NCBI RefSeq assembly: GCF_026151205.1
Contig: NC_087076.1
Location: forward strand, 9,276,902 to 9,340,901
DNA: 64,000 nucleotides
Direction of reading: 5' to 3'
From: Bolinopsis microptera
Lineage: Eukaryota > Ctenophora > Tentaculata > Lobata > Bolinopsidae
Part shown: in pieces, positions 1 to 64,000 of the stretch
Numbering within the stretch: the stretch's first letter is position 1
Layout: every line of letters begins with the position of its first letter
The notes under the pieces: generated by a model
The model's database searches: none
What the model was told of the DNA's origin: nothing
The model's input: only the letters and a program-made list of their open reading frames with translations
Program-made: the position numbers and the translations under genes

Positions 1-1364
1 GATGGAGTTTAAGAAGGCCTGGGTGGAGCAAGTGGTTATGTGTTACGTTTCGTTGGTTAAGGAGTTTAGAAGTTTGCAAGTCATTTCTATCTTTTTTGAA
101 ATAACTGCACGATAGAGTCAAATGTGTTACAGCTGTTGGTGGATTCTATCTATTCGTTTTCATATTTCAGACAGAGCTTCTCTAAGTTAGCATTCAACTA
201 TAGTCGTAGTGTATAGTCATTTTTGTCTGATGAATAGGTGTTGGCACAGAGTCAGGGGAAAGTTTCAATAGATGTGAATATAGGGGGATGGTTGGAGATT
301 TGTCTGATAGAGCTCTTGTTGTTTTTTATCTTTTGGTTAACTTTCTGTGATTGGACTCGGTATTTTCGTCCCAGCGAGTGGGACGTTGTTGCTCGCCAGT
401 AAAACAGCTATACTGCAAGTAGATGACACTAATTTTTCTACAACCACAAAATATTAAATTATAATTGTGTCTGTATGGCGCATAATGGACATAATTTGAT
501 ATTCTCGAGCCGTCGTGGCGGTGAGAGTTATTCTGAACCACTGCATGCCCCTACGATTGCTCACCTTGTGAGCTCAAGCATTTGTTTGTTGTTGTGTTGT
601 GTTGAAAGGGAAAAATTACTTGACTTTAATTCATCATCGCGATTTTAATCAGATGAGCTATGAATATAACGATTCACTTTAGTAATGGATCAATCTTATT
701 ATATGATTAGATCTTTATAAAACAAACGATCTTGGCATACAATAGATTATAATGCGGGGTTGGTGGATTTCTATAATAAATTCGACACTTCAATTTACAG
801 AATGCTTGATAGAGTAAGCAAAATTATTATCAGACTTTTCACTGCGCATGAGTAACTGGTGGATAAGCTTCGGTAAAAGCGGATCGGACAAAAAAGTCAA
901 TGCGGCACTGGGTTTGGTATGTCGGTCGTTTCTTATTGTCCATTATCTACGTTTACTGCTTGTGTAGTTATAAAACAATAGTGAGTTTCTAAATATACGC
1001 TTTAAACGATTTAGTATGAATTGAATGAATCTACTGTCAATCAGCACTCTTATAACCAAAAGCATGAGTAACTGTAGTGATGTATGATTTCTAGATACTT
1101 TAATAATTTTGGCGCTCACAGGGTTCCTCAAGACATGATTGCGGCTAAGGTTACTGCTAACTGCGCAGGGACCTTCAAGCTTAAATTTATTCAACTTATG
1201 AGGCAGTCTAACCAACGCGTGGCTTTATTTTTATTGATATTATAGTTTTGATTTTAGTAATAAATTCCAAAATTTAAATTTGTTTTAACAAAAAAAATTT
1301 GTTGTTCCAATTTTCGACAATATTTTAACGGGCGTACTTGTTAAAAGTTATTTGATTTAAATAT

Positions 1365-1410
1365 TACCGTGGACGAGTCCCAAATGGCGCGGTCGGTAGG
1401 TTATAAACCT
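1365..1410 (+). repeat. Hairpin motif copy 1 (hammerhead-like)
   Basis: One of five dispersed copies of a unit of about 50 bp. In this orientation it reads TACCG, a GACGAGTCC box, an AAAT loop, a GC-rich GCGCG-type block, and then GGTAGGTTATAAACC. TACCG can pair with CGGTA. It is the inverted partner of the copy at 16,627. Confidence 0.7.
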
Positions 1411-1872
1411 TACAACAAAAAATTGATCAACGAAAGTCAATCTTATAGTTGCAAAACAACAATATTGTCGATGTGCGACGCAATGCAAAATTTAAATATT
1501 TCGACAAAAGCTATATTCAGCAATTCATATTAATTGTGCTTTTTACGGGCGAAAAATAGTGAAAACTTGATAAACTAATAATATTTTTGAGCTTTTTTTT
1601 CTTCTTTCAAAAATCAAGAGTGATACTCGTAAAATAGTTGTTTCAGTTTTAAATACTTACAACACTACTATATAAACACAATAATTTCTAGGTCCCAATG
1701 TCAAAGCGATGAAGAGATATGACGTGCCGTTTGTATCCTAGCCAGGCATCTATTCCTGGGCTACAAGTATTGGACTTCGCCATTTTCACCTCCTCACGCC
1801 TTTTCTCCTCCATTTCATCACATCACTATGGATCTGAATTCTAGTTACAATGTTTTTAAAAATCGTTTTCAT

Positions 1873-2334
1873 TACAATGAGCTGAAAGCTCTCACGGCAG
1901 TGTTGAGAATGTCATGAAACTTAAGAGAAAATTCTGTTAAAATGCGAGGTCTTCTTGGAGTTGCAATCAGATTTTGTTTAGAACACAAGAGTGTTAACAT
2001 GGACGTGGATGGTCTGAACTTGAATCACTTAGGCCAGCAAAACTGCTGTTGAAAAATGCCTCTAAGTGGCTCACTTCGACTGGAGAAGAATATGTATGGT
2101 CTTCTTCAAATGGTCACACCAACGACTAGGGAGCCAATCGATCTGTTAAATTATCTTGGGATATCTGAGCTTATGCTTTATATACATCTCCAAGTTTTGG
2201 CTGCAAGCTAAATCAATGCCTAGGCAAGCATGTACACAGTTGGTTCTTGTGCAATCTAGGTACCACAACGACGACGTGGTGTTTTGACCGTCGAAAGGTA
2301 TTTTTCTATGTAGTTTCATTTGGAGCTGAGAGGA
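1873..2334 (+). pseudogene. Broken left-arm counterpart of the 153-codon right-arm ORF
   Basis: This segment is the inverted match of the ORF at 15,726-16,187 but is interrupted by stops and frame changes in this arm. The next bases downstream (about 2,330-2,700) also match the other arm, where short coding-like stretches continue in changing frames. I do not recognise the product. Confidence 0.4.
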
Positions 2335-3959
2335 CCATCGACATAATTCCAGAAGAAGGCGGATAGCGATGTAACAATAAATGCTATATCACCCCAAAAG
2401 GATGACAGTTTGTATATATGAAACCGGGGTGTCAGGAATTTGTCTTCACAAGGTTGTGCAGAGAGCCTCAGTTTAATGGGCTCGGCTAATTGCTGATACT
2501 TTTCGCGGCCAGATACAAGACAGATACAATAATGTATGTCAAGAGCCAGAGGCCCGCACTACAATTCACTTATGCCGCCCACACCACTCAAACACCACTC
2601 AACCTTTTACCTACCGAAATACTCCAAGATAACCGTAAGAGCAGGAAAACCACTGTTGTTTGGTACCGTCAATGACAAAATTAGTACTGGGACAATTAAG
2701 TTGGATTCCGGGGACGGAAAGTAAATCAATGTGTCTCAAGTGGTGCAAAAATTATGAGAATCACGTAACATTCATAATTTTCATAAAACTCATGCAGCTG
2801 CGGAAGCTGACGATATTGAAAAAATTTATTGAGTGTTGGTACTAATGACATTTACATTCTAAGTATGGGGTACAGATCCTTAGGATGTATCTCACTGAAT
2901 TAATTGACCCAATAAAGCAGTTATTTCCCGCTGCAAGTTTACTTTATCCAATGTTGTTTCCTATTAAATGTTTATATTTCTACAATAGCAAAGAAATGTC
3001 TAGTTTATTAATCTACTTAAAGACTTATGCCTAAATAATAATTGGTGTTCTTAGACTGTTTCCTGTCTTTTTAAAAAAACTCGAGACTTTAGATCATGTA
3101 ATGAACTTCTATACATGATTGGCGTTCATCCTCATATGAGAGGAGTAGGTTTATGTCCATTGGCTTAGTTTGTTTGTAATCGATCACAGTTTTGGACCAG
3201 GGTTGTAAATCAACTCTTCTGGGAATTTAAATACTTTGCTCTTTCTCTCCATATATATTTTGCTTAAGTCGTTGGCCTAATATTAAAACTCAAACAAATC
3301 TACTGATTTATCTTTTCATCCTTTTATGCTCAATTTCGGTACATTGGTCTCTGTCCTATTTTCCAATTTGTTAGACATTGAAATCGGTTAGACTTAGAAT
3401 AGGTCTTTTTGCATGCAAAAGGCTCGTACTCAGTCAAGAATGCACTTATTACATATCAACAGTTTTTACTAACTAAATTTACACATTTAAGCTATCTCAT
3501 ACACCACCCACACATCAACTAACAATTATATTAATATATGTGTCTCTTTATTCTCTATCATGACTTATCTCTTTTCTCCAATCTTCTTCCACGGTTAGGT
3601 CCATGAACACGCTATTACCCCCTAGATTCTAATATTCATTCCATCTATACTCCTTGGCAGCCCACGAGTATCTTTATTACCATTTCTTGCTTGCTCCCAT
3701 CATCAAAACTTTTCTTAGTAATTATCTCTCATCGGTTTATATGAAATCCGTTCTTCTCCCCTGGTGAGACTGAATAGTGTCAAAGTATTCCAGCCGTCTC
3801 AGGCGTCTAGTATCTTTATTCATTCTTTGGGTTTTCTCTCTTACTTTCTCTTTGATAATCTTGTTAATCCTTCGATGCTTAATCCAGGTCCCCAACTCTA
3901 TGTGTTACTCTACCCAAAATGTCATAGGTCTCATCTACTTTCAGTAACCTAAGCTCCTT

Positions 3960-6900
3960 CTCCATCCCCTCTTGATGGTAATAAGATTTCCGAACTTCAA
4001 TCTTTGCTAAACATAGAGCAGCTGACATAATTGCCCCGAAATGAGATTGGCTACTAATAAAATCTATTTCTAGCAACGAAATCTTTCCATCTTCTCAATT
4101 GAATCTTCACCGAAAAAAATGACAGAACGACGGAATGATTAACTCAAGATCCTAATATACTAAAAAGTTTAGGGGATAATGGAGGTGGTGTTCTTTGGGC
4201 TTGTTCGGTCTGATCTCGACGCCACTACACCCGCCTACAGTTTGCCTGGTGCAGTAAATGCTTGCCGTTAAAATTTCTTTTCCTTAACAAGAGAGATTGT
4301 AATCTGTATTGTTATAGAGTAGGAACTTCTTGGGTTACATATTCTGTTGCTAGTTAGTTATTTCGCAAGCTAGTTTCCAAAATGAATCCCCTAAAATCTC
4401 TGTTATGGTGATTTAATTCCCCATACAGACTGCTCTATCTTAATCACTGTTCAGTAACTATTGAGCAATCCTTCAAAGATTTTTCAGTGATATTTTCTCT
4501 TCTCCTCAGTTGATCAATCACAACCATAAAAGTGGTAATGACATTAGAAATTCTTCTCTGTAATTATGCTACCACAATCGATAACTTGAATGTTGTGATA
4601 CTATTGTGTGCAAATGATCTTTTCTGTTCACTTTTTCAATTAAAAAGCTCCTTTTCCCGTAGGAAAACTCTAAACGATGAATATCTATAATTTTAAGAAA
4701 GCAAACTGGACATGATTAATCGTGGAATTATGCTCGATTAATTGGCAAGTCTAGAATGCCTAGATCTGATTGTCTTGGAAGTTAGTTTAAAGACTGCATT
4801 ATGATTTCGTTGATATTTATATTCCTAAAGTATTATTATCAGGTTCCTACCGCGTGGTTCGATAGTGTACTTTTTTCTTCTGCCGTAAAAAGATAGACTC
4901 AGAGCTAAATTTAAGACTTCTGGTTTATATTCTGATGAGTAATGTTTGTTACTAGCCGTAAAGATTTAAGGGCTTCATCAGCAAAATAAGAGATAATCTT
5001 TTTAATAGTGATGATCCGGCTTTATAACTAAGAAGTTTGTCACATGTTTAAGTATCATCATAACTCTCGCGTGTATTCCTATGTGTTAGTTTTTGGCAGT
5101 TCGGTTCAATCCAAAGTCAAGCTGATTTTTCAATTCTTTTTTTATAACCAGTTTCGGATCTTCAACTTTATGACATGACATCTCCTATGTCAATGATGTT
5201 GATTTTGATTTGACTTCGATCAGCGGGATGTTCGTAAGCTTCTTACCTAAATATAATTTAAACTAAAGCCAGGACAGATGGCATATCGGTAAAATTCTAT
5301 AAAAAATTGTTACGTAGGTTTAGCTTACACGTATAACATGGATTTTCGTGGATCCTACAACAGCGGACTACATTTCCCACAAGAATGGAATCTTGCAAAT
5401 GTATGTCCCACATTTATGTAAGAACAGTAAGAAAAGTGAGGTTGTAAAACTTAGACCATTTCCCTTATTGTTTAGTCATGAAAGTTTTAGTTTTTGAGCG
5501 CATTGTTAAACTGTATAACTGCTTTCTTTGACAAGTACCGTCTGATCCAGGCAGCATGGTTTTCTAGAGCACAAGTCATGACACAACCATATGGTTGATT
5601 TTTGTGATAGCGGGCATTGTCTCTTATCGGAAAACATTATAAATCATGTAGTGTTATTTGATTTTGACTGAAAGGATTTGATTCTGTAAAATCATGATAT
5701 CTTCTTCATAAGCTAAAGACCTTATATAACATTGGATGGTACACTTAAAATTTCTTACAATTACCGTTCAAGGCCGTTACCAAAGTAGTGGTTAATTGGT
5801 AATAATGCAGATGTTCATCTACCTCTTCAGTTAATTCTGGTGTATCCCCAGGGGCTCTTCCTTGGTCCCTTACTTTTGTATTGTTTATCAATGATATTCT
5901 CTTGGCTTTCGGATTAATATCCTGATATTGTTTTGTAGGCCTGATGATACAAAATTCTGGCGTAAATACAGTCATCTTTGGATAATACTATTTAAAAGGA
6001 TATAGGTCTATCTCTGAGCTGGGGCACTTAGTAAACAATAAATGCGATTCCATACAGCATATGTAAAGTGCTTATTGTTTCAGGAAAACCATCTTTTATT
6101 CTCTCCATTCGCATATAATCTTTGATGCTATCCTGCTTGGGTATGTAGATTAGAAAAAGATTTGGGGTCGAGGTTACTCCTAGCTCAGTAGGAACATAGT
6201 CAGTGCGACAGAATTTATTACTAAGGCTGCAACAACCTTGGTCTATTGGCAGTAGAGAAGTCAATATTGTCATGTTCAGAACGTCGCCGGTCGCTTTACT
6301 TCTGGTTCGTAGCAATTCGAAAATTGTTCAACTAATTGGCGCCCTTGTAATACATCACTTTGTGATAAATTAGAAAGTCTCCAACAAGAGAGCTAATTAA
6401 AGGATTCTGTCTGAAGAGGGCCGCAGTTATCCACTGAGCAATATGTCAAAAAAAGTGCAAGCTTGTCGAACAATTCTCCCCGTTTGTCTCAATAGTTTTG
6501 ACTTGAATTGAGCTTTTTTTTTCTTCACAATGTTCTGAACAATGTATTTTCTGTATGCTGACTGCACTATCTCCATTTTATCAGTGCACTTCACGACTAA
6601 TGCGTTGCCACATCGACCGTCTGTCTATTGGGTCATCATTGTTACCTAAGTTAAGTCAGATTTCACCAACTATGTTACCTCAAATAGCCCACTCGGCAAA
6701 ATCATTTTTCTACAGGAATCATATACTGTGGAATGGACTCCTTTAAGGTAAGACAGCTTGTGTCTAAGTGTTTTCAAAGCTGAGGGCATAAGAATCTATG
6801 AAATGTTTATTGGATAGTGAAACAACAGCTAGCCAGTATCCTTTGCTCCCCACATATATTATTTTTTTTTACTTAATGTTTTTATTTACCTTCCTATACT

Positions 6901-7250
6901 TTCAACATCATATCACACTTCACGCACACTCACACAATTAATGACCATATCAGACTGTTTCTAATGTATCTTTGGAATTTGAGTATTGAATACCATTCTT
7001 GGATATTACTCACAGTTTTCACCATGGGATTTGTTTGTTATTAAAATTGTTTTTATAAATTTTTTGGATTAGATTAATTGATGTAATGGTGTCCAAGTTA
7101 CTGCGACATAGTTCACTATGTGTTTACTTGTTTGGAGTGCCCATATATTTTACAGATTTGGGCACATATTTTGAACGGTTCTATTTTATATTCATCTTTG
7201 CTGTACTCTGTAAAAATTTGAAATTGTATGTATATAAAAAAAAAATATTA
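3960..7250 (+). mobile_element. Decayed jockey/CR1-like LINE, left arm
   Basis: A non-LTR retrotransposon ORF2 can be followed through frameshifts. An AP-endonuclease-type region lies at about 4.0-4.7 kb. A linker reading KDRLRAKFKTSGLYSDE lies at about 4,888-4,940. The reverse transcriptase starts around FPQEWNLANV (5,374), passes a damaged version of the NSGVPQG...LGP motif at about 5,833, keeps INDI a little further on, and has a damaged YADDTK at about 5,925. A C-terminal block with FFYRNHILWNGL ends at 6,745. A 3' UTR leads to an A-rich end near 7,245. The RT motifs are those of CR1/jockey-type LINEs; the exact clade is my inference. No continuous ORF survives. The right arm carries the same element with different lesions. 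Confidence 0.75.
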
Positions 7251-7252
7251 CA

Positions 7253-7300
7253 GGACCGTCGAACGAGTCCACTCGGGGCGTCCTGATAGGTCTATAAACC
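7253..7300 (+). repeat. Hairpin motif copy 2 (hammerhead-like)
   Basis: Same orientation as copy 1 and about 5.9 kb downstream of it. It shows CCGTCGAACGAGTCC and ends in TAGGTCTATAAACC. It lies directly after the A-rich 3' tail of the LINE in this arm. Confidence 0.65.
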
Positions 7301-8855
7301 TTATCAATTACAAAGTATTCATGTAATTTATAAAAATGATAAATGCATGTATTGACTTTAAATTACAATCATGCAAAATATTGTCACTCCTATTCATGAA
7401 GTTTGAACAAGTAATTTACAAACATGAGCAATTCGAGGAGTGTTCTTGCATTCTCAGGGAAATATAAAAACCTGCGCTTTTTCATAAATAAGAATATAAT
7501 GTTTTTACTCAACTCAAAATTTAACGCGGAAGATGCATGCGACTGACGACGACAGACGTTCTCCAACTTTATTGGCAGTGTTATTAAAGATCAAGCGCGA
7601 GCACAGAAATGTGGTCTTCCTGATTTGGATAATTGGTACAAAAGTTTGCCTCTAGTGGTATATGCAAATTCCACGTGTTGTAGCAAAATAACGTCGAGGT
7701 GTACCGAGGATACAAGGATACAAAGGATACAAAAAAGTGATATATTATTTTATTGAATTCACAATAGTTATAATTCTGTATAATTTAAGTTTACCGCTTC
7801 TAATCATTTACAAATGTGTAGGGAATAAAATAGAATATGTTCTATTATATGCTATTTTCTTTAAGAATCAATATTTGTATGGTTCATGCATGACATCGTG
7901 TAATGTGGGCCTCCTGTGCATTGCAGAGTGTAAAAAAAAGGACGAAAAACTTGTAATTTATTGCTTTCTAAAAGCTTATAGCTCCTAAATATCGAATATT
8001 TTGACAGGACATATTGTGAGTGCAATAATTTTATGATTGAAATGTAAATTGAATTTTACCATTTCAATTCGTAACTTGAATCTTTTAATTCTGCATGGAC
8101 ATTTGATTCTGGAGATTTATCCAGAAATTCTTTAGCGACAATATGATCACTATAGTGAACGTGAACCAGTGCCTAACGGGCCGGGTCCGGGATATTCAAT
8201 ATCGCAGTTAAACTGCAGTATAATTAACTTCCAATTTTATTTGAAAACACGCTTTTACATTTTACGTTGTTAACCAGTGCGAAATGTTGACTCGCATCAT
8301 TCCAACAGGACCACTATTTAAATTATGAGTGAACTCAATATCTAATAGTATACTTGATAGGAATATTGATCTTGAGTTCCCTGCCAAATTAACTATTATC
8401 TAGAAATTCATTATGAGGGGAGTGATAGGGAGAGTGATAGAGAAACAACAACACACACTAGTATTTGGTTCACAAATGATCAATTTAATCACTTACCACC
8501 CGATCGATTTAAAAAACCTTCATAAATTTGGCTTGTCAGAGTTTTCTCGCGGCACTATACAGAATTTAAAACCTAGGACCCGTAACTCTTACGTTTCTTG
8601 TTTAATTAATTTCCCACACTTGGCACAGAAGAGAGACAGACACACATTCCTGGTGATTATTAGTATGATGTTGCTCTATAATGCATTCCTAAACAACACA
8701 GTGGTGCGAATTGTTGATTGGTTGGAGTGTTAAAAAATGTATTCTCATTTTCTTTTATGATGACATTCCTATACTCTATCGAACCTCTTGGTATAGAGAA
8801 AAGAATTTTTCTTTGTCTTATTTATTTGTGACTAAATGCCTTTTTTATTCGTATT

Positions 8856-9074
8856 GCTGTGTAAATTAAATTAGATTCTAATTAGAATGACATGTTACCA
8901 ATTCAGAAGTGTTTCATAAAACGTTTTGTCAGGAAACTGATGCTTCTTTAACCTCCTGCATCTCCTTAGAGCGTTACTCTATTCAGTAATAGTGTTTGTG
9001 TGTACACTTAAATTTGATGACACATTTTCACCCCTGTTGGTTTGTTTCTTCTGTACATATCCTGAAGCAAAGAA
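8856..9074. other. Spacer at the centre of the 18-kb inverted repeat
   Basis: About 220 bp that do not pair between the arms. The last paired block I can follow is the TCTCTATCGAACCTCTTGG region near 8,773-8,850, against its complement at 9,080-9,158. The spacer is ordinary AT-rich sequence with no ORF and no obvious adapter-like sequence. Confidence 0.6.
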
Positions 9075-10630
9075 AAGAACTGAAGCAAAAGCATTTGTTC
9101 AATAAATCAGTCAAAGAATAATATCTTTTTCTCTATTCCAAGAGGTTCGATAGTGTATATATTGTAATCATAATAGAAAAATGAGAATCACATTTTTTAA
9201 CTCTCCAACCAATCAACAATTCGCAACTTTTGGTTTAGGTATGCAATTACTATGCTACCTAAATAATAATAATCCCAGGATGTGTGTATGTCTCTCTGTT
9301 TGCTTCCTCATTTGGCTTGTGTCGGAGGAAATTAATTAATCACAGAAAAACAAGGTAAGAGTTACGGGGCTGGTTTTATCTGCTATAGTGCCGAGAAAAA
9401 CTTGACGAGCAAAATATGCGGTTTTTTTAAATCGATGGTGTGTAGTGGTTTAATTGATCATTTTGTGAAACAAATAACTAATGTGTGTCGTACTGTGTGT
9501 ACTCTATCACTATCCCTCTATCTCTCCCTCATATTGATTTGCTATATAATTAGTTATTCTGGCAGGAACTCTAAGTGTCAAAGATATGCATATCAAGTAT
9601 TACTCTTAGTTATGGGAGTGCAATCAAGAATTAATTTGTGGTCTGATTGGAATGAGGAGTTAGACATGCACTGTTTAACTTCGAACAAATGTAAAGGTGT
9701 TTTCAAATAAAATTGGCATGTTTATACTGCATTTTAACTGCGTATAGTGAAGTCCACGGGACCCGGCCAGTAGGCACGGGATAACGTCACGAGTAGTGAT
9801 ATATTGTTCTATGATTTCTGGATTAAATCTCTACAGAATCAAAGGTCATGCAGAATTAAAAAAGATCAAGGTTACCGAATTGAAGTGGTAATATTCAGTT
9901 AAATTACAAATCATAAAATTTTGCAATCACAATAGTTGTCCTGACAAAATTATTTGATTATTTTAGGAGCTATATGCATTTTAAGCAAGAAATTAATTGT
10001 TTTTTCGTCCTTTTTACACTCTTGCAATTGCACAGGAGGCCCACTACAGATGCATTGATGAACCATACAATTTGATTTACTTAAAGAAAAATAGCATTAT
10101 ATTATAATCATTTCTAATTTTATCCTACACATTTGTAATGTATTTCGAAGCGTAGTAACTTAACATTCTATCAGAATATAACTATTGTGAATTAATAAAT
10201 TATTATACACTTTTTGTATCCTTGTATCTTGTATCACTTGTACACTCGACGTTATTTGTACACGGTGAATTTGCCTTATTCTCACTTAGAGGCAACTTTT
10301 GGTACAATTTATCAAAAACAGAGACAAAATTTCTGTGATCGCGCTTGTATCTTATAACACTGAATTTATGTTGGAGGACGTCTGACGTCGTCACTTCGCA
10401 TGCATCGTCGCGGTTAAATTTTGATTTGAGTGTAAAAACATTAATTTATGGATGTTATGAAAAGCGCGTTTTATTTCCTGAGGAATGCATTACACTCCTT
10501 CAAATTGCAATGTTTTAATATTGGTTTTCAACTTCATGCATTGTGACAAATATTTTGCATTGGATTTGTATTAAAGTCACTATCATGCATTTATCATTTT
10601 TATAAATTACTTGGAATACTTTTGGGAATT

Positions 10631-10684
10631 GTAGGTTTATTCTAACTATCAGGACGCTGCGCCGAGTTGGACTCGTCGCGGTCT
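10631..10684 (-). repeat. Hairpin motif copy 3 (hammerhead-like)
   Basis: Inverted partner of copy 2. On the - strand it reads CCGCGACGAGTCC, then a CGGCGC block and the GGTTTA-type end. The A/T-rich LINE tail lies next to it here as well. Confidence 0.65.
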
Positions 10685-10689
10685 GTTAA

Positions 10690-11540
10690 TATTTTTTTTT
10701 TTTTATTAATCCTATTCAAAATTTTACAGGGAGTACAGCAAAAGATGTAATATAAATAGAATCGTTCAAAAATATTGCCCCCATCTGTTAAAATATGATG
10801 GGCAAACAAAACAGGTAAACAATAGTGAACTTATGTCCGCAGTAACTTGGACCCATTACATCGAATTAATTAAATCCAAAAAATTTGTACAAAAACCTAA
10901 TAATAACAAAAAATCCATGGTGAATAACTGTGGATTTATAGTCAAAATTGGTATTTCAATACGTCAATTCCAGATACATTAGATACAGGTTGATTATGGT
11001 ATTAATGTGTGAGGTTGTGAGGGTGAAGTGTGTTTGATGTTGATAGTATAGGAAGGTAGATAAAAAACTTAATAAAACAACTAATAATATATGGGGAGCA
11101 AGGACTAGGCTAGGGTGTGTTTCACTATCCATAAACATTCCATACGATGCTTAGTGACTCAAGCTTTGAAAACACTGTAGAAACTAATTGTCTTACTGTA
11201 AAGGGAGTCATTCCACAGTATATGAGTTCAGTAGAAAGATGATTTGCATTGGCTATTTGAGGTACCTAGGTGTGAGATTTGATTTAACTAGGTAAAAATG
11301 ATGACCAATAGACAGATGTCGAGGTGGCAAGTTAGTCGAGAAGTGCCTGATATAATGCTGAGATAGTGAGCAGCATACGGAATTAAATTGTTCCGACTTT
11401 GTGGAAAACATAAGTATTCAAGTCAAACTTTTGAGCACACCAAAACACCAACCACACACACACAACACAACACAACACCCTACACCACAAACCCACACAC
11501 AAACTCACCACCCCCCCCCCCCCCCACCACAAACAACCAC

Positions 11541-11583
<43 letters not shown>

Positions 11584-14080
11584 ACACACACAGGAGAATG
11601 TCGACAAGACTTGCACTTTTTGAATATGCTCAGGTGGATAACTGCGGCCCTCTTCAGACAGAATCCCATTAATAGCTCTCTTTTGGAGACTTTCTATTTA
11701 TCACTAAGTGTTTTTTACAAGGGCGCCAGATTTGGACAATTTTCGAATGGTCTACGACCTGGAGAGGTAAAAGCGCCCGACGACGTTTCTGTATCAATGA
11801 CTATATGGCACATCTCTTTGACCATACCTAGTTGTTGGCAGGCCTTAGTATAAATTTGTCGCATGACTATTCAAACTGAGTTAGAGTTAATATCGACACC
11901 AGGTTATTTTCTACTCTACATACAAGAGGAGATCCATCAAGATTATATGCGAATGAGGAGATAAGATGGTTTTTCCTGAAACAATAAGCACGTTTACATT
12001 TTGCTGATGGAATAGCTTTTTGTTTCTAAGTGCCCAGTCAGAGAGATAGTCTATAATCCATTTGAAATTGGTATTATCAGAAGTTGAATGTATTTACGCA
12101 GATTTGGTTCATCGGCATAACAAAACAATATCAGTATATCCGAAAAGCCAAGAAGGAATATCTTTGCTAAACAATATACAAAATGTAGGGACCAAGGATA
12201 GAGCCTGGGGGACACCAGAATTAACCTGAGAGGGTAGATGGACATCCTATACCAATAACCACTCTTGGTAACGGCCTTGAAGGTTATTGGTAAGAAATTT
12301 GAGTAAGTGTACCATCAATGTATTTAAAGTTCTTTAGCTTATGAGAAGGATATCATGATTTACTGAATCAAATGCCCTTTGCAAATCAAAATACAAACAT
12401 GATGATAATGTTTGCGTTAAGAGACATATGCCCAGGGGCTATCACAAAAAATAATCCATATTGGTTGAGCATGATTGTGCTATTAGAAAACCTGTGCCTG
12501 GGATCACGAAGGGTACTTGTCAAGAAAGCAGTTTCCGTTTTACAATGCGGCTAAATCACTTTCATGACTAAACAAGTAAGGGATATTGTCTATGTTTTCA
12601 AACTCACTTTTTTTACCTTTCATTAAAATATTGGGTCAACATTTGCATGTTTCCATTCTTGTGGATGTTGAGCTGTGTAGGATCCACGAAAATGCATGTT
12701 AGTGGGTACAGCTAAACTAGGAAAACAATTTGAGAATTTTTACCGGTTGCATCTGTCCCTGGCTTTATTTGAATTAATATTTGAAGAAGCTTACGAACAT
12801 CCGATGATCGTAGTCATAATCAAAATCAACATCATTGAATTGGGATGTCAGTGTCATAAAGTGAAGGATCGAAAAAACTGTTATAAAAACAATGAATTGA
12901 ATAGTTCAGCTTGATCTTTGGGGAATTGAAACGAAGCTGTCAGAATAACTACACAATTTGGGAATCGGCCAGGAGTTAGATTTTACTTAACATTTGATAC
13001 CTCAAAACTTCTTAGTTATTAAGCGCTGGATCTTACCACATATTTAAAAGATTATCTTTATTTTGGCTGTTTGGAGCCTACTTAAATTCTTTACGGCTAG
13101 TAAACAAACTTTAACTCATAGAAATAGAACAGTAATTTTATATGCTCTGAGTCTATGTTTTTACGGATGAAGAAACAAGTTCACTATGAACCACGGGGGT
13201 TGCGAACTATGATTGATTAATTAACTTTAGGATATGTATATCAGACTATAAATTACATAATGCAGTCTTTAACTAACTTCCAAGACGATTCAGGTGCTAG
13301 GCATTCTAGGACTTGCATTAATCGAGCATAAATCTCGATTAATCATGTCCCAAGTTTGGCTTTTCTTATAATTATAAGATTTTACGTTTTAGGAGTTGTC
13401 TACGGGAAAAGGAGTTTTAATGAAAAGTGACAGGAAAATGATCAGATTGCACACGGATTTGAGTATCACAGACATTTCAAGTTCATCGATTGTGTTATCA
13501 TTAATTACTGAGAAGGATTGTCTATTGTTTATACCACTTTTAGGGGTGGGTGATGTGATCAACTGGGAGAGAGAAAGATCACTGAGAATCTATGAAGGTT
13601 TGCTAAATAGGTTACCGGTACTGGATGAAGATAGCCAGTCTGTATGGGGAGAGTAAAATCAACAATAATCATTGATTATAGGGGATTCTTTTTGGAAACT
13701 CTCAGCTTGCGAATATAAATAACTATGACTTATGATTAGGTAACCCAGAGTTCCTATCTTAACCAAGTACAGATAACAATACTCTCTTTGTTAGGAAAAG
13801 AACTTTTAACGGCAAGCATTTCTGCACCGAGGGCTAAACGCTGGTAGTCGGGTTGTTGTGCGTCGAGATTCAGACGAACAGCCAAAAGAAACCACCTCCT
13901 ATTTCCCTAACTTTTGAGGGTTATTGGATCTTGAGGGTTGAGTCTTTCTCGTGCGGTCATATGAGAGTAGATTTCATATGGAGAAGTAAGAAAGATTTAC
14001 GTGCTAGACACATAAGATTTTTGAGACCAGTCTCTTTTAGGGCAATTATGTCAGGGCTGCCTCTATGTTAGCAATGGATT
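10690..14080 (-). mobile_element. Decayed jockey/CR1-like LINE, right arm
   Basis: Inverted counterpart of the LINE at 3,960-7,250. On the - strand the endonuclease-side segment (about 14.0-13.4 kb) keeps phrases such as STGNLF and SQLITSPT. The RT motif region (about 12,230-12,050) shows NSGVPQ, damaged thereafter, and a YADEP-like version of the YADD box. A low-complexity insertion interrupts the C-terminal part at 11,440-11,592. Where one arm loses frame the other often keeps it, so the lesions are private to each arm. Confidence 0.72.
11440..11592. repeat. CA/C-rich low-complexity insertion, right arm only
   Basis: CACA-type repeats followed by long cytosine runs. The flanks match the left arm directly around 6,450-6,500, so this block is an insertion specific to the right arm or a sequencing artefact. 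Confidence 0.8.
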
Positions 14081-15725
14081 GAAGTTCGGAAATTATTACC
14101 ATCCAAGAAGGTATGGGAGGAGCGTAGTTAATTGAAAGGAATGAGAGCCTTGACATTTTGGTAGAGGTACACTAGGGAGTTGGGAACTGGATTAGCATAG
14201 AAGGATTAACAAGAGTTATCAAAGAAAGTTAGAGTGGAAAACCCAAAGAATGAATAAAGAGACTTGACGCCTGAGGCGGCTGGAATACTGACTCTATTCT
14301 TTTACCAGGAGAAGAACATTTCTTATAAACCATGAGGAGTTAATTTTCAATGAAAACGTTTGATGTGGGAGCAAGCAAGACAATGGGTATAGATAACGTG
14401 GGCTGTATAAGGAGTAGAGAGGAATGAATTTTAGAATTAGGGGAATCGGTGTTCATGGACCTAAAGTGGAGAGAAGAATTGGGAGAAGTAAGTCATGATG
14501 AGAGAAGAGTAAAAATAAAAAAGAGAAACATATGTTATGATAATTGTAGTGGATTGTGGGTGTATGAGACTTATATGTGTAAATTTTTGTTAGGTATAAA
14601 CGTGTTGATAAGTATAAGTTGCATTTCTTGACTGTGTCCGAGGTCCTTTTGAATGCAAAAAGACTATTCTAAGTCTAACGATTCATTGTCTAAACATTAT
14701 GAAATGGACAGTGACGTATGCTACCAGAATGGGAGGATAAATTGAGAAAAGATTAAATCAGAGATTTGTTTGAGTTTTAATTTTAGGCGCAACGTCTTAA
14801 ACAAAAAATTAAATGGAGAAAAGGATCAAATGTTTTAAATGCCAGAAGATTATTTACAACCTGTCAAAAACGTGTTCGTTTACAACAAACTAAGCTCAAG
14901 TGGACAGTTAAACCTACTCCTCTCATATTGAGATGAGCCAAGCATGGTTATAGAAGTTCATACATGATCTAAAGTCTCGAGTAAATAAGACTGTGGAAAC
15001 AGTCTAAGATCACGCAATTATTATTTCAGGCATAAGTCTTTTAAGTAGATTTTTAAATCTAGAAACATTTCTTGCTTATGTAGGAATATAAACATTTAAT
15101 CGGAAGACAACACTTGGATAAATATTATAATGCCTGCGGGAAATAACTGCTTAGAGGTGTCAATTATTCTGTGAGATTCTTCATAAGGACTGAACCCCAT
15201 ACATTAGATGTTTAATGTCATTTGTACCAAACACTCAATATATTTTTCAATATCGTCAGCTTCTGCAGCTGCATGAGTTTTATGAAAATTATGCTGTTTT
15301 CAGTGATGTCTCTAATTTTGACCATTGAGACACATCACTGATACTTTCTCTCCCGGAATCCCAACTTGTTTGTACCGTACGAATTTTGTCATTGACGTAA
15401 AATCAGGACAGTGGTTTTCTGCTCTTCGGTTTTCTTGGAGTATTTTCGTGTAAAGGGTGGTGTTGAGGTGGTGGTGGGGGCATAGGAATTGTAGTGGGGC
15501 ATTCTGCTCCTTGACTACATTTGTATTGTCTTCGGTATATGCAGCGAAAAGATAAGCTATACCGAAGTACACTTATACTGCGCTCTATGCACGAACCTTG
15601 TGAAGACTATATTCCTGACACCCGGTTTCCATATTATACATACTAACCAGTCCTTTGGGGTGATATAGCATTTACCTGTTACATCGGCTATCCATTTTCT
15701 GGAATTATGTCGATGTCCTCTCAGC

Positions 15726-16187
15726 TCAAAATGAAACTACATAAATACTTGCCGTTGTGGTCAAGTGACACCTCGTCGTCGTTCGTGGTATTTCTAGTTG
15801 CATCAAGAACCGACTTGTTCTTGCTTGTAGGAATGCGTTTGCTTGCAGCCAAACTTGGAGTTGATTATCTTGCATTAGCTCTGATATTCCAGGATAATTT
15901 AAAATATCGATGGCTCCTAGTGTGTGTGTACCATTTGAGGAAGAACCATACATATTCTGTCTCAGTCGAAGTGGGGCCTCTTTGTGGCAGTTTTCACAGA
16001 CAGTTTCGCTTGGCCATAAGTGTTTCAAGTTCAGAACATCAACGTGCCATGTTGACACTCTTGTTCTGAACAAAAATTGATGCATACTCCAAGAGTCCTG
16101 CATTAAGAATTTCTCTAATTTCAAGACATTCATCAACACTGGCTTGAGAGCTGTCAGCTCATTTAATGAAATCGAGTTTAAAAACAT
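15726..16187 (-). CDS. Unrecognised 153-codon ORF in the right arm
   Basis: Longest clean ORF in the palindrome. The predicted protein has a CENCH motif near residue 65 and no evident signal peptide or membrane segment. It has the same sense as the LINE in this arm but lies about 1.6 kb upstream of it and about 0.45 kb downstream of hairpin copy 4, so it may belong to a separate transposon. The matching stretch in the left arm is broken. Downstream on the - strand (to about 15.3 kb) short coding-like segments continue in other frames, which suggests a longer original protein. I do not recognise the family. It may be transposon-encoded or fortuitous. Confidence 0.3.
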   Translation of the reverse strand: MFLNSISLNELTALKPVLMNVLKLEKFLMQDSWSMHQFLFRTRVSTWHVDVLNLKHLWPSETVCENCHKEAPLRLRQNMYGSSSNGTHTLGAIDILNYPGISELMQDNQLQVWLQANAFLQARTSRFLMQLEIPRTTTRCHLTTTASIYVVSF

Positions 16188-16626
16188 TGGTAACAGAATT
16201 CACAGATCCATAGTGATGTGAGGAAGAGGGAGGAGAAATGGCGGTGAGGGAGGGAGAAATGGCGAAGTCATTATCTGGAAGCCAGGAAGTAGATGCGTTG
16301 CTTAGGATTAATACGGTCACGTCTGTCATCTTCTATCGCTTTGACATTGGGACCTAATATTTTTTTTGTTATATGTAGTGTTGTAAGTATTTAAAAAACT
16401 GAAACAACTATTTTTCGAGTATATCACTCGTGATTTTGAAAGCTAGAAAAAAAAGCATAATAAATATATTGTTTACAGTTTCACTTTTTTCTCCGTAAAA
16501 AGCACAATTTATTGTGATTGCGTGAATATCGCTTTTGCGAATATTTATATATATGCATTGCTTCGCATCGCCTAGATTGTTGTTTTGCAACTATTATGAG
16601 TTGGACTTCGTTGATCACTTTTTTGT

Positions 16627-16678
16627 GTAGGTTTATAACCTACCAAGGACGCGCGCCGATTTGGACTCGTCCTCGGTA
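16627..16678 (-). repeat. Hairpin motif copy 4 (hammerhead-like)
   Basis: Best-preserved copy. On the - strand TACCGAGGACG pairs with CGTCCTTGGTA as an 11-bp stem (including G-U pairs), followed by a second hairpin, GTAGGTT/AACCTAC. Inverted partner of copy 1. Confidence 0.75.
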
Positions 16679-18399
16679 TTATTTAAATCAAATATTTTAC
16701 AAGTATCGCCAGTTAAAATTTTTGTCGAAATTTGAGAAAACAAATTTTTTTGGAAAACAAAATTTTTATAATTTTGGTATTTTATTAATAACATTCAAAA
16801 CATTCAATAATAAAAATAAGCCCACGCGTTGGTTGACTGCTCATAAGGTTGATAATTAAGCTTGAAGGGCCCTGGCATTTACGAACCTTATGCCGGCAAT
16901 CATTTCATGAGGACCTGTGAGCGCCAAAATTAATTTAACAGTTTCTAGAAATCATACTTCACTACGAGTGACTCTTGCTTTTGCGCTTATAAGAGTGTGA
17001 TTTGTCAGGTATTTCATTTCATTTCATCACTTAATCGGTTTTAAAGCTGTCATATTTTAGATACTCACTATTGGTTTAAAATACGAAGCAGTAACGTTAG
17101 TTAATGGACATTATTCCGACAGACTATACCAAGGACCGAGTCCGCATTGACTTTTACGGATCGTTTTTACGAGGCTATCCACCAGTCTACTCATGCTGCA
17201 TGTATAGTTGATAAATCATTTTGTCTTATCTCTAGCAGCATTCCTTGTAAATTGAAGTGTCGTATTTATTATAGAAGAGCCAGCCAACCTCCGCATTATA
17301 ATCTATTGTATGCCAAGTTCGTTTATAAAATCTAATCATATAATAAAAGATTGAATCCATTAGTCTAAGATGAAACGGTATATATAGCTCGTCGTTATTA
17401 AAATTCGAATGATGAATTAATCAGTACTGTTCCCTTTCACACAATAAACAACAAACCAAAATGCTTGTCACCAGTGGTGACGCAATCGTAGGGGCTTGCT
17501 GTTGGTTCAGATAACTCTCACCACGACGGACCGGCGTCGATATATTATCAATTATCGCTTTGCGCTACTGGACACTTTTTATATTTAATATTTTGTGGTT
17601 GGTAGAAAATTAGTGTCATCTACTGCGTATAGCTTAACTGGCGAGCAAGCATCGTCCCACTCGGCTGGGACGAAAATACCGAGTCCAATCACAGAAAGTT
17701 AACCAAAAGATAAAAACCCACAAGAGCTCTATTGAACCAGATCTCCACCATCACCCTATATACTCTTATTGTACTGTCCCCTGACTCTGTGCCAAACCTG
17801 AATTCATCAGTACAAAATTACTATACACTAGATATAGTAATGCTAACTTCAGAGAAGCTCTGTTTTGACATAGAAAACGATTAAGATAGGTTCCACTCCA
17901 CAGCTGAACACATTTGATCTTTACGTGAGTTATTTCAAGAAAGATAGATTTGTCTTGCAAACTGCTCACTCTTGAACCACTAACGTAATAGCATAACCAA
18001 CCTTGGATCACCCTAGGGCATATTAACTCATCGACAAGAAAGCCTGGTTGTATTTCGAATGGAAGAAGACCTTGTACATTAAACTACCTGATGGCGGATC
18101 CAACAGCACATATATACTAGGAATTCGACAGTTTTCAAGAGCTCAATAAAGATGGCATAGGATCTGTGCTTTACTCAAAATTGAGATCAGTACAAGCATG
18201 AACTCAAAAAAGACCTGGAAATTATAATGGAACTCCGTGCAAAATTATTCTGATGTAAAGACGTTTTTCGTCATAGTGGCTCCAGAGAGTTACTTGCAGA
18301 CGAATTATTGTAACAAATTCTGTGAATTTAAATCTAGCTTGAGTAATCTCCAATTAAAAATGTACTGTCAAAACACTAGTTTTTCTCTGGAACCAGTTG

Positions 18400-20270
18400 A
18401 ATTCATTGTCAGTTTATGTCTATATTACGGTATAGATCCATATACCTGGAAGAAAACTAATGAAGAGAAAATTTTAAGAGGTGTTCCGAGATTTTCAAAT
18501 GGGTAAGGCCATTGACAACCTGTAGTTGTTGTATAAAACGGCAAAATCATTGCAGGTACTTTTGCTAGGCTTTCAACACATTGTATTACAAAGTGGTTCA
18601 TTCCCAAGTATTTTTATAAAACAGGTAAAGTTATTTCATTTACAAGAAAGACAATAAAGAATGCTGAAAATTATCGGCTGTATCAATTTACCTTTATTTG
18701 GATCAGATATTCGAGAGGTTATTTAACAACGCCTTATTCACATTTTTTTTCTTCACATCTACAAGGTTGTACTACAGGACTACAAGTTTGATTGGAATAG
18801 GCCATTATATCCACCCATGCTCTGACAAATCTATAGACCTCCGTACTAGTCTCTGCAAAGCAAATAAAACATGTACTAGGGATATGCATGACTTGGAGCA
18901 AAGCCTTCGGATACCCTTGATCAACGATATTCTTTTATGCAATTAAATTCATCACCGGTATTAGGGGCACAGCACTTACCTGACTAAATAGCTATTTGAC
19001 TAACAGAAAGCAGTATGTACTGTATACGCATGTACCATCAGAAACAATGGACGTGAATTTTGGGAGTACCTCAAGGGTCAATTCTAGGGCCGTTACTCTT
19101 CCTATTGTATTTGAACGATATAGTAAAAATGTTTCAGACAGTGAGATGAACTTTGTTACTTTATGCTGTATGACACTAATATCTTATATCAGGACCCATA
19201 TAGAGAAGCAACTCTCATAAAAGCCTACTTAGTACTTAAACATGTCTCACGATTTACATGAATGTAATTACTTCATATCAAAGGTCCAATGTGCATACTA
19301 CATTTACCTGCCTCTGAATATTGATGAACCTGTGCACGGACAGACCATTTGCTATCCGGCTAGTGATTCTTGATCAATATTCATCATTGGTAGGTTTTAC
19401 TAAAGTCAAGGATTACCAAAGATATAAAAATTCTTAGGTGTGTGATAGCTAGTAAGTAATAATTGGGTATTGCCAATGCACTACATCCGTAAAAACACTG
19501 CGTTCTTTTTTATTTTTGACTGGTGCCAATATGCAGACCTGCGGCACTACGATACCTCTGAACTATTTTTTGAAAATATATAAATGCTCTTTTTGAATAC
19601 ATTCAGGTACCGGTTTACGGGTGTGGGGCTGTTGTCCTCAAAAAGAAAAAATCACCCCCCCCCCCCCCAAAATATAAACCCCGTCAATGATAGTCTTTTA
19701 TCACACAGAAGCATGTATAGGATCTTTTGGCGACTGGACTATATTTAGATAACAATCCACATGTGCAATACTTAGACCATACGGTATGCAAAACTGGGAC
19801 CAATAAACACTTTGAAAAGGAAAACATACAAAAACCCATTTTTAATTAGATTAAAATAATACGGATAAAACTTGTACAAATATTCCTGCATCTTAGATTT
19901 TCAAGATTATCAAGTACCATGCCCTACTCCTTATGAGACTATCACATTTCAAACCGTGAACGTGTCTCGGTTATTCTCCCTAAATAAATCAAATACCTTT
20001 TTGTTATGCAGCCAGCTTTGACGCTGTTCTAAAAAATTTTTTACTTCAGCATTGATTTAGAAACGTCCATTAGCTTGATAAAAACTGAGGAAAAAAGCAC
20101 TATTATAACAAGCAAGGCAAGCAGACTTAACAGATCTTGGATCCAACAATTTTAAATTGCAGTTATCAAGTCTAATTGCATCGGCGCAACTTACTATTAC
20201 TATCATGATTGTTCTATAGACAGAATAATCTTTAAATCGATTTTGGGGCTTTTTAACCATCTGTTGGGTG
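18400..20270 (+). mobile_element. Third LINE reverse transcriptase relic
   Basis: Lies just outside the right arm. The RT fingers region can be read at about 18,535-18,690, ending in KNAENYR. The catalytic-domain motif [20 protein letters not shown] is intact from 19,063, followed by a damaged YADDT at about 19,161. Thumb and C-terminal remnants run to about 20.27 kb. Stops and frameshifts occur throughout. The motif set is that of CR1/jockey-like LINEs, and the sequence differs from the copies in the palindrome. Confidence 0.7.
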
Positions 20271-20792
20271 AGGTAATCCTTGTCAGGTTTTACTGTTCTT
20301 CAGGGCTCTTGTCTGTCCGCATTGCACTATGTGGCGAGGAAGCATTAGTGTCTATAAAAGAATCTAGTGCTGCGAGTGGACTCGCCAATGCATGGTGGTA
20401 TGAATCAACAGTTTAACTCAAGAGGCTATAGCAAAAGCCATGTGGGCCTTGTATAGCCAGCTCTCGGGTCTACTTTGAGCCGACAGCTGCTAGTGGCGCC
20501 CTTATGTAACCAGGACTTACGGCATCGAATCGACTAACGCCCAGATATATGCAAAGATTGGCGCGCAGTCATAAACAGCGGGTGCGCGCACAGAATGGCT
20601 TCCCGTAGTACCAATAACACTCACCTGGTCTCTCCCACTTGACACTACTCACGCGCGGAGCGGTATTTCGATCATGACAAGCCTAACGGATATAAACCAT
20701 TGATAATATTAGACGTTCTGCTTGCAGTTCTACTTAATTAGCCCGCTGGGTTTTTGCAGCCCCCCTGTTTGCAAATTTGCCGCCCCCCTCGG

Positions 20793-21322
20793 AGAGTGTA
20801 ATGGGAGTATCGCTACAATGTGGGAGTGTATGGGTGTATCGCTACATCTGGGAGTGTAATGGAGTATCGTACTATGTGGGAGTGTAATGGGGAGTATCGA
20901 TAACAACTATGGGAGTGTAATGGGAGTAATCGCTTCATTGTGGGAGTGTAATGGGAGTATCGCTACAATATGGGTGTAATAGGGAGTCATCGCTACTATT
21001 ATGGGATTGTAATGGAGTATCAGCTTACCAAGTGGGAGTGTAATGGAGTATCGCTACAATGTGGGAGTTTTAACGGGAGTCGCTACAATATGGGGTGAAT
21101 GGGAGTATCGCTACATGTGGGTGTGTAATGGGAGTATCGCTACAATATGGGAGTGTAATGGGAGTATCGCTACATTGGTGCGGAGTGATTTGGAGTATGC
21201 TACAATGTTGGAGTGTTTGGGAGTATCGCTACATTGTGGGAGTGTAATGGGGAGTATCGTTACAATGTGGGAGTGCAATGGGAGTATCGCTAATTGTGGG
21301 AGTTTTATGGGAGTAATGTATA
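20793..21322 (+). repeat. 30-bp minisatellite, about 18 irregular units
   Basis: Unit close to GGGAGTGTAATGGGAGTATC followed by GCTACAATGT, repeated with many one-base indels. Unit edges drift, so the copy number is approximate. No coding potential. Confidence 0.9.
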
Positions 21323-21843
21323 GTAGTTACCATCACAGTTACACTCCAACCGGTGTGTAATGTGTGATAATGGCAGAATTGGCCCTGGATCAGAACAGTA
21401 TTTCCTGTGTCGTAAATATGGATCCCATGTCCGTTATTTCTGGACTGAGTGAGAGTCCACCTCACGTGAGCGTCACAAACCTCACGTTTTAGCTCAGGCA
21501 CCAAAAGGAGATATGTATCAATTACAGTTCCCCACACAACACCTATCTACGTTAGCACACCGCAACCGCCTTTCAGCAAACCTCGTTCACCGGTCTAAAG
21601 AGCCAGCATTATAAGCACACGGGGTCATCCTTTCATGGTGTTTGAGCGCAGGGTAACACCAGAACTTCCCTAGGACCAAGTTAGTAAAATCTCTAGGAGT
21701 GCAACCCCCGATTGGCTGATACCTGGCAGGTATTATCATCCAGTGGCCCTCAGGGAAGGGGCTTAATGCGATGTAGGTTCCAGTAGGAAGCTCCCCAAGT
21801 GGTGGTCGCAACCTCTATATGACGGTGTTCAGTGGGTGTCGCG

Positions 21844-21898
<55 letters not shown>
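21323..21898 (+). other. GC-richer segment ending in a 53-nt poly(A) run
   Basis: About 500 bp of less AT-rich sequence without a convincing ORF, followed by an uninterrupted A run at 21,846-21,898. The layout resembles a retroposed sequence with its tail on the + strand, but I do not recognise the body and found no target duplication. A contig-joining or homopolymer artefact is possible. Confidence 0.45.
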
Positions 21899-21900
<2 letters not shown>

Positions 21901-22279
21901 ATCTGTTGTATGTTTTTAGTTACTAAATATCTTAAATTATAAAATTTTTTATCGAAGAATTAAATTGATGATATTTAATAATTTAGTCGGTAGGTTTATC
22001 TGGTATTGATATTGAGTTTATTGGATATTGTTATTATTGAAAGAATGCTAAACTCTAGACATAGTTAATACTACTTCTTTTTAAGAAAGGGACTTGGAGG
22101 TATAAACGACCAAGTTTGCATAAATTTCTATCCAACCAAGAACTCAGGCGCAAAAGGTGGGTGCGTAACTTTTGGTCTTGACACTCTCCGATCCTGTATC
22201 ACACCTGGATTCTTCCTCGTACGTATCTTTGTAAAAGTATATCCTTTAGTCAAATCTCTTGCTACTCCATGTCCCCTAA

Positions 22280-23035
22280 TATACTGATCTAATAAGTTCG
22301 TCGCTAGTAATATTTATATAGAAAATATTCTTTTGTCTGCTTTAATTGATACTAAAGAACATTGTTGTTTTTCATTGAAATTTGTTGTTGTATCTTCTTA
22401 TTTGGACACTCCATTTTAGCTATCGTCATAAATAAACCTAAAAACTGGTCTCTATAACTTGCTGTATTACGTATTATTCAGAGTTAGAATATATTCTGAT
22501 CGTTAAACTGCCTCTTTATCAGTAGCGGTACGTGACAGTTTGAAGTGATGTAGCAGCATTTCTTTATATTTTATATGTATTAGATTGCTATTATCTATGT
22601 ACTGGTGTAAAACGGAGAATTTCGTTTGCTCTTTCTATACAGTTTTTTTTACATCATTACTACGAATATGTTTGTGTCATCTGCAATTTAGTTATGAACT
22701 TGCCCAGATCAGATGTTCTAAATAAGTCCGTTACAAATATTATAAATAGCAAGGGTCCGAGAAAAGAAAGCCTTGGGGAACTCCAAAGAGAACAGCAGCT
22801 TGTCGATCTTCGCCATTACAGAGCATAGTGATATCTATTAGAGAGCTAACTACGATGAGTTATTGGGTTTCACGTATTCCATGTTGTCTAGTTTTATTAA
22901 GTGTTTTTCATGTGAGATCGTGTCAAACGCTTTAGATAGATCCAATCAAATTCCATTGTACATGCAGTTTTTTGCTATGACAGGACTTCTATGTAATTCA
23001 CTGAGGAGTTGAGGGGCATGGCTTCAACTGAGTGC
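22280..23035 (-). mobile_element. Fourth LINE reverse transcriptase relic
   Basis: On the - strand DLSKAFDTISHEKHL is readable at about 22,900-22,945. A damaged GVPQG...GPL motif lies at about 22,785-22,751, and an ADDTN-type catalytic box at about 22,686-22,674. The 5' part of the element is missing; the homology stops about 30 bp before hairpin copy 5. The relic is broken by stops and frameshifts. Confidence 0.65.
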
Positions 23036-23067
23036 AAAATATAATTACTCGACTTATCTTTGATCTT

Positions 23068-23121
23068 GTAGGTTTATTACCTACCAGGGACGCGCGCCCT
23101 GAATTGGACGCGTCAGCGGTA
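23068..23121 (-). repeat. Hairpin motif copy 5 (hammerhead-like), outside the palindrome
   Basis: Independent copy that shows the motif is a dispersed repeat. On the - strand it reads CCGCTGACGCGTCC, then a GGGCGCGCGTCC block and GGTAGGTAATAAACC. On the + strand side, an ATATTTTACGAGT...ACCGTTAA block follows at about 23,138, as it also does after copy 4, so the repeated unit is nearer 100 bp. Confidence 0.7.
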
Positions 23122-24471
23122 AAATGGAAAATGGAACAAATATTTTACGAGTTATCCACCGTTAAGGAATTTAATTATCCGACTAGACTAGAATTAGGGG
23201 CGGCGTCAACGTCCGAACAGAGATGTTTTTTTCCAAATATGTCTATCCAGCATGAATTTGTGAATTTCCTGGAATTGCTCATGCTGACGTCAAGCTCCGT
23301 GTCCTCCGAAGGATGTCATTTGTGGTTTATATCCTAACAGGTACGAGCGCGTTTTGGAACCTCATTGGAACAAATATTGTAGGCGCGCTGCACTATGGGT
23401 CGTGGCGCATCAAGATAAGGCTTATCGCAAAAAACCCCACAGATCTTAAGCAGATCGCGAAATGCGTAGGATTGACATCGTCACTCAAGAAAAAATATTT
23501 CTGATATATGTATTCGTATCCAAATATCAAAGATATTTTCCGCCTTCCGGCGGCGCGCGCTCACGCGCACAAAGTGGCATGCAACGTAGGTCAACAACAT
23601 ATTTCTACGAGTATCACCGTTAAATGTCAATATATGTCTAAGGGAGGATGCAGTGTTCGTATCCCTTCGACGATGTCCTTGAAGGGGTTCCGAAAGAAGT
23701 TGATGACTCAGAAGTTTCACATAGCCTGTGCCACGCGTACTGCGTGACGCGCTTGTTTCACAAGTAGGAATAGGCAATACAGATCAGCACACATAAGGAT
23801 GGTACGTGTGCGCGCGCGCAGTTGCTGACAATAGGTCGTAGTTAACCCGGGTTTTACAGTACTCGTGTGCGATGTTGGTTTCTATTGAGGGTTTATGTAT
23901 ATTCCAAGAAGTTTTTTAGACGTGGAAATCTGAAAGACTGAGAATTGTAGGTACAATAAGAAATTTGAAAATTTTTAAAATCCAACGATTGGATACAATT
24001 AGATTTACCAACGGGATTACATAATAATATAAGTATTCTTCTGTATATTTTAATAGCAACATAAAAAGCCGTGGTCCACACAAAGGGAAGCTTATAGTAT
24101 TCTTTTTAGTCAGTTTTTATCGCATATAAAATTTCTTTCACGACGAGTATACAGCCATTAAATATAGCTCGCAATGAACACAACGTATAATTAACACAAG
24201 TATAATTACCCAAAACCGATAATAATGTCGTTTTAACAACTTTCACGTGGACGGTCGTAAATGTACAAAGATTATTCTAGAATTATAGTAGAGTTAGTTT
24301 TTACAATTTGAAATTGCATGTAATAATTTTCAAATCGATTTGTCATGATGCTAAAACAATTCGTTACATAACAATAATTTGTACTAAATAATAAAGACAA
24401 TTTCTTTAGAAATGATTACGGAGATTACAAATGAAGTATAAATGTTTAACGAGATTACTATCAACACTCGT
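23122..24471. other. Repeat-derived intergenic stretch, no gene seen
   Basis: Contains a second ATATTTCTACGAGTATCACC block at about 23,599 (the downstream part of the hairpin repeat unit) and CpG-rich patches (about 23,550 and 23,810). Short ORFs here have no recognisable similarity. Confidence 0.5.
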
Positions 24472-24680
24472 GATCAGCAAGAAACGGATTCATTTGCTAA
24501 CATTAAATATTAATCAATCCGGTGACCGGAAAACAATCCTCCGGCCGCAACAATCACTTACGCGATCAGTAAGAAATAGGTTAGATCTATCAGTCAAAGT
24601 GACTTTCGTGATCAGTAAGAAACAGGTTAGATCTAGCAGTCCACAACATTGACTTCGTAATCAGTAAGAAACGGGTTCAT
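24472..24680 (+). repeat. Tandem GATCAGTAAGAAA repeat upstream of CEBPZ
   Basis: Four copies of a GATCAGYAAGAAAYRGGTT-type word start at 24,472, 24,564, 24,610 and 24,659 (the last begins AATCAG). The last three are spaced 46 and 49 bp apart, i.e. a short minisatellite about 0.4-0.5 kb before the CEBPZ start codon. A regulatory role is possible but not shown. Confidence 0.7.
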
Positions 24681-24809
24681 TTCTGAGGCCCAACTCCGAC
24701 CGGATGATGAAAAAGTACATGTTGTCATTTGACATTTTTACTCTTCTGTAAATGTTATTATCTATCTGTTACGTATAACAAGCAAATGTATATTTCAGCC
24801 ACTATCACT

Positions 24810-24867
24810 GATCGTGCTAATATTTAATATGCGTAAGATACATTTTGTCTTTTATACTAGCACGATC
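24810..24867. promoter_or_regulatory. 10-bp inverted repeat upstream of CEBPZ
   Basis: GATCGTGCTA at 24,810-24,819 and its exact complement TAGCACGATC at 24,858-24,867, with 38 bp between. It lies about 170-230 bp before the CEBPZ ATG. It could be a binding site pair or a transcribed hairpin; nothing in the sequence decides this. Confidence 0.5.
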
Positions 24868-25036
24868 GGATGAACTGGGATAGTTAGGGAGAATATGTGG
24901 AACTAATAATATTCTTTCAAATAAATGTATTTAATTTTAAGAGCGTTGTGAGTTTAGTTTAAACATTGACACTGAAATGATGCGAGAGATATATTTGTGC
25001 TAATAAGGGACTTAAGTGCTCAGTTGACAGGAATTG

Positions 25037-28000
25037 ATGCTCAAAGATGTCATCGACCTTGGTGGGACACAAGAGGATTATGACATGCTACATAATGTGT
25101 CCGATAATGAAAAAGAATTAGTGGTTGATGGTGGAGATTCAGATTTCAACGTCGCTGAACTTATTACATTCATGAAATCTAATGGCATGAAAACTGTTAA
25201 GAAGTCCAAGGCCAAGGGCAAACCTACAGTATCATCTGAAGAGAGCAAGGAGGAAATTGATAAGAGGGTTACCCCTAAAATCTGCCCTGTTGTTCCATCC
25301 AATCCTCCCCCACACGATCGGCTAATTTTTAAAGCCAATGAACCCTGGTAAGATTTTCTTCCCAATATTACTAATGTAAGGACAGCAAATTTAAAATAAT
25401 GTTATTTTTTACAGAAAATGCCCGTTAAAACTGGATTATATTGAAGCGTTTGACCCAATCATATCTTCCAGGTACCTCAGGGATCCTATTAAAGTTTCAA
25501 ATTGATGTTTTTGCAGCTTGATTACAAATTTTTGAAAACTTACAACATTTTAATACTCAGGTACACAAATGTTCCAGTGAAAAAAGCAGATGTACTCTAT
25601 ACTGGCATTGAGAAATGGAAACGTTATGCTGAGCAACTCTGGAAAAACGAGGTTTTTTGGCACCAAATATATTATAATTACTGATTCCTAACCTGAGATG
25701 ATACTGGTTCCTTTTTTGTAAGAAAATATTGATCTAAGCATAAGTTCTGTCTGGTTGGTCATGTGTATTGTGTCATAATTATAAATTACAATATTTCTGT
25801 TTAAATCGAGATTTAAAATTGGACATTGAAATTCATACTTCATTCTGATATATTATGTACATGATGGAGTATTTATGGGATGAATGTAAATATTAAAGCA
25901 AAATTTCAGGTTGAGCTCAGCTCAGAGCTAAGAGATAAGCATCAGGCATCAGATCAACAGTGGATGCAAACGATTTTCACAAGTGGTACAATAAATGACA
26001 AAGTAAAGACACTTCAAATTTTTAATATATTGTATTGTATTCGATTTGTATTCGATTCTTGAAGTTTTATGCAAGTTTCATAAATTTTGTGACTGCTTAA
26101 GATCGTGTCTGACAGTTGGACAAGAATTGCAGCTGTGATTCTAATTTAGCTTGTTGACATCAAGTATATATGATCAGTTAGCATATCTCTAACGTTTGCA
26201 ATCTATCAGGTATCTGCCCACTGCCTATTACTTCAAGAATCTCCTGTTCATCATATCAAATCTTTGGACGCTTTGTTGGGAATGGCAAAGAAGAAAAGTA
26301 AGAGAATGGCCATCCAGTCTATCGACACCCTGAAAGAAATGTTCCTTAGTACTATCCTACCAGAAAACAGAAAGTTGTTCACATTTGAACAGCATGATTT
26401 CTCAGCTCTGACAGGAGAGACAATCAATGTGACTGTCTTAGGATGGCTAGTTGAAGACAAATTAAAGTCTTGTTATTCAGAATATTTGGATGTCATCAAA
26501 ACCCACTTGAATGATAACGAAGTGGCTATTAGGACTAAACTCTGTAATTTGGTTTCTCATATGCTAAACGAAAAGCCTGAAAAAGAACAGGAATTGTTGG
26601 CAATTCTTGTAAACAAAATTGGTGACCCGGACAATAAATTAGCCTCTAAAATAATTTACATTCTCACCAAGCTTCTTCAAAATCACCCAAGTATGAAAAA
26701 GGTAGTCGCCTCAGAAGTAGAGCGAGTATTATTTCGACCTAACATAGCAGAAAAAGCTCAATACTACTCCATATGTTTTCTCAATCAGCTGCAGCTAACA
26801 CCTGAGGACAGTGCATTTGCTGCTCATCTTATCGAGATCTATTTCAAGTTCTTCAAAGAGTCAATAGACAACACAAATGTGGATACTAGAATGTTGGGTG
26901 GGCTTCTCACTGGTGTTAACAGAGCCTACCCTTATACTGCCTCACAAGACGCCATCACTGGAGATAACGTTGATACCTTGTTCAAGTTGGTGTATAGTGA
27001 TAACTTCAACGTGTCTATCCAGGCGCTCATGCTGTTGTATCAGGTCTCAGGGAGCAAATCAGACATTTGCAACAGATATTACCAGGTTTGCCTACTGAAG
27101 TTTATATTTTAGCAAGTCTTGCATTGTTTAATTTTTTTAAATTTAGGACTTAGAATTTTAAACTATAAGTTAGTAAGTTAAACCGAATTTCCGTTTCAGG
27201 CCCTGTACGCAAAGCTGGTAGATTCCTCGATCAGCACATCGTCAAAGAAATCATTCCTTCTCAACCTCATTTACAAGTCACTAAAACGAGACTCATCAGT
27301 TGCCAGGAAAGTGGCTATTTCCCGAAGATTATTGCAAGTTTCCAATCTTGATGAACCCTTTCTTGCATGTGCATCTTTGTACACAATATCCGAGGCAAAT
27401 AAGAATTCTACGAGTAACATCGAACCCACCGACAAAAACCCCAAGGACAGTGACCTGGAACAATCTGAAAGTAAACCTCCAAAGTCAGACTCCTACAGTG
27501 CAGCAATAAGAAATCCACTGTACTCCAACGCAGATAGACAAGACTTGTGGGAGTTCAGTCTGTTGTCAAGGAACTTTCATCCTTCTGTTAACGAGTTTGT
27601 TTCCTCCCTTCTCGTTGACGGAGAAGTATCATACAGTGGAGATCCGTTTAACGATTTTACCAGGATCAAGTTTCTCGACAAATTTGTATTCAAAAATCCT
27701 AAGAGTGGAGTTAAAGCGTCTAACAAGAAATTTTACTCCAGAAACCAGGTCGATTCTAATCAGCCTCAAGTGTATTCGTCAGAGTTCAAAGAACAAAAAG
27801 CCAGCAAAGTAAGTGCTGATGAAAGGTTTTTCTTCGAATACTTCAAAGCTCAGAAGATCAGTGCTAAGGTTGAGGATACGGATGAAAAGGAAGATACTGC
27901 AACTGAAACTGATGCTCTGGACTTTGCTGATGATATCAAGTTTGCTTCAACATCCACTACTAAAGAAGACAAGAAGAAAAAGAAATCAGAGGGTGATGAT

Positions 28001-28480
28001 GAGGATGACGGTGATGAGTCAGATTCAGGATCTGATTTCAGCTACGGAGATATTGATGATGATGAGGACTGTGGAACTGTCCAAGTCAACGACAAGGCTT
28101 ACGAAAAGTTTCTTTGGGAGAATCTAAATTCTGATGGGGAAAGTATCCAAGGATCTGACGAAGAAGACGGTGAGGAAAAAGTTGGTTCAAATGTTGCAGG
28201 AGGAGCTCAGGAAGATGAATGGGAAGACCTTGACGTGGCTGAAAGTGATGAGGAAATGGAAGCTGAGGGAATGATTGGTGGCGCTGACTCTGAGTTCATG
28301 GATGCTGATAATGTGATGAGTGTTATTATGGAACATAAAAAGAAGAATAAAAAGAAGAACAAAAAGAAGCGTAGTAATAGTTCACTATCTGATGAAGAAA
28401 CCAAATCTTCGAAGAAAACTAAGACGAAAACAAGTGACAAGTTTAAAAAGAGTAAATCTAAAAAATTGAAATCAGTGTAA
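25037..28480 (+). CDS. CEBPZ: CEBPZ / Noc1 (Mak21) ribosome-biogenesis protein, six visible exons
   Basis: Exons: 25,037-25,347; 25,415-25,471; 25,561-25,651; 25,910-26,002; 26,210-27,085; 27,200-28,480, about 902 codons (human CEBPZ is about 1,050). The family helps assemble and export pre-60S ribosomal subunits in the nucleolus with Noc2, and animal members were first described as a CCAAT-box cofactor. The first exon carries the family word LGGTQEDYDML. The large exon encodes the CBF/Mak21 helical-repeat domain (MLGGLLTGVNRAYPY, QALMLLYQVSGSKSDICNRYY). The last exon ends in an acidic stretch and a lysine-rich tail (KKKNKKKNKKKR), as expected of nucleolar proteins. The start is the first ATG after a possible acceptor (GACAG at about 25,030), so a short upstream coding exon is possible. 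Oddity: joining exons 1 and 2 at their GT-AG sites gives TG|A, a stop, where tryptophan is expected; all other junctions keep phase. Confidence 0.93.
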
Positions 28481-28646
28481 TAGTTTTCCACAATTGCTCA
28501 CCGGTTCTTTTTTAATTAGGGGTTTAGCTTTAGAATTAACTTATTGTCACAGTTTTAATTAAATTTCTTACGACAGCAGTTTGATTTTTTAAGTAATTCT
28601 TTTAAATCTAAATTATTACACTCTTTTTTATCTATAACATAATGAT

Positions 28647-28652
28647 AATAAA
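28647..28652 (+). terminator. Poly(A) signal for CEBPZ
   Basis: AATAAA about 165 bp after the CEBPZ stop codon. A second AATAAA at 28,823-28,828 may also be used. Confidence 0.6.
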
Positions 28653-28822
28653 ATCAAACCTGGATTCTGGAGACATTGTTGAAAGTACAATTTATTTATT
28701 CGCTCTTTGAGAAAGGTGGTGTAGTTATTGGCGTGTTAGTGTACTACTGTACTACTAGGACGTGTTATGCATTCCTATGCTCTGCCTCAATTGATTTGTA
28801 AATAATTGTTAATTGTTGCATA

Positions 28823-28828
28823 AATAAA
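28823..28828 (+). terminator. Second poly(A) signal after CEBPZ
   Basis: AATAAA in TAAATAAAGTG, 168 bp before the start codon of the next gene on the same strand. The IGBP1 promoter must therefore sit in the remaining short gap or overlap this 3' UTR. Confidence 0.5.
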
Positions 28829-28995
28829 GTGTTTCACGAAATGGAACTTGGAAAAATAACGCATCTAGATCCTTCTGTGATAGCATTTACTAACTACTAA
28901 GGCATCTTGAAATTTCAATAACGCCCAGGATAAGATAACGAAATACTTCCAAAGGTAGAACATGACACCTTGTATTATATGAGATATTTTGTGGA

Positions 28996-31138
28996 ATGAG
29001 TTTAGCAACTGTCGGCAACAAAGCAACTGATGAACAATCACTCGGAGAATTGCTGACCGATGTTCGGAAGAATATTCAGCTGATTGAGAATCATGATGCC
29101 AGAATTTCACAGGAATATAAGGTGAAGTGTAAACATTTTCTTATATAATGCTGTCAACTTTTATTTGAATGATTTATTAGATGGTTGTTTGGTTTATTAT
29201 TTTCATTTAAGTTTAACTTTTATTTGAGAACGGGGACTAAAAGTGCAGCACAGTTAAACTTGAATCGTGCCAGAAACCCTTACCCCACTGTCTGCAGGGT
29301 TTGATTATAGACACGACAATATCCTTGGAGAGATTGTCTGTCCTTGTAGCTACGCTCCATCTCTTCTCTAACAATGAAACAATAGACGATGTCTCAACAG
29401 AAACTATCAAGTAAGACTTATAAATTGTTATTATTAATTCCGCCTAACTTTGATCTATCTCACAATAATATATATGATGATATTGATATTGTTACGATTA
29501 TTATATACGTAGGTTAAAATAAAGCCGGAACCAAATATTTGAGTTTGCTGACTTGCAATTAAACCAGTTTTAAAACTTTAGGTTCATGCTGGTAAACGCA
29601 TTCCAAGGGTTTGTCCACCAGCAGCACTACGACTTTGAGAACCGTAAAGCTCACGTGTTAGCTGCTAAAGAGTATTTCAAGGACTTTCACCACCTGTGCC
29701 AACTGTACGGTCTTGCTGAGGTTTTATATTGTTTGTGTGTCGTGACTGGATATTTAGTTGAATATTTATATTTCAAATAAAACGCATCCTTTTTTGGTGT
29801 GCCTAGTTTAGTTATTTCTGAACTTATGAAAACATGAAAAGACCTTTACAACAGCACGTTTAAACTTTTAAAGAAAACACAAGACCTTTCCAACATCACG
29901 TTATTTTTGTCTTTATCCTCAGAAAACAAATTTTGACGCAAACAGGATGACTAATCCAGTGCAGGAATCTAACAGGATGGAAAAGATACAAAAGTATCAG
30001 GATAAGAAGAGGTTAGAGACTTTATTAGAGGAAATGGAGAACAGAACCCACGTAGAGGAAGAAGTAAGTTTCACAATTTAGAACTTACAAATTTAAAAAA
30101 AGAATTATATTGTATAATCTAGATGTTTTAAAGCATCATCGTCAAGAGTGTGAGAGGAAAACATCTTCAGATCGTAGAGTTCTTAAGCTCACACAAAGTT
30201 TTATGACGTACATACTGGGTTAAATTGCTTTCTGCATGCTTGCGCCATACAGACAGGGATTTCTAAATTATAAGTGTTAGGCTGATGGTACCCAAGTATT
30301 GATAATATCTCCCCTCAGGTTCAGCGAGAAATCTACCTATCTCTCGTAAAACTGTGGGTAATGAAGTGTGAAGAAGAACTGTACAATATCAACAGTGAGC
30401 TACCAATGTTAGAACACATGGAGAAACTGAGAGGCGGCCTAGTCAAGCAGAGACCTATTATTAAACCTAAGGTTACATTGCTCATTTATAAATCTGAATA
30501 TAACTCGAATATTAAATGATGGTATATTATCAGTGTTATTTCAAGAGTATTATATAATCAAATTGTGTCATTGTGTATAATTCATATTATCGTTGTCATA
30601 TTGTACCATGAAATTATTGTGTATTAAAGCTGTTTTATCGTTCACCCTGTAGAGGATGCCACTAATTATATGTATATAATAAATTTATGATAACACTAAA
30701 TCTGGTCCAGGTAATGAAGCCCTTTATCCTGGTAAAATCAGAACTACAGAAGCGAGTATTCGGGGCAGGTTATCCCTCCTTACCTACCATGACATTAGAC
30801 GAGTTTTACGATGAGGAGATGGTGAGGATGGCTGCAGAAGCTGAACGCCAGCTAAATCAACCCAAGTAAGAGCCGCAATTATACTGAGCAGCCATTTGTA
30901 GTACATATGCTATCAAGCCAGGATTTGTATTATCTTTATATTTGTATTCGTGTAACATTGTTTTGTTTCAACCTCTGTCTAGCATTTTAGAATCGTCATT
31001 TAACTACAGTTCAAGTAATTAGTTCATTGTCCATTGATTAATAACTAATTAATTAATTAGCTTAATTAATCCACTCATCACCCTAACAGACCTGTGGAAC
31101 CTGAAGATCCAGATGAGGAAACGGAGGAAGATCCTTAG
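28996..31138 (+). CDS. IGBP1: IGBP1 / alpha4 (Tap42-family PP2A-binding protein), seven exons, 3' frameshift
   Basis: Exons: 28,996-29,121; 29,298-29,410; 29,582-29,720; 29,923-30,063; 30,319-30,471; 30,711-30,865; 31,090-31,138 (291 codons as read; human is 339). Members bind and stabilise the catalytic subunits of PP2A, PP4 and PP6 and act downstream of TOR. Matches to the family include GLIIDTTISLERLSVLVATL, HVLAAKEYFKDFHHLCQLYG and the late block KPFILVKSELQKRVFGAGYP followed by LDEFYDEE. All seven exons join in phase at GT-AG sites. Oddity: the frame stops at TAG (31,136), but the conserved family C-terminus (KARAWDEWKDTHRRGEGN) follows at once in another frame, at 31,141-31,212, ending in its own TAG. 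One missing base in a short T run would join them. The gene lies about 0.5 kb behind CEBPZ on the same strand. Confidence 0.93.
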
Positions 31139-31212
31139 GTAAAGCTAGGGCCTGGGATGAGTGGAAAGATACTCATAGAAGAGGGGAGGGCAACAGACAC
31201 AATAGGAGTTAG
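31139..31212 (+). pseudogene. Out-of-frame conserved C-terminus of IGBP1
   Basis: From 31,141 the codons read KARAWDEWKDTH then RRGEGNRHNRS and stop at 31,210-31,212. This is the terminal block typical of IGBP1 proteins. It is one base out of register with the seventh exon. The simplest explanations are a sequencing error or an allele with a one-base deletion at CCTTAGG. Confidence 0.8.
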
Positions 31213-31780
31213 CCAGCTCCTTAAAATAGCTCCTTAAAAACAACTCCTTAAAAACAGACTCCCTTGTATTAGCCCTTTTTAATATGACGGTATTGAGGAC
31301 ATTTTGTGTCGGGAGTTGCGGGACTTCTCTATTTAGACTGGCAGTATTCTGTATTGTTTACTGTATAGGACCTGGATTATAACTTAGATCATTTTTACGC
31401 AGCTTTTTAAAATGTTTTTTTTAAATAATAACCAAATGTTATGCTATATTTTAGGTTCCTTGAGGTAATTATGGCATTTCTGTCGATCGATTTTGTGTTG
31501 GCAACTGGGATATTTATTACCTATTTTATTTGTATTAATTCTTGTTTTAATTTTTATAAACTTTCAGAGAACGTGGTTTTATTCTATAATTTAGAGGCTT
31601 TAAGACAGATATATATAATATGTCATATTATGATGACATCTGATTCCGGGCCTTTCTTTTATTCTATACATATTATGCTATGTGAGTATGTGTAATCCGA
31701 TAGGTGATGGTTTGAAGAGATTCATCATTCATGTCACTTCAAAAACAAAGAAAACCACTATCTTGAGCCTCTGCAAACTC
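31213..31780 (+). other. 3' flank of IGBP1, no gene seen
   Basis: Starts with three to four irregular copies of an ACTCCTTAAAA/AGCTCCTTAAAA word (about 31,214-31,265). After that it is AT-rich sequence with short ORFs that show no recognisable similarity. No perfect AATAAA was seen; AATAAT occurs near 31,425. Confidence 0.5.
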
Positions 31781-34700
31781 TTATCTCAAAAATCTTAAAC
31801 TTCAATATCATTTTTAAAAAACACCCCCGAAAAATTTGTGATGGCAGCAACTTCAGTTTTTGAAAAAAAAAGGGGGAAAAGGAACATTTCCCCAAACCAC
31901 CCGGGGAATTTCGGATGATCCGTAAGAAGGGAACTAAAAAAAAAAAAAGTTTCAATAATAGGTCACAGGGGGAAGAGAAAAAAGGTCGAGGAAACCCTGG
32001 TACAGAAAAGGGTATCTGTTAAAAAGGGGGGTACATTTTGCAATGATGGATAGTGTGTAAAATTTTAACCGCGTAAATATATTACACCTGAACCAAAAAA
32101 AGTCGCTTATCAAAAACGTTTATTACTTCAAATTCGCAAAAACGAAAAGACCCCAAACAAATACCAATTTTTCATTTTGCCTTTTTCCCCGCGAAAATAA
32201 ATGAAATTTTAAATCACGGGGGGGTTTCACAAGCAGGTAAACCCTTAAAGATGTACACAGTTTTTCCTTTACAGACCCCGGGAAGTTAAACCTAAAACGA
32301 CATCGAGATGCACTTTGGAGCCCGTTTAAAAGGTGTCCGCTTGTCCGACGTGGTCCTGATAAAATTTATCTGGGGACTCAAAACAGGTTTCTTTACCGGA
32401 AAAAAAAAAACCTTTTTAAGTTACAAATGTACGTTTCATCGCTCATAATGTCCCATGAATTTTTCATCTGAGAGCTCATGCGGGGAAGAAAAAACCCGGT
32501 TTTGGGGGAACCTTTTCCGGGTTCGGACTTTTCTTACTCAGTACTTGTAAAATCTAAAAATTGGAAATACATCAGGGGGGGTCACTCCGGGGAAAAAGGG
32601 CCTTTTTAAATTTTCCCAAAAGGGTTCTTTTGCTGTTTCCTCAGAGGTCGTTTTTGGGACGAAAATCGGGCAAATGCATGCGGGGGGACAAATTTTTTAA
32701 ATGTGATGAGTGAAAGGGTTGCTTCAGCTTACAAGGGAAAAATACCCCCCAAACATTTAAAAAATCATGGTTTAACAATTTTTTTAAAATTGATTTGGAA
32801 ATATATTTTTGAATTTTTAAATTTTCACGAGTTTGTTTCGTTGATAACAATGACACTTAAAATTTTGTTTTTTATTTGAATTTTTAAATTTATGTTGTGT
32901 TTTATTGTATAATATGATATTTTTCCATTAAAAATTATTACGTTTTGTAATTTAAAAATAATATTTAAAAATTTGCTTTTTGTTTTAAAAAATAACCCTT
33001 TTTTTAAAATTATTTGGGGGTAATTGATAGTACATTGAAGGGCTATGATATTTTGGCACTGTTTACGTAAAGGCTTTTCAATTTTTTAAACCCTTAAAAA
33101 ACAACTTGCTGGTACCCCAAAAAATGAAACATTGTACCTCAAAAAGGGTAAAGGCATTTTGCGAAGGAAACGATGGCAAAGCCCCTTTGGGGGGGGTTTT
33201 CTAGTAGGGGGAGGGACACGTGCACTGCATTCCTACGGGGAGGTATTGGGGAAACTGAAGACAAGCGAAAACCCAAATTTCCTTGTTGGGGAAAAGGGGT
33301 TTTGGTTTTTTTTTTTGGCTGCTTACAGTGAGATCTGGTTGATGTGTTTTTGTGGAAAATTTGGAAAATTAAAAATAAGTACTAAAATTTAAAGAATATC
33401 CCGTGTGAAGTTTTTTCATTTTTCGTTCTTTAATTTTGTTAGAAATTAGAACTGCATCCTTAAATTCAAAAATTAAAGGGGAATTTTTAAAAACTAGCTC
33501 GATTTAAAATCTTTGGACATAGGATAAAGGGAAGCCCAATTTTTTCCAATATAAAGGGAAAACTTTTGCTTTTTGGGCATCCCAAAGCTAGGAACAATTA
33601 AATTTGGGAAAGTTTACGTCTATAATGTTTCTCTTTAAAAAGGGGATTTAATAAAAGTGTTTTTTAAAAACAACCCTTTATACTCGAAAATTTTGGGTTT
33701 ACTTTTTGGTTATTTAACTTTGCAAACTTAACTTGTCTGCCGTCTCAGTTCTTTTTGATTATTTTCTCATTTGCCCCTTTGGTTTTTCATTTTCGCAACA
33801 TTTTTTTGTTAAAAGTAAAAAAACTTTTGGTACTTTTTAAACATTTGTATCTCAAAGTGTTAGAGGGGGAACCCTCTATTTTAAAATGTCTTAAAAAACT
33901 AAGTCTCAGCCCAAAAAAGAGCGTCATTAGTTTCCTTTTCAAACGCAAAGGAAAACCCAAAGACACGGCTGCAACAAAAATAAAGCAGAAAAAACCGAAA
34001 GGGTGAAAACGTTTTGAAAGCGGTTTAAAACCCTGGCGTTCCCCTTTCAGCTCCCCTTTTTCCCCGGGCGAGGTTTTTAATTCCGTGGGGGAGTGTTCCG
34101 TTTTCATGGTCGGGGAAAAAACTCCGGAAAAAATTAACCCGAACATTCACACAAACGCGTTTATGATCTTCACAGCTGCTTTCTATACCAATAGGTTTGG
34201 TTTTTTAAACCGATGAAAAATGGGGAGGAAAACAAATTTTCTGCCCCCACATTTCCCCCCTCAGTGGTTTCAGTCTCCCCAAAAATGAGGGTACAAAGTT
34301 TAAACCGTGCACACCCACCAAAGGGGCCAAAGCAGAGGGGGCAATCAGTTTCCAAGGGCGTCGGGGGCGCGGCAACACCTGTTCCCGGCAGGGGGTGTGC
34401 CGTTGTTTTCCACAGGGAAGGGTTTGGGGTTTAAAAGAAAAGGGGGGGAACACCGGATCCCAAATCTCAATGAAAGATTTAGCAAAGTACCCCCCCCCCC
34501 CCCCTGGCCGGGGGGGAAATTTTGGCCGGTTTCCTGTGTATTTCGGGAAAATTGACCTTCTTAAAGGAAACCCTGCTCACACCTTGGTGACACCTTCCTT
34601 CAGATTGGGCCGGTAGTTTAACTCTGTTTATCTTTGCCAAATTTTTCAGAGCCTCCACTGCCCGGGTCTGACTGGCCCTGACACCAGGTCCCGGGGGGCC

Positions 34701-37700
34701 CCCTTTCCCGGGATTTCTATTTAGTTAATTTTTATAGCCGGGTTTTTCCGGTATTGGGTTTTGGGTGATTTTAGCCATTCCGCCTAGAGGGTTAAAGGGA
34801 AAAAATACCCCATGAGGGGGACAGCGAAAAAAACATGGACATGGGAGTTCCCGGTTTGGGGATGAGGGGGCCCCTGTTCTGTTATTGTTGGGGTGGAAAT
34901 CTGTGGAGTAATTCCACGTAGCGCAGTTGCCAAATTTCAGGCTCCGTAGGGCCCTCCCGAAAGGAATATTTTCTGGTTAGTAGATTTGCAGTCCAAATCC
35001 AGGTTTCTATCAGGATTTTGGGGTTTTTGAATGGGAAAAGGGCTTTGCCGTATAGGGCAGGGAGTTTGCCACTTTGTTGGGGCGCCCAGGGCAGGTGGGA
35101 TTAATTTTTCACCATTTTTTAATTTAAAAATTTCCATTTTAAATTAAATTTTTGTAAACCGGAATTTTTAAAATAGTTAATTTTTTGAAGTTTAAACCCC
35201 TGTAAAGGGAATTTATAAAAAGTGTACATGGGCCGTAAATGTATAAAAAGTGTAATGCCTTTACCCTTTTACAATTTTACCTTTTATTTTTTTTGAACCA
35301 GGAGTTACTTGCCCGGTAGATGGGAAAAATGGAGTTGGGAAAAAGTTGCCTTAATTCTTTTTGACAGATTCCCCTCGTTCAGTTAAAGGGAAAGATAATT
35401 GCAAAAAAGGGGGGGTTTGCTCGGCGTAATCGGGAAATTTTTTATCAGGAAAAAGTTTGCCCGAAAATTTTTACTGTGCGGGAAACCCCCAAACCCCGGA
35501 AAAGTTGAATGTTTAAATTTTATAGGTGCAAAAATAAATATATTTTTAAAAAGATAAGTCTTAAAAAAGCGTGAAACGAAAATTGTTTTACAAAATTGAG
35601 GGCTTTGAGAGTTTAAACCGTGGTAACGAGGGTTTTCAGAATCTATTAAATTTCTGGGTATATCCCTGAGGAGGCAAATGAGAAGGTAAGGGCCCTTTTT
35701 TGTTTTCGACCTTTTTTTCCTTTTGCCATGTTTAGCTCCCATCCTTTCCCCCTCCCGCGGCTCTCCTTTTAAACTGTTCCTCTGCGTTGCTCCGAGGGTT
35801 TGGGACCTTGTATCTGACATGTTAAAATTGTACTGTGTTCTTCCCTTTACCCCTTAAAACCAGGGGTTTTCTTGAGGGTTTCCAATTTTGTTACCAGGGT
35901 TTCCAGGGGTTACCAATCTGGGTTAACCCGGGTTACCAATGTGATACCCCCTCAAGCTACATCCTTTTTTTGTTCCCCAGTTTACTGGCATTCACAACTC
36001 AAAAACTTTTCAAAAAAGCAAAAGAAGGGAAATGAAGCCAAAGTGATTAAAGGTCTTTTTTTAAAACCGGGAAAACCCAAAACAGGCACAATTTTTTGGG
36101 AAAATCTTTTTTTTGAATAATTATAATGAAATCCCTAAAAAAGAAAAATACAATTATTTAATTTAGGAGATGTTTAAAGCATTTTAAAAAGTTAAAATAA
36201 AACGATGAGGGAGTAGTTTTTATACATTTAAAATCTTCATTAAGTTGTTTTTAAATTTTATGCATTTATAAATATACATATTCAAATTTTTATTTATTTC
36301 TATGCAGTTTTAATTTAAATTCCCTAATGTTATGACAACCAAAATTGAAAGGGTTTGGGGAAATTTTTTTTTTTAATTTTTCTTTTCGAACAAGAAAAAC
36401 ACAATTTTTGGGAATATTTTTTACTAAGTTAATGTTTTAGCAAAAATTAAAAAAAAGTTCGGTATTTTAAAATTAATGAACTCTTTTGCATCTTTAAAAA
36501 AGTTTAGGGTTTTTTGGGTTCTCTAAAAAAATTTGTTTTTTCCCCAAAAAAACAAGTTTTCTCAATCGGGTTTTTCTTTTAATTTAAACAGTTTCCGCTC
36601 CCGCAAGTTTTTTTAACCAGGGTTCCAAAACCAACCCCAAAAAAATTTTTTGGGGTTTCCCCTTTTGGGTCTGGAGTTTTGTTCCCTGGTTCCCCGCCTT
36701 ATCCTTTGTGTATCTGTAGTCTTTTTCCAAAAAAATTTTAAAACCCTGGATTTCCTTTGGCCCCTTCATTTCTCTCGATTCGGAAACAGGGTCCACATCG
36801 TACAAATTTTTCTGTCTTTATGATGAGGGCCTTTAAAATTTTGACCCCCCACTCATCTCCCTGCCATTTCTCCAAATCCCCGGGGGGCCCCCCCCAGGGT
36901 TTGCCATGTGTTCTTTTTACTGTTTGGTTTATGTTAGGTTTGGGGGGGACCAGGGGGCCAGGGGAGTTTGGTTTTCCTTTTTAACCCAAAGGGGGTTTCC
37001 CTTTACCCATCCCGTTTGTGTTATTGTCAGTTGATCTTGTTGGCCAGGAATAATCCTCTCAGTCTTTTCTTCCCCCCCCTATTGCCCCCCACTGGGTTTA
37101 CCCCCGTCTATACCCTCAAATGTGGGTTTCCGTACAGTTGGGCTCCAAAACCACACGCCCCCCTTTTGAGTGGGTAGTAGGTTGCCCGTCTGTAAAGTGC
37201 ATTAAATTTGCTGTTTAAAAATTTCCCCCTTTTTTGAAAAGGGGGGTTTTTTAAAAAGGGAAACTGACCTGATCCTTTCCCCCCCCAGTATGTGGGGTTT
37301 ACCCCAAAGGCGGGTAATTGTTGACCAATGGGGGGAATCTACCCAAACATTCCACCCTTATCCCCAAAAAGATAAACACAGTGTTTTCCCACGCCCCGTA
37401 TCCTTCAGAGTTCAAAAAAAATGCCCTTTACGGTCATCCAGGGCAGACACCCTTTGCCCGGGCGTCCTTTCCTTTGGTTTTTTCCTTCCCCTACACCTTC
37501 ATTTTGTGTTTTACTGTGGGGGGGGAATCGCAGGGAAAAAGAGGGTTTTTTCTTTGGGGGGTTAAAGGGCCCGAGGTTTACTCTTTCATGATCAGGGTTA
37601 ACCCCTTTTAGCTTGCTGAGTGTAGGGGGTTTGAGGAGTATGTAGGGTTAGGTTCCCCAACACCCCATCATCTACACTCCCATCACTTTCACGGTGTTGG

Positions 37701-38250
37701 GGTCTGAAATCAAACCCCTCTCCGTTAAAGGAAAACCCCTTCTTTTGTTTAAAAAATCTGTTGCCCCCCATTTTAAAAAACCCGTTAAAAAAAAAACAAA
37801 CCCCCTTTTAAGGGGGTGTGGCCCCAGGAGCAGTGTTCCCAGGGGTGCCACTTTCCTACAAACCCTGGGTTTGAAACCTTTTTTTCCTATGCGGGGGTTT
37901 GGGGGTTTTAGTTTGGTTTTTGAGGTTGTCCGTGGGCGTTTTCCCGGGGCCTAAAAACACCATGTTGTGTTCCAGTTGGGGGGGGTATTTACCCGTCATC
38001 AGAGTCCTCTAGTTGGGGTAATTTGGGGGTTTCACGTTTTGTATTGTCAAATACGTCCCGGGTTTTGCTTGGGGCCGTAGAGTTGGAAACTATTGTTGGG
38101 GGGCGGCGTGCCGGGGACATTCCCCCCCAACCCAGGGCATTGCTAAACATTTGGACGTTTTTGGGTTGTTTTAAATGCTTTTAACCAACTCCAGTAGTAG
38201 TAGGAATAGTCAGGGGACTTTGCCAATCGGGTTATCATTGCTGGTCAAAT
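31780..38250. other. Homopolymer-inflated, probably unpolished assembly block
   Basis: For about 6.5 kb the base texture changes abruptly. Runs of four to nine identical A, T, G or C occur every few bases (GGGG, CCCC, AAAAAA, TTTTTTT), unlike the sequence on either side. Reading frames break constantly. Coding-like words of C2H2 zinc fingers appear across several frames (32.1-32.8 kb). I found no other gene. Any exon inside this block, including the missing 5' exon of the V-ATPase gene, could be unrecognisable. Confidence 0.75.
32170..32770 (+). pseudogene. C2H2 zinc-finger array, frames broken
   Basis: Across changing frames the + strand shows zinc-finger words: GKLNLKRH (about 32,281-32,305), FFTGKKKTF (about 32,390), HLRAHAGKKKPGFG (about 32,466-32,510), then SGEKG-like and KCDEC-like traces to about 32,720. 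The spacing fits consecutive C2H2 units joined by H-x-GxKP linkers. The frame changes fall at homopolymer runs, so this may be a real zinc-finger gene spoiled by sequence errors, not a true pseudogene. Cysteine pairs are poorly preserved, so the call is tentative. Confidence 0.4.
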
Positions 38251-38436
38251 ATTTAGATGTTACTGTGCCTAACCTAACGGTAAGTAAAACTCAAACACAA
38301 AGAATCAGATAGCAACTACTAAAATATGTTAGTGCTGCTGGAAATACTGTAGCTACTAACCCACAGTGTTATTAATACAACATCCGGGCAGGTCCCCTGG
38401 GCTGGGTAAATAATACTCCGTAGTGTAAGTTCCTGC

Positions 38437-38525
38437 TTATTGTACAATCTATGACGTACAATCTATGACGTACAATCTATGCGTACAATCTATGACGTAC
38501 AATCTGTACGTAGAATGTTGATTTA
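38437..38525 (+). repeat. 14-bp tandem repeat (GACGTACAATCTAT)
   Basis: About five to six imperfect units of GACGTACAATCTAT, with related ATGACGTAGAAT words continuing to about 38,555. It lies at the edge where sequence quality returns to normal. Confidence 0.8.
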
Positions 38526-39350
38526 TGTTTGATTAATCTATATGACGTAGAATACGTGATTTATCTATTCAACTTCATTAGAACATTATCATCACTGAGT
38601 CTATTCAGAAAAAAATCAGAAATTTTCTTGAAAGAATCATCAAATGAGACTATGAGACTCAATAACACTACACGACTTAACCAGATAGTTGTACAAACGT
38701 AAAGCAGTAAAGCTATCCTTAAACCCAAACAAACCCATCCAGCTGAAACAAAACTAATGTTGGATATCATCATGTGAATATGATAATCCTTATCCCCTCC
38801 CTTATCAGCAATATCCCTCGTGGGTTGTATCAGATTACTTTACCTGTCTCTTTATCTTCTAAGTCGAAGGTCTAACTCACGACTTGTGGGATATTTTGAT
38901 CGCACTTCCGTCCAAAGAAATGACTTGAAATTCGTGATACAAATTATTTGCAATGACTGGTGTGTTTCGTGGAGGGCTGCCAAATCAACTTATAACGATA
39001 AGGAAATATTTGTACCGAAGAAAATTCTTAGTATTACAAATACTTCGTATAGTATTACGAATACTTAGAAACCTAGAATTAGCTTGAACAATTTTTTTGT
39101 GACTTAGCTTTACCGGGCATCTACATTTGATATTAATTGATAAATACAACGAAATAGATGCTACTATACGATACCAATACTGAATACTGACTTTTCATTA
39201 ATATCCCGTCTGGCATTGCACTTCGGTTATTGGTTTTCGTGTTCGGTTATATATTATGTGTGCATACCAAATGCATCTAAGGTCTATACTAACTATTTAA
39301 ATTCCGAATTATCATGTTAGACATTTATCTGACAAATCAATATTTTCTAG
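38526..39350. other. Upstream part of the V-ATPase F gene, nothing coding recognised
   Basis: Ordinary AT-rich sequence. The expected 5' exon of V-ATPase F (roughly the first 43 residues, with a GDEDTVTGF-type segment) is not visible here or in the damaged block before it. Confidence 0.5.
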
Positions 39351-42300
39351 ATACTACTATTGGAGACATAGAGTCCCATTTGAAGAGACTGCTCGCTAGA
39401 AAAGACATCGGAATTGTTCTTATTAACCAGCACGTAAGTTTGAGAATTATATTATTTAAATTTCTCCTCCGTTATTTGTGAATTATCTGTGGCACTCAAA
39501 ACTTTGGTAACTTGCACAAATGGTGCATGGTTTGTTGCATAACCTTAGCAAACTTATACAAAGATACATCATGGTATTTGATGATCATACTGATATCTAG
39601 TGCAGCAGCAATACTATCGTGTAATTTGTAAACTGTTAGCGCAGCTCCGTGGCATCTTCATTGTTTTAATACTTTCAAAACTACTATATAACAAATAATT
39701 TGAGTGCTATGTAACCAGGCGGCAAATTTGAAATGGGTTATGATGGGGTCCGTAGTCCCCACACATAGTATCATGTCCTTGTTTTACTGACTACTTCAAT
39801 GAAGAACGTACATACATTTTAATAGACATGTTGTTGTTGGAAATATTTTAGGTTATAACCACGCAAGTGGTGCAAAACCATCCGAATAGCAGTACTGGCA
39901 CAGCAACAATAGAAAATAGCAGTACTGGCACAGCAACAATAGAAAATAGCAGTACTGGCACAGCAACAATAGAAAATAGTAGTACTGGCACAGCAACAAT
40001 AAAAAATGTTCTCGCACAAAATTTAAGATTGAGTGATTTGTGATAATAGAAAATGAAACATGATATCCTCGATAGATCGTTGCTCATTCATCGAACTATT
40101 AATTCAATTTTACCCACCAAAAATTGGTTCATATTGGTCAGTCCTAATTGCTTTGGGCCCTCAAAACAAGGCTCAAGTTAACCACAATGGTCACATTTAC
40201 TTACAACTTATGAACCAACATAATGATAACATACTAAAGAATGCCTAATTTTTTAGTTATCCCAGTTATTTACCAAAAACTGATTTTGGCCATGCGTTTT
40301 GATAAGAACATATTGGACACTTCTAGATGCGTTTAAACTAACCGCAGGGGGGGGGGGGGGGGGGGGGGGTGTAACCCAAAAAAACCCAACTCCTACCCAA
40401 GAAAAGGTAATACTGGGATTGGGTTTTTTTGGGTTTTTTTTGGGTTTTTTAAACAAAATTTAAACAAAATTCTAGCCATTTCATTAATTGTATTGAATGT
40501 GAATTATTTCCCACTGAGTCTTACCTACGTGTTGTTCTCATGTCTTAACTTAATAGATAGTTGACATAGTATATAAGTGTGTTTATATTGATAGTATGTT
40601 ATCACGATAGCAAACAGGATGTCTCGTTCATCGAGATATAATCCATATGAATGCACAAAGTGGAAATGTGCCAAATGCGGCAAATGTGTTCTCCTGTCAT
40701 GGAAGGAGGCTATGACGAAGGTCAAGGCAAGTCAAAGCACATGACTTAAATTACTTGACTTAAGGCGGCTTCAGAGTCCGACTCTCGATGATGTGTCTCC
40801 AAAGCTTTCTGTCCGCCATAAGCTCCTGAATCTCCCCAGTGTTCTTGAGTCCAGTGTCACTTATTAGGTTATCGACGAAGGTGAGCGGTGGTCTATCCCT
40901 CCCTAGGTTTCCAAAGGAGAAGTTGGTGTGCTGCCAGGTCATCATGTCGCTGGATGTGCCCAGCCAACCTCATTCTTCTGGCCTGTATCTTCGAAATAAC
41001 TCTTGGGAGTGATCCAAAGACCTCCTTGTTGGTGCGATGTCCCCTCCAGTCAACGTTTAGGGCCATCCGAAGCATTCTACTGTAACATCCGTCTATTCTT
41101 TTCTTCAAAGATTCTGTTATTGTCCACGTTTTCGTTCCATACAGGAAGATTGATTCAACCGTAGCTTGGACAGACGGATCTTTAAATCTCGGCACAAATT
41201 GGACCTCCATATAGCCTACATTTTGTGGTAGGCAGCCCATGCCTTGGCCTTGCGTAACCTAAAGTCGTGCTCCGTTGTACTAAAATCCTCAACTTCTTTT
41301 AAGGCATGTCCGTCCTTAGAAATTATTGTGTGTGGCTCCTCTCCTACTAAATTAACTGTAAGATCCTTGGTTTTAGACAAAAGAGATTTCCTGCCTCCTC
41401 ATCAGATGAGGCTTCTGTAGGACTGTAGCATGTGATGACAGTGAGCCTGGGCTTTCCATTAAAAGACATGGTGAGGATCCTTGCGCTGTAAGATTTTATA
41501 ACTTTATAAGACTTATAGCCTCATATGCTTTCCTCGTCAAGATGATTCCTACTCTCCCATTAGAAGCGCCAGCTGCGTTTCTCCACGCAGATGAGATCAC
41601 TGGTTGAATCCCTTTGTTCATATTTTCTATTCTGGTATTCTCAGCAATCAGCATGCACTAGTGCACTACCCGATGTTCGATTCTTGCAGGGCAAGGATGT
41701 GCAGCTTGCGTCGAGAAAATAGTTCTTCAAGTTCGATGCGTTCTCTGGCTGTTCCTATGTTAAACGTGCCAACCTGAGCAGCCCTTTTACATGATACAAT
41801 GCAATTGATGTTCATATTTTTTTGATGTTTTCTTGTTTGACTTTCTGTAGAAATAGGTTGTCGTGTTGTGGAGACCGAGTCATCAGCTTCTGTAATAGCA
41901 GCGTAATTACCCCGGCAACCACTTCCACTAGAAAAATAAGGGGCTTTAACCCTTCAGCTGTTGATAAACTTCATCTTGACTTTTCAGTTGGCTCACAATC
42001 CTGTGCAGTCCCCTGCACATTGGCAGTGGATTGTGTTCTTAACTCTTGCGCCACTAAAAGGCTAAGGGCATCCGCTTGAACAATAGCCATATTTAACTCT
42101 CACCATAATATCTTGGGTATCTTGAGCATGTAATTGCACGAACATATGCTAAACAAGACAAATGTGACACTTCCTTTTTCTACCCAACAGCATCAGTTGT
42201 AATCCTTACCCAATCGTCACCTGCTCCAGTGTGGGACTTTCCGATTTTATCCCAAAGCATAAGGAGGTTAGAGTGAGAACAGAGCTACACTTTAGCGGGG

Positions 42301-45300
42301 ACTAACCCTTCCCCTGACTACCTCGTTACCCGGTACCCCGGGCATAGGGAGCCGTATCCTGACTTCCAGAGTGTGGTCCAGTCTAGCTGGGTCATAGTAG
42401 ACTAGGTTGAACAGGGTAACAGCCAACACCTCTTTAGCTACTGTGCAATCCACAGTAAAGATTTACGAGTCTCAAAGCCTCTTTTAGACCAAGAGTTAAG
42501 GAGTCAATAGATCAAATTATTGAACTTCCAGGGCTCAATGTCTCCCGTCGACCGTCCTTCCTTTAGCCTGGACCCCCTGTCCAGTATCCAGTCTTCACCA
42601 CGCGGAGGTAGTGGCTTTCATCATGCTGTCCGATGAGTGTCTGGAAGAGGGCACCAGCAGGATACCCCTTTTCAAAGTTCGGGAGCCTGACATCAGACCA
42701 GGGCTTCCACCCAGCTTCTATCCAGCGGTGACGCCTTGGGCCACCTAAGCTTCACACAACCATTGAAAGACCACCTGCCTACGTCTGTAAAAATTTTGAT
42801 GATGCGATTATTACAGTCGAGGGTCTGATGCTGTACATTCTCAGTGTAACAGCTGACAACAGTTATCAACACTTTATGCCCTGGCTGTTTACATCCGATG
42901 CCTGTGAGCAAACTTTATGCTTTCCTGCGCATAGGCCTCCATGCAGGCATTAGAACTAATCTGTGTTCTAAGGATATGTTGGTTGGCATGGGCAAATCAA
43001 ACCGTTTCCTCGAGCTTGATGCACTCGGCAAAAGTTTGATCCCTGTAACAGTTGCCCACTCTCGCAACAAGCTTGTTATACCGCATCCGAAAGCAGAGAA
43101 ACTATTTTGAGGTAAAGATACTTCAATCCCAAGATTGTTCCAAGCTATGAAGAAGGGAGTCTCAAGGGGTAGAGAACTCATTCAAGAACACTGTAACTTT
43201 GAAGGAGAGGCTTTCAAACCATCTTCTGACGGAGCAGAGAGTGACGAAGCTGAAACAGATGATGACGAAGAGGAAGTGGAGGATATTGACTCATCAGAGG
43301 AATGGGCGAAAATAGTAACTGTGTATGGTGATGCTCTGCATCATGATACGGCTGTTGAGGTTTGCCTCAATGGAGGGCGAGATCGAATGCCATCCCAGTC
43401 AAGATTTTAGCGACTCCAGGGCCATAAACAAGCGAAGATATCACTTAATATCACATGTGATCATGCAGCTGATGGTAACTGCAAGATTCTTTCAGTTGGA
43501 GATAGAGCATGGTTTCTCGTTAAGCGGATGATCAGGAAAACGGAAACAGAGATCGTGAAGGTGAGAAGAAAGGCTTTATTCCTCTCGTACCGGTTGCGGT
43601 CAGGGTTGGGGTCATTAGTGAGTTGCGTCCCTACTAACTCAATTTGCCATGGCCATCGAAGTGAGCATTACATATGGCTGATATCATATCTGGATGGCCA
43701 ACTTCTTCTGAGCACATCAGTGAATAAAATACTGCTTTTGGGTGATATTTAAGCGATTATATCTATTGTGATGTTGTAGTTATGAACCACAACAGTGATG
43801 TTGTACTGATAATTGTTTTGCTAGGTGCCTATATGATTTCATTTCCTTCAAATAAAAAATTTGTAAAAAACCCAAAAAAACCCAACTCCTACCCTGAAAA
43901 AGGTAATACTGGGATTGGGTTTTTTTGGGTTTTTTTGGGTTACACCCGCAGGGCCGGGGAGTGACGGGGTAAACCGGCAAAAGCTTATCAGTGCAGGGCC
44001 TACTTCCAATAGAGGGTGCCCTCGATAAGAATATAAGTTTATAACTTCCTGCTCTTTTCAAATAATTATCCGATAATTTCTGCAGAAGAACTGGAATTTT
44101 CGCTAGAATAACAAAATTCTGGAGCGTTGTTAGGTGTTGTGAACTTGAGTATAAGCTCATTCAGCTCCAGCAAATTATATTATGTCATCTTAGTGTGAGT
44201 TCCAACCATAAATTGTGGTGACTCACGACCCTCGATCAGTGACGTTTGATTTATTGTACTGTGAGCAATTAGGTGATCGGGAAATTTACTAAAGCAAACA
44301 AGCGAATAGAAAGGAAAAATCATTATTAACAACATCCACACTAATATTAAATGCTGATCAGCTGATTAAGTAAGTGTGCACACCGTAAAAGGTAGAATTA
44401 GCAACTCCGTGGAACCTCCCAGCAAGACAAATTTAGACAACAAGACAATACATACCTCGTTGATAGGTCTCTGCGAAAATTGGGTGACCGACAACTGAAC
44501 CCAATTGAACCTAGTTCCCATGCAGTTAACAGGCACCCAATCAGCTTAATTGGGTGGCCAATCAGCTTAAATCCCAAAACGACAACTGAACCCAGGACAT
44601 ATCACAACTGCACTGAAATCGGAAATACGACAACTTGGGTTCAGTTGTCCGTTAGCCCGAAAATTTCTAAATTTATTGTTTCCCATTATATTATATTTAT
44701 AAATGAGTAACTTGATGAGGTAGTGAGAAGGAGAGTCGTGGGTTTGGTAATCTGAGTGGAGTTCGAGATTGGGTGATTTTATTTGATCTGCGAAGAAAGC
44801 TTTTAAGTTTCCGATTGAAATGATGGAAACACAACTTAGACCAGACCTGGTTATTTTCTCAAGGTCTGCTAAGAAAGTGTTGTGGTGGGAGTTAAAAGTA
44901 CCCTCTGAAAAACGGATCTCATGAGTACAAACTAGACCTCTACAACAGTCTACAGGCAAAGATTCGGGCAAAAGGATGGTCCTGCTTCAGTTTCAAAGTT
45001 GGCTGTTGATATTGGAGCAACAAGGAGCAAGGAAGATCATTGCTGATAGTTTCGAGTGGGCTGCTAAGAGGACTGACTTTAGAGGAAGGGAGCTGAAGAA
45101 CCAGGTGAGGGAGAGTGGGAAGGAAGCAGCGCACTATCTTAGATGTAGCTACTAAGCTACTTGTTGGAGTGGTAGTTGGAGTAAGGTATAGGGTGATTTT
45201 ACAGAGCATTCTAGAGGAGCCATTTTGGCGATATCTTGTCGCAAATTGCAAGTGAGCAAGTGCTAACATATATCTTCAAGTGGATCTCGGATCAGATGGT

Positions 45301-48300
45301 GATCCATTTGTTGGACTGCTGGTGCCTGACAAGGAGGCCGTATCGCGATTGAAAGCTTCGAAACGGTTTTAGGTTTGTGGCTGATGATCCTGCTCCAAGA
45401 GAGAAAGAGTGTGTGAGAGGGGGGAAGAAGGGGGAGGGGGAGGGGGGTGGGGGCGCGGTAGAGACAAGGCCAAGGAAGTAGGTCACATTTCTCGTGCGCG
45501 TAATGGTTTTGGCAAATGTTTGGGTTAGAGATTGTGTTAGGTAGTTAGGTTTAGTGTCGGGGTCAGAGTAAAGTTTTAGGGTTTTGCCTTCTCCGTCAGA
45601 GCCACATATATTTTCGTGTTAAGGCAGTCATGTGATCACTAACGTAGAGTGATTCATCATCGTTCCAACATGAGTGTAAATGTAATTTTCTGAAAGGATC
45701 GGTTTGGTATTATGATTAATATCCACTCGATTACTATTATTATTCATTACATGATTCCTCTTAGAAGGAATATAAGGAGTTGTCTCGCTTCCTGTCTCGT
45801 AGGCCTGTTCTGTTCATATTTTAGTCACATCAATAATTGGTCGCAGAGTACTGCAGCAACGATGGAAGTGCTTCTTGTATTGCTAGTTTCTGAACATTTT
45901 CTATGATCAAAGTTTTTTTATATCCGGTCGCGCAGCGCGTACGCGACGCGACGTACGTACGTACGTAATTTAAATTAAATAAATAATATAATTTGAATTA
46001 GATCAGCTAGAAAACACAGCCTGCAGTAGCTGTCATATCTTCATTCCTTTTATCAATTATACTTAAGCTTCGTGTCCCCAGGTAATCTGTAATCGACAGC
46101 ACTGTTAGCACGACCATTTTTTCTTTATACTCCAGTAGCAGGCAAGGGTTGAGTGTGCACTTCGCTGCATAGAGTTTTTTGCTACTGAATCGGGTTAAAT
46201 AGGTCATTGGTAACTCAAATCACCGAGGGGCACATTTTGTATCGCTAGTCCCAGTCCTACAGGGCGAAATTTCTAAATTGCCCTCAGTCGCAAATTTGGG
46301 ATTTTTGTATCTCGGCTTCTAAAAGACTTAGAGACTTGAATATTGGCTTAAAATAACCGCAATAGCCTTATTTATATACAAGTTATGAAGCAATGTAAGG
46401 TCTCAAGTGCCTAGTTTTAAAGATATTCACGAAAAACTGTTTTTTGGCTCATCGCAGCCTGAATAACCGAATTATTTTTGTATCTCGAGCTATAAATGTC
46501 GTAGAAACTTCTCCGATACTGAAAATTATTCTCAATGAGCACATTTATATAAGACTTATGAATCATTATATGCTCTAAAATGCTTATTTGTAGAGATATT
46601 AGCAAAAATCGGTAATTTTGGCTACACCAATACAAATTTGGTAATTCGTTTAGTCTTTTTGTAGCAAATTTTCACGTTACAATTTTCAAGATGCGGTTTG
46701 TGGCTATCGATAGGGCTTTATATGCTATTGTATGGTTTTGATACAATCCTTCAGCACCTGACATAGGCAATAGGGGTCACAAACCCTGAAATGTCAGGAA
46801 CTGGGTGCAGTGGCCGAGATAAATATTTGATAATTACTTGAACTCTTGACTCACATACATCTTTTTAACGGTTAGTTAGACATCTTTAACCAGTATTGAA
46901 CGTTGAGTAAAACTTCTGATCCATTTGTAGCTCAGGTGATGTGCCCCAGAACCTCACGCCTGAGTGACAGTGGGCCTTATCGATCATGAGCCGCAAATCA
47001 CAATGACTTTGGGCCTCAGAGACAAGGGCATTCGTACTCTTGGCTTAAATTGGCTCTTCGTTAGTATCATCAATCAGGTTTATAACTTCTATAGAAGTTA
47101 GATATAGATATATCTATATCTATATCAGATGATATAGATATCATCTGCCTGTCCAGTGTCCACCTGTTTCTTTGAGATTCATTATTACTTCAAGTTCAGT
47201 CATTTCGCTTCTGTTTAACTGTAGGCTTAATAAGGGACTACAGTCCAGCAATATCTCTAGATTTAGCAATATCTGGTTTCGCTACTAATTGTGTTCAGCA
47301 AGCAAGTTTGTAAGTTTTCAGTCCTACTGTCCCAAAATATTGGCCCCCAGATCACTGGTAATGCTGGAGTACTGGTAATGCACATTGCACATAGTAATGC
47401 TGATTTCTTGCTTAACATAGCTCTTTTTTAAGTTCCTTTTTCAGCAGTCTTCCCTATCATACTGGCATAAAAACAGATTCACCTCCTTTATCTCTAAATA
47501 TAATCTTGAACCTGGGCTCTACGGGTTATCGAATGTCCACCAACCTCGTGCCCCAATTATTGTCAGCCCCAGGACCTCTGGCACCTGCAACTTTGGGTCC
47601 CAGAACTTCGGGCCCAACGATACCTGTCCCTCAGTGACTCTGTGCCCCACATAATTCTAATTTATGACTCAATGTAAGTTGTAAATGCTGAGATGGACAT
47701 TCGATAACCTGTAGAGCCCAGGTTCAAGATTAAATTTAGAGATAAAGGCCAGTATGATAGGGAAGACTGCTGAAAAAGGAACTTAAAAAAGAGCTATGTT
47801 AAGCAAAAATCAGCATTACCATGTGCATTACCAGTTCTGTACTCCAGCATAACCAGTGCTCTGGAGGCCAATATTTTGGGGCATTAGGACTGAAAACTAA
47901 CAAACTTGCTTGCTGAACACCTTTACCTTAAAAGTAGCGAAACCAGATATTGCTAAATCTAGAGATATTGCTGGACTGAAGTCCCTCATTACACCTGTAC
48001 AGTTGAACAGAAGCGAAATGACTGAACTTGAAGTAATAATGAATCTCAAAGAAACAGGTGGACACTGGACAGGCAGATAATATAGAAGTTATAAACCTGA
48101 TTGATGATACTAACGAAGAGCCAATTTAAGCCAAGAGTACGAATGCCCTTGTCTCTGAGGCCCAAAGTCATTGTGATTTGCGGCTTATGATCGATAAGGC
48201 CCACTGTCACTCAGGCGTGAGGTTCTGGGGCACATCACCTGAGCTACAAATGGATCAGAAGTTTTACTCAACGTTCAATACTGGTTTAAGATGTCCAACT

Positions 48301-49790
48301 AACCGTTAAAAAGATGTATGTGAGTCAAGAGTTCAAGTAATTATCAAATATTTATCTCGGCCACTGCACCCAGTTCCTGACATTTCAGGGTTTGTGACCC
48401 CTATTGCCTATGTCAGGTGCTGAAGGATTGTATCAAAACCATACAATAGCATATAAAGCCCTATCGATAGCCACAAACCGCATCTTGAAAATTGCAACGT
48501 GAAAATTTGCAACAAAAAGACAAAACGAATTACCAAATTTGTATTGGTGTAGCCAAAATTACCGATTTTTGCTAATATCTCTACAAATAAGCATTTTAGA
48601 GCATATAATGATTCATAAGTCTTATATAAATGTGCTCATTGCGAATATTTTTCAGTATCGGAGAAGTTTCTACGACATTTATAGCTCGAGATACAAAAAT
48701 AATCCGGTTATTCAGGCTGCGATGAGCCAAAAAACAGTTTTTAGTGAATATCTTTAAAACTAGGCACTTGAGACCTTATATTGCTTCATAACTTATATAT
48801 AAATAAGGCTATTGCGGTTATTTTAAGCCAATATTCAAGTCTCTAAGTCTTTTAGAAGCCGAGATACAAAAATCCCAAATTTGCGACTGAGGGCAATTTA
48901 GAAATTTCGCCCTGTACGACTGGGACTAGCGATACAAAATGTGCCCCTCGGTGATTTGAGTTACCAATGACCTATTTAACCCGATTCAGTAGCAAAAAAC
49001 TCTATGCAGCGAAGTGCACACTCAACCCGTGCTTGCTACTGGAGTATTAAACCTGCGGAATTGTTGCTGTGCACCCATATCTGAAATGAAGGCTTTCAAG
49101 GCATGACAGTCACACTTAAAAAAATGTTAGGCTTCTTTTTTGCCGCCCCTACACTTTTTTTGCCGTCCTCTGGGAGAATTTAACATATAGTGGGGTCTGT
49201 GGAGCAGTTTGTAACGCCATTGTCTTTAAGGTTAGAAGTAGGAATCATGGTGCAAGATAATTGCACCATCTACGAATCACCTTATTGACTGCTCCAGTCA
49301 AAGTTTGCTGAGGTTTTGGTTTCAATACATTGTTTTGCCAGCCAAGCTCAATATTAATTTTGCTCAGATTCTCAATAGATAATAATTTATTTATTCCTCA
49401 GATTGCGAACGATGTGAGACACATCATGGAGGCACACACAGCTGCAATTCCGGCACTCCTGGAAATACCATCCAAAGAGCACCCTTATGATCCCGCTAAA
49501 GACTCAATATTGAAACGAGCCAAGGTGAGAAATGTTAAATATTTCTGCAATATTCAGCCATCTCTAGACTGTACTCCAGTGGCGTAACAAAGGGTCCCGC
49601 TGTGCAGCGATTTACACATGGCTAGCCAAGGTTTTAACCTTGAAACGAGCCCAGGATGAATATGAAACAATCCACACATGTCTTAATATTCGGTTATTTT
49701 GTGAAAATTACATTAGGGCCGGCTATTTCGAAACCCTCTGACCCTCTTTCATCTCTGCAGGGTATGTTCAATATCGACGATATGCGATAA
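39351..49790 (+). CDS. ATP6V1F: V-ATPase subunit F (ATP6V1F), 3' three exons, 5' exon not found
   Basis: Visible exons: 39,351-39,433 ([20 protein letters not shown], then GIVLINQH), 49,402-49,524 ([13 protein letters not shown]...[20 protein letters not shown]) and 49,761-49,790 (GMFNIDDMR, stop). Together they give 78 of the roughly 120 residues usual for this subunit, with canonical GT-AG sites and matching phases. Subunit F sits in the central stalk of the V1 sector and couples ATP hydrolysis to rotation of the proton-pumping membrane sector. IPSKEHPYD and the C-terminal GMF..(D/E)D(M/L)R are family hallmarks. The intron between the first two visible exons is 9,968 bp and packed with mobile elements. 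The first visible exon starts in mid-codon, so an upstream exon must supply the N-terminus; I could not find it. The host frame itself is intact. Confidence 0.93.
39885..40004 (+). repeat. 30-bp tandem repeat, four units
   Basis: Four head-to-tail units of AATAGCAGTACTGGCACAGC + AACAATAGAA. Units one to three are identical and the fourth has two changes. The array lies inside the V-ATPase F intron. There are no spacers, so this is not CRISPR-like. Confidence 0.95.
40347..40450 (+). mobile_element. Small foldback element with AACCCAAAAAAACCCAA arms, copy A
   Basis: A run of 23 G is followed by TGTAACCCAAAAAAACCCAA, a core of about 40 bp (CTCCTACCC...GGTAATACTGGGA), then TTGGGTTTTTTTGGGTT. The two arms are complementary. 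The same unit occurs in opposite orientation at 43,863-43,947, so it is a dispersed, hairpin-forming family. Confidence 0.7.
40735..42680 (-). mobile_element. Internally deleted RTE-like LINE
   Basis: On the - strand an untranslated-looking leader (about 42,680-41,830) is followed by the start of an endonuclease domain with HILALQES (about 41,705-41,680). Scrambled remnants follow, then the C-terminal RT region: [20 protein letters not shown] (about 41,300), [50 protein letters not shown] and [16 protein letters not shown]...LWRHIIES to about 40,770. This C-terminal layout is typical of RTE/BovB-like LINEs. Most of the RT (fingers, palm with YADD) is missing. A degenerate GACTT-rich tail at about 40,725-40,765 marks the 3' end. 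It lies inside the V-ATPase F intron, antisense to the gene. Confidence 0.75.
42898..43752 (+). pseudogene. Unrecognised broken ORF, possible OTU-like motif
   Basis: Three coding-like segments follow one another with stops or frame changes between. The first (42,898-43,110) is of unknown type. The second (43,135-43,410) is strongly acidic ([20 protein letters not shown]). A third region (from about 43,440) reads [15 protein letters not shown]. The DGNC-x-x-x-S/A-V pattern resembles the nucleophile box of OTU-type cysteine proteases, which some transposons carry. That is one short match and no more than a hint. It lies within the V-ATPase intron and is probably part of a mobile element. Confidence 0.35.
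43863..43947 (-). mobile_element. Small foldback element, copy B
   Basis: Same unit as 40,372-40,450 in opposite orientation: AACCCAAAAAAACCCAA, a nearly identical core with GGTAATACTGGGA, then TTGGGTTTTTTTGGGTT, ending in GGGTTACACC. The two copies are 3.5 kb apart and could pair with each other in the intron transcript. Confidence 0.75.
43948..44489. other. Intronic stretch, nothing recognised
   Basis: AT-rich intronic sequence of the V-ATPase F gene with no repeat or coding signal that I can identify. Confidence 0.5.
44490..44651. mobile_element. MITE-like element, CGACAACTGAACCCA termini
   Basis: CGACAACTGAACCCA at 44,490-44,504 faces TGGGTTCAGTTGTCCG at 44,636-44,651. A third GACAACTGAACCCA word lies inside, at 44,581, in the same sense as the left end. 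Length about 162 bp, no ORF. I could not define a target-site duplication. Confidence 0.6.
44652..46126. other. Intronic stretch with purine-rich and CpG-rich patches
   Basis: No gene. A G-rich purine patch (GGGGGAAGAAGGGGGAGGGG) lies at about 45,418-45,460. A CpG-dense patch (GCGCAGCGCGTACGCGACGCG) at about 45,931-45,952 runs into an ACGTACGT repeat. The rest is unremarkable intron sequence. Confidence 0.5.
46127..47541 (+). repeat. Left arm of a foldback element in the V-ATPase F intron
   Basis: About 1.4 kb that is the near-perfect reverse complement of 47,694-49,047. The outer ends read TACTCCAGTAGCA in both directions and are flanked by TTA on each side. The arm holds two diverged subrepeats of about 150 bp (about 46,302-46,449 and 46,474-46,623), each with TTTTGTATCTCG, TTTATATA and ACTTATGAA words. 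It also holds an AT-rich self-complementary patch (GATATAGATATATCTATATC, about 47,101) that the right arm lacks. No protein of a transposase type is encoded. Confidence 0.92.
47542..47693. other. Loop of the foldback element
   Basis: About 150 bp between the two arms. It carries short GC-richer words in series (GCCCCAGGACCTCTGGC, GTCCCAGAACTTCGGGC, and CCCAC...GCCCC types). A related GCCCCAGAACCTCACGC occurs within the arms. Confidence 0.75.
47694..49047 (-). repeat. Right arm of a foldback element in the V-ATPase F intron
   Basis: Reverse complement of 46,127-47,541, with only scattered single-base changes and two short length differences. One is the missing AT patch near 48,080; the other is about 20 bp absent next to the loop. 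The outer end is GGAGTA, followed by TTA. The paired ORFs seen in both arms are mirror images of non-coding sequence. Confidence 0.92.
49048..49401 (+). other. Intronic stretch before the V-ATPase F penultimate exon
   Basis: Ordinary sequence containing a 9-bp hairpin, ATGGTGCAA/TTGCACCAT, at about 49,248-49,270, and a TTATTCCTCAG acceptor at the exon edge. Confidence 0.5.
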
Positions 49791-50382
49791 AAGGTAGTGA
49801 GATCCAAGTTAGCCTGAAAGAGATATTGTACAAAGAACAGACTTTAATTGTGCATTTAAGAGACTCAAAAACAATATTATCAATCAATTCTCGAATATTC
49901 TAAAATCCATTTGGGTGCTGTTTATTATTCTTAAGTTAATTTCTGATTAATTTCCAATGTTTAGATCTATAAAAAGTGTTGAAGCAGCTGGTCTGCCTAT
50001 TTTTGTAGCTTGTATGTTAATTTCAATTGATTTCCTTACTTCAGCAATACAATTTATTTATTGGTAACTGCCACTCACTTTATGTTGAGCGATTATAAAG
50101 CAATTTGTTTACTGTTCAATTCCAGTATCATATTCCTTATGAATAGTGTGGCGTAGTTAAAGGATGCTAACTCTGCTATATGCCGGACCATAGGTGCAGA
50201 TTTCGTTTTGAGGTGAACTTTTAAGTTCCCGAGAAATTTTCTTAAGTTTGTTTTTTTCCTCCTCGGGCACATTCGTAACCTACGGGCCAGGTAAACCTAA
50301 ACTACATATTGACCGTTATGTACGTCGGTATCTGTTGAGGAGCCAAATCATCTGAAAAGCCCTTAACCTATATTTTGCTCAG
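49791..50382 (+). other. 3' flank of V-ATPase F
   Basis: AT-rich, no ORF, no perfect AATAAA seen. It presumably includes the 3' UTR. Confidence 0.45.
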
Positions 50383-50545
50383 GCATGTAGCCAGGATTTT
50401 TCTTTGGGGGGGGGGGGGGGGCTGTCGGGGAGCGAAGCTGCAAGCTGTGGTAGGGGTCTGGGGGCGCGGCCCCCAGCGGGGTCCAGGTAATGGGCGGACC
50501 ACATTGGCGGGGGCTAGGGGGGCGCAGCCCCCCGGAAAAATTTTG
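50383..50545 (+). mobile_element. GC-rich dispersed-repeat fragment with G16 run
   Basis: Starts GGCATGTAGCCAGGATTTTTC, then a run of 16 G, then short mirror words (GGGGGCGCGGCCCCC and GGGGGGCGCAGCCCCCC, each able to form a hairpin), ending GGAAAAATTTTGCGAAA. From general knowledge, similar gene-free GC-rich modules ending in CCCCCGGAAAATTTT are common transposon fragments in invertebrate genomes. I cannot name the family from this fragment. Confidence 0.5.
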
Positions 50546-50901
50546 CGAAATAGGGTGTTTTAGGCTAAATTGAAAGTTTAATGAATTTACAAAAATGTAT
50601 GGTTTGGCATAATCATTGCCTACAATCCTGACCTGAGTAATTTACCCCTTTGAGACTTTATTTTGGGTTGAAAATTAAGTTTATCGAGAGGAAGTGAAAA
50701 ATCTCTGGTTCAAATTTGGATTTGAAGCCATGTTTAATTTTTTCTGTTAGAGGTCAATTTTTTGCGCAGAAAGCGTTCGATTTTAGGGGAAAAAAATTTA
50801 TGTTTGCTTTTAATTTGTATGGTGCCGACGGCACCTGAAATCGAAGAAATCTGCAGGGGTGTGCCGGACGTCCTATTAAGTAGATGGCCCCTAAGGAGTA
50901 A

Positions 50902-50993
50902 GGACACGTTCGTTTCATAGTGTGACAAAGTTGACCACACTGCCTTTTGATAGGGTTACTAATATTTACTAATATCCTCAAATGAACGTGTCC
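50902..50993. repeat. 92-bp imperfect inverted repeat
   Basis: GGACACGTTCGTTT (50,902-50,915) faces AAATGAACGTGTCC (50,980-50,993). It is a small hairpin or MITE remnant; flanking duplications were not resolved. Confidence 0.55.
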
Positions 50994-51277
50994 GTAAACG
51001 GACTTCATCCAATTATTGTGATCCGATTCCACCATCATGATACTGATTGAACTACCCAACTACTAGTTACATAAGCAACGACAAGGATAAAGAACTATAT
51101 ATCTATCTCGAACATTCAACAGAGGTTTAAAAGAGTAAACGGCTAAACGCTGCAGAGTTTCTCGCTTTGTAGGCGACTGCCATATTTCCCATCCGAAACT
51201 GGGTTAAATTTTATACACATAACACGCACGTGTTTATCGTCTGTACTGGTTTTATACATGTAATATTGTGGTCTAAC

Positions 51278-51283
51278 TTCAAG
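51278..51283 (-). terminator. Poly(A) signal for the 274-residue ORF
   Basis: TTTATT on the + strand, i.e. AATAAA on the - strand, about 9 bp after the stop codon of the ORF at 51,292-52,116. Confidence 0.6.
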
Positions 51284-51291
51284 TTCTTTAT

Positions 51292-52116
51292 TCAATTATC
51301 CCACAGAAAAAATCGTTTTAAAACCGTTCGTGGGAGTCCCCATACTCCCAGAAATATCCATCTAGCGAAGCAATAAATAGTTCGTTGTTCTACCTTTTGA
51401 CTGTCACGTTTCGGAGTTGGATTTGTTTCCAATGTCTGATATTGACCACAAAGATTGTCGTGCCTTTTTTCTTCATTCAGAATTCTGAATTCATCATTCA
51501 AGTAGTCTATTTCTGCGTTGGCCTTCTGTAAGAGTATCGAAATTCTAGAAATTTCATCCACGAGAAGAGTGCACTTCTGACACTCCGTGTTTTTAAGGAT
51601 ATCACATTGAACTGCCACGTGTTTGGTCCTTTGTCTCGAACAAAATGTGCTGTAAATACCTCCGACATATTTCTCGTCGTCCGTTATGTTTGGGATCATT
51701 CGGAGTTCCCCCTCCGGTGAGATATCCGTGATGTCAATATCAAATGTTTCGCTATCTGTCGCCGTGACATCAAATAACCTTCGTTGACATAGGACGCTCT
51801 CGTCGTACTCTACACAGGTTGTTGGTGACATAATTTCTTGAAATATGCTGGAGGCCCCAAGTTTACTCTCTGATCCGCAGGATTCCAGACTATCCCACTG
51901 TTTTAAATTCGTCAAACTTGCTGGTCTTCTCAGCTCGGTTTCCTCCATTATTGTGTACAATAGCCTTTCAGTGTGGGGACTTTCTTTCTCACCCTCGGAG
52001 ATTGTCGTGTATTCGGAGTATTTACAAGATTGTTCCACATTTATTAACTCACTTAGGTCTAGTCCTATAGGCTCGCCGGAGAAACTTGTTATCTGCATCT
52101 CCTCGTTCTCCTCCAT
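51292..52116 (-). CDS. Hypothetical 274-residue coiled-coil protein, single exon
   Basis: Longest uninterrupted ORF in the window outside the conserved genes. The start context is AAAAATGGAGG, and AATAAA lies directly after the stop on the same strand (51,283-51,278), which supports a real transcript. The protein is acidic and serine/threonine-rich in its first 160 residues. A C-x-x-C pair lies at residues 179-182, a heptad-like coiled coil at about 183-218, and a basic, aromatic, hydrophobic tail at 247-274 (FARWIFLGVWGLP...) that might be an amphipathic or membrane-associating helix. No signal peptide is seen. I do not recognise the family. A fragment corresponding to the coiled-coil segment is repeated at 56,294-56,390, so part of the gene has been duplicated. 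It may be a lineage-restricted gene, or the last exon of a longer one if an upstream acceptor is used. Confidence 0.55.
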   Translation of the reverse strand: MEENEEMQITSFSGEPIGLDLSELINVEQSCKYSEYTTISEGEKESPHTERLLYTIMEETELRRPASLTNLKQWDSLESCGSESKLGASSIFQEIMSPTTCVEYDESVLCQRRLFDVTATDSETFDIDITDISPEGELRMIPNITDDEKYVGGIYSTFCSRQRTKHVAVQCDILKNTECQKCTLLVDEISRISILLQKANAEIDYLNDEFRILNEEKRHDNLCGQYQTLETNPTPKRDSQKVEQRTIYCFARWIFLGVWGLPRTVLKRFFLWDN

Positions 52117-53397
52117 TTTTATTTGGTATCCAGATTTTTCTTACTTCTGATTTCTCCCTCGGTAATTGTTTTGGTAACAGGACATAGCAACGGATTTTTA
52201 CTTCCTAGTCAGCTTAATTAGCTAAAATACTTGTTAGGTGTTAATGGAATTATAATCACTCCAAAATAATGTACTGCCGATTATAATTTAGCTGTGCTGA
52301 TCACGATTGGCAAATCGCCAGAACTTAAAATATGTGGATAAAAATATGTGGAAAATTAAGCAATACAAGTTTAGTCGCGTGTAATGTATATTCATTGGTC
52401 GATCGAAATGATGATAGAAAGGACGGTTGAATGATGCGATATTTGGTCAATAAAATACAATTTGCGGATTTTATCTATCTCTATTCACTATTATAATCAC
52501 TTAACAAGCATATTTGTATACTTGTTTAGTTTACAAACGTTAGCAAAGAGAATCCACAGCTTGTATTGACGGAATGCAGTATTGTGCAATAGTTCTTTCA
52601 ACCGACTTTTGAACCAACCTTTCAATCTAAAATGAATACGCTATTTAGCTATACTAACTAAAGGTGCTATCTTATTCTATTCAATGAAGTTGTTTTATTT
52701 ATAGTATGAATTTCGATATTCATATAAATGTAAAAACAAAGCTTCTTGAAATCGAACTAAAAATGGGAGATGGCGTATTAAAAATAAAATACGATACAAG
52801 GTAGAAAATCCGAAGTGCATGGTTTTCGTGCAACAAAGTTGATAATACAGATGTATATATAGACAGCTTGACGTTACAAAGGATTCGCATCATTCTAAAA
52901 TGTATAAATAAGTTCGATCGAGCGACAAAATGCTTATAGTGAGAGAGGAAATTGAAAAGTAACGTGTCAAAATGGAGGAGTTACAATTGGAGTTATGATT
53001 TCCCTGCTTTTCATTATTTCGTAAACATGACATGCAGCTAAGTAAAATATACTCGATGACGCTTTATATATGATACATATTATATGTTATATACTCTTTA
53101 TATACTCTATAAATATATTGTATGAAGCAATTCTGGCATTCTATCGCATGGAGTTGAACTAATGAGTATACTTGAGATTTGAGATTTCCTAAAAATACAC
53201 TTACAGTACGGAACATTCATATTTCGTGGCTGACATTTTTGGCGCATGAATAAAGCAAGTCCTACGAATGATATAGCAAATATCTATTACTGTTTAGGAA
53301 TCAAGTATCGACCTTAAGGTAAAAATGATGTACTGGTAGCTAATGTCAAGAATACGGTTAAAATCAACACTCACACTAAGGGCCCATGCTTGTGCAG
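52117..53397. other. Intergenic stretch, nothing recognised
   Basis: AT-rich. Presumably contains the promoter of the - strand ORF ending at 51,292 and any upstream intron of the possible exon at 53,398. No repeat of note. Confidence 0.45.
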
Positions 53398-53522
53398 GAG
53401 CTGCATTTGCACTCAATATCTGTGTTTTGGTGACCCTCAGGTCCTTTGGTTACATACATTTTGTCCGAGACAACTTCAACTTTGACAATCCATGCTTAGA
53501 GGACAATATTATATTTAACTAA
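53398..53522 (+). CDS. Possible terminal exon of an unrecognised gene
   Basis: After the acceptor-like GCTTGTGCAG the sequence reads AAFALNICVLVTLRSFGYIH and then FVRDNFNFDNPC...IIFN, then TAA (53,520). AATAAA follows at 53,568-53,573. The first part is hydrophobic enough for a membrane segment and the tail is polar. An acceptor, open frame, stop and nearby poly(A) signal together suggest a 3' terminal exon, but I found no upstream exon and recognise no family. Confidence 0.3.
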
Positions 53523-53843
53523 TTCATTGTGTAAACTTGTATGTAATTGACTGATTTGAAAGATTTCAATAAAAAAAGCTCTGCCTCTAGTAATACAATA
53601 TGACTGTTAAAAGGGTAAAATGATAAGGTATTACAACTAGGAGTAGGTGTACACTGTACAAATACAATAGGGAGGTTCATAATAACAAAATATTGTTAAG
53701 TTATTGCTACCTCCGGCTTATCTGTGATCTGTTGTTCCCAAGGTCCATTAACTATCAAACTAATTTTAGAGCTTCAAGTTCAACTCGAACAGGAAACACT
53801 GGCACAGGCCCCGCCCATATTTTATGATTGTGAGTGATTATTA

Positions 53844-53909
53844 TTAGTGATTATGAGTGCATATATCTGATATCGCACACTGTACAATATATTCGCTCAT
53901 AATCACTAA
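53844..53909. repeat. 16-bp inverted repeat
   Basis: TTAGTGATTATGAGTG (53,844-53,859) faces CGCTCATAATCACTAA (53,894-53,909), 15 of 16 bases complementary, with a 34-bp spacer. Confidence 0.6.
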
Positions 53910-54098
53910 ATAACATCAACAAACTCACTTTATCGTTTAATGAAATTTGATCGTGCACATACATTAAACACGAATATTTATCAACAAATTTACTTAAAAT
54001 TAACCCTAACTCTCGTATGTATAGACCTTAAAGTTACATCAAAAGTATCTAAGCGTTTTTATTCAGCCTAAGTTTGTACTTCCTACAGTAGTAGCAGG

Positions 54099-54140
54099 CT
54101 CAGAGGCACAACCTCAGAGGAACAACCTCAGAGGCACAAC
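54099..54140 (+). repeat. 14-bp tandem repeat, three units
   Basis: Three units of CTCAGAGGCACAAC (the second with one change). Confidence 0.85.
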
Positions 54141-54636
54141 CTGGACTCTAAATAATGTGATTTGCCTGGGCATCTGCAATCTTGTACGATTATGGTCCCC
54201 TATATGATAAGATTCATCGTTTTGGTGATGAATCGTGTCATCCAGCAGTGAGAGTGCTTGGTGCCAATGTTTCCTTTCAGCTATCACTTACAAGTTACAG
54301 TGATCATAGTTGAATTCCTTTTCTCAAATCTTTGTTTTAACAGTGTATCTGTAGAAAAAACGGGAAAATTTCAGTTATCATCTATTTTTGCAGCTAATAG
54401 TAATCTCATCACCTCCTCAGGCTCAAATGAAGTTAAGCTAGTTACATTGAGCTGTTGCATCATATTTTTACTCCTCGCTCCACATGAGGCTTATGTAATT
54501 TTTCAGAGCGTTTAAAGAAAAAATGTATACTATAACTGTTAAAACGGTTAGACTTTAATATATCAAATTCGGTGGACTGAAAGATCAGCAAAGAAGGGCG
54601 CGATTGGATTTCACCCACTCTTCAAAGTTTCATACA
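54141..54636. other. Intergenic stretch, nothing certain
   Basis: Contains an 85-codon open frame (54,258-54,515, +) with hydrophobic stretches and no recognised similarity. I do not call it a gene. Confidence 0.4.
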
Positions 54637-54644
54637 GTATAAAC

Positions 54645-55805
54645 TAGGCTATCCATTATCGGTATGAAATCTTTTATCTAGATAAACAGATAAATATTTA
54701 GGTTTTATCTAAATAAAACCGATAAAACCGATAATTTTTCTGCTGAAGGCCAATGCCAAAATGTTTTCCGAATTTCGCAAAAACTAATTGTCGACTTTTA
54801 TTACTGTTTACCAGTAATCTTGCTAAAGTACCACTTCCTTTCTTTTGAAAATATTAGAGCATCAGTTTTCTTCTCCGGGGAGCAGAAGTGTACCAGTTTT
54901 CTTCAAAACAGTAGACCAACGGTTTTCTTCTCCTAAGAACAGTAGTGTACCAGTTCTCTTCAAACAGTAGACCACCGGTTTTCTTCTCCTGAGAACAGTA
55001 GTATACTAGTTCTCTTCAAAACAGTAGACCCCACCGGTTTTCTTTTCCTGAGAACAGTAACGCACTAGTTCTCCTCAAAACAGTAGACCCCACCGGTTTT
55101 CTTTTCCTGAGAACAGTAACGCACTAGTTCTCTTCAAAACAGTAGACCACCGGTTTTCTTCTCCTGAGAACAGTAGTGTACTACTACTAGTTCTCTTCAA
55201 ACCAGTAGACCAAGGGTTTCCTTCTCCTGAGAACAGTAGTGCACCAAATACCAATTCTCCTCGAAACAGTCAAGCATTAAAGTGATTCAGTGAACCGTTT
55301 TCTTATCCTGTTGATAACTTGGAGCAACAGATTCCTTCTCCTGAAGACAATGTTTCACGCCCAGAACACTTACAGAATTCAATTGAGTGCCCTGCCGGTA
55401 ATTTTGACTCTTGTTAACAGTAACATGCTCGTTCCCGTTTCCAGAATAATTATAAGGTAAAACGCCAATACCCTCAAGAGAACAATGTCAATAACCTTCT
55501 CTGGATTTCAACAGTTCATACAGTTCTACAGTTCCATAGGTATACAAATGTAAATAAACCTCACATCTAAGTAAACCACCTCTTATATCATACTAGAAAA
55601 CGTTTGGGACTGTTTCTTGGATTACTTGGAAAGGCAAAAACACTAATATTTCTTTACAATTTTACGGTATTGTGGCAGTATTTTCGGTAATATCTAGTAA
55701 ATTTTTATACCGATAAAAATATGTTTTATCTAGATAAACAGATAACTTTTTTAAACGAATTATCGGAGATAATTATCGGTTACGATTATCGGAGTGGATA
55801 GCCTA
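54645..55805. mobile_element. Non-autonomous hAT-type element (MITE) with perfect 8-bp TSD
   Basis: Terminal inverted repeats start TAGGCTATCCA at both ends. The flanking 8 bp, GTATAAAC, are identical at 54,637-54,644 and 55,806-55,813 and fit the nTnnnnAn pattern of hAT target duplications. Subterminal ACCGATAA/TTATCGG words recur at both ends, and TTTTATCTAGATAAACAGAT also occurs near each end, in the same orientation. The element is 1,161 bp long and encodes no transposase. Its middle is a minisatellite with units of about 56-62 bp. Superfamily assignment rests on TSD length and TIR form only. Confidence 0.88.
54863..55350 (+). repeat. Minisatellite inside the hAT-type element, about 8 units
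   Basis: Units of 56-62 bp containing CCGGTTTTCTTCTCCTGAGAA, CAGTAGT and CTAGTTCTCTTCAAAACAGTA. GGTTTT-type unit starts fall at 54,921, 54,977, 55,036, 55,095, 55,152, 55,214 and 55,296. The outer units are the most diverged. Confidence 0.9.
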
Positions 55806-55813
55806 GTATAAAC

Positions 55814-56293
55814 CTTTTTTATGTAGCTCTTATGGACAAATGCACTTTTTGTTGCATTTAAGCTCAATTAAAATTAGATAATAATTTAAACAAACTACCA
55901 TTACGAAGTTCTGAACAAAATTAAACAGCACAGTGCCGCTATAAATGCCCTACAAAACATCTGATGAGTCCACAATAACATTAACGTTAACAAGTAATAA
56001 ATATTTCGCTGCACTTATTCGTATAATTATTAAACTTAATATAGTAAACAATATTATTCCATGTTGCGTGATTACGTAGCTAAGTTACATTAACTGCCTT
56101 TGTTCTTTGACGAACCGAAATTGTTTCGGCCATTTCAAGTCTTATGATATAATTTAATAAACGTTGGTTCTGTAATAAAACTATAAAATGAATAAAACGC
56201 ACTTTTTAATGCATTTAAGCTCAATTAAAGTTTAAAATATAGTTTTTGATCTGTTTTAAATATCTGATATAATTGACCTCTTATGCGATTCAT
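55814..56293. other. Intergenic stretch, nothing recognised
   Basis: AT-rich, no ORF of note. CACTTTTTGTTGCATTTAAGC (about 55,843) and a similar word at about 56,199 repeat in the same orientation with AATTAAA after each. Confidence 0.45.
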
Positions 56294-56390
56294 GCCGTGC
56301 CTTTTTTCTTCATGATGCAGAATCCTGAATTTATCATTCAAGTAGTCTATTTCTGTGTTGGCCTTCTGGAAGTGTAAGAGTTTCAAAATT
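56294..56390 (-). pseudogene. Duplicated fragment of the 274-residue ORF
   Basis: GTGCCTTTTTTCTTCAT, TCATTCAAGTAGTCTATTTC and GTTGGCCTTCTG match 51,462-51,545 in the same orientation with several changes. The match covers the coiled-coil codons (about residues 190-218) and carries indels that break the frame. Confidence 0.75.
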
Positions 56391-57204
56391 CCAACTGCAA
56401 TTCAAGAACAAAGAATTTCGAGGTGGTTACACCACGCACGATCAATTACTCCTACAGTACAGTGTACTTGTACCAGTAACTATTTCGAATGAAAAGTGTG
56501 GCACTTGACTCGTGTTCGATCATTCTAGCCTTAGGCCTGCTGAACTTAGGCCTGCAGAATATTAACATATCCGCCACTATTTTCTATGATAATGAGTGGG
56601 ATCCGTGCATGATGGCGATCAGCCGTACTTTGAATGCTTGTAAAATGCATGATAGCTCGGTCAAACTGCAATTTCAACTATAAAATCCGAGCTGAAACTG
56701 TACAAACTAAAGTTAAACCACACTAACATTTAATTATAATTAACAGAAATAACGGCCAGTGCTCGAGAATTGTGATTAGTCCTGTAAATCACCACTATGC
56801 ACTATAATTTTGTAATGGTGCCCACGTGTTATATATAATACAGCTGTATCATTACCATAGTGCGAACTGTGTCATCACATAGGATGTGTTCGTACACTTC
56901 TCTCATATTGATATACTTATAGTGAAGTGTAAGAGTAATGTACAGATTTGAGATTCAAAATTATGATTGGACAGAAATGGTGAGCGGGCATTGCCATTAT
57001 TATGAATATCAGAAAGGGCAAATTGCTGAAATAAGGCCGTGCCATTTGGACAGTACATACCTTCTGCGGAGACTGTAACAGTAATATAACTTTTGAAGAA
57101 ACTTTGAAAACTCAAAAAACATACTTTTAGTTAATTGCACAAATTAAAGTAAAATGAGTTATAAATATAGCTACATACTGATTTTAACAAAAATTGAGGC
57201 GTAT
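56391..57204. other. Intergenic stretch, nothing certain
   Basis: Contains a 64-codon open frame (56,489-56,683, +) beginning MKSVALDSCSIILALGLLNL, which looks like a signal peptide or membrane segment but has no support beyond length. Confidence 0.35.
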
Positions 57205-58515
57205 GAAATGAAATGAAAATGAAATGAAATGAGGTTTTTATATCCCGCTCATATGATTAACCAACAACACAAGGAAGGTGGTTAACCATGTCAGAGCGGC
57301 TGACTGTGAGTGATGTGAGCAAAAGTGTAAAAATTAGTGAACTAAAGTATAACTCAGCATAAGGCAAAGACAAAATTAAAACATCTTTTATTGTAAACCA
57401 CACTAAACTAAATAGAGGCAGAAACCATACAGTACATGTAGGTATAAAAAGGTTAGTACAGTGACATAATCAATCAAGACAGAATCAGATCCAAGTAAGT
57501 AAGAGATCAAGGCATAAAATGGAGTGCGGTAAAAAAATAAAAGCCAATGTGTCTTGCAAAGTGAAGACAATGGAAAGAAAAACATCAGAACTGATTATAT
57601 AAATGATTCTTTAACATTCGCTTGAAACAGTTGGTATCAGTGATACATCTCAACATCAGGGGAAGAGAGTTCCATGCAATCGGTGCATGGCTTGAGAAAC
57701 GTCTGTCATCAACTTTGGATCTTTTATTCTTTGGTACCTTGAGCATGAGATGGTCATCAGGTCTCTTCGACCTGGTCATGGTCATGGTGTTTGAGAGTTC
57801 TTTATCTACTACATCCACATCCAGTAGTGCTTTGAGGTAATCAGGTGCAGTACCGTGAACTGATTTGTGGGTTAAAAGACAAACTTTAAAGAAGATTCGT
57901 TGGTCTATAGGGAGTATGTGGGCCTTCTTATAGAAGGGAACCAAGTCCGTGGTCCTCTCTTCTATGTTATAGATGAAACGAACTACCCCATTAAGGGTTG
58001 ATCTAAGTTTGTTCAATCTGGTCTTGGGTAGATTCATGTAAAGAGAATTACAGTAGTCTAATTTAGATATGACCAGTTGTTTCACCAGCATCAATTTAAT
58101 GCCTTCATCAAGGTATTAAATGTTATAGATGAAACGAACTACCCCATTAAGGGTTGATCTAAGTTTGTTCAATCTGGTCTTGGGTAGATTCATGTAAAGA
58201 GAATTACAGTAGTCTAATTTAGATATGACCAGTTGTTTCACCAGCATCAATTTAATGCCTTCATCAAGGTAACGACCAATGGTTCTTAGATTCATCATTG
58301 TCCAGCTGCATTTCCTTTTGACATTATTGATCTGTCTTTCCATATTTAGAGTTTCATCAAATTTGACACCCAAACTCTTCCAGCTGTCTCCTTTACACTC
58401 CGTAGGCAGAATTTCAGTGCTTCCAAATTGCAGTCTGACACTGAGTTCACACTTTTGGAAATAACATTGGAAATAACATTGGCACTGAATATCGTGGTTT
58501 TAGTTTTACCGACAG
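57205..58515 (-). mobile_element. 5'-truncated CR1/L2-like LINE
   Basis: On the - strand the RT thumb and C-terminal domain run from about 58,515: SLGVKFDETLNMERQINNVK, QLVISKLDYCNSLYMNLPK, LRSTLNGVVRFIYNI, ILPIDQRIFFKVCLLTHKSVHG, APIAWNSLPLMLRC, ending at 57,585. These words are characteristic of CR1/L2-type ORF2 C-termini. The 3' end is a TTTCAT microsatellite at about 57,205-57,232, as expected for this group. A 151-bp tandem duplication (57,965-58,115 and 58,121-58,271) breaks the frame. The 5' part, including the endonuclease and the RT catalytic motifs, is absent. Confidence 0.85.
57965..58271 (-). repeat. 151-bp tandem duplication inside the LINE
   Basis: 57,965-58,115 and 58,121-58,271 are identical at an offset of 156 bp, separated by TTAAA. 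The duplication repeats the QLVISKLDYCNSL...RFIYNI codons and is recent, since I see no differences. Confidence 0.92.
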
Positions 58516-58875
58516 GTCCCTTTTTTACGGATATCTTCTTTGCGAGGAAAATAATTACGATACTGTCTTGCCCAACTTAAAAGAAAAAAATATGCCAATG
58601 CAAAAAAAACGTGTACCAGATCCAGAAGGAGGTATGGTGAAATCAAAGACGGGTTCCAAATAATTGGAAGTGCAAGATTGTGCTTGTAAGCCCAGGAACT
58701 GAAAATCATGCTGTAGGACTGGAGCGGGGGACTGTAGAGCGGACTTGGTCGGAAGTAGGACCCTAGAGCGGAGTCAAATCGCCAGGGTAGGACTCGTCTC
58801 TAGAGCGGAACTCTAAAGCGGTTAGAAATTTGAGAGTAAAGTTAGTTTTTAAGATTGAGTTATGTTTTTTAATCA

Positions 58876-59646
58876 ATGATTAATAATAGTTGTCACAAGG
58901 ACAAGGACAACACACTGAAGCCAGAGATCCTACCAATAAGGGTTGTCTCAACCTACGGAAGTGACTCTGACATTGTCACCACAGTGAAAAAGTATGAGGA
59001 GAACTTAAAGAAGACCAGAAGTTTTTGTAACCTGAGTGACTCAAAACAACAGAGTAACACCCTTGAAGAAAAGAAGAATGGCAAAAAGTTCTTCCAATTT
59101 GTCAAGAAAACAGGAAGCAACCTCAAAAGCCGGTTGGTTAAGGTGAAAGAAATAGCTCTGGGGAATAAGCATGGTCAAACAAGGCCGTGTAGAAAGAAGA
59201 ACTGTGCAACGTGTGAGTCTATTGATAGTGCTACACAAATCAGCATCAATGGGAAACGGGTAAAACCAGCACCAGGTACATGCATCACTTACAACATCAT
59301 ATATTTGATCAGATGTAAACTGTGTGAGAAACCATACGTAGGCAAATCCACCAGAATGCTACGGGTAAGGTTTGGCGAACACAGAAGAGCATTCTACAAG
59401 ATCATCAGTGGGCAAAAGGTTGACACGGATGATGACTCAAACTGCGTAGGACTCCACCTCCATATAGAGCATGGACTGACTCAGAAGGAAAATTTTAACA
59501 ATAGTGTTTCAGTGTGTATCCTAGAAAATTCAAGTCCTAGTAGTTTAGATGTTAAGGAGCACCGATATATACATGCCTTAAATTCCCTCCGCCCCTCAGG
59601 AATGAATAGTACAAACCCTTTTAAGATTCCTTTATTGCATAATTGA
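58876..59646 (+). CDS. Penelope-like element, C-terminal part with GIY-YIG endonuclease
   Basis: 256 codons, uninterrupted. Residues 105-113 hold a cysteine cluster (PCRKKNCATC). The GIY-YIG core is IIYLIRC (141-147) and YVG (154-156), followed by the basic helix RVRFGEHR (163-170) and the late ERYI/N-type acidic helix (VKEHRYIHALNSLRP, 227-240). Penelope-like elements pair a reverse transcriptase with a GIY-YIG nuclease that nicks the target. Here only the linker and nuclease remain, and no RT is found upstream. The first ATG is arbitrary, because the fragment begins within a longer ORF. The catalytic positions look intact, so decay of this piece is recent or selection has acted on it. Confidence 0.85.
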   Translation: MINNSCHKDKDNTLKPEILPIRVVSTYGSDSDIVTTVKKYEENLKKTRSFCNLSDSKQQSNTLEEKKNGKKFFQFVKKTGSNLKSRLVKVKEIALGNKHGQTRPCRKKNCATCESIDSATQISINGKRVKPAPGTCITYNIIYLIRCKLCEKPYVGKSTRMLRVRFGEHRRAFYKIISGQKVDTDDDSNCVGLHLHIEHGLTQKENFNNSVSVCILENSSPSSLDVKEHRYIHALNSLRPSGMNSTNPFKIPLLHN

Positions 59647-60081
59647 TTTTTATTTTGCCTGAGGGGCTTTCCATAAATTATTTTTTTAAATATTTGGTCC
59701 TTTTATTGATGTTTCATATTTCACGGCAGTTTCCTTTTCAGAGTTTGAGTTTATATTTAGAAACTAACCATACTATCTTTTAGATTTATGTCACTTATGA
59801 TGGCTCCGGCTGAAAGTACTATGACTCATTTTATCTAGAAGATTGTAGTTTCATTGCTTCTGAAGTAGCTATCAGTTCGCCGGTCAATGTTGGGTATAAT
59901 ACTCTTGATAGTTGTCACATAATGATGATAAAATTGATAAAACTTATCATATATCTTGAGTGCAGTTTTTGTTACGTGTTGATAATCTAGCTCTCTTATC
60001 TCTATTTTATCGCTACATTACAACTGCCATTGTGCTGGTACTGTGTTTTTACTTTATAAAACTTACAAGTACAAGTACACG
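59647..60081. other. 3' flank of the Penelope fragment
   Basis: AT-rich, no repeat or gene recognised. It may hold the element's 3' terminal region. Confidence 0.4.
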
Positions 60082-60592
60082 ATGGAGGAAATGGATACTC
60101 TACAAAGATTGTCAGTTTACTCTACCTACATTACCGAAGAGAATGAGGACTATAACGGTTGGATCACTAAACTGTTGGAAGCTACGGACTGTGACAACAA
60201 ATCAGAGTTTTCAGTTGAAACGTTCAAAAAAGCCAGTGAAGTCAGTTTTAGTAAAACTTTTGTATTTTGCGTATCAGACTACCAGTGGTCATATAAGTAC
60301 GTTTCTGGATATCAAGAAAGATATGGAGGAGTTGAAGAGCGATCTTATCCGATCGCAAAGCACTGTTATCAAGCTGCAGGCTGAACTTCTGGAAATCAAA
60401 TCGAACCAGTTGGAATCCGTGCACTCCACCGTCAAGACCACCGTTCAAGACACTGTCCAAGCTGAAATGAAGTCATACAGTCAAGCTGTGTCTAAAACTG
60501 CACCTGTGCTTACAGAAGAGAGTTTGAAAAAGGTTGTACAGAATGCTGTATCGGAAGAGGATCGTAGTAGGAATGGGGGGGGGGGGGGGGGG
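60082..60592 (+). pseudogene. LINE ORF1 fragment, frameshifted, ending in a G run
   Basis: From ATG 60,082 one frame reads MEEMDTLQRLSVYSTYITEE...SEVSFSKTF. After about 60,290 a second frame takes over with a coiled-coil segment (KKDMEELKSDLIRSQSTVIK...) and ends AVSEEDRSRN at about 60,573. Coiled coil followed by EEDRSRN is what precedes the RNA-binding domain in ORF1 of CR1/L2-type LINEs. The rest is replaced by a run of 18 G and unrelated sequence (a GGAAAAATC repeat at about 60,640). Confidence 0.6.
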
Positions 60593-61121
60593 TCCAACCC
60601 GATGTCCGATATGAGGGTTGGTGAAGCCAAAATCGGAATCGGAAAAATCGGAAAAATCGGAAAATTGAGAAATTTTAGAGAATCGATCTCTAAAACCTCT
60701 CAGAAGTGATAAAAACCCCTACATATGCTATATTGTTATGAGAAAACGAACTAATTGAACATTCCAATAGTATGTTTTATGTTTTTTTCCACTGCAGGGG
60801 CTAGTATGCTCACTACTAGTTGGAGCTGTCATGTACTCCCAGACCCGAGTGCTTTGGCCTCTTGACGTGAGATCGATTGTTTATGCTCATTAATTTTATC
60901 CCTGTTACTTGAGAGTTAGAATTAACCCAAATATCAGGGACACGAATGACTACTCCAGGATTTAAGAAACTAAACTTTCAACACCGAAAACATTCAGATT
61001 CTTGCCAAATATATTTCGATTGTAGTCATCTCCAGTGACATTGAACCTAAAAAATGTTAAAAGATTAGTGAAACTCAAGCCGTTATAAAATTAAGAATCC
61101 GAAAAATGTAAAAATATCATA
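60593..61121. other. Unassigned stretch between retroelement fragments
   Basis: Contains a short AATCGGAAAAATCGGAAAAA repeat at about 60,633-60,665; otherwise nothing recognised. Confidence 0.4.
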
Positions 61122-61570
61122 TTAAGGTTTATGGAATATAGGTAATCCAAAGGGATTGACAGTATTAAGGCCAAAAGGTCTAAGAGAATTAAGCAAATGT
61201 ATGTAGTTATTTTCTTTTACTTCAAGTGTACTGGGACTGCAATTCTCTAAAATAAAAATTCTAAAAGTTTCATTAAAATCTGTATGTACTCCTAAACCGT
61301 GGTCAATCAAGTGAACTCCTAGGCTATACTCATCACTAGTAATATCAAATGCTCTACCATCAACGATTTCATAAAATTTGGACCTGTGTCCGTCCATCCT
61401 TTTATGCAAGCTATTAATAGTCCTACCCACATAGTTTTTCTTACAAATCGAACACTGTACAAGATAGATGATATGTTATAGGTCTTGCAACAACCAGGGG
61501 CTGATTTGATCTTTTTGCCATTTGATGTGATGGAGTCCTTACTCATGATCATTTTACAACACTTGCATCC
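61122..61570 (-). pseudogene. Second Penelope GIY-YIG fragment, frameshifted
   Basis: On the - strand CCKMIMSKDSITSNGKKIKS, APGCCKTYN, then, after a frame change at about 61,450, KKNYVGRTINSLHKRMDGHR, and ILENCSPSTLEVKENNYIHL followed by LNSLRPFGLNTVNPF. It corresponds to residues about 110-252 of the fragment at 58,876, but the two differ at many residues, so they are separate copies or families. They lie in tail-to-tail orientation 1.5 kb apart. Confidence 0.8.
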
Positions 61571-61811
61571 CTGTTACTTGTTATTATGTATTAGTACAAC
61601 ACTAGGTACCGGGTTATATTTTGTGGTCCGGTCTTTAAACATACCATAATATCACTAGTACACTGCACCTTAAATGTATAGTGAAGTACATTTGTATCGT
61701 AACACATGCTTGGCTGGGGGATCATGTTTTGTGTCCGATCGGTACCCTGTATTTTCAAAACGGACAAAAAGTAGGGCGGACAAAAACGGACAAAAACAGA
61801 CAAAACATTTA

Positions 61812-63515
61812 GATGTCCTCCTCCTCCTCCTCCTAAGTCTTCCTCCTCCTGAGTCCTTCTCCTCCTCAGTCCTCTTCAGTCCTCTTCCTGACTCCTCGTC
61901 CTCGTCCTTCTCCTCAGTCCTCCTCACCCTCCTCCTCAATCCCCTTCTCCTCCTGAGTCCTACTCCCAGTCCTCCTCCTTCTCCTTCTCCTCCTCCTCAT
62001 CCTCATTTCTCCTCCTGATCCTCCTTCTCCTCCCCATCAGTCCTCCTCAGTCCTCCTCATAGTCGTCCTCCTCCTCCTGAGTCCTTCTCATCCTCCTCCA
62101 CCTCCTGAGTCCACCTCCTGAGTCCTCCTCCTGAGTCCTCATCCTCCTCCTCAGTCATCATCCTCTTCCTCCTGAGTCCTCCCCCAGTCCTCCTCCTCCT
62201 TCTCCTCCTCATCCTCCTCCTCCTTCTCCTCCTCATCAGTCCTCATCCTCTGTCCTCCTCATAATCGTCCTCGTCCTCATCCTCGACCTTAGTCCTCCTC
62301 CTCCTTATCCTCCTCCTCAGTCCTCCCCCAGTCCTCCTCCTCCTCCTCCTCCTTCTCCTCTTTCTTCTCCTCCTAATCATTCCTCCTTCTCAGTCGTCGT
62401 CCTCCTCCTCCTCGTCCTTAGTCCTCGTCCTCTTCAGTATTCCTCCTCAGTCCTCCTCAGTCCTCATCCTCATCATCCTCCTCCTCGTCAACAGTCCTCC
62501 TTCTCCTTCTCCTCATCCTCATCCTCAGTCCTCCTCCTCAGTCCTCCTCCTCCTCCTTCTCCTTCTGATCAGTCCTCCTCCTCAGTCCTCGTCCTCGCTC
62601 TCGTCCTCCTCCTCAGTCCTCCTCCTCCTCCGCAGTCCTTCTCCTCCTCGTCAGTCCTCCTCCTCGCCAGTCCTCCTTCTCCTTCTTCTCATCCTACTCC
62701 TAAGTCCTCCTCCTCCTCCTCAGTCATCCTCCTCCCTCTCATCCTTTTCCTCCTTCTCCTCCTTCTCCTCCTACTCCTAAGTCATCCTCCTGCTCCTCAG
62801 TCCTCCTCCAGTCCTCCTCCTCATCAGTCCTCCCCCAGTCCTCCTTCTCCTCCTCCTCATCCTCAGTCCTCCTCCTAATCATCCTCCTCAGTACTCCTCC
62901 TCCTCAGTCCTCCCTAAGTCCTCCTCTTCCTCAGTCCTCTTTCTCCTCATCCTCAGTCCTCCTCCTCATCCTAAGTCCTCCTCCTCAGTCCTCCTCGTCC
63001 TTAGTCCTCCCCCAGTCCTCCTTCTCCTCATCCTCAGTCCTCCTCCTCAGTCCTCGTCCTTCTCCTTTTTAACAGTCCTCCTCCTCAGTCTTCCTCCTTG
63101 TCCTCGCTCTCGTCCTCCTCCTCCTCCTCCTTCTCGTCTTCCTCCACACCAATCCTGCTCCTCTTCCTTAGTCCTCCCTCTCCTCTTCAGTCCTCCTCCT
63201 CCTCAGTCCTCCTCGGTCCTCCTCTTTCTCCTCAGTCTTCCTCCTTCTCCTCCTCCTCAGTTCTCTTCCTTATCCTCCTCCTCCTTCTTCTCTTCCTTCT
63301 CCTCCTAATCAGTCCTCCTCCTAATCAGTCCTCCTCCTCAGTCGTCCTCCTCCTTAGTCCTCGTCCTCATCGTCGTTAGTCCTCGTCCTCATCCTCCTAG
63401 TCCTCGTCCTTAGTTCTCGTCCTCATCCTCCTAGTGCTCGTCCTGGTCCTCCTTAGTCTTCCTCCTCTGTCCTCCTCAGTCCTCCTTCTCCTCAGTCCTC
63501 CTCCTCCTCCTCATC
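61812..63515 (+). repeat. 1.7-kb CCT-rich polypyrimidine tract
   Basis: Almost pure C and T, built from TCC/TCCTCC triplets punctuated by AGTCC (unit approximately CAGTCCTCCTCCTCC). Strand asymmetry is nearly complete. Open frames here (e.g. 63,098-63,379) are low-complexity serine/proline/leucine translations and not genes. Confidence 0.97.
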
Positions 63516-63810
63516 AGTTTACACAATTTATTGTTATTAAAATGTTTTTAAACGCATTTGAGTCTGTAACATATTGACATGTTACTGTTACTGACTCAAA
63601 ATGTGCTCGAGAATTTTTTTGTTTAACAGAGTTTTACTCTCCAGTACTATGGAAAAGTTGTTACATGATAAATAAAGATTTTGATAAATAAAGTGATTTT
63701 CATCCCTTTTAATGTTATTGAAAATTGTGTAGACTATTCTTTGTATCTAAATGAGGATTGGAAGTTTGAGAAAGGACCATAGTCATTAACCGTGCTACCC
63801 ATTTCTGCAG

Positions 63811-64000
63811 ATAGCCTGTTACAAATTGTGGAGACAATTTAAATCAAAAGTTACTAAAGCGTTCGCTATTTGTTACGATTGTTATTACCAACCGTACCTC
63901 TTTCAATTGTGGACCGGGGTGGATGTTTCTGTCAAACAAGAGTTGATACGACATTGTGTTGTTTTTCGGAAGAAACGATTCTTGTTTGGAACAAGATACC
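63811..64000 (+). CDS. Possible exon running off the window edge
   Basis: After CATTTCTGCAG, a good acceptor, an open frame of 63 codons runs to the last base: IACYKLWRQFKSKVTKAFAI, then CYDCYYQPYLFQLWTGVDVS and VKQELIRHCVVFRKKRFLFG. Composition is more gene-like than the surrounding sequence (basic, Cys/Tyr-rich). I do not recognise the family and see no upstream exon before the polypyrimidine tract. Confidence 0.35.
   Translation, partial: MACYKLWRQFKSKVTKAFAICYDCYYQPYLFQLWTGVDVSVKQELIRHCVVFRKKRFLFGTRY

Follow-up and report, generated by a model that had tools for sequence, protein, structure and literature searches.

A giant inverted repeat in the Bolinopsis microptera assembly is an assembly artefact, most probably an uncorrected long read that circled one 24.6-kb stretch

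The inverted repeat at the start of C5:9276902–9340901, a stretch of 64000 nucleotides analysed here as the window and belonging to a 264.65-Mb assembly of 232 contigs, is an assembly artefact rather than a genuine part of the genome. At a probability of about 0.97, it derives from one error-prone read of at least ~146 kb, which circled a 24.6-kb stretch present in clean form at C5:4152761–4177426 and was pasted uncorrected at seven or more places, presumably as a gap fill or bridge. Among the readings offered by the original prediction, namely an old segmental inverted duplication, a mobile palindromic element and a noisy long read that had turned back on itself, the last is borne out by the error spectrum and by the clean source locus.

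BLASTN self-comparison of the window recovered the repeat in two pieces, 9–6479 against 18026–11593 (79.1% identity, 4263 bits) and 6488–8843 against 11435–9087 (78.4%, 1496 bits), with a best score of 31.9 bits when the left arm (arm A) was compared with 20 base shuffles of the right arm (arm B). The predicted ~18-kb inverted repeat with two ~9-kb arms is thus present in the letters at 78–79% identity by BLASTN, the estimate that roughly one base in five differs holds, and the one insertion noticed between the arms corresponds to 11436–11592 in the right arm. The predicted extent of 1–18,032 does contain the repeat but ends too early on both sides, as the left arm runs on beyond the window to about −15830 (window coordinates), and the right arm runs to 25032 in the window and to at least 29999 in another copy with identical letters; in the copy on C13, the extended arms paired −7349..6479 with 25301..11593 and −9999..−7586 with 27950..25503. 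The counts of differences between the arms vary with alignment scoring: BLAST gave 718 mismatches and 497 gap openings in the longer piece, and a global alignment with cheaper gaps over both pieces gave 569 mismatches and 1026 gap openings, with 808 one-base gaps (392 in one aligned row and 416 in the other). The features of the window that bear on the repeat are as follows.

1–25032, + strand: right-hand 25.0 kb of a ~65.0-kb raw-read paste, delimited by exact identity with three other places, the left edge being placed by BLAST
1–8843, + strand: left arm, a single pass along the source top strand from C5:4168364 to 4177180, 87.2% identical to the clean source (L007) over 1–7492, with its turn mapped
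1633–7241, + strand: noisy copy of a non-LTR retrotransposon, aligning to positions 251–5856 of a clean copy (L008), with shattered frames
8844–9086: unpaired centre, the source segment ~C5:4177180–4177426 in single copy; the read turns at 8843 without adapter-like sequence
9087–25032, − strand: right arm, the following pass along the source bottom strand, ending at the paste edge
11436–11592: C-rich burst in the right arm, containing a 42-C run and missing from the left arm and the clean source; probably a base-calling burst
25033–64000, + strand: right flank, clean where checked, starting in a CBF/Mak21-family gene region with a second copy left of the paste

Searching the rest of the assembly for single copies, as the original prediction had proposed, led to a clean version of the arm on the same contig, at C5:4152761–4177426. 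With window positions 1–6000 as the query, 33 matches were listed in a search that scores best candidates only. Six of these were exact (five over 1–6000 and one over 282–6000), and one, at C5:4168364 (L007), was 87% identical over 1–5997 and was the only non-exact match among the 33 that covered 1–1632; the other 26 were shorter (85–88%), with 19 of them beginning at 1633–1694. The source was compared over C5:4151500–4153700, 4166864–4175836 and 4175700–4179200. Both arms trace to this one locus, since the segments at the turns map to C5:4176942–4177426 and C5:4152761–4153100, and the locus lies inside a 23.6-Mb contig. One turn segment (the R-turn, below) also matched C20:15063–15541 at 86%, which is perhaps a second allele.

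The two arms are two noisy passes of the clean locus. Each differs from the source by 11–13%, mainly through one-base insertions and deletions: arm A is 87.2% identical to L007 (insertions 4.7%, deletions 4.4%, mismatches 3.3%; 6429 source bases) and arm B 88.9% (3.8%, 4.1% and 3.1%; 6420 source bases), with one-base gaps making up 85–94% of the listed gaps. The product of the two accuracies comes close to the 79% identity between the arms, so that the arms behave as two noisy readings of one locus rather than as diverged loci. Over the 6420 source bases common to both, mismatches or deletions were located at 492 positions in arm A and 461 in arm B, and only 25 positions were common to both against 35.3 expected; the errors of the arms are independent of each other.

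The strongest point for sequencing noise is the substitution table, in which one instrument reading in one direction is seen on both strands. The twelve substitution classes of arms A and B correlated at r = 0.98 when written in the window + direction and at 0.045 when written in the biological strand, and the commonest error of both arms in the window + direction was A read as T (77 of 212 substitutions in arm A and 91 of 200 in arm B). Evolution would track the biological strand or neither, whereas an instrument tracks the direction of reading, which argues that the noise is that of sequencing. The per-arm identity and indel comparison called for by the original prediction yielded an indel-rich noise with independent errors and a bias that follows reading direction. 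Transitions accounted for just 25 of 212 substitutions in arm A and 23 of 200 in arm B, a low share that, given the habits we assume for the two platforms, speaks in our view for PacBio CLR rather than nanopore; the platform was presumably PacBio CLR. Comparing read-direction with biological-strand spectra against a clean copy thus needs nothing beyond the assembly itself to tell a fold-back read apart from an inverted duplication that has diverged.

The same noise is evident in the retrotransposon carried by the arms. L007 and L008, the latter a shorter match on C9, are 99.80% identical over 5608 columns, and, judged from these two compared copies (99.8%), the element is a young one. In the clean copy L008, the 460-aa ORF1 carries a GDSL-type esterase domain, ahead of which a stretch resembling 2OG-Fe(II) oxygenases scored below threshold (17.6 bits versus a cut-off of 23); ORF2 encodes an endonuclease and a reverse transcriptase domain. 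ORF2 of L007 aligned without gaps over 1171 aa at 99.8%, and all of its 1154 six-residue words stayed in a single frame; the window arms retained only 156 and 146 such words, with 31 frame switches per arm. A tblastn match of 1098 columns in arm A was considered as a long open frame and set aside, as its identity was 36% and the word count indicated shattered frames.

Mapping of the turns revealed a read that goes round one unit. At the R-turn, the read follows the source top strand to C5:4177180 and continues on the bottom strand from 4177426, both at read base 8843; at the L-turn, the second turn at about −15830, it follows the bottom strand to C5:4152830 and continues on the top strand from 4152761. 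Thereby, 246 and 69 source bases are left as unpaired loops, respectively. A reading as a simple two-arm read was dropped once further turns appeared: the read turns every 24.6 kb, with at least six turns over ~146 kb. The R-turn probe was exact at no fewer than five places and noisier (77–80%) at five or more others, three of the noisier ones lying 49.3 kb away from an exact match within their own paste (C12, C10 at 7.6 Mb and C13). The L-turn probe was exact at a minimum of six places and noisier (76–78%) at five or more others, four of which lie 49.2–49.4 kb from another L-turn in the same paste. Each of the ten noisier turn matches is an unbroken same-strand alignment across the turn, including the loop, which is the pattern expected when a closed molecule is lapped several times, and the turn points recur on the probed passes. 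Provided that the pastes all derive from a single read, as we infer, this read holds three R-turns and three L-turns and is at least 146 kb long (C13:15435046 to C10:7568391).

A template folding back at both ends through the 246- and 69-base loops would give such a read, in the order top strand, turn, bottom strand, turn, and so on repeatedly. This template may have been a hairpin-closed (dumbbell) molecule arising from amplification or library preparation. A missed SMRTbell adapter was considered as the cause of the turns and rejected, since a scan of −20000..26000 of the window copy and of the 40-kb C13 copy with the 45-base adapter sequence found none at the turns: its best local score was 31 of 90, in segments starting at 9100 and 9200, off any turn. 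Between the mapped strands lie no bases at the R-turn and ~8 at the L-turn. With no adapter-like sequence seen at either turn, the structure does not fit a simple missed adapter, and a hairpin-closed molecule made at the bench is the better guess. A search for natural hairpins or terminal repeats at the ends of the source gave just weak, short self-complementary stretches, the longest of 68 bases at 79%. By eye, short shared words stand at the turns, CTTTT at R and GTTGC at L, and would fit snap-back priming.

The rival that survives best takes the palindrome as a real molecule, for example a 24.6-kb hairpin-closed extrachromosomal DNA, of which the contig placement alone is wrong. Turns at the same two points on the probed passes, unpaired loops of 246 and 69 source bases and the lack of a visible adapter speak for it; against it, a single read accounts for every copy, the clean source is embedded in a 23.6-Mb contig, and, according to passages of PMC6218980 on such reads, whole-genome amplification is known to produce fold-back molecules, a structure that missed adapters also yield. 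We therefore hold it to be very improbable, and slightly less probable still is a template that existed in cells as covalently hairpin-closed linear DNA, derived from C5:4152761–4177426, instead of a bench-made one.

Exact copies of parts of the read were found in at least seven places, namely at C13:15.36, C12:1.41, C10:7.64, C10:14.33, C5:9.28 (the window), C5:5.27 and C8:15.97 Mb. An eighth paste may lie at C11:15.03–15.05 Mb, where just other passes matched, with scores equal to those at C10 7.57–7.59 Mb. As the searches score best candidates only, these counts are lower bounds. The copies in the window, C13, C12 and C10 (7.6 Mb) are letter-identical, errors included, from −9999, the limit compared, to 25032 (35 kb); at 25032 the window departs, and the other three stay mutually identical for all 4968 further bases compared. 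Half-kilobase samples taken around four pastes matched the 24.8-kb unit in 24 of 40 cases and did not in 16. One of the 24, at C5:9205000 (82% to the unit), was discounted because it proved to be a clean copy of a repeat lying beyond the paste, identical to C5:9352934 and 88–93% identical to most other listed copies. The limits of the pastes are given below.

~C5:9236903–9301933: whole window paste, 65.0 kb, from about window −39998
C12:1347542 to ~1450000: C12 paste
C13:15435046: one end of the C13 paste
C10:14328464: copy beginning at window position 282

Copies in seven places, with an eighth inferred, and a young non-LTR retrotransposon inside might suggest a giant palindromic mobile element that spread recently. 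The compared palindrome copies are, however, identical down to their errors; the 11–13% of indel-rich noise would all have to precede the spread, with none after it; the copies begin and end at different internal points of the read (25032 in the window, 282 at C10:14328464, 1347542 on C12 and 15435046 on C13) and hence have no common element ends; the four followed copies hold 2, 4, 4 and 5 turns, with noise that differs on each pass; and the frames of the retrotransposon are destroyed. This explanation has next to no probability. An old segmental inverted duplication with arms diverged through mutation, suggested by long collinear inverted arms differing by ~21%, is as good as dismissed, because each arm departs from the same clean sequence through errors of its own, with more indels than substitutions, the substitution bias tracks reading direction and not the biological strand, and the same palindrome with the same errors occurs in other chromosome-sized contigs.

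Returning to the pasted read, we compared the flanks of the window copy. Region 25028–28637 was 99% identical to C5:9107581–9111199, and a reading frame within it matched the CBF/Mak21 domain; its reading as a transposon was dropped on this domain scan. Besides itself, 29000–32000 had one match, C5:9113125–9116096 (96%), the last 2.4 kb of the left flank had one long match, C5:9381128–9383567, to the right of the paste (88%), and C5:9205000–9205500 was identical to C5:9352934–9353434. These four matches (88–100%) indicate that the flanks on either side are homologous to one another and lie in tandem (C5:9107581–9236903 and C5:9301929–9383567). We tentatively take the flanks for two unmerged alleles set in succession with the read between them, with a real tandem duplication as the alternative; the 88% match of the left flank is low for alleles.

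A gap filler or contig bridger would have inserted the uncorrected read at seven or more places. As in a raw-read gap fill, sequence of raw-read accuracy stands beside clean flanks, the right flank being 96–99% identical to other copies and the left only 88%. Against this explanation, a filler would be expected to require anchoring sequence at both ends, and the window copy does not overlap its flanks: at E 1e-3, neither the 2400 bases left of the paste nor the 2468 bases right of it matched the 50 kb of read compared (−20000..30000). For the C10:14.33-Mb copy, the left flank resembled the read only in a 20–22-base simple-sequence run, and 25033–64000 shared merely a few stretches of 23–40 bases with the unit, near 39664 and 40347.

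Palindromic reads are attributed, in the passages of PMC6218980 that treat them, to whole-genome amplification and missed SMRTbell adapters, and palindromic (inverted chimeric) long reads are also treated in PMC13265396. The present case resembles the reads described in those passages in that the second part of one noisy read is the reverse complement of the first, with independent errors; it differs from them in having at least six turns, at two fixed points on the probed passes and with no adapter seen, and in that its letters persist in a finished assembly. As to the insertion, LR_gapcloser can, by its description, work with reads that have not been corrected (PMC6324547), and in the benchmark rows of PMC8848313 its fills averaged ~87.7% identity to the truth in three species and 88.0% in human with simulated reads, and 88.3–90.4% in three rows with real reads. 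The inserted sequence here is likewise ~88% identical to the truth; unlike those fills, one read appears at seven or more places. TGS-GapCloser corrects its candidates, according to the relevant passage of PMC7476103, and scored 91–97% in the same benchmark rows (PMC8848313), so that in default use it fits less well.

By the sum of their limits, the four followed pastes amount to ~0.39–0.44 Mb of false sequence. For users of the assembly, they introduce spurious palindromes and repeats, and in the window region the paste parts what seem to be two copies of one region.

Several further features were observed within the window, in which an Rfam scan at gathering thresholds and a tRNA scan gave no matches. 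A 2.9-kb palindromic element at 46124–49050, with inverted arms of ~1.4 kb that are 91.7% alike and 154 bases apart, has copies on C9, C7 and C2 at 92–99% and resembles a DNA transposon whose inverted ends are very long. At 40347–43947 lies a 3.6-kb dispersed repeat with at least ~30 copies or fragments at 93–99% and with TTGGGTTTTT runs close to each end. A TCC-rich tandem array of 1.7 kb with strong strand skew occupies 61815–63513, and 57964–58271 is an exact tandem duplication with a 156-base period.
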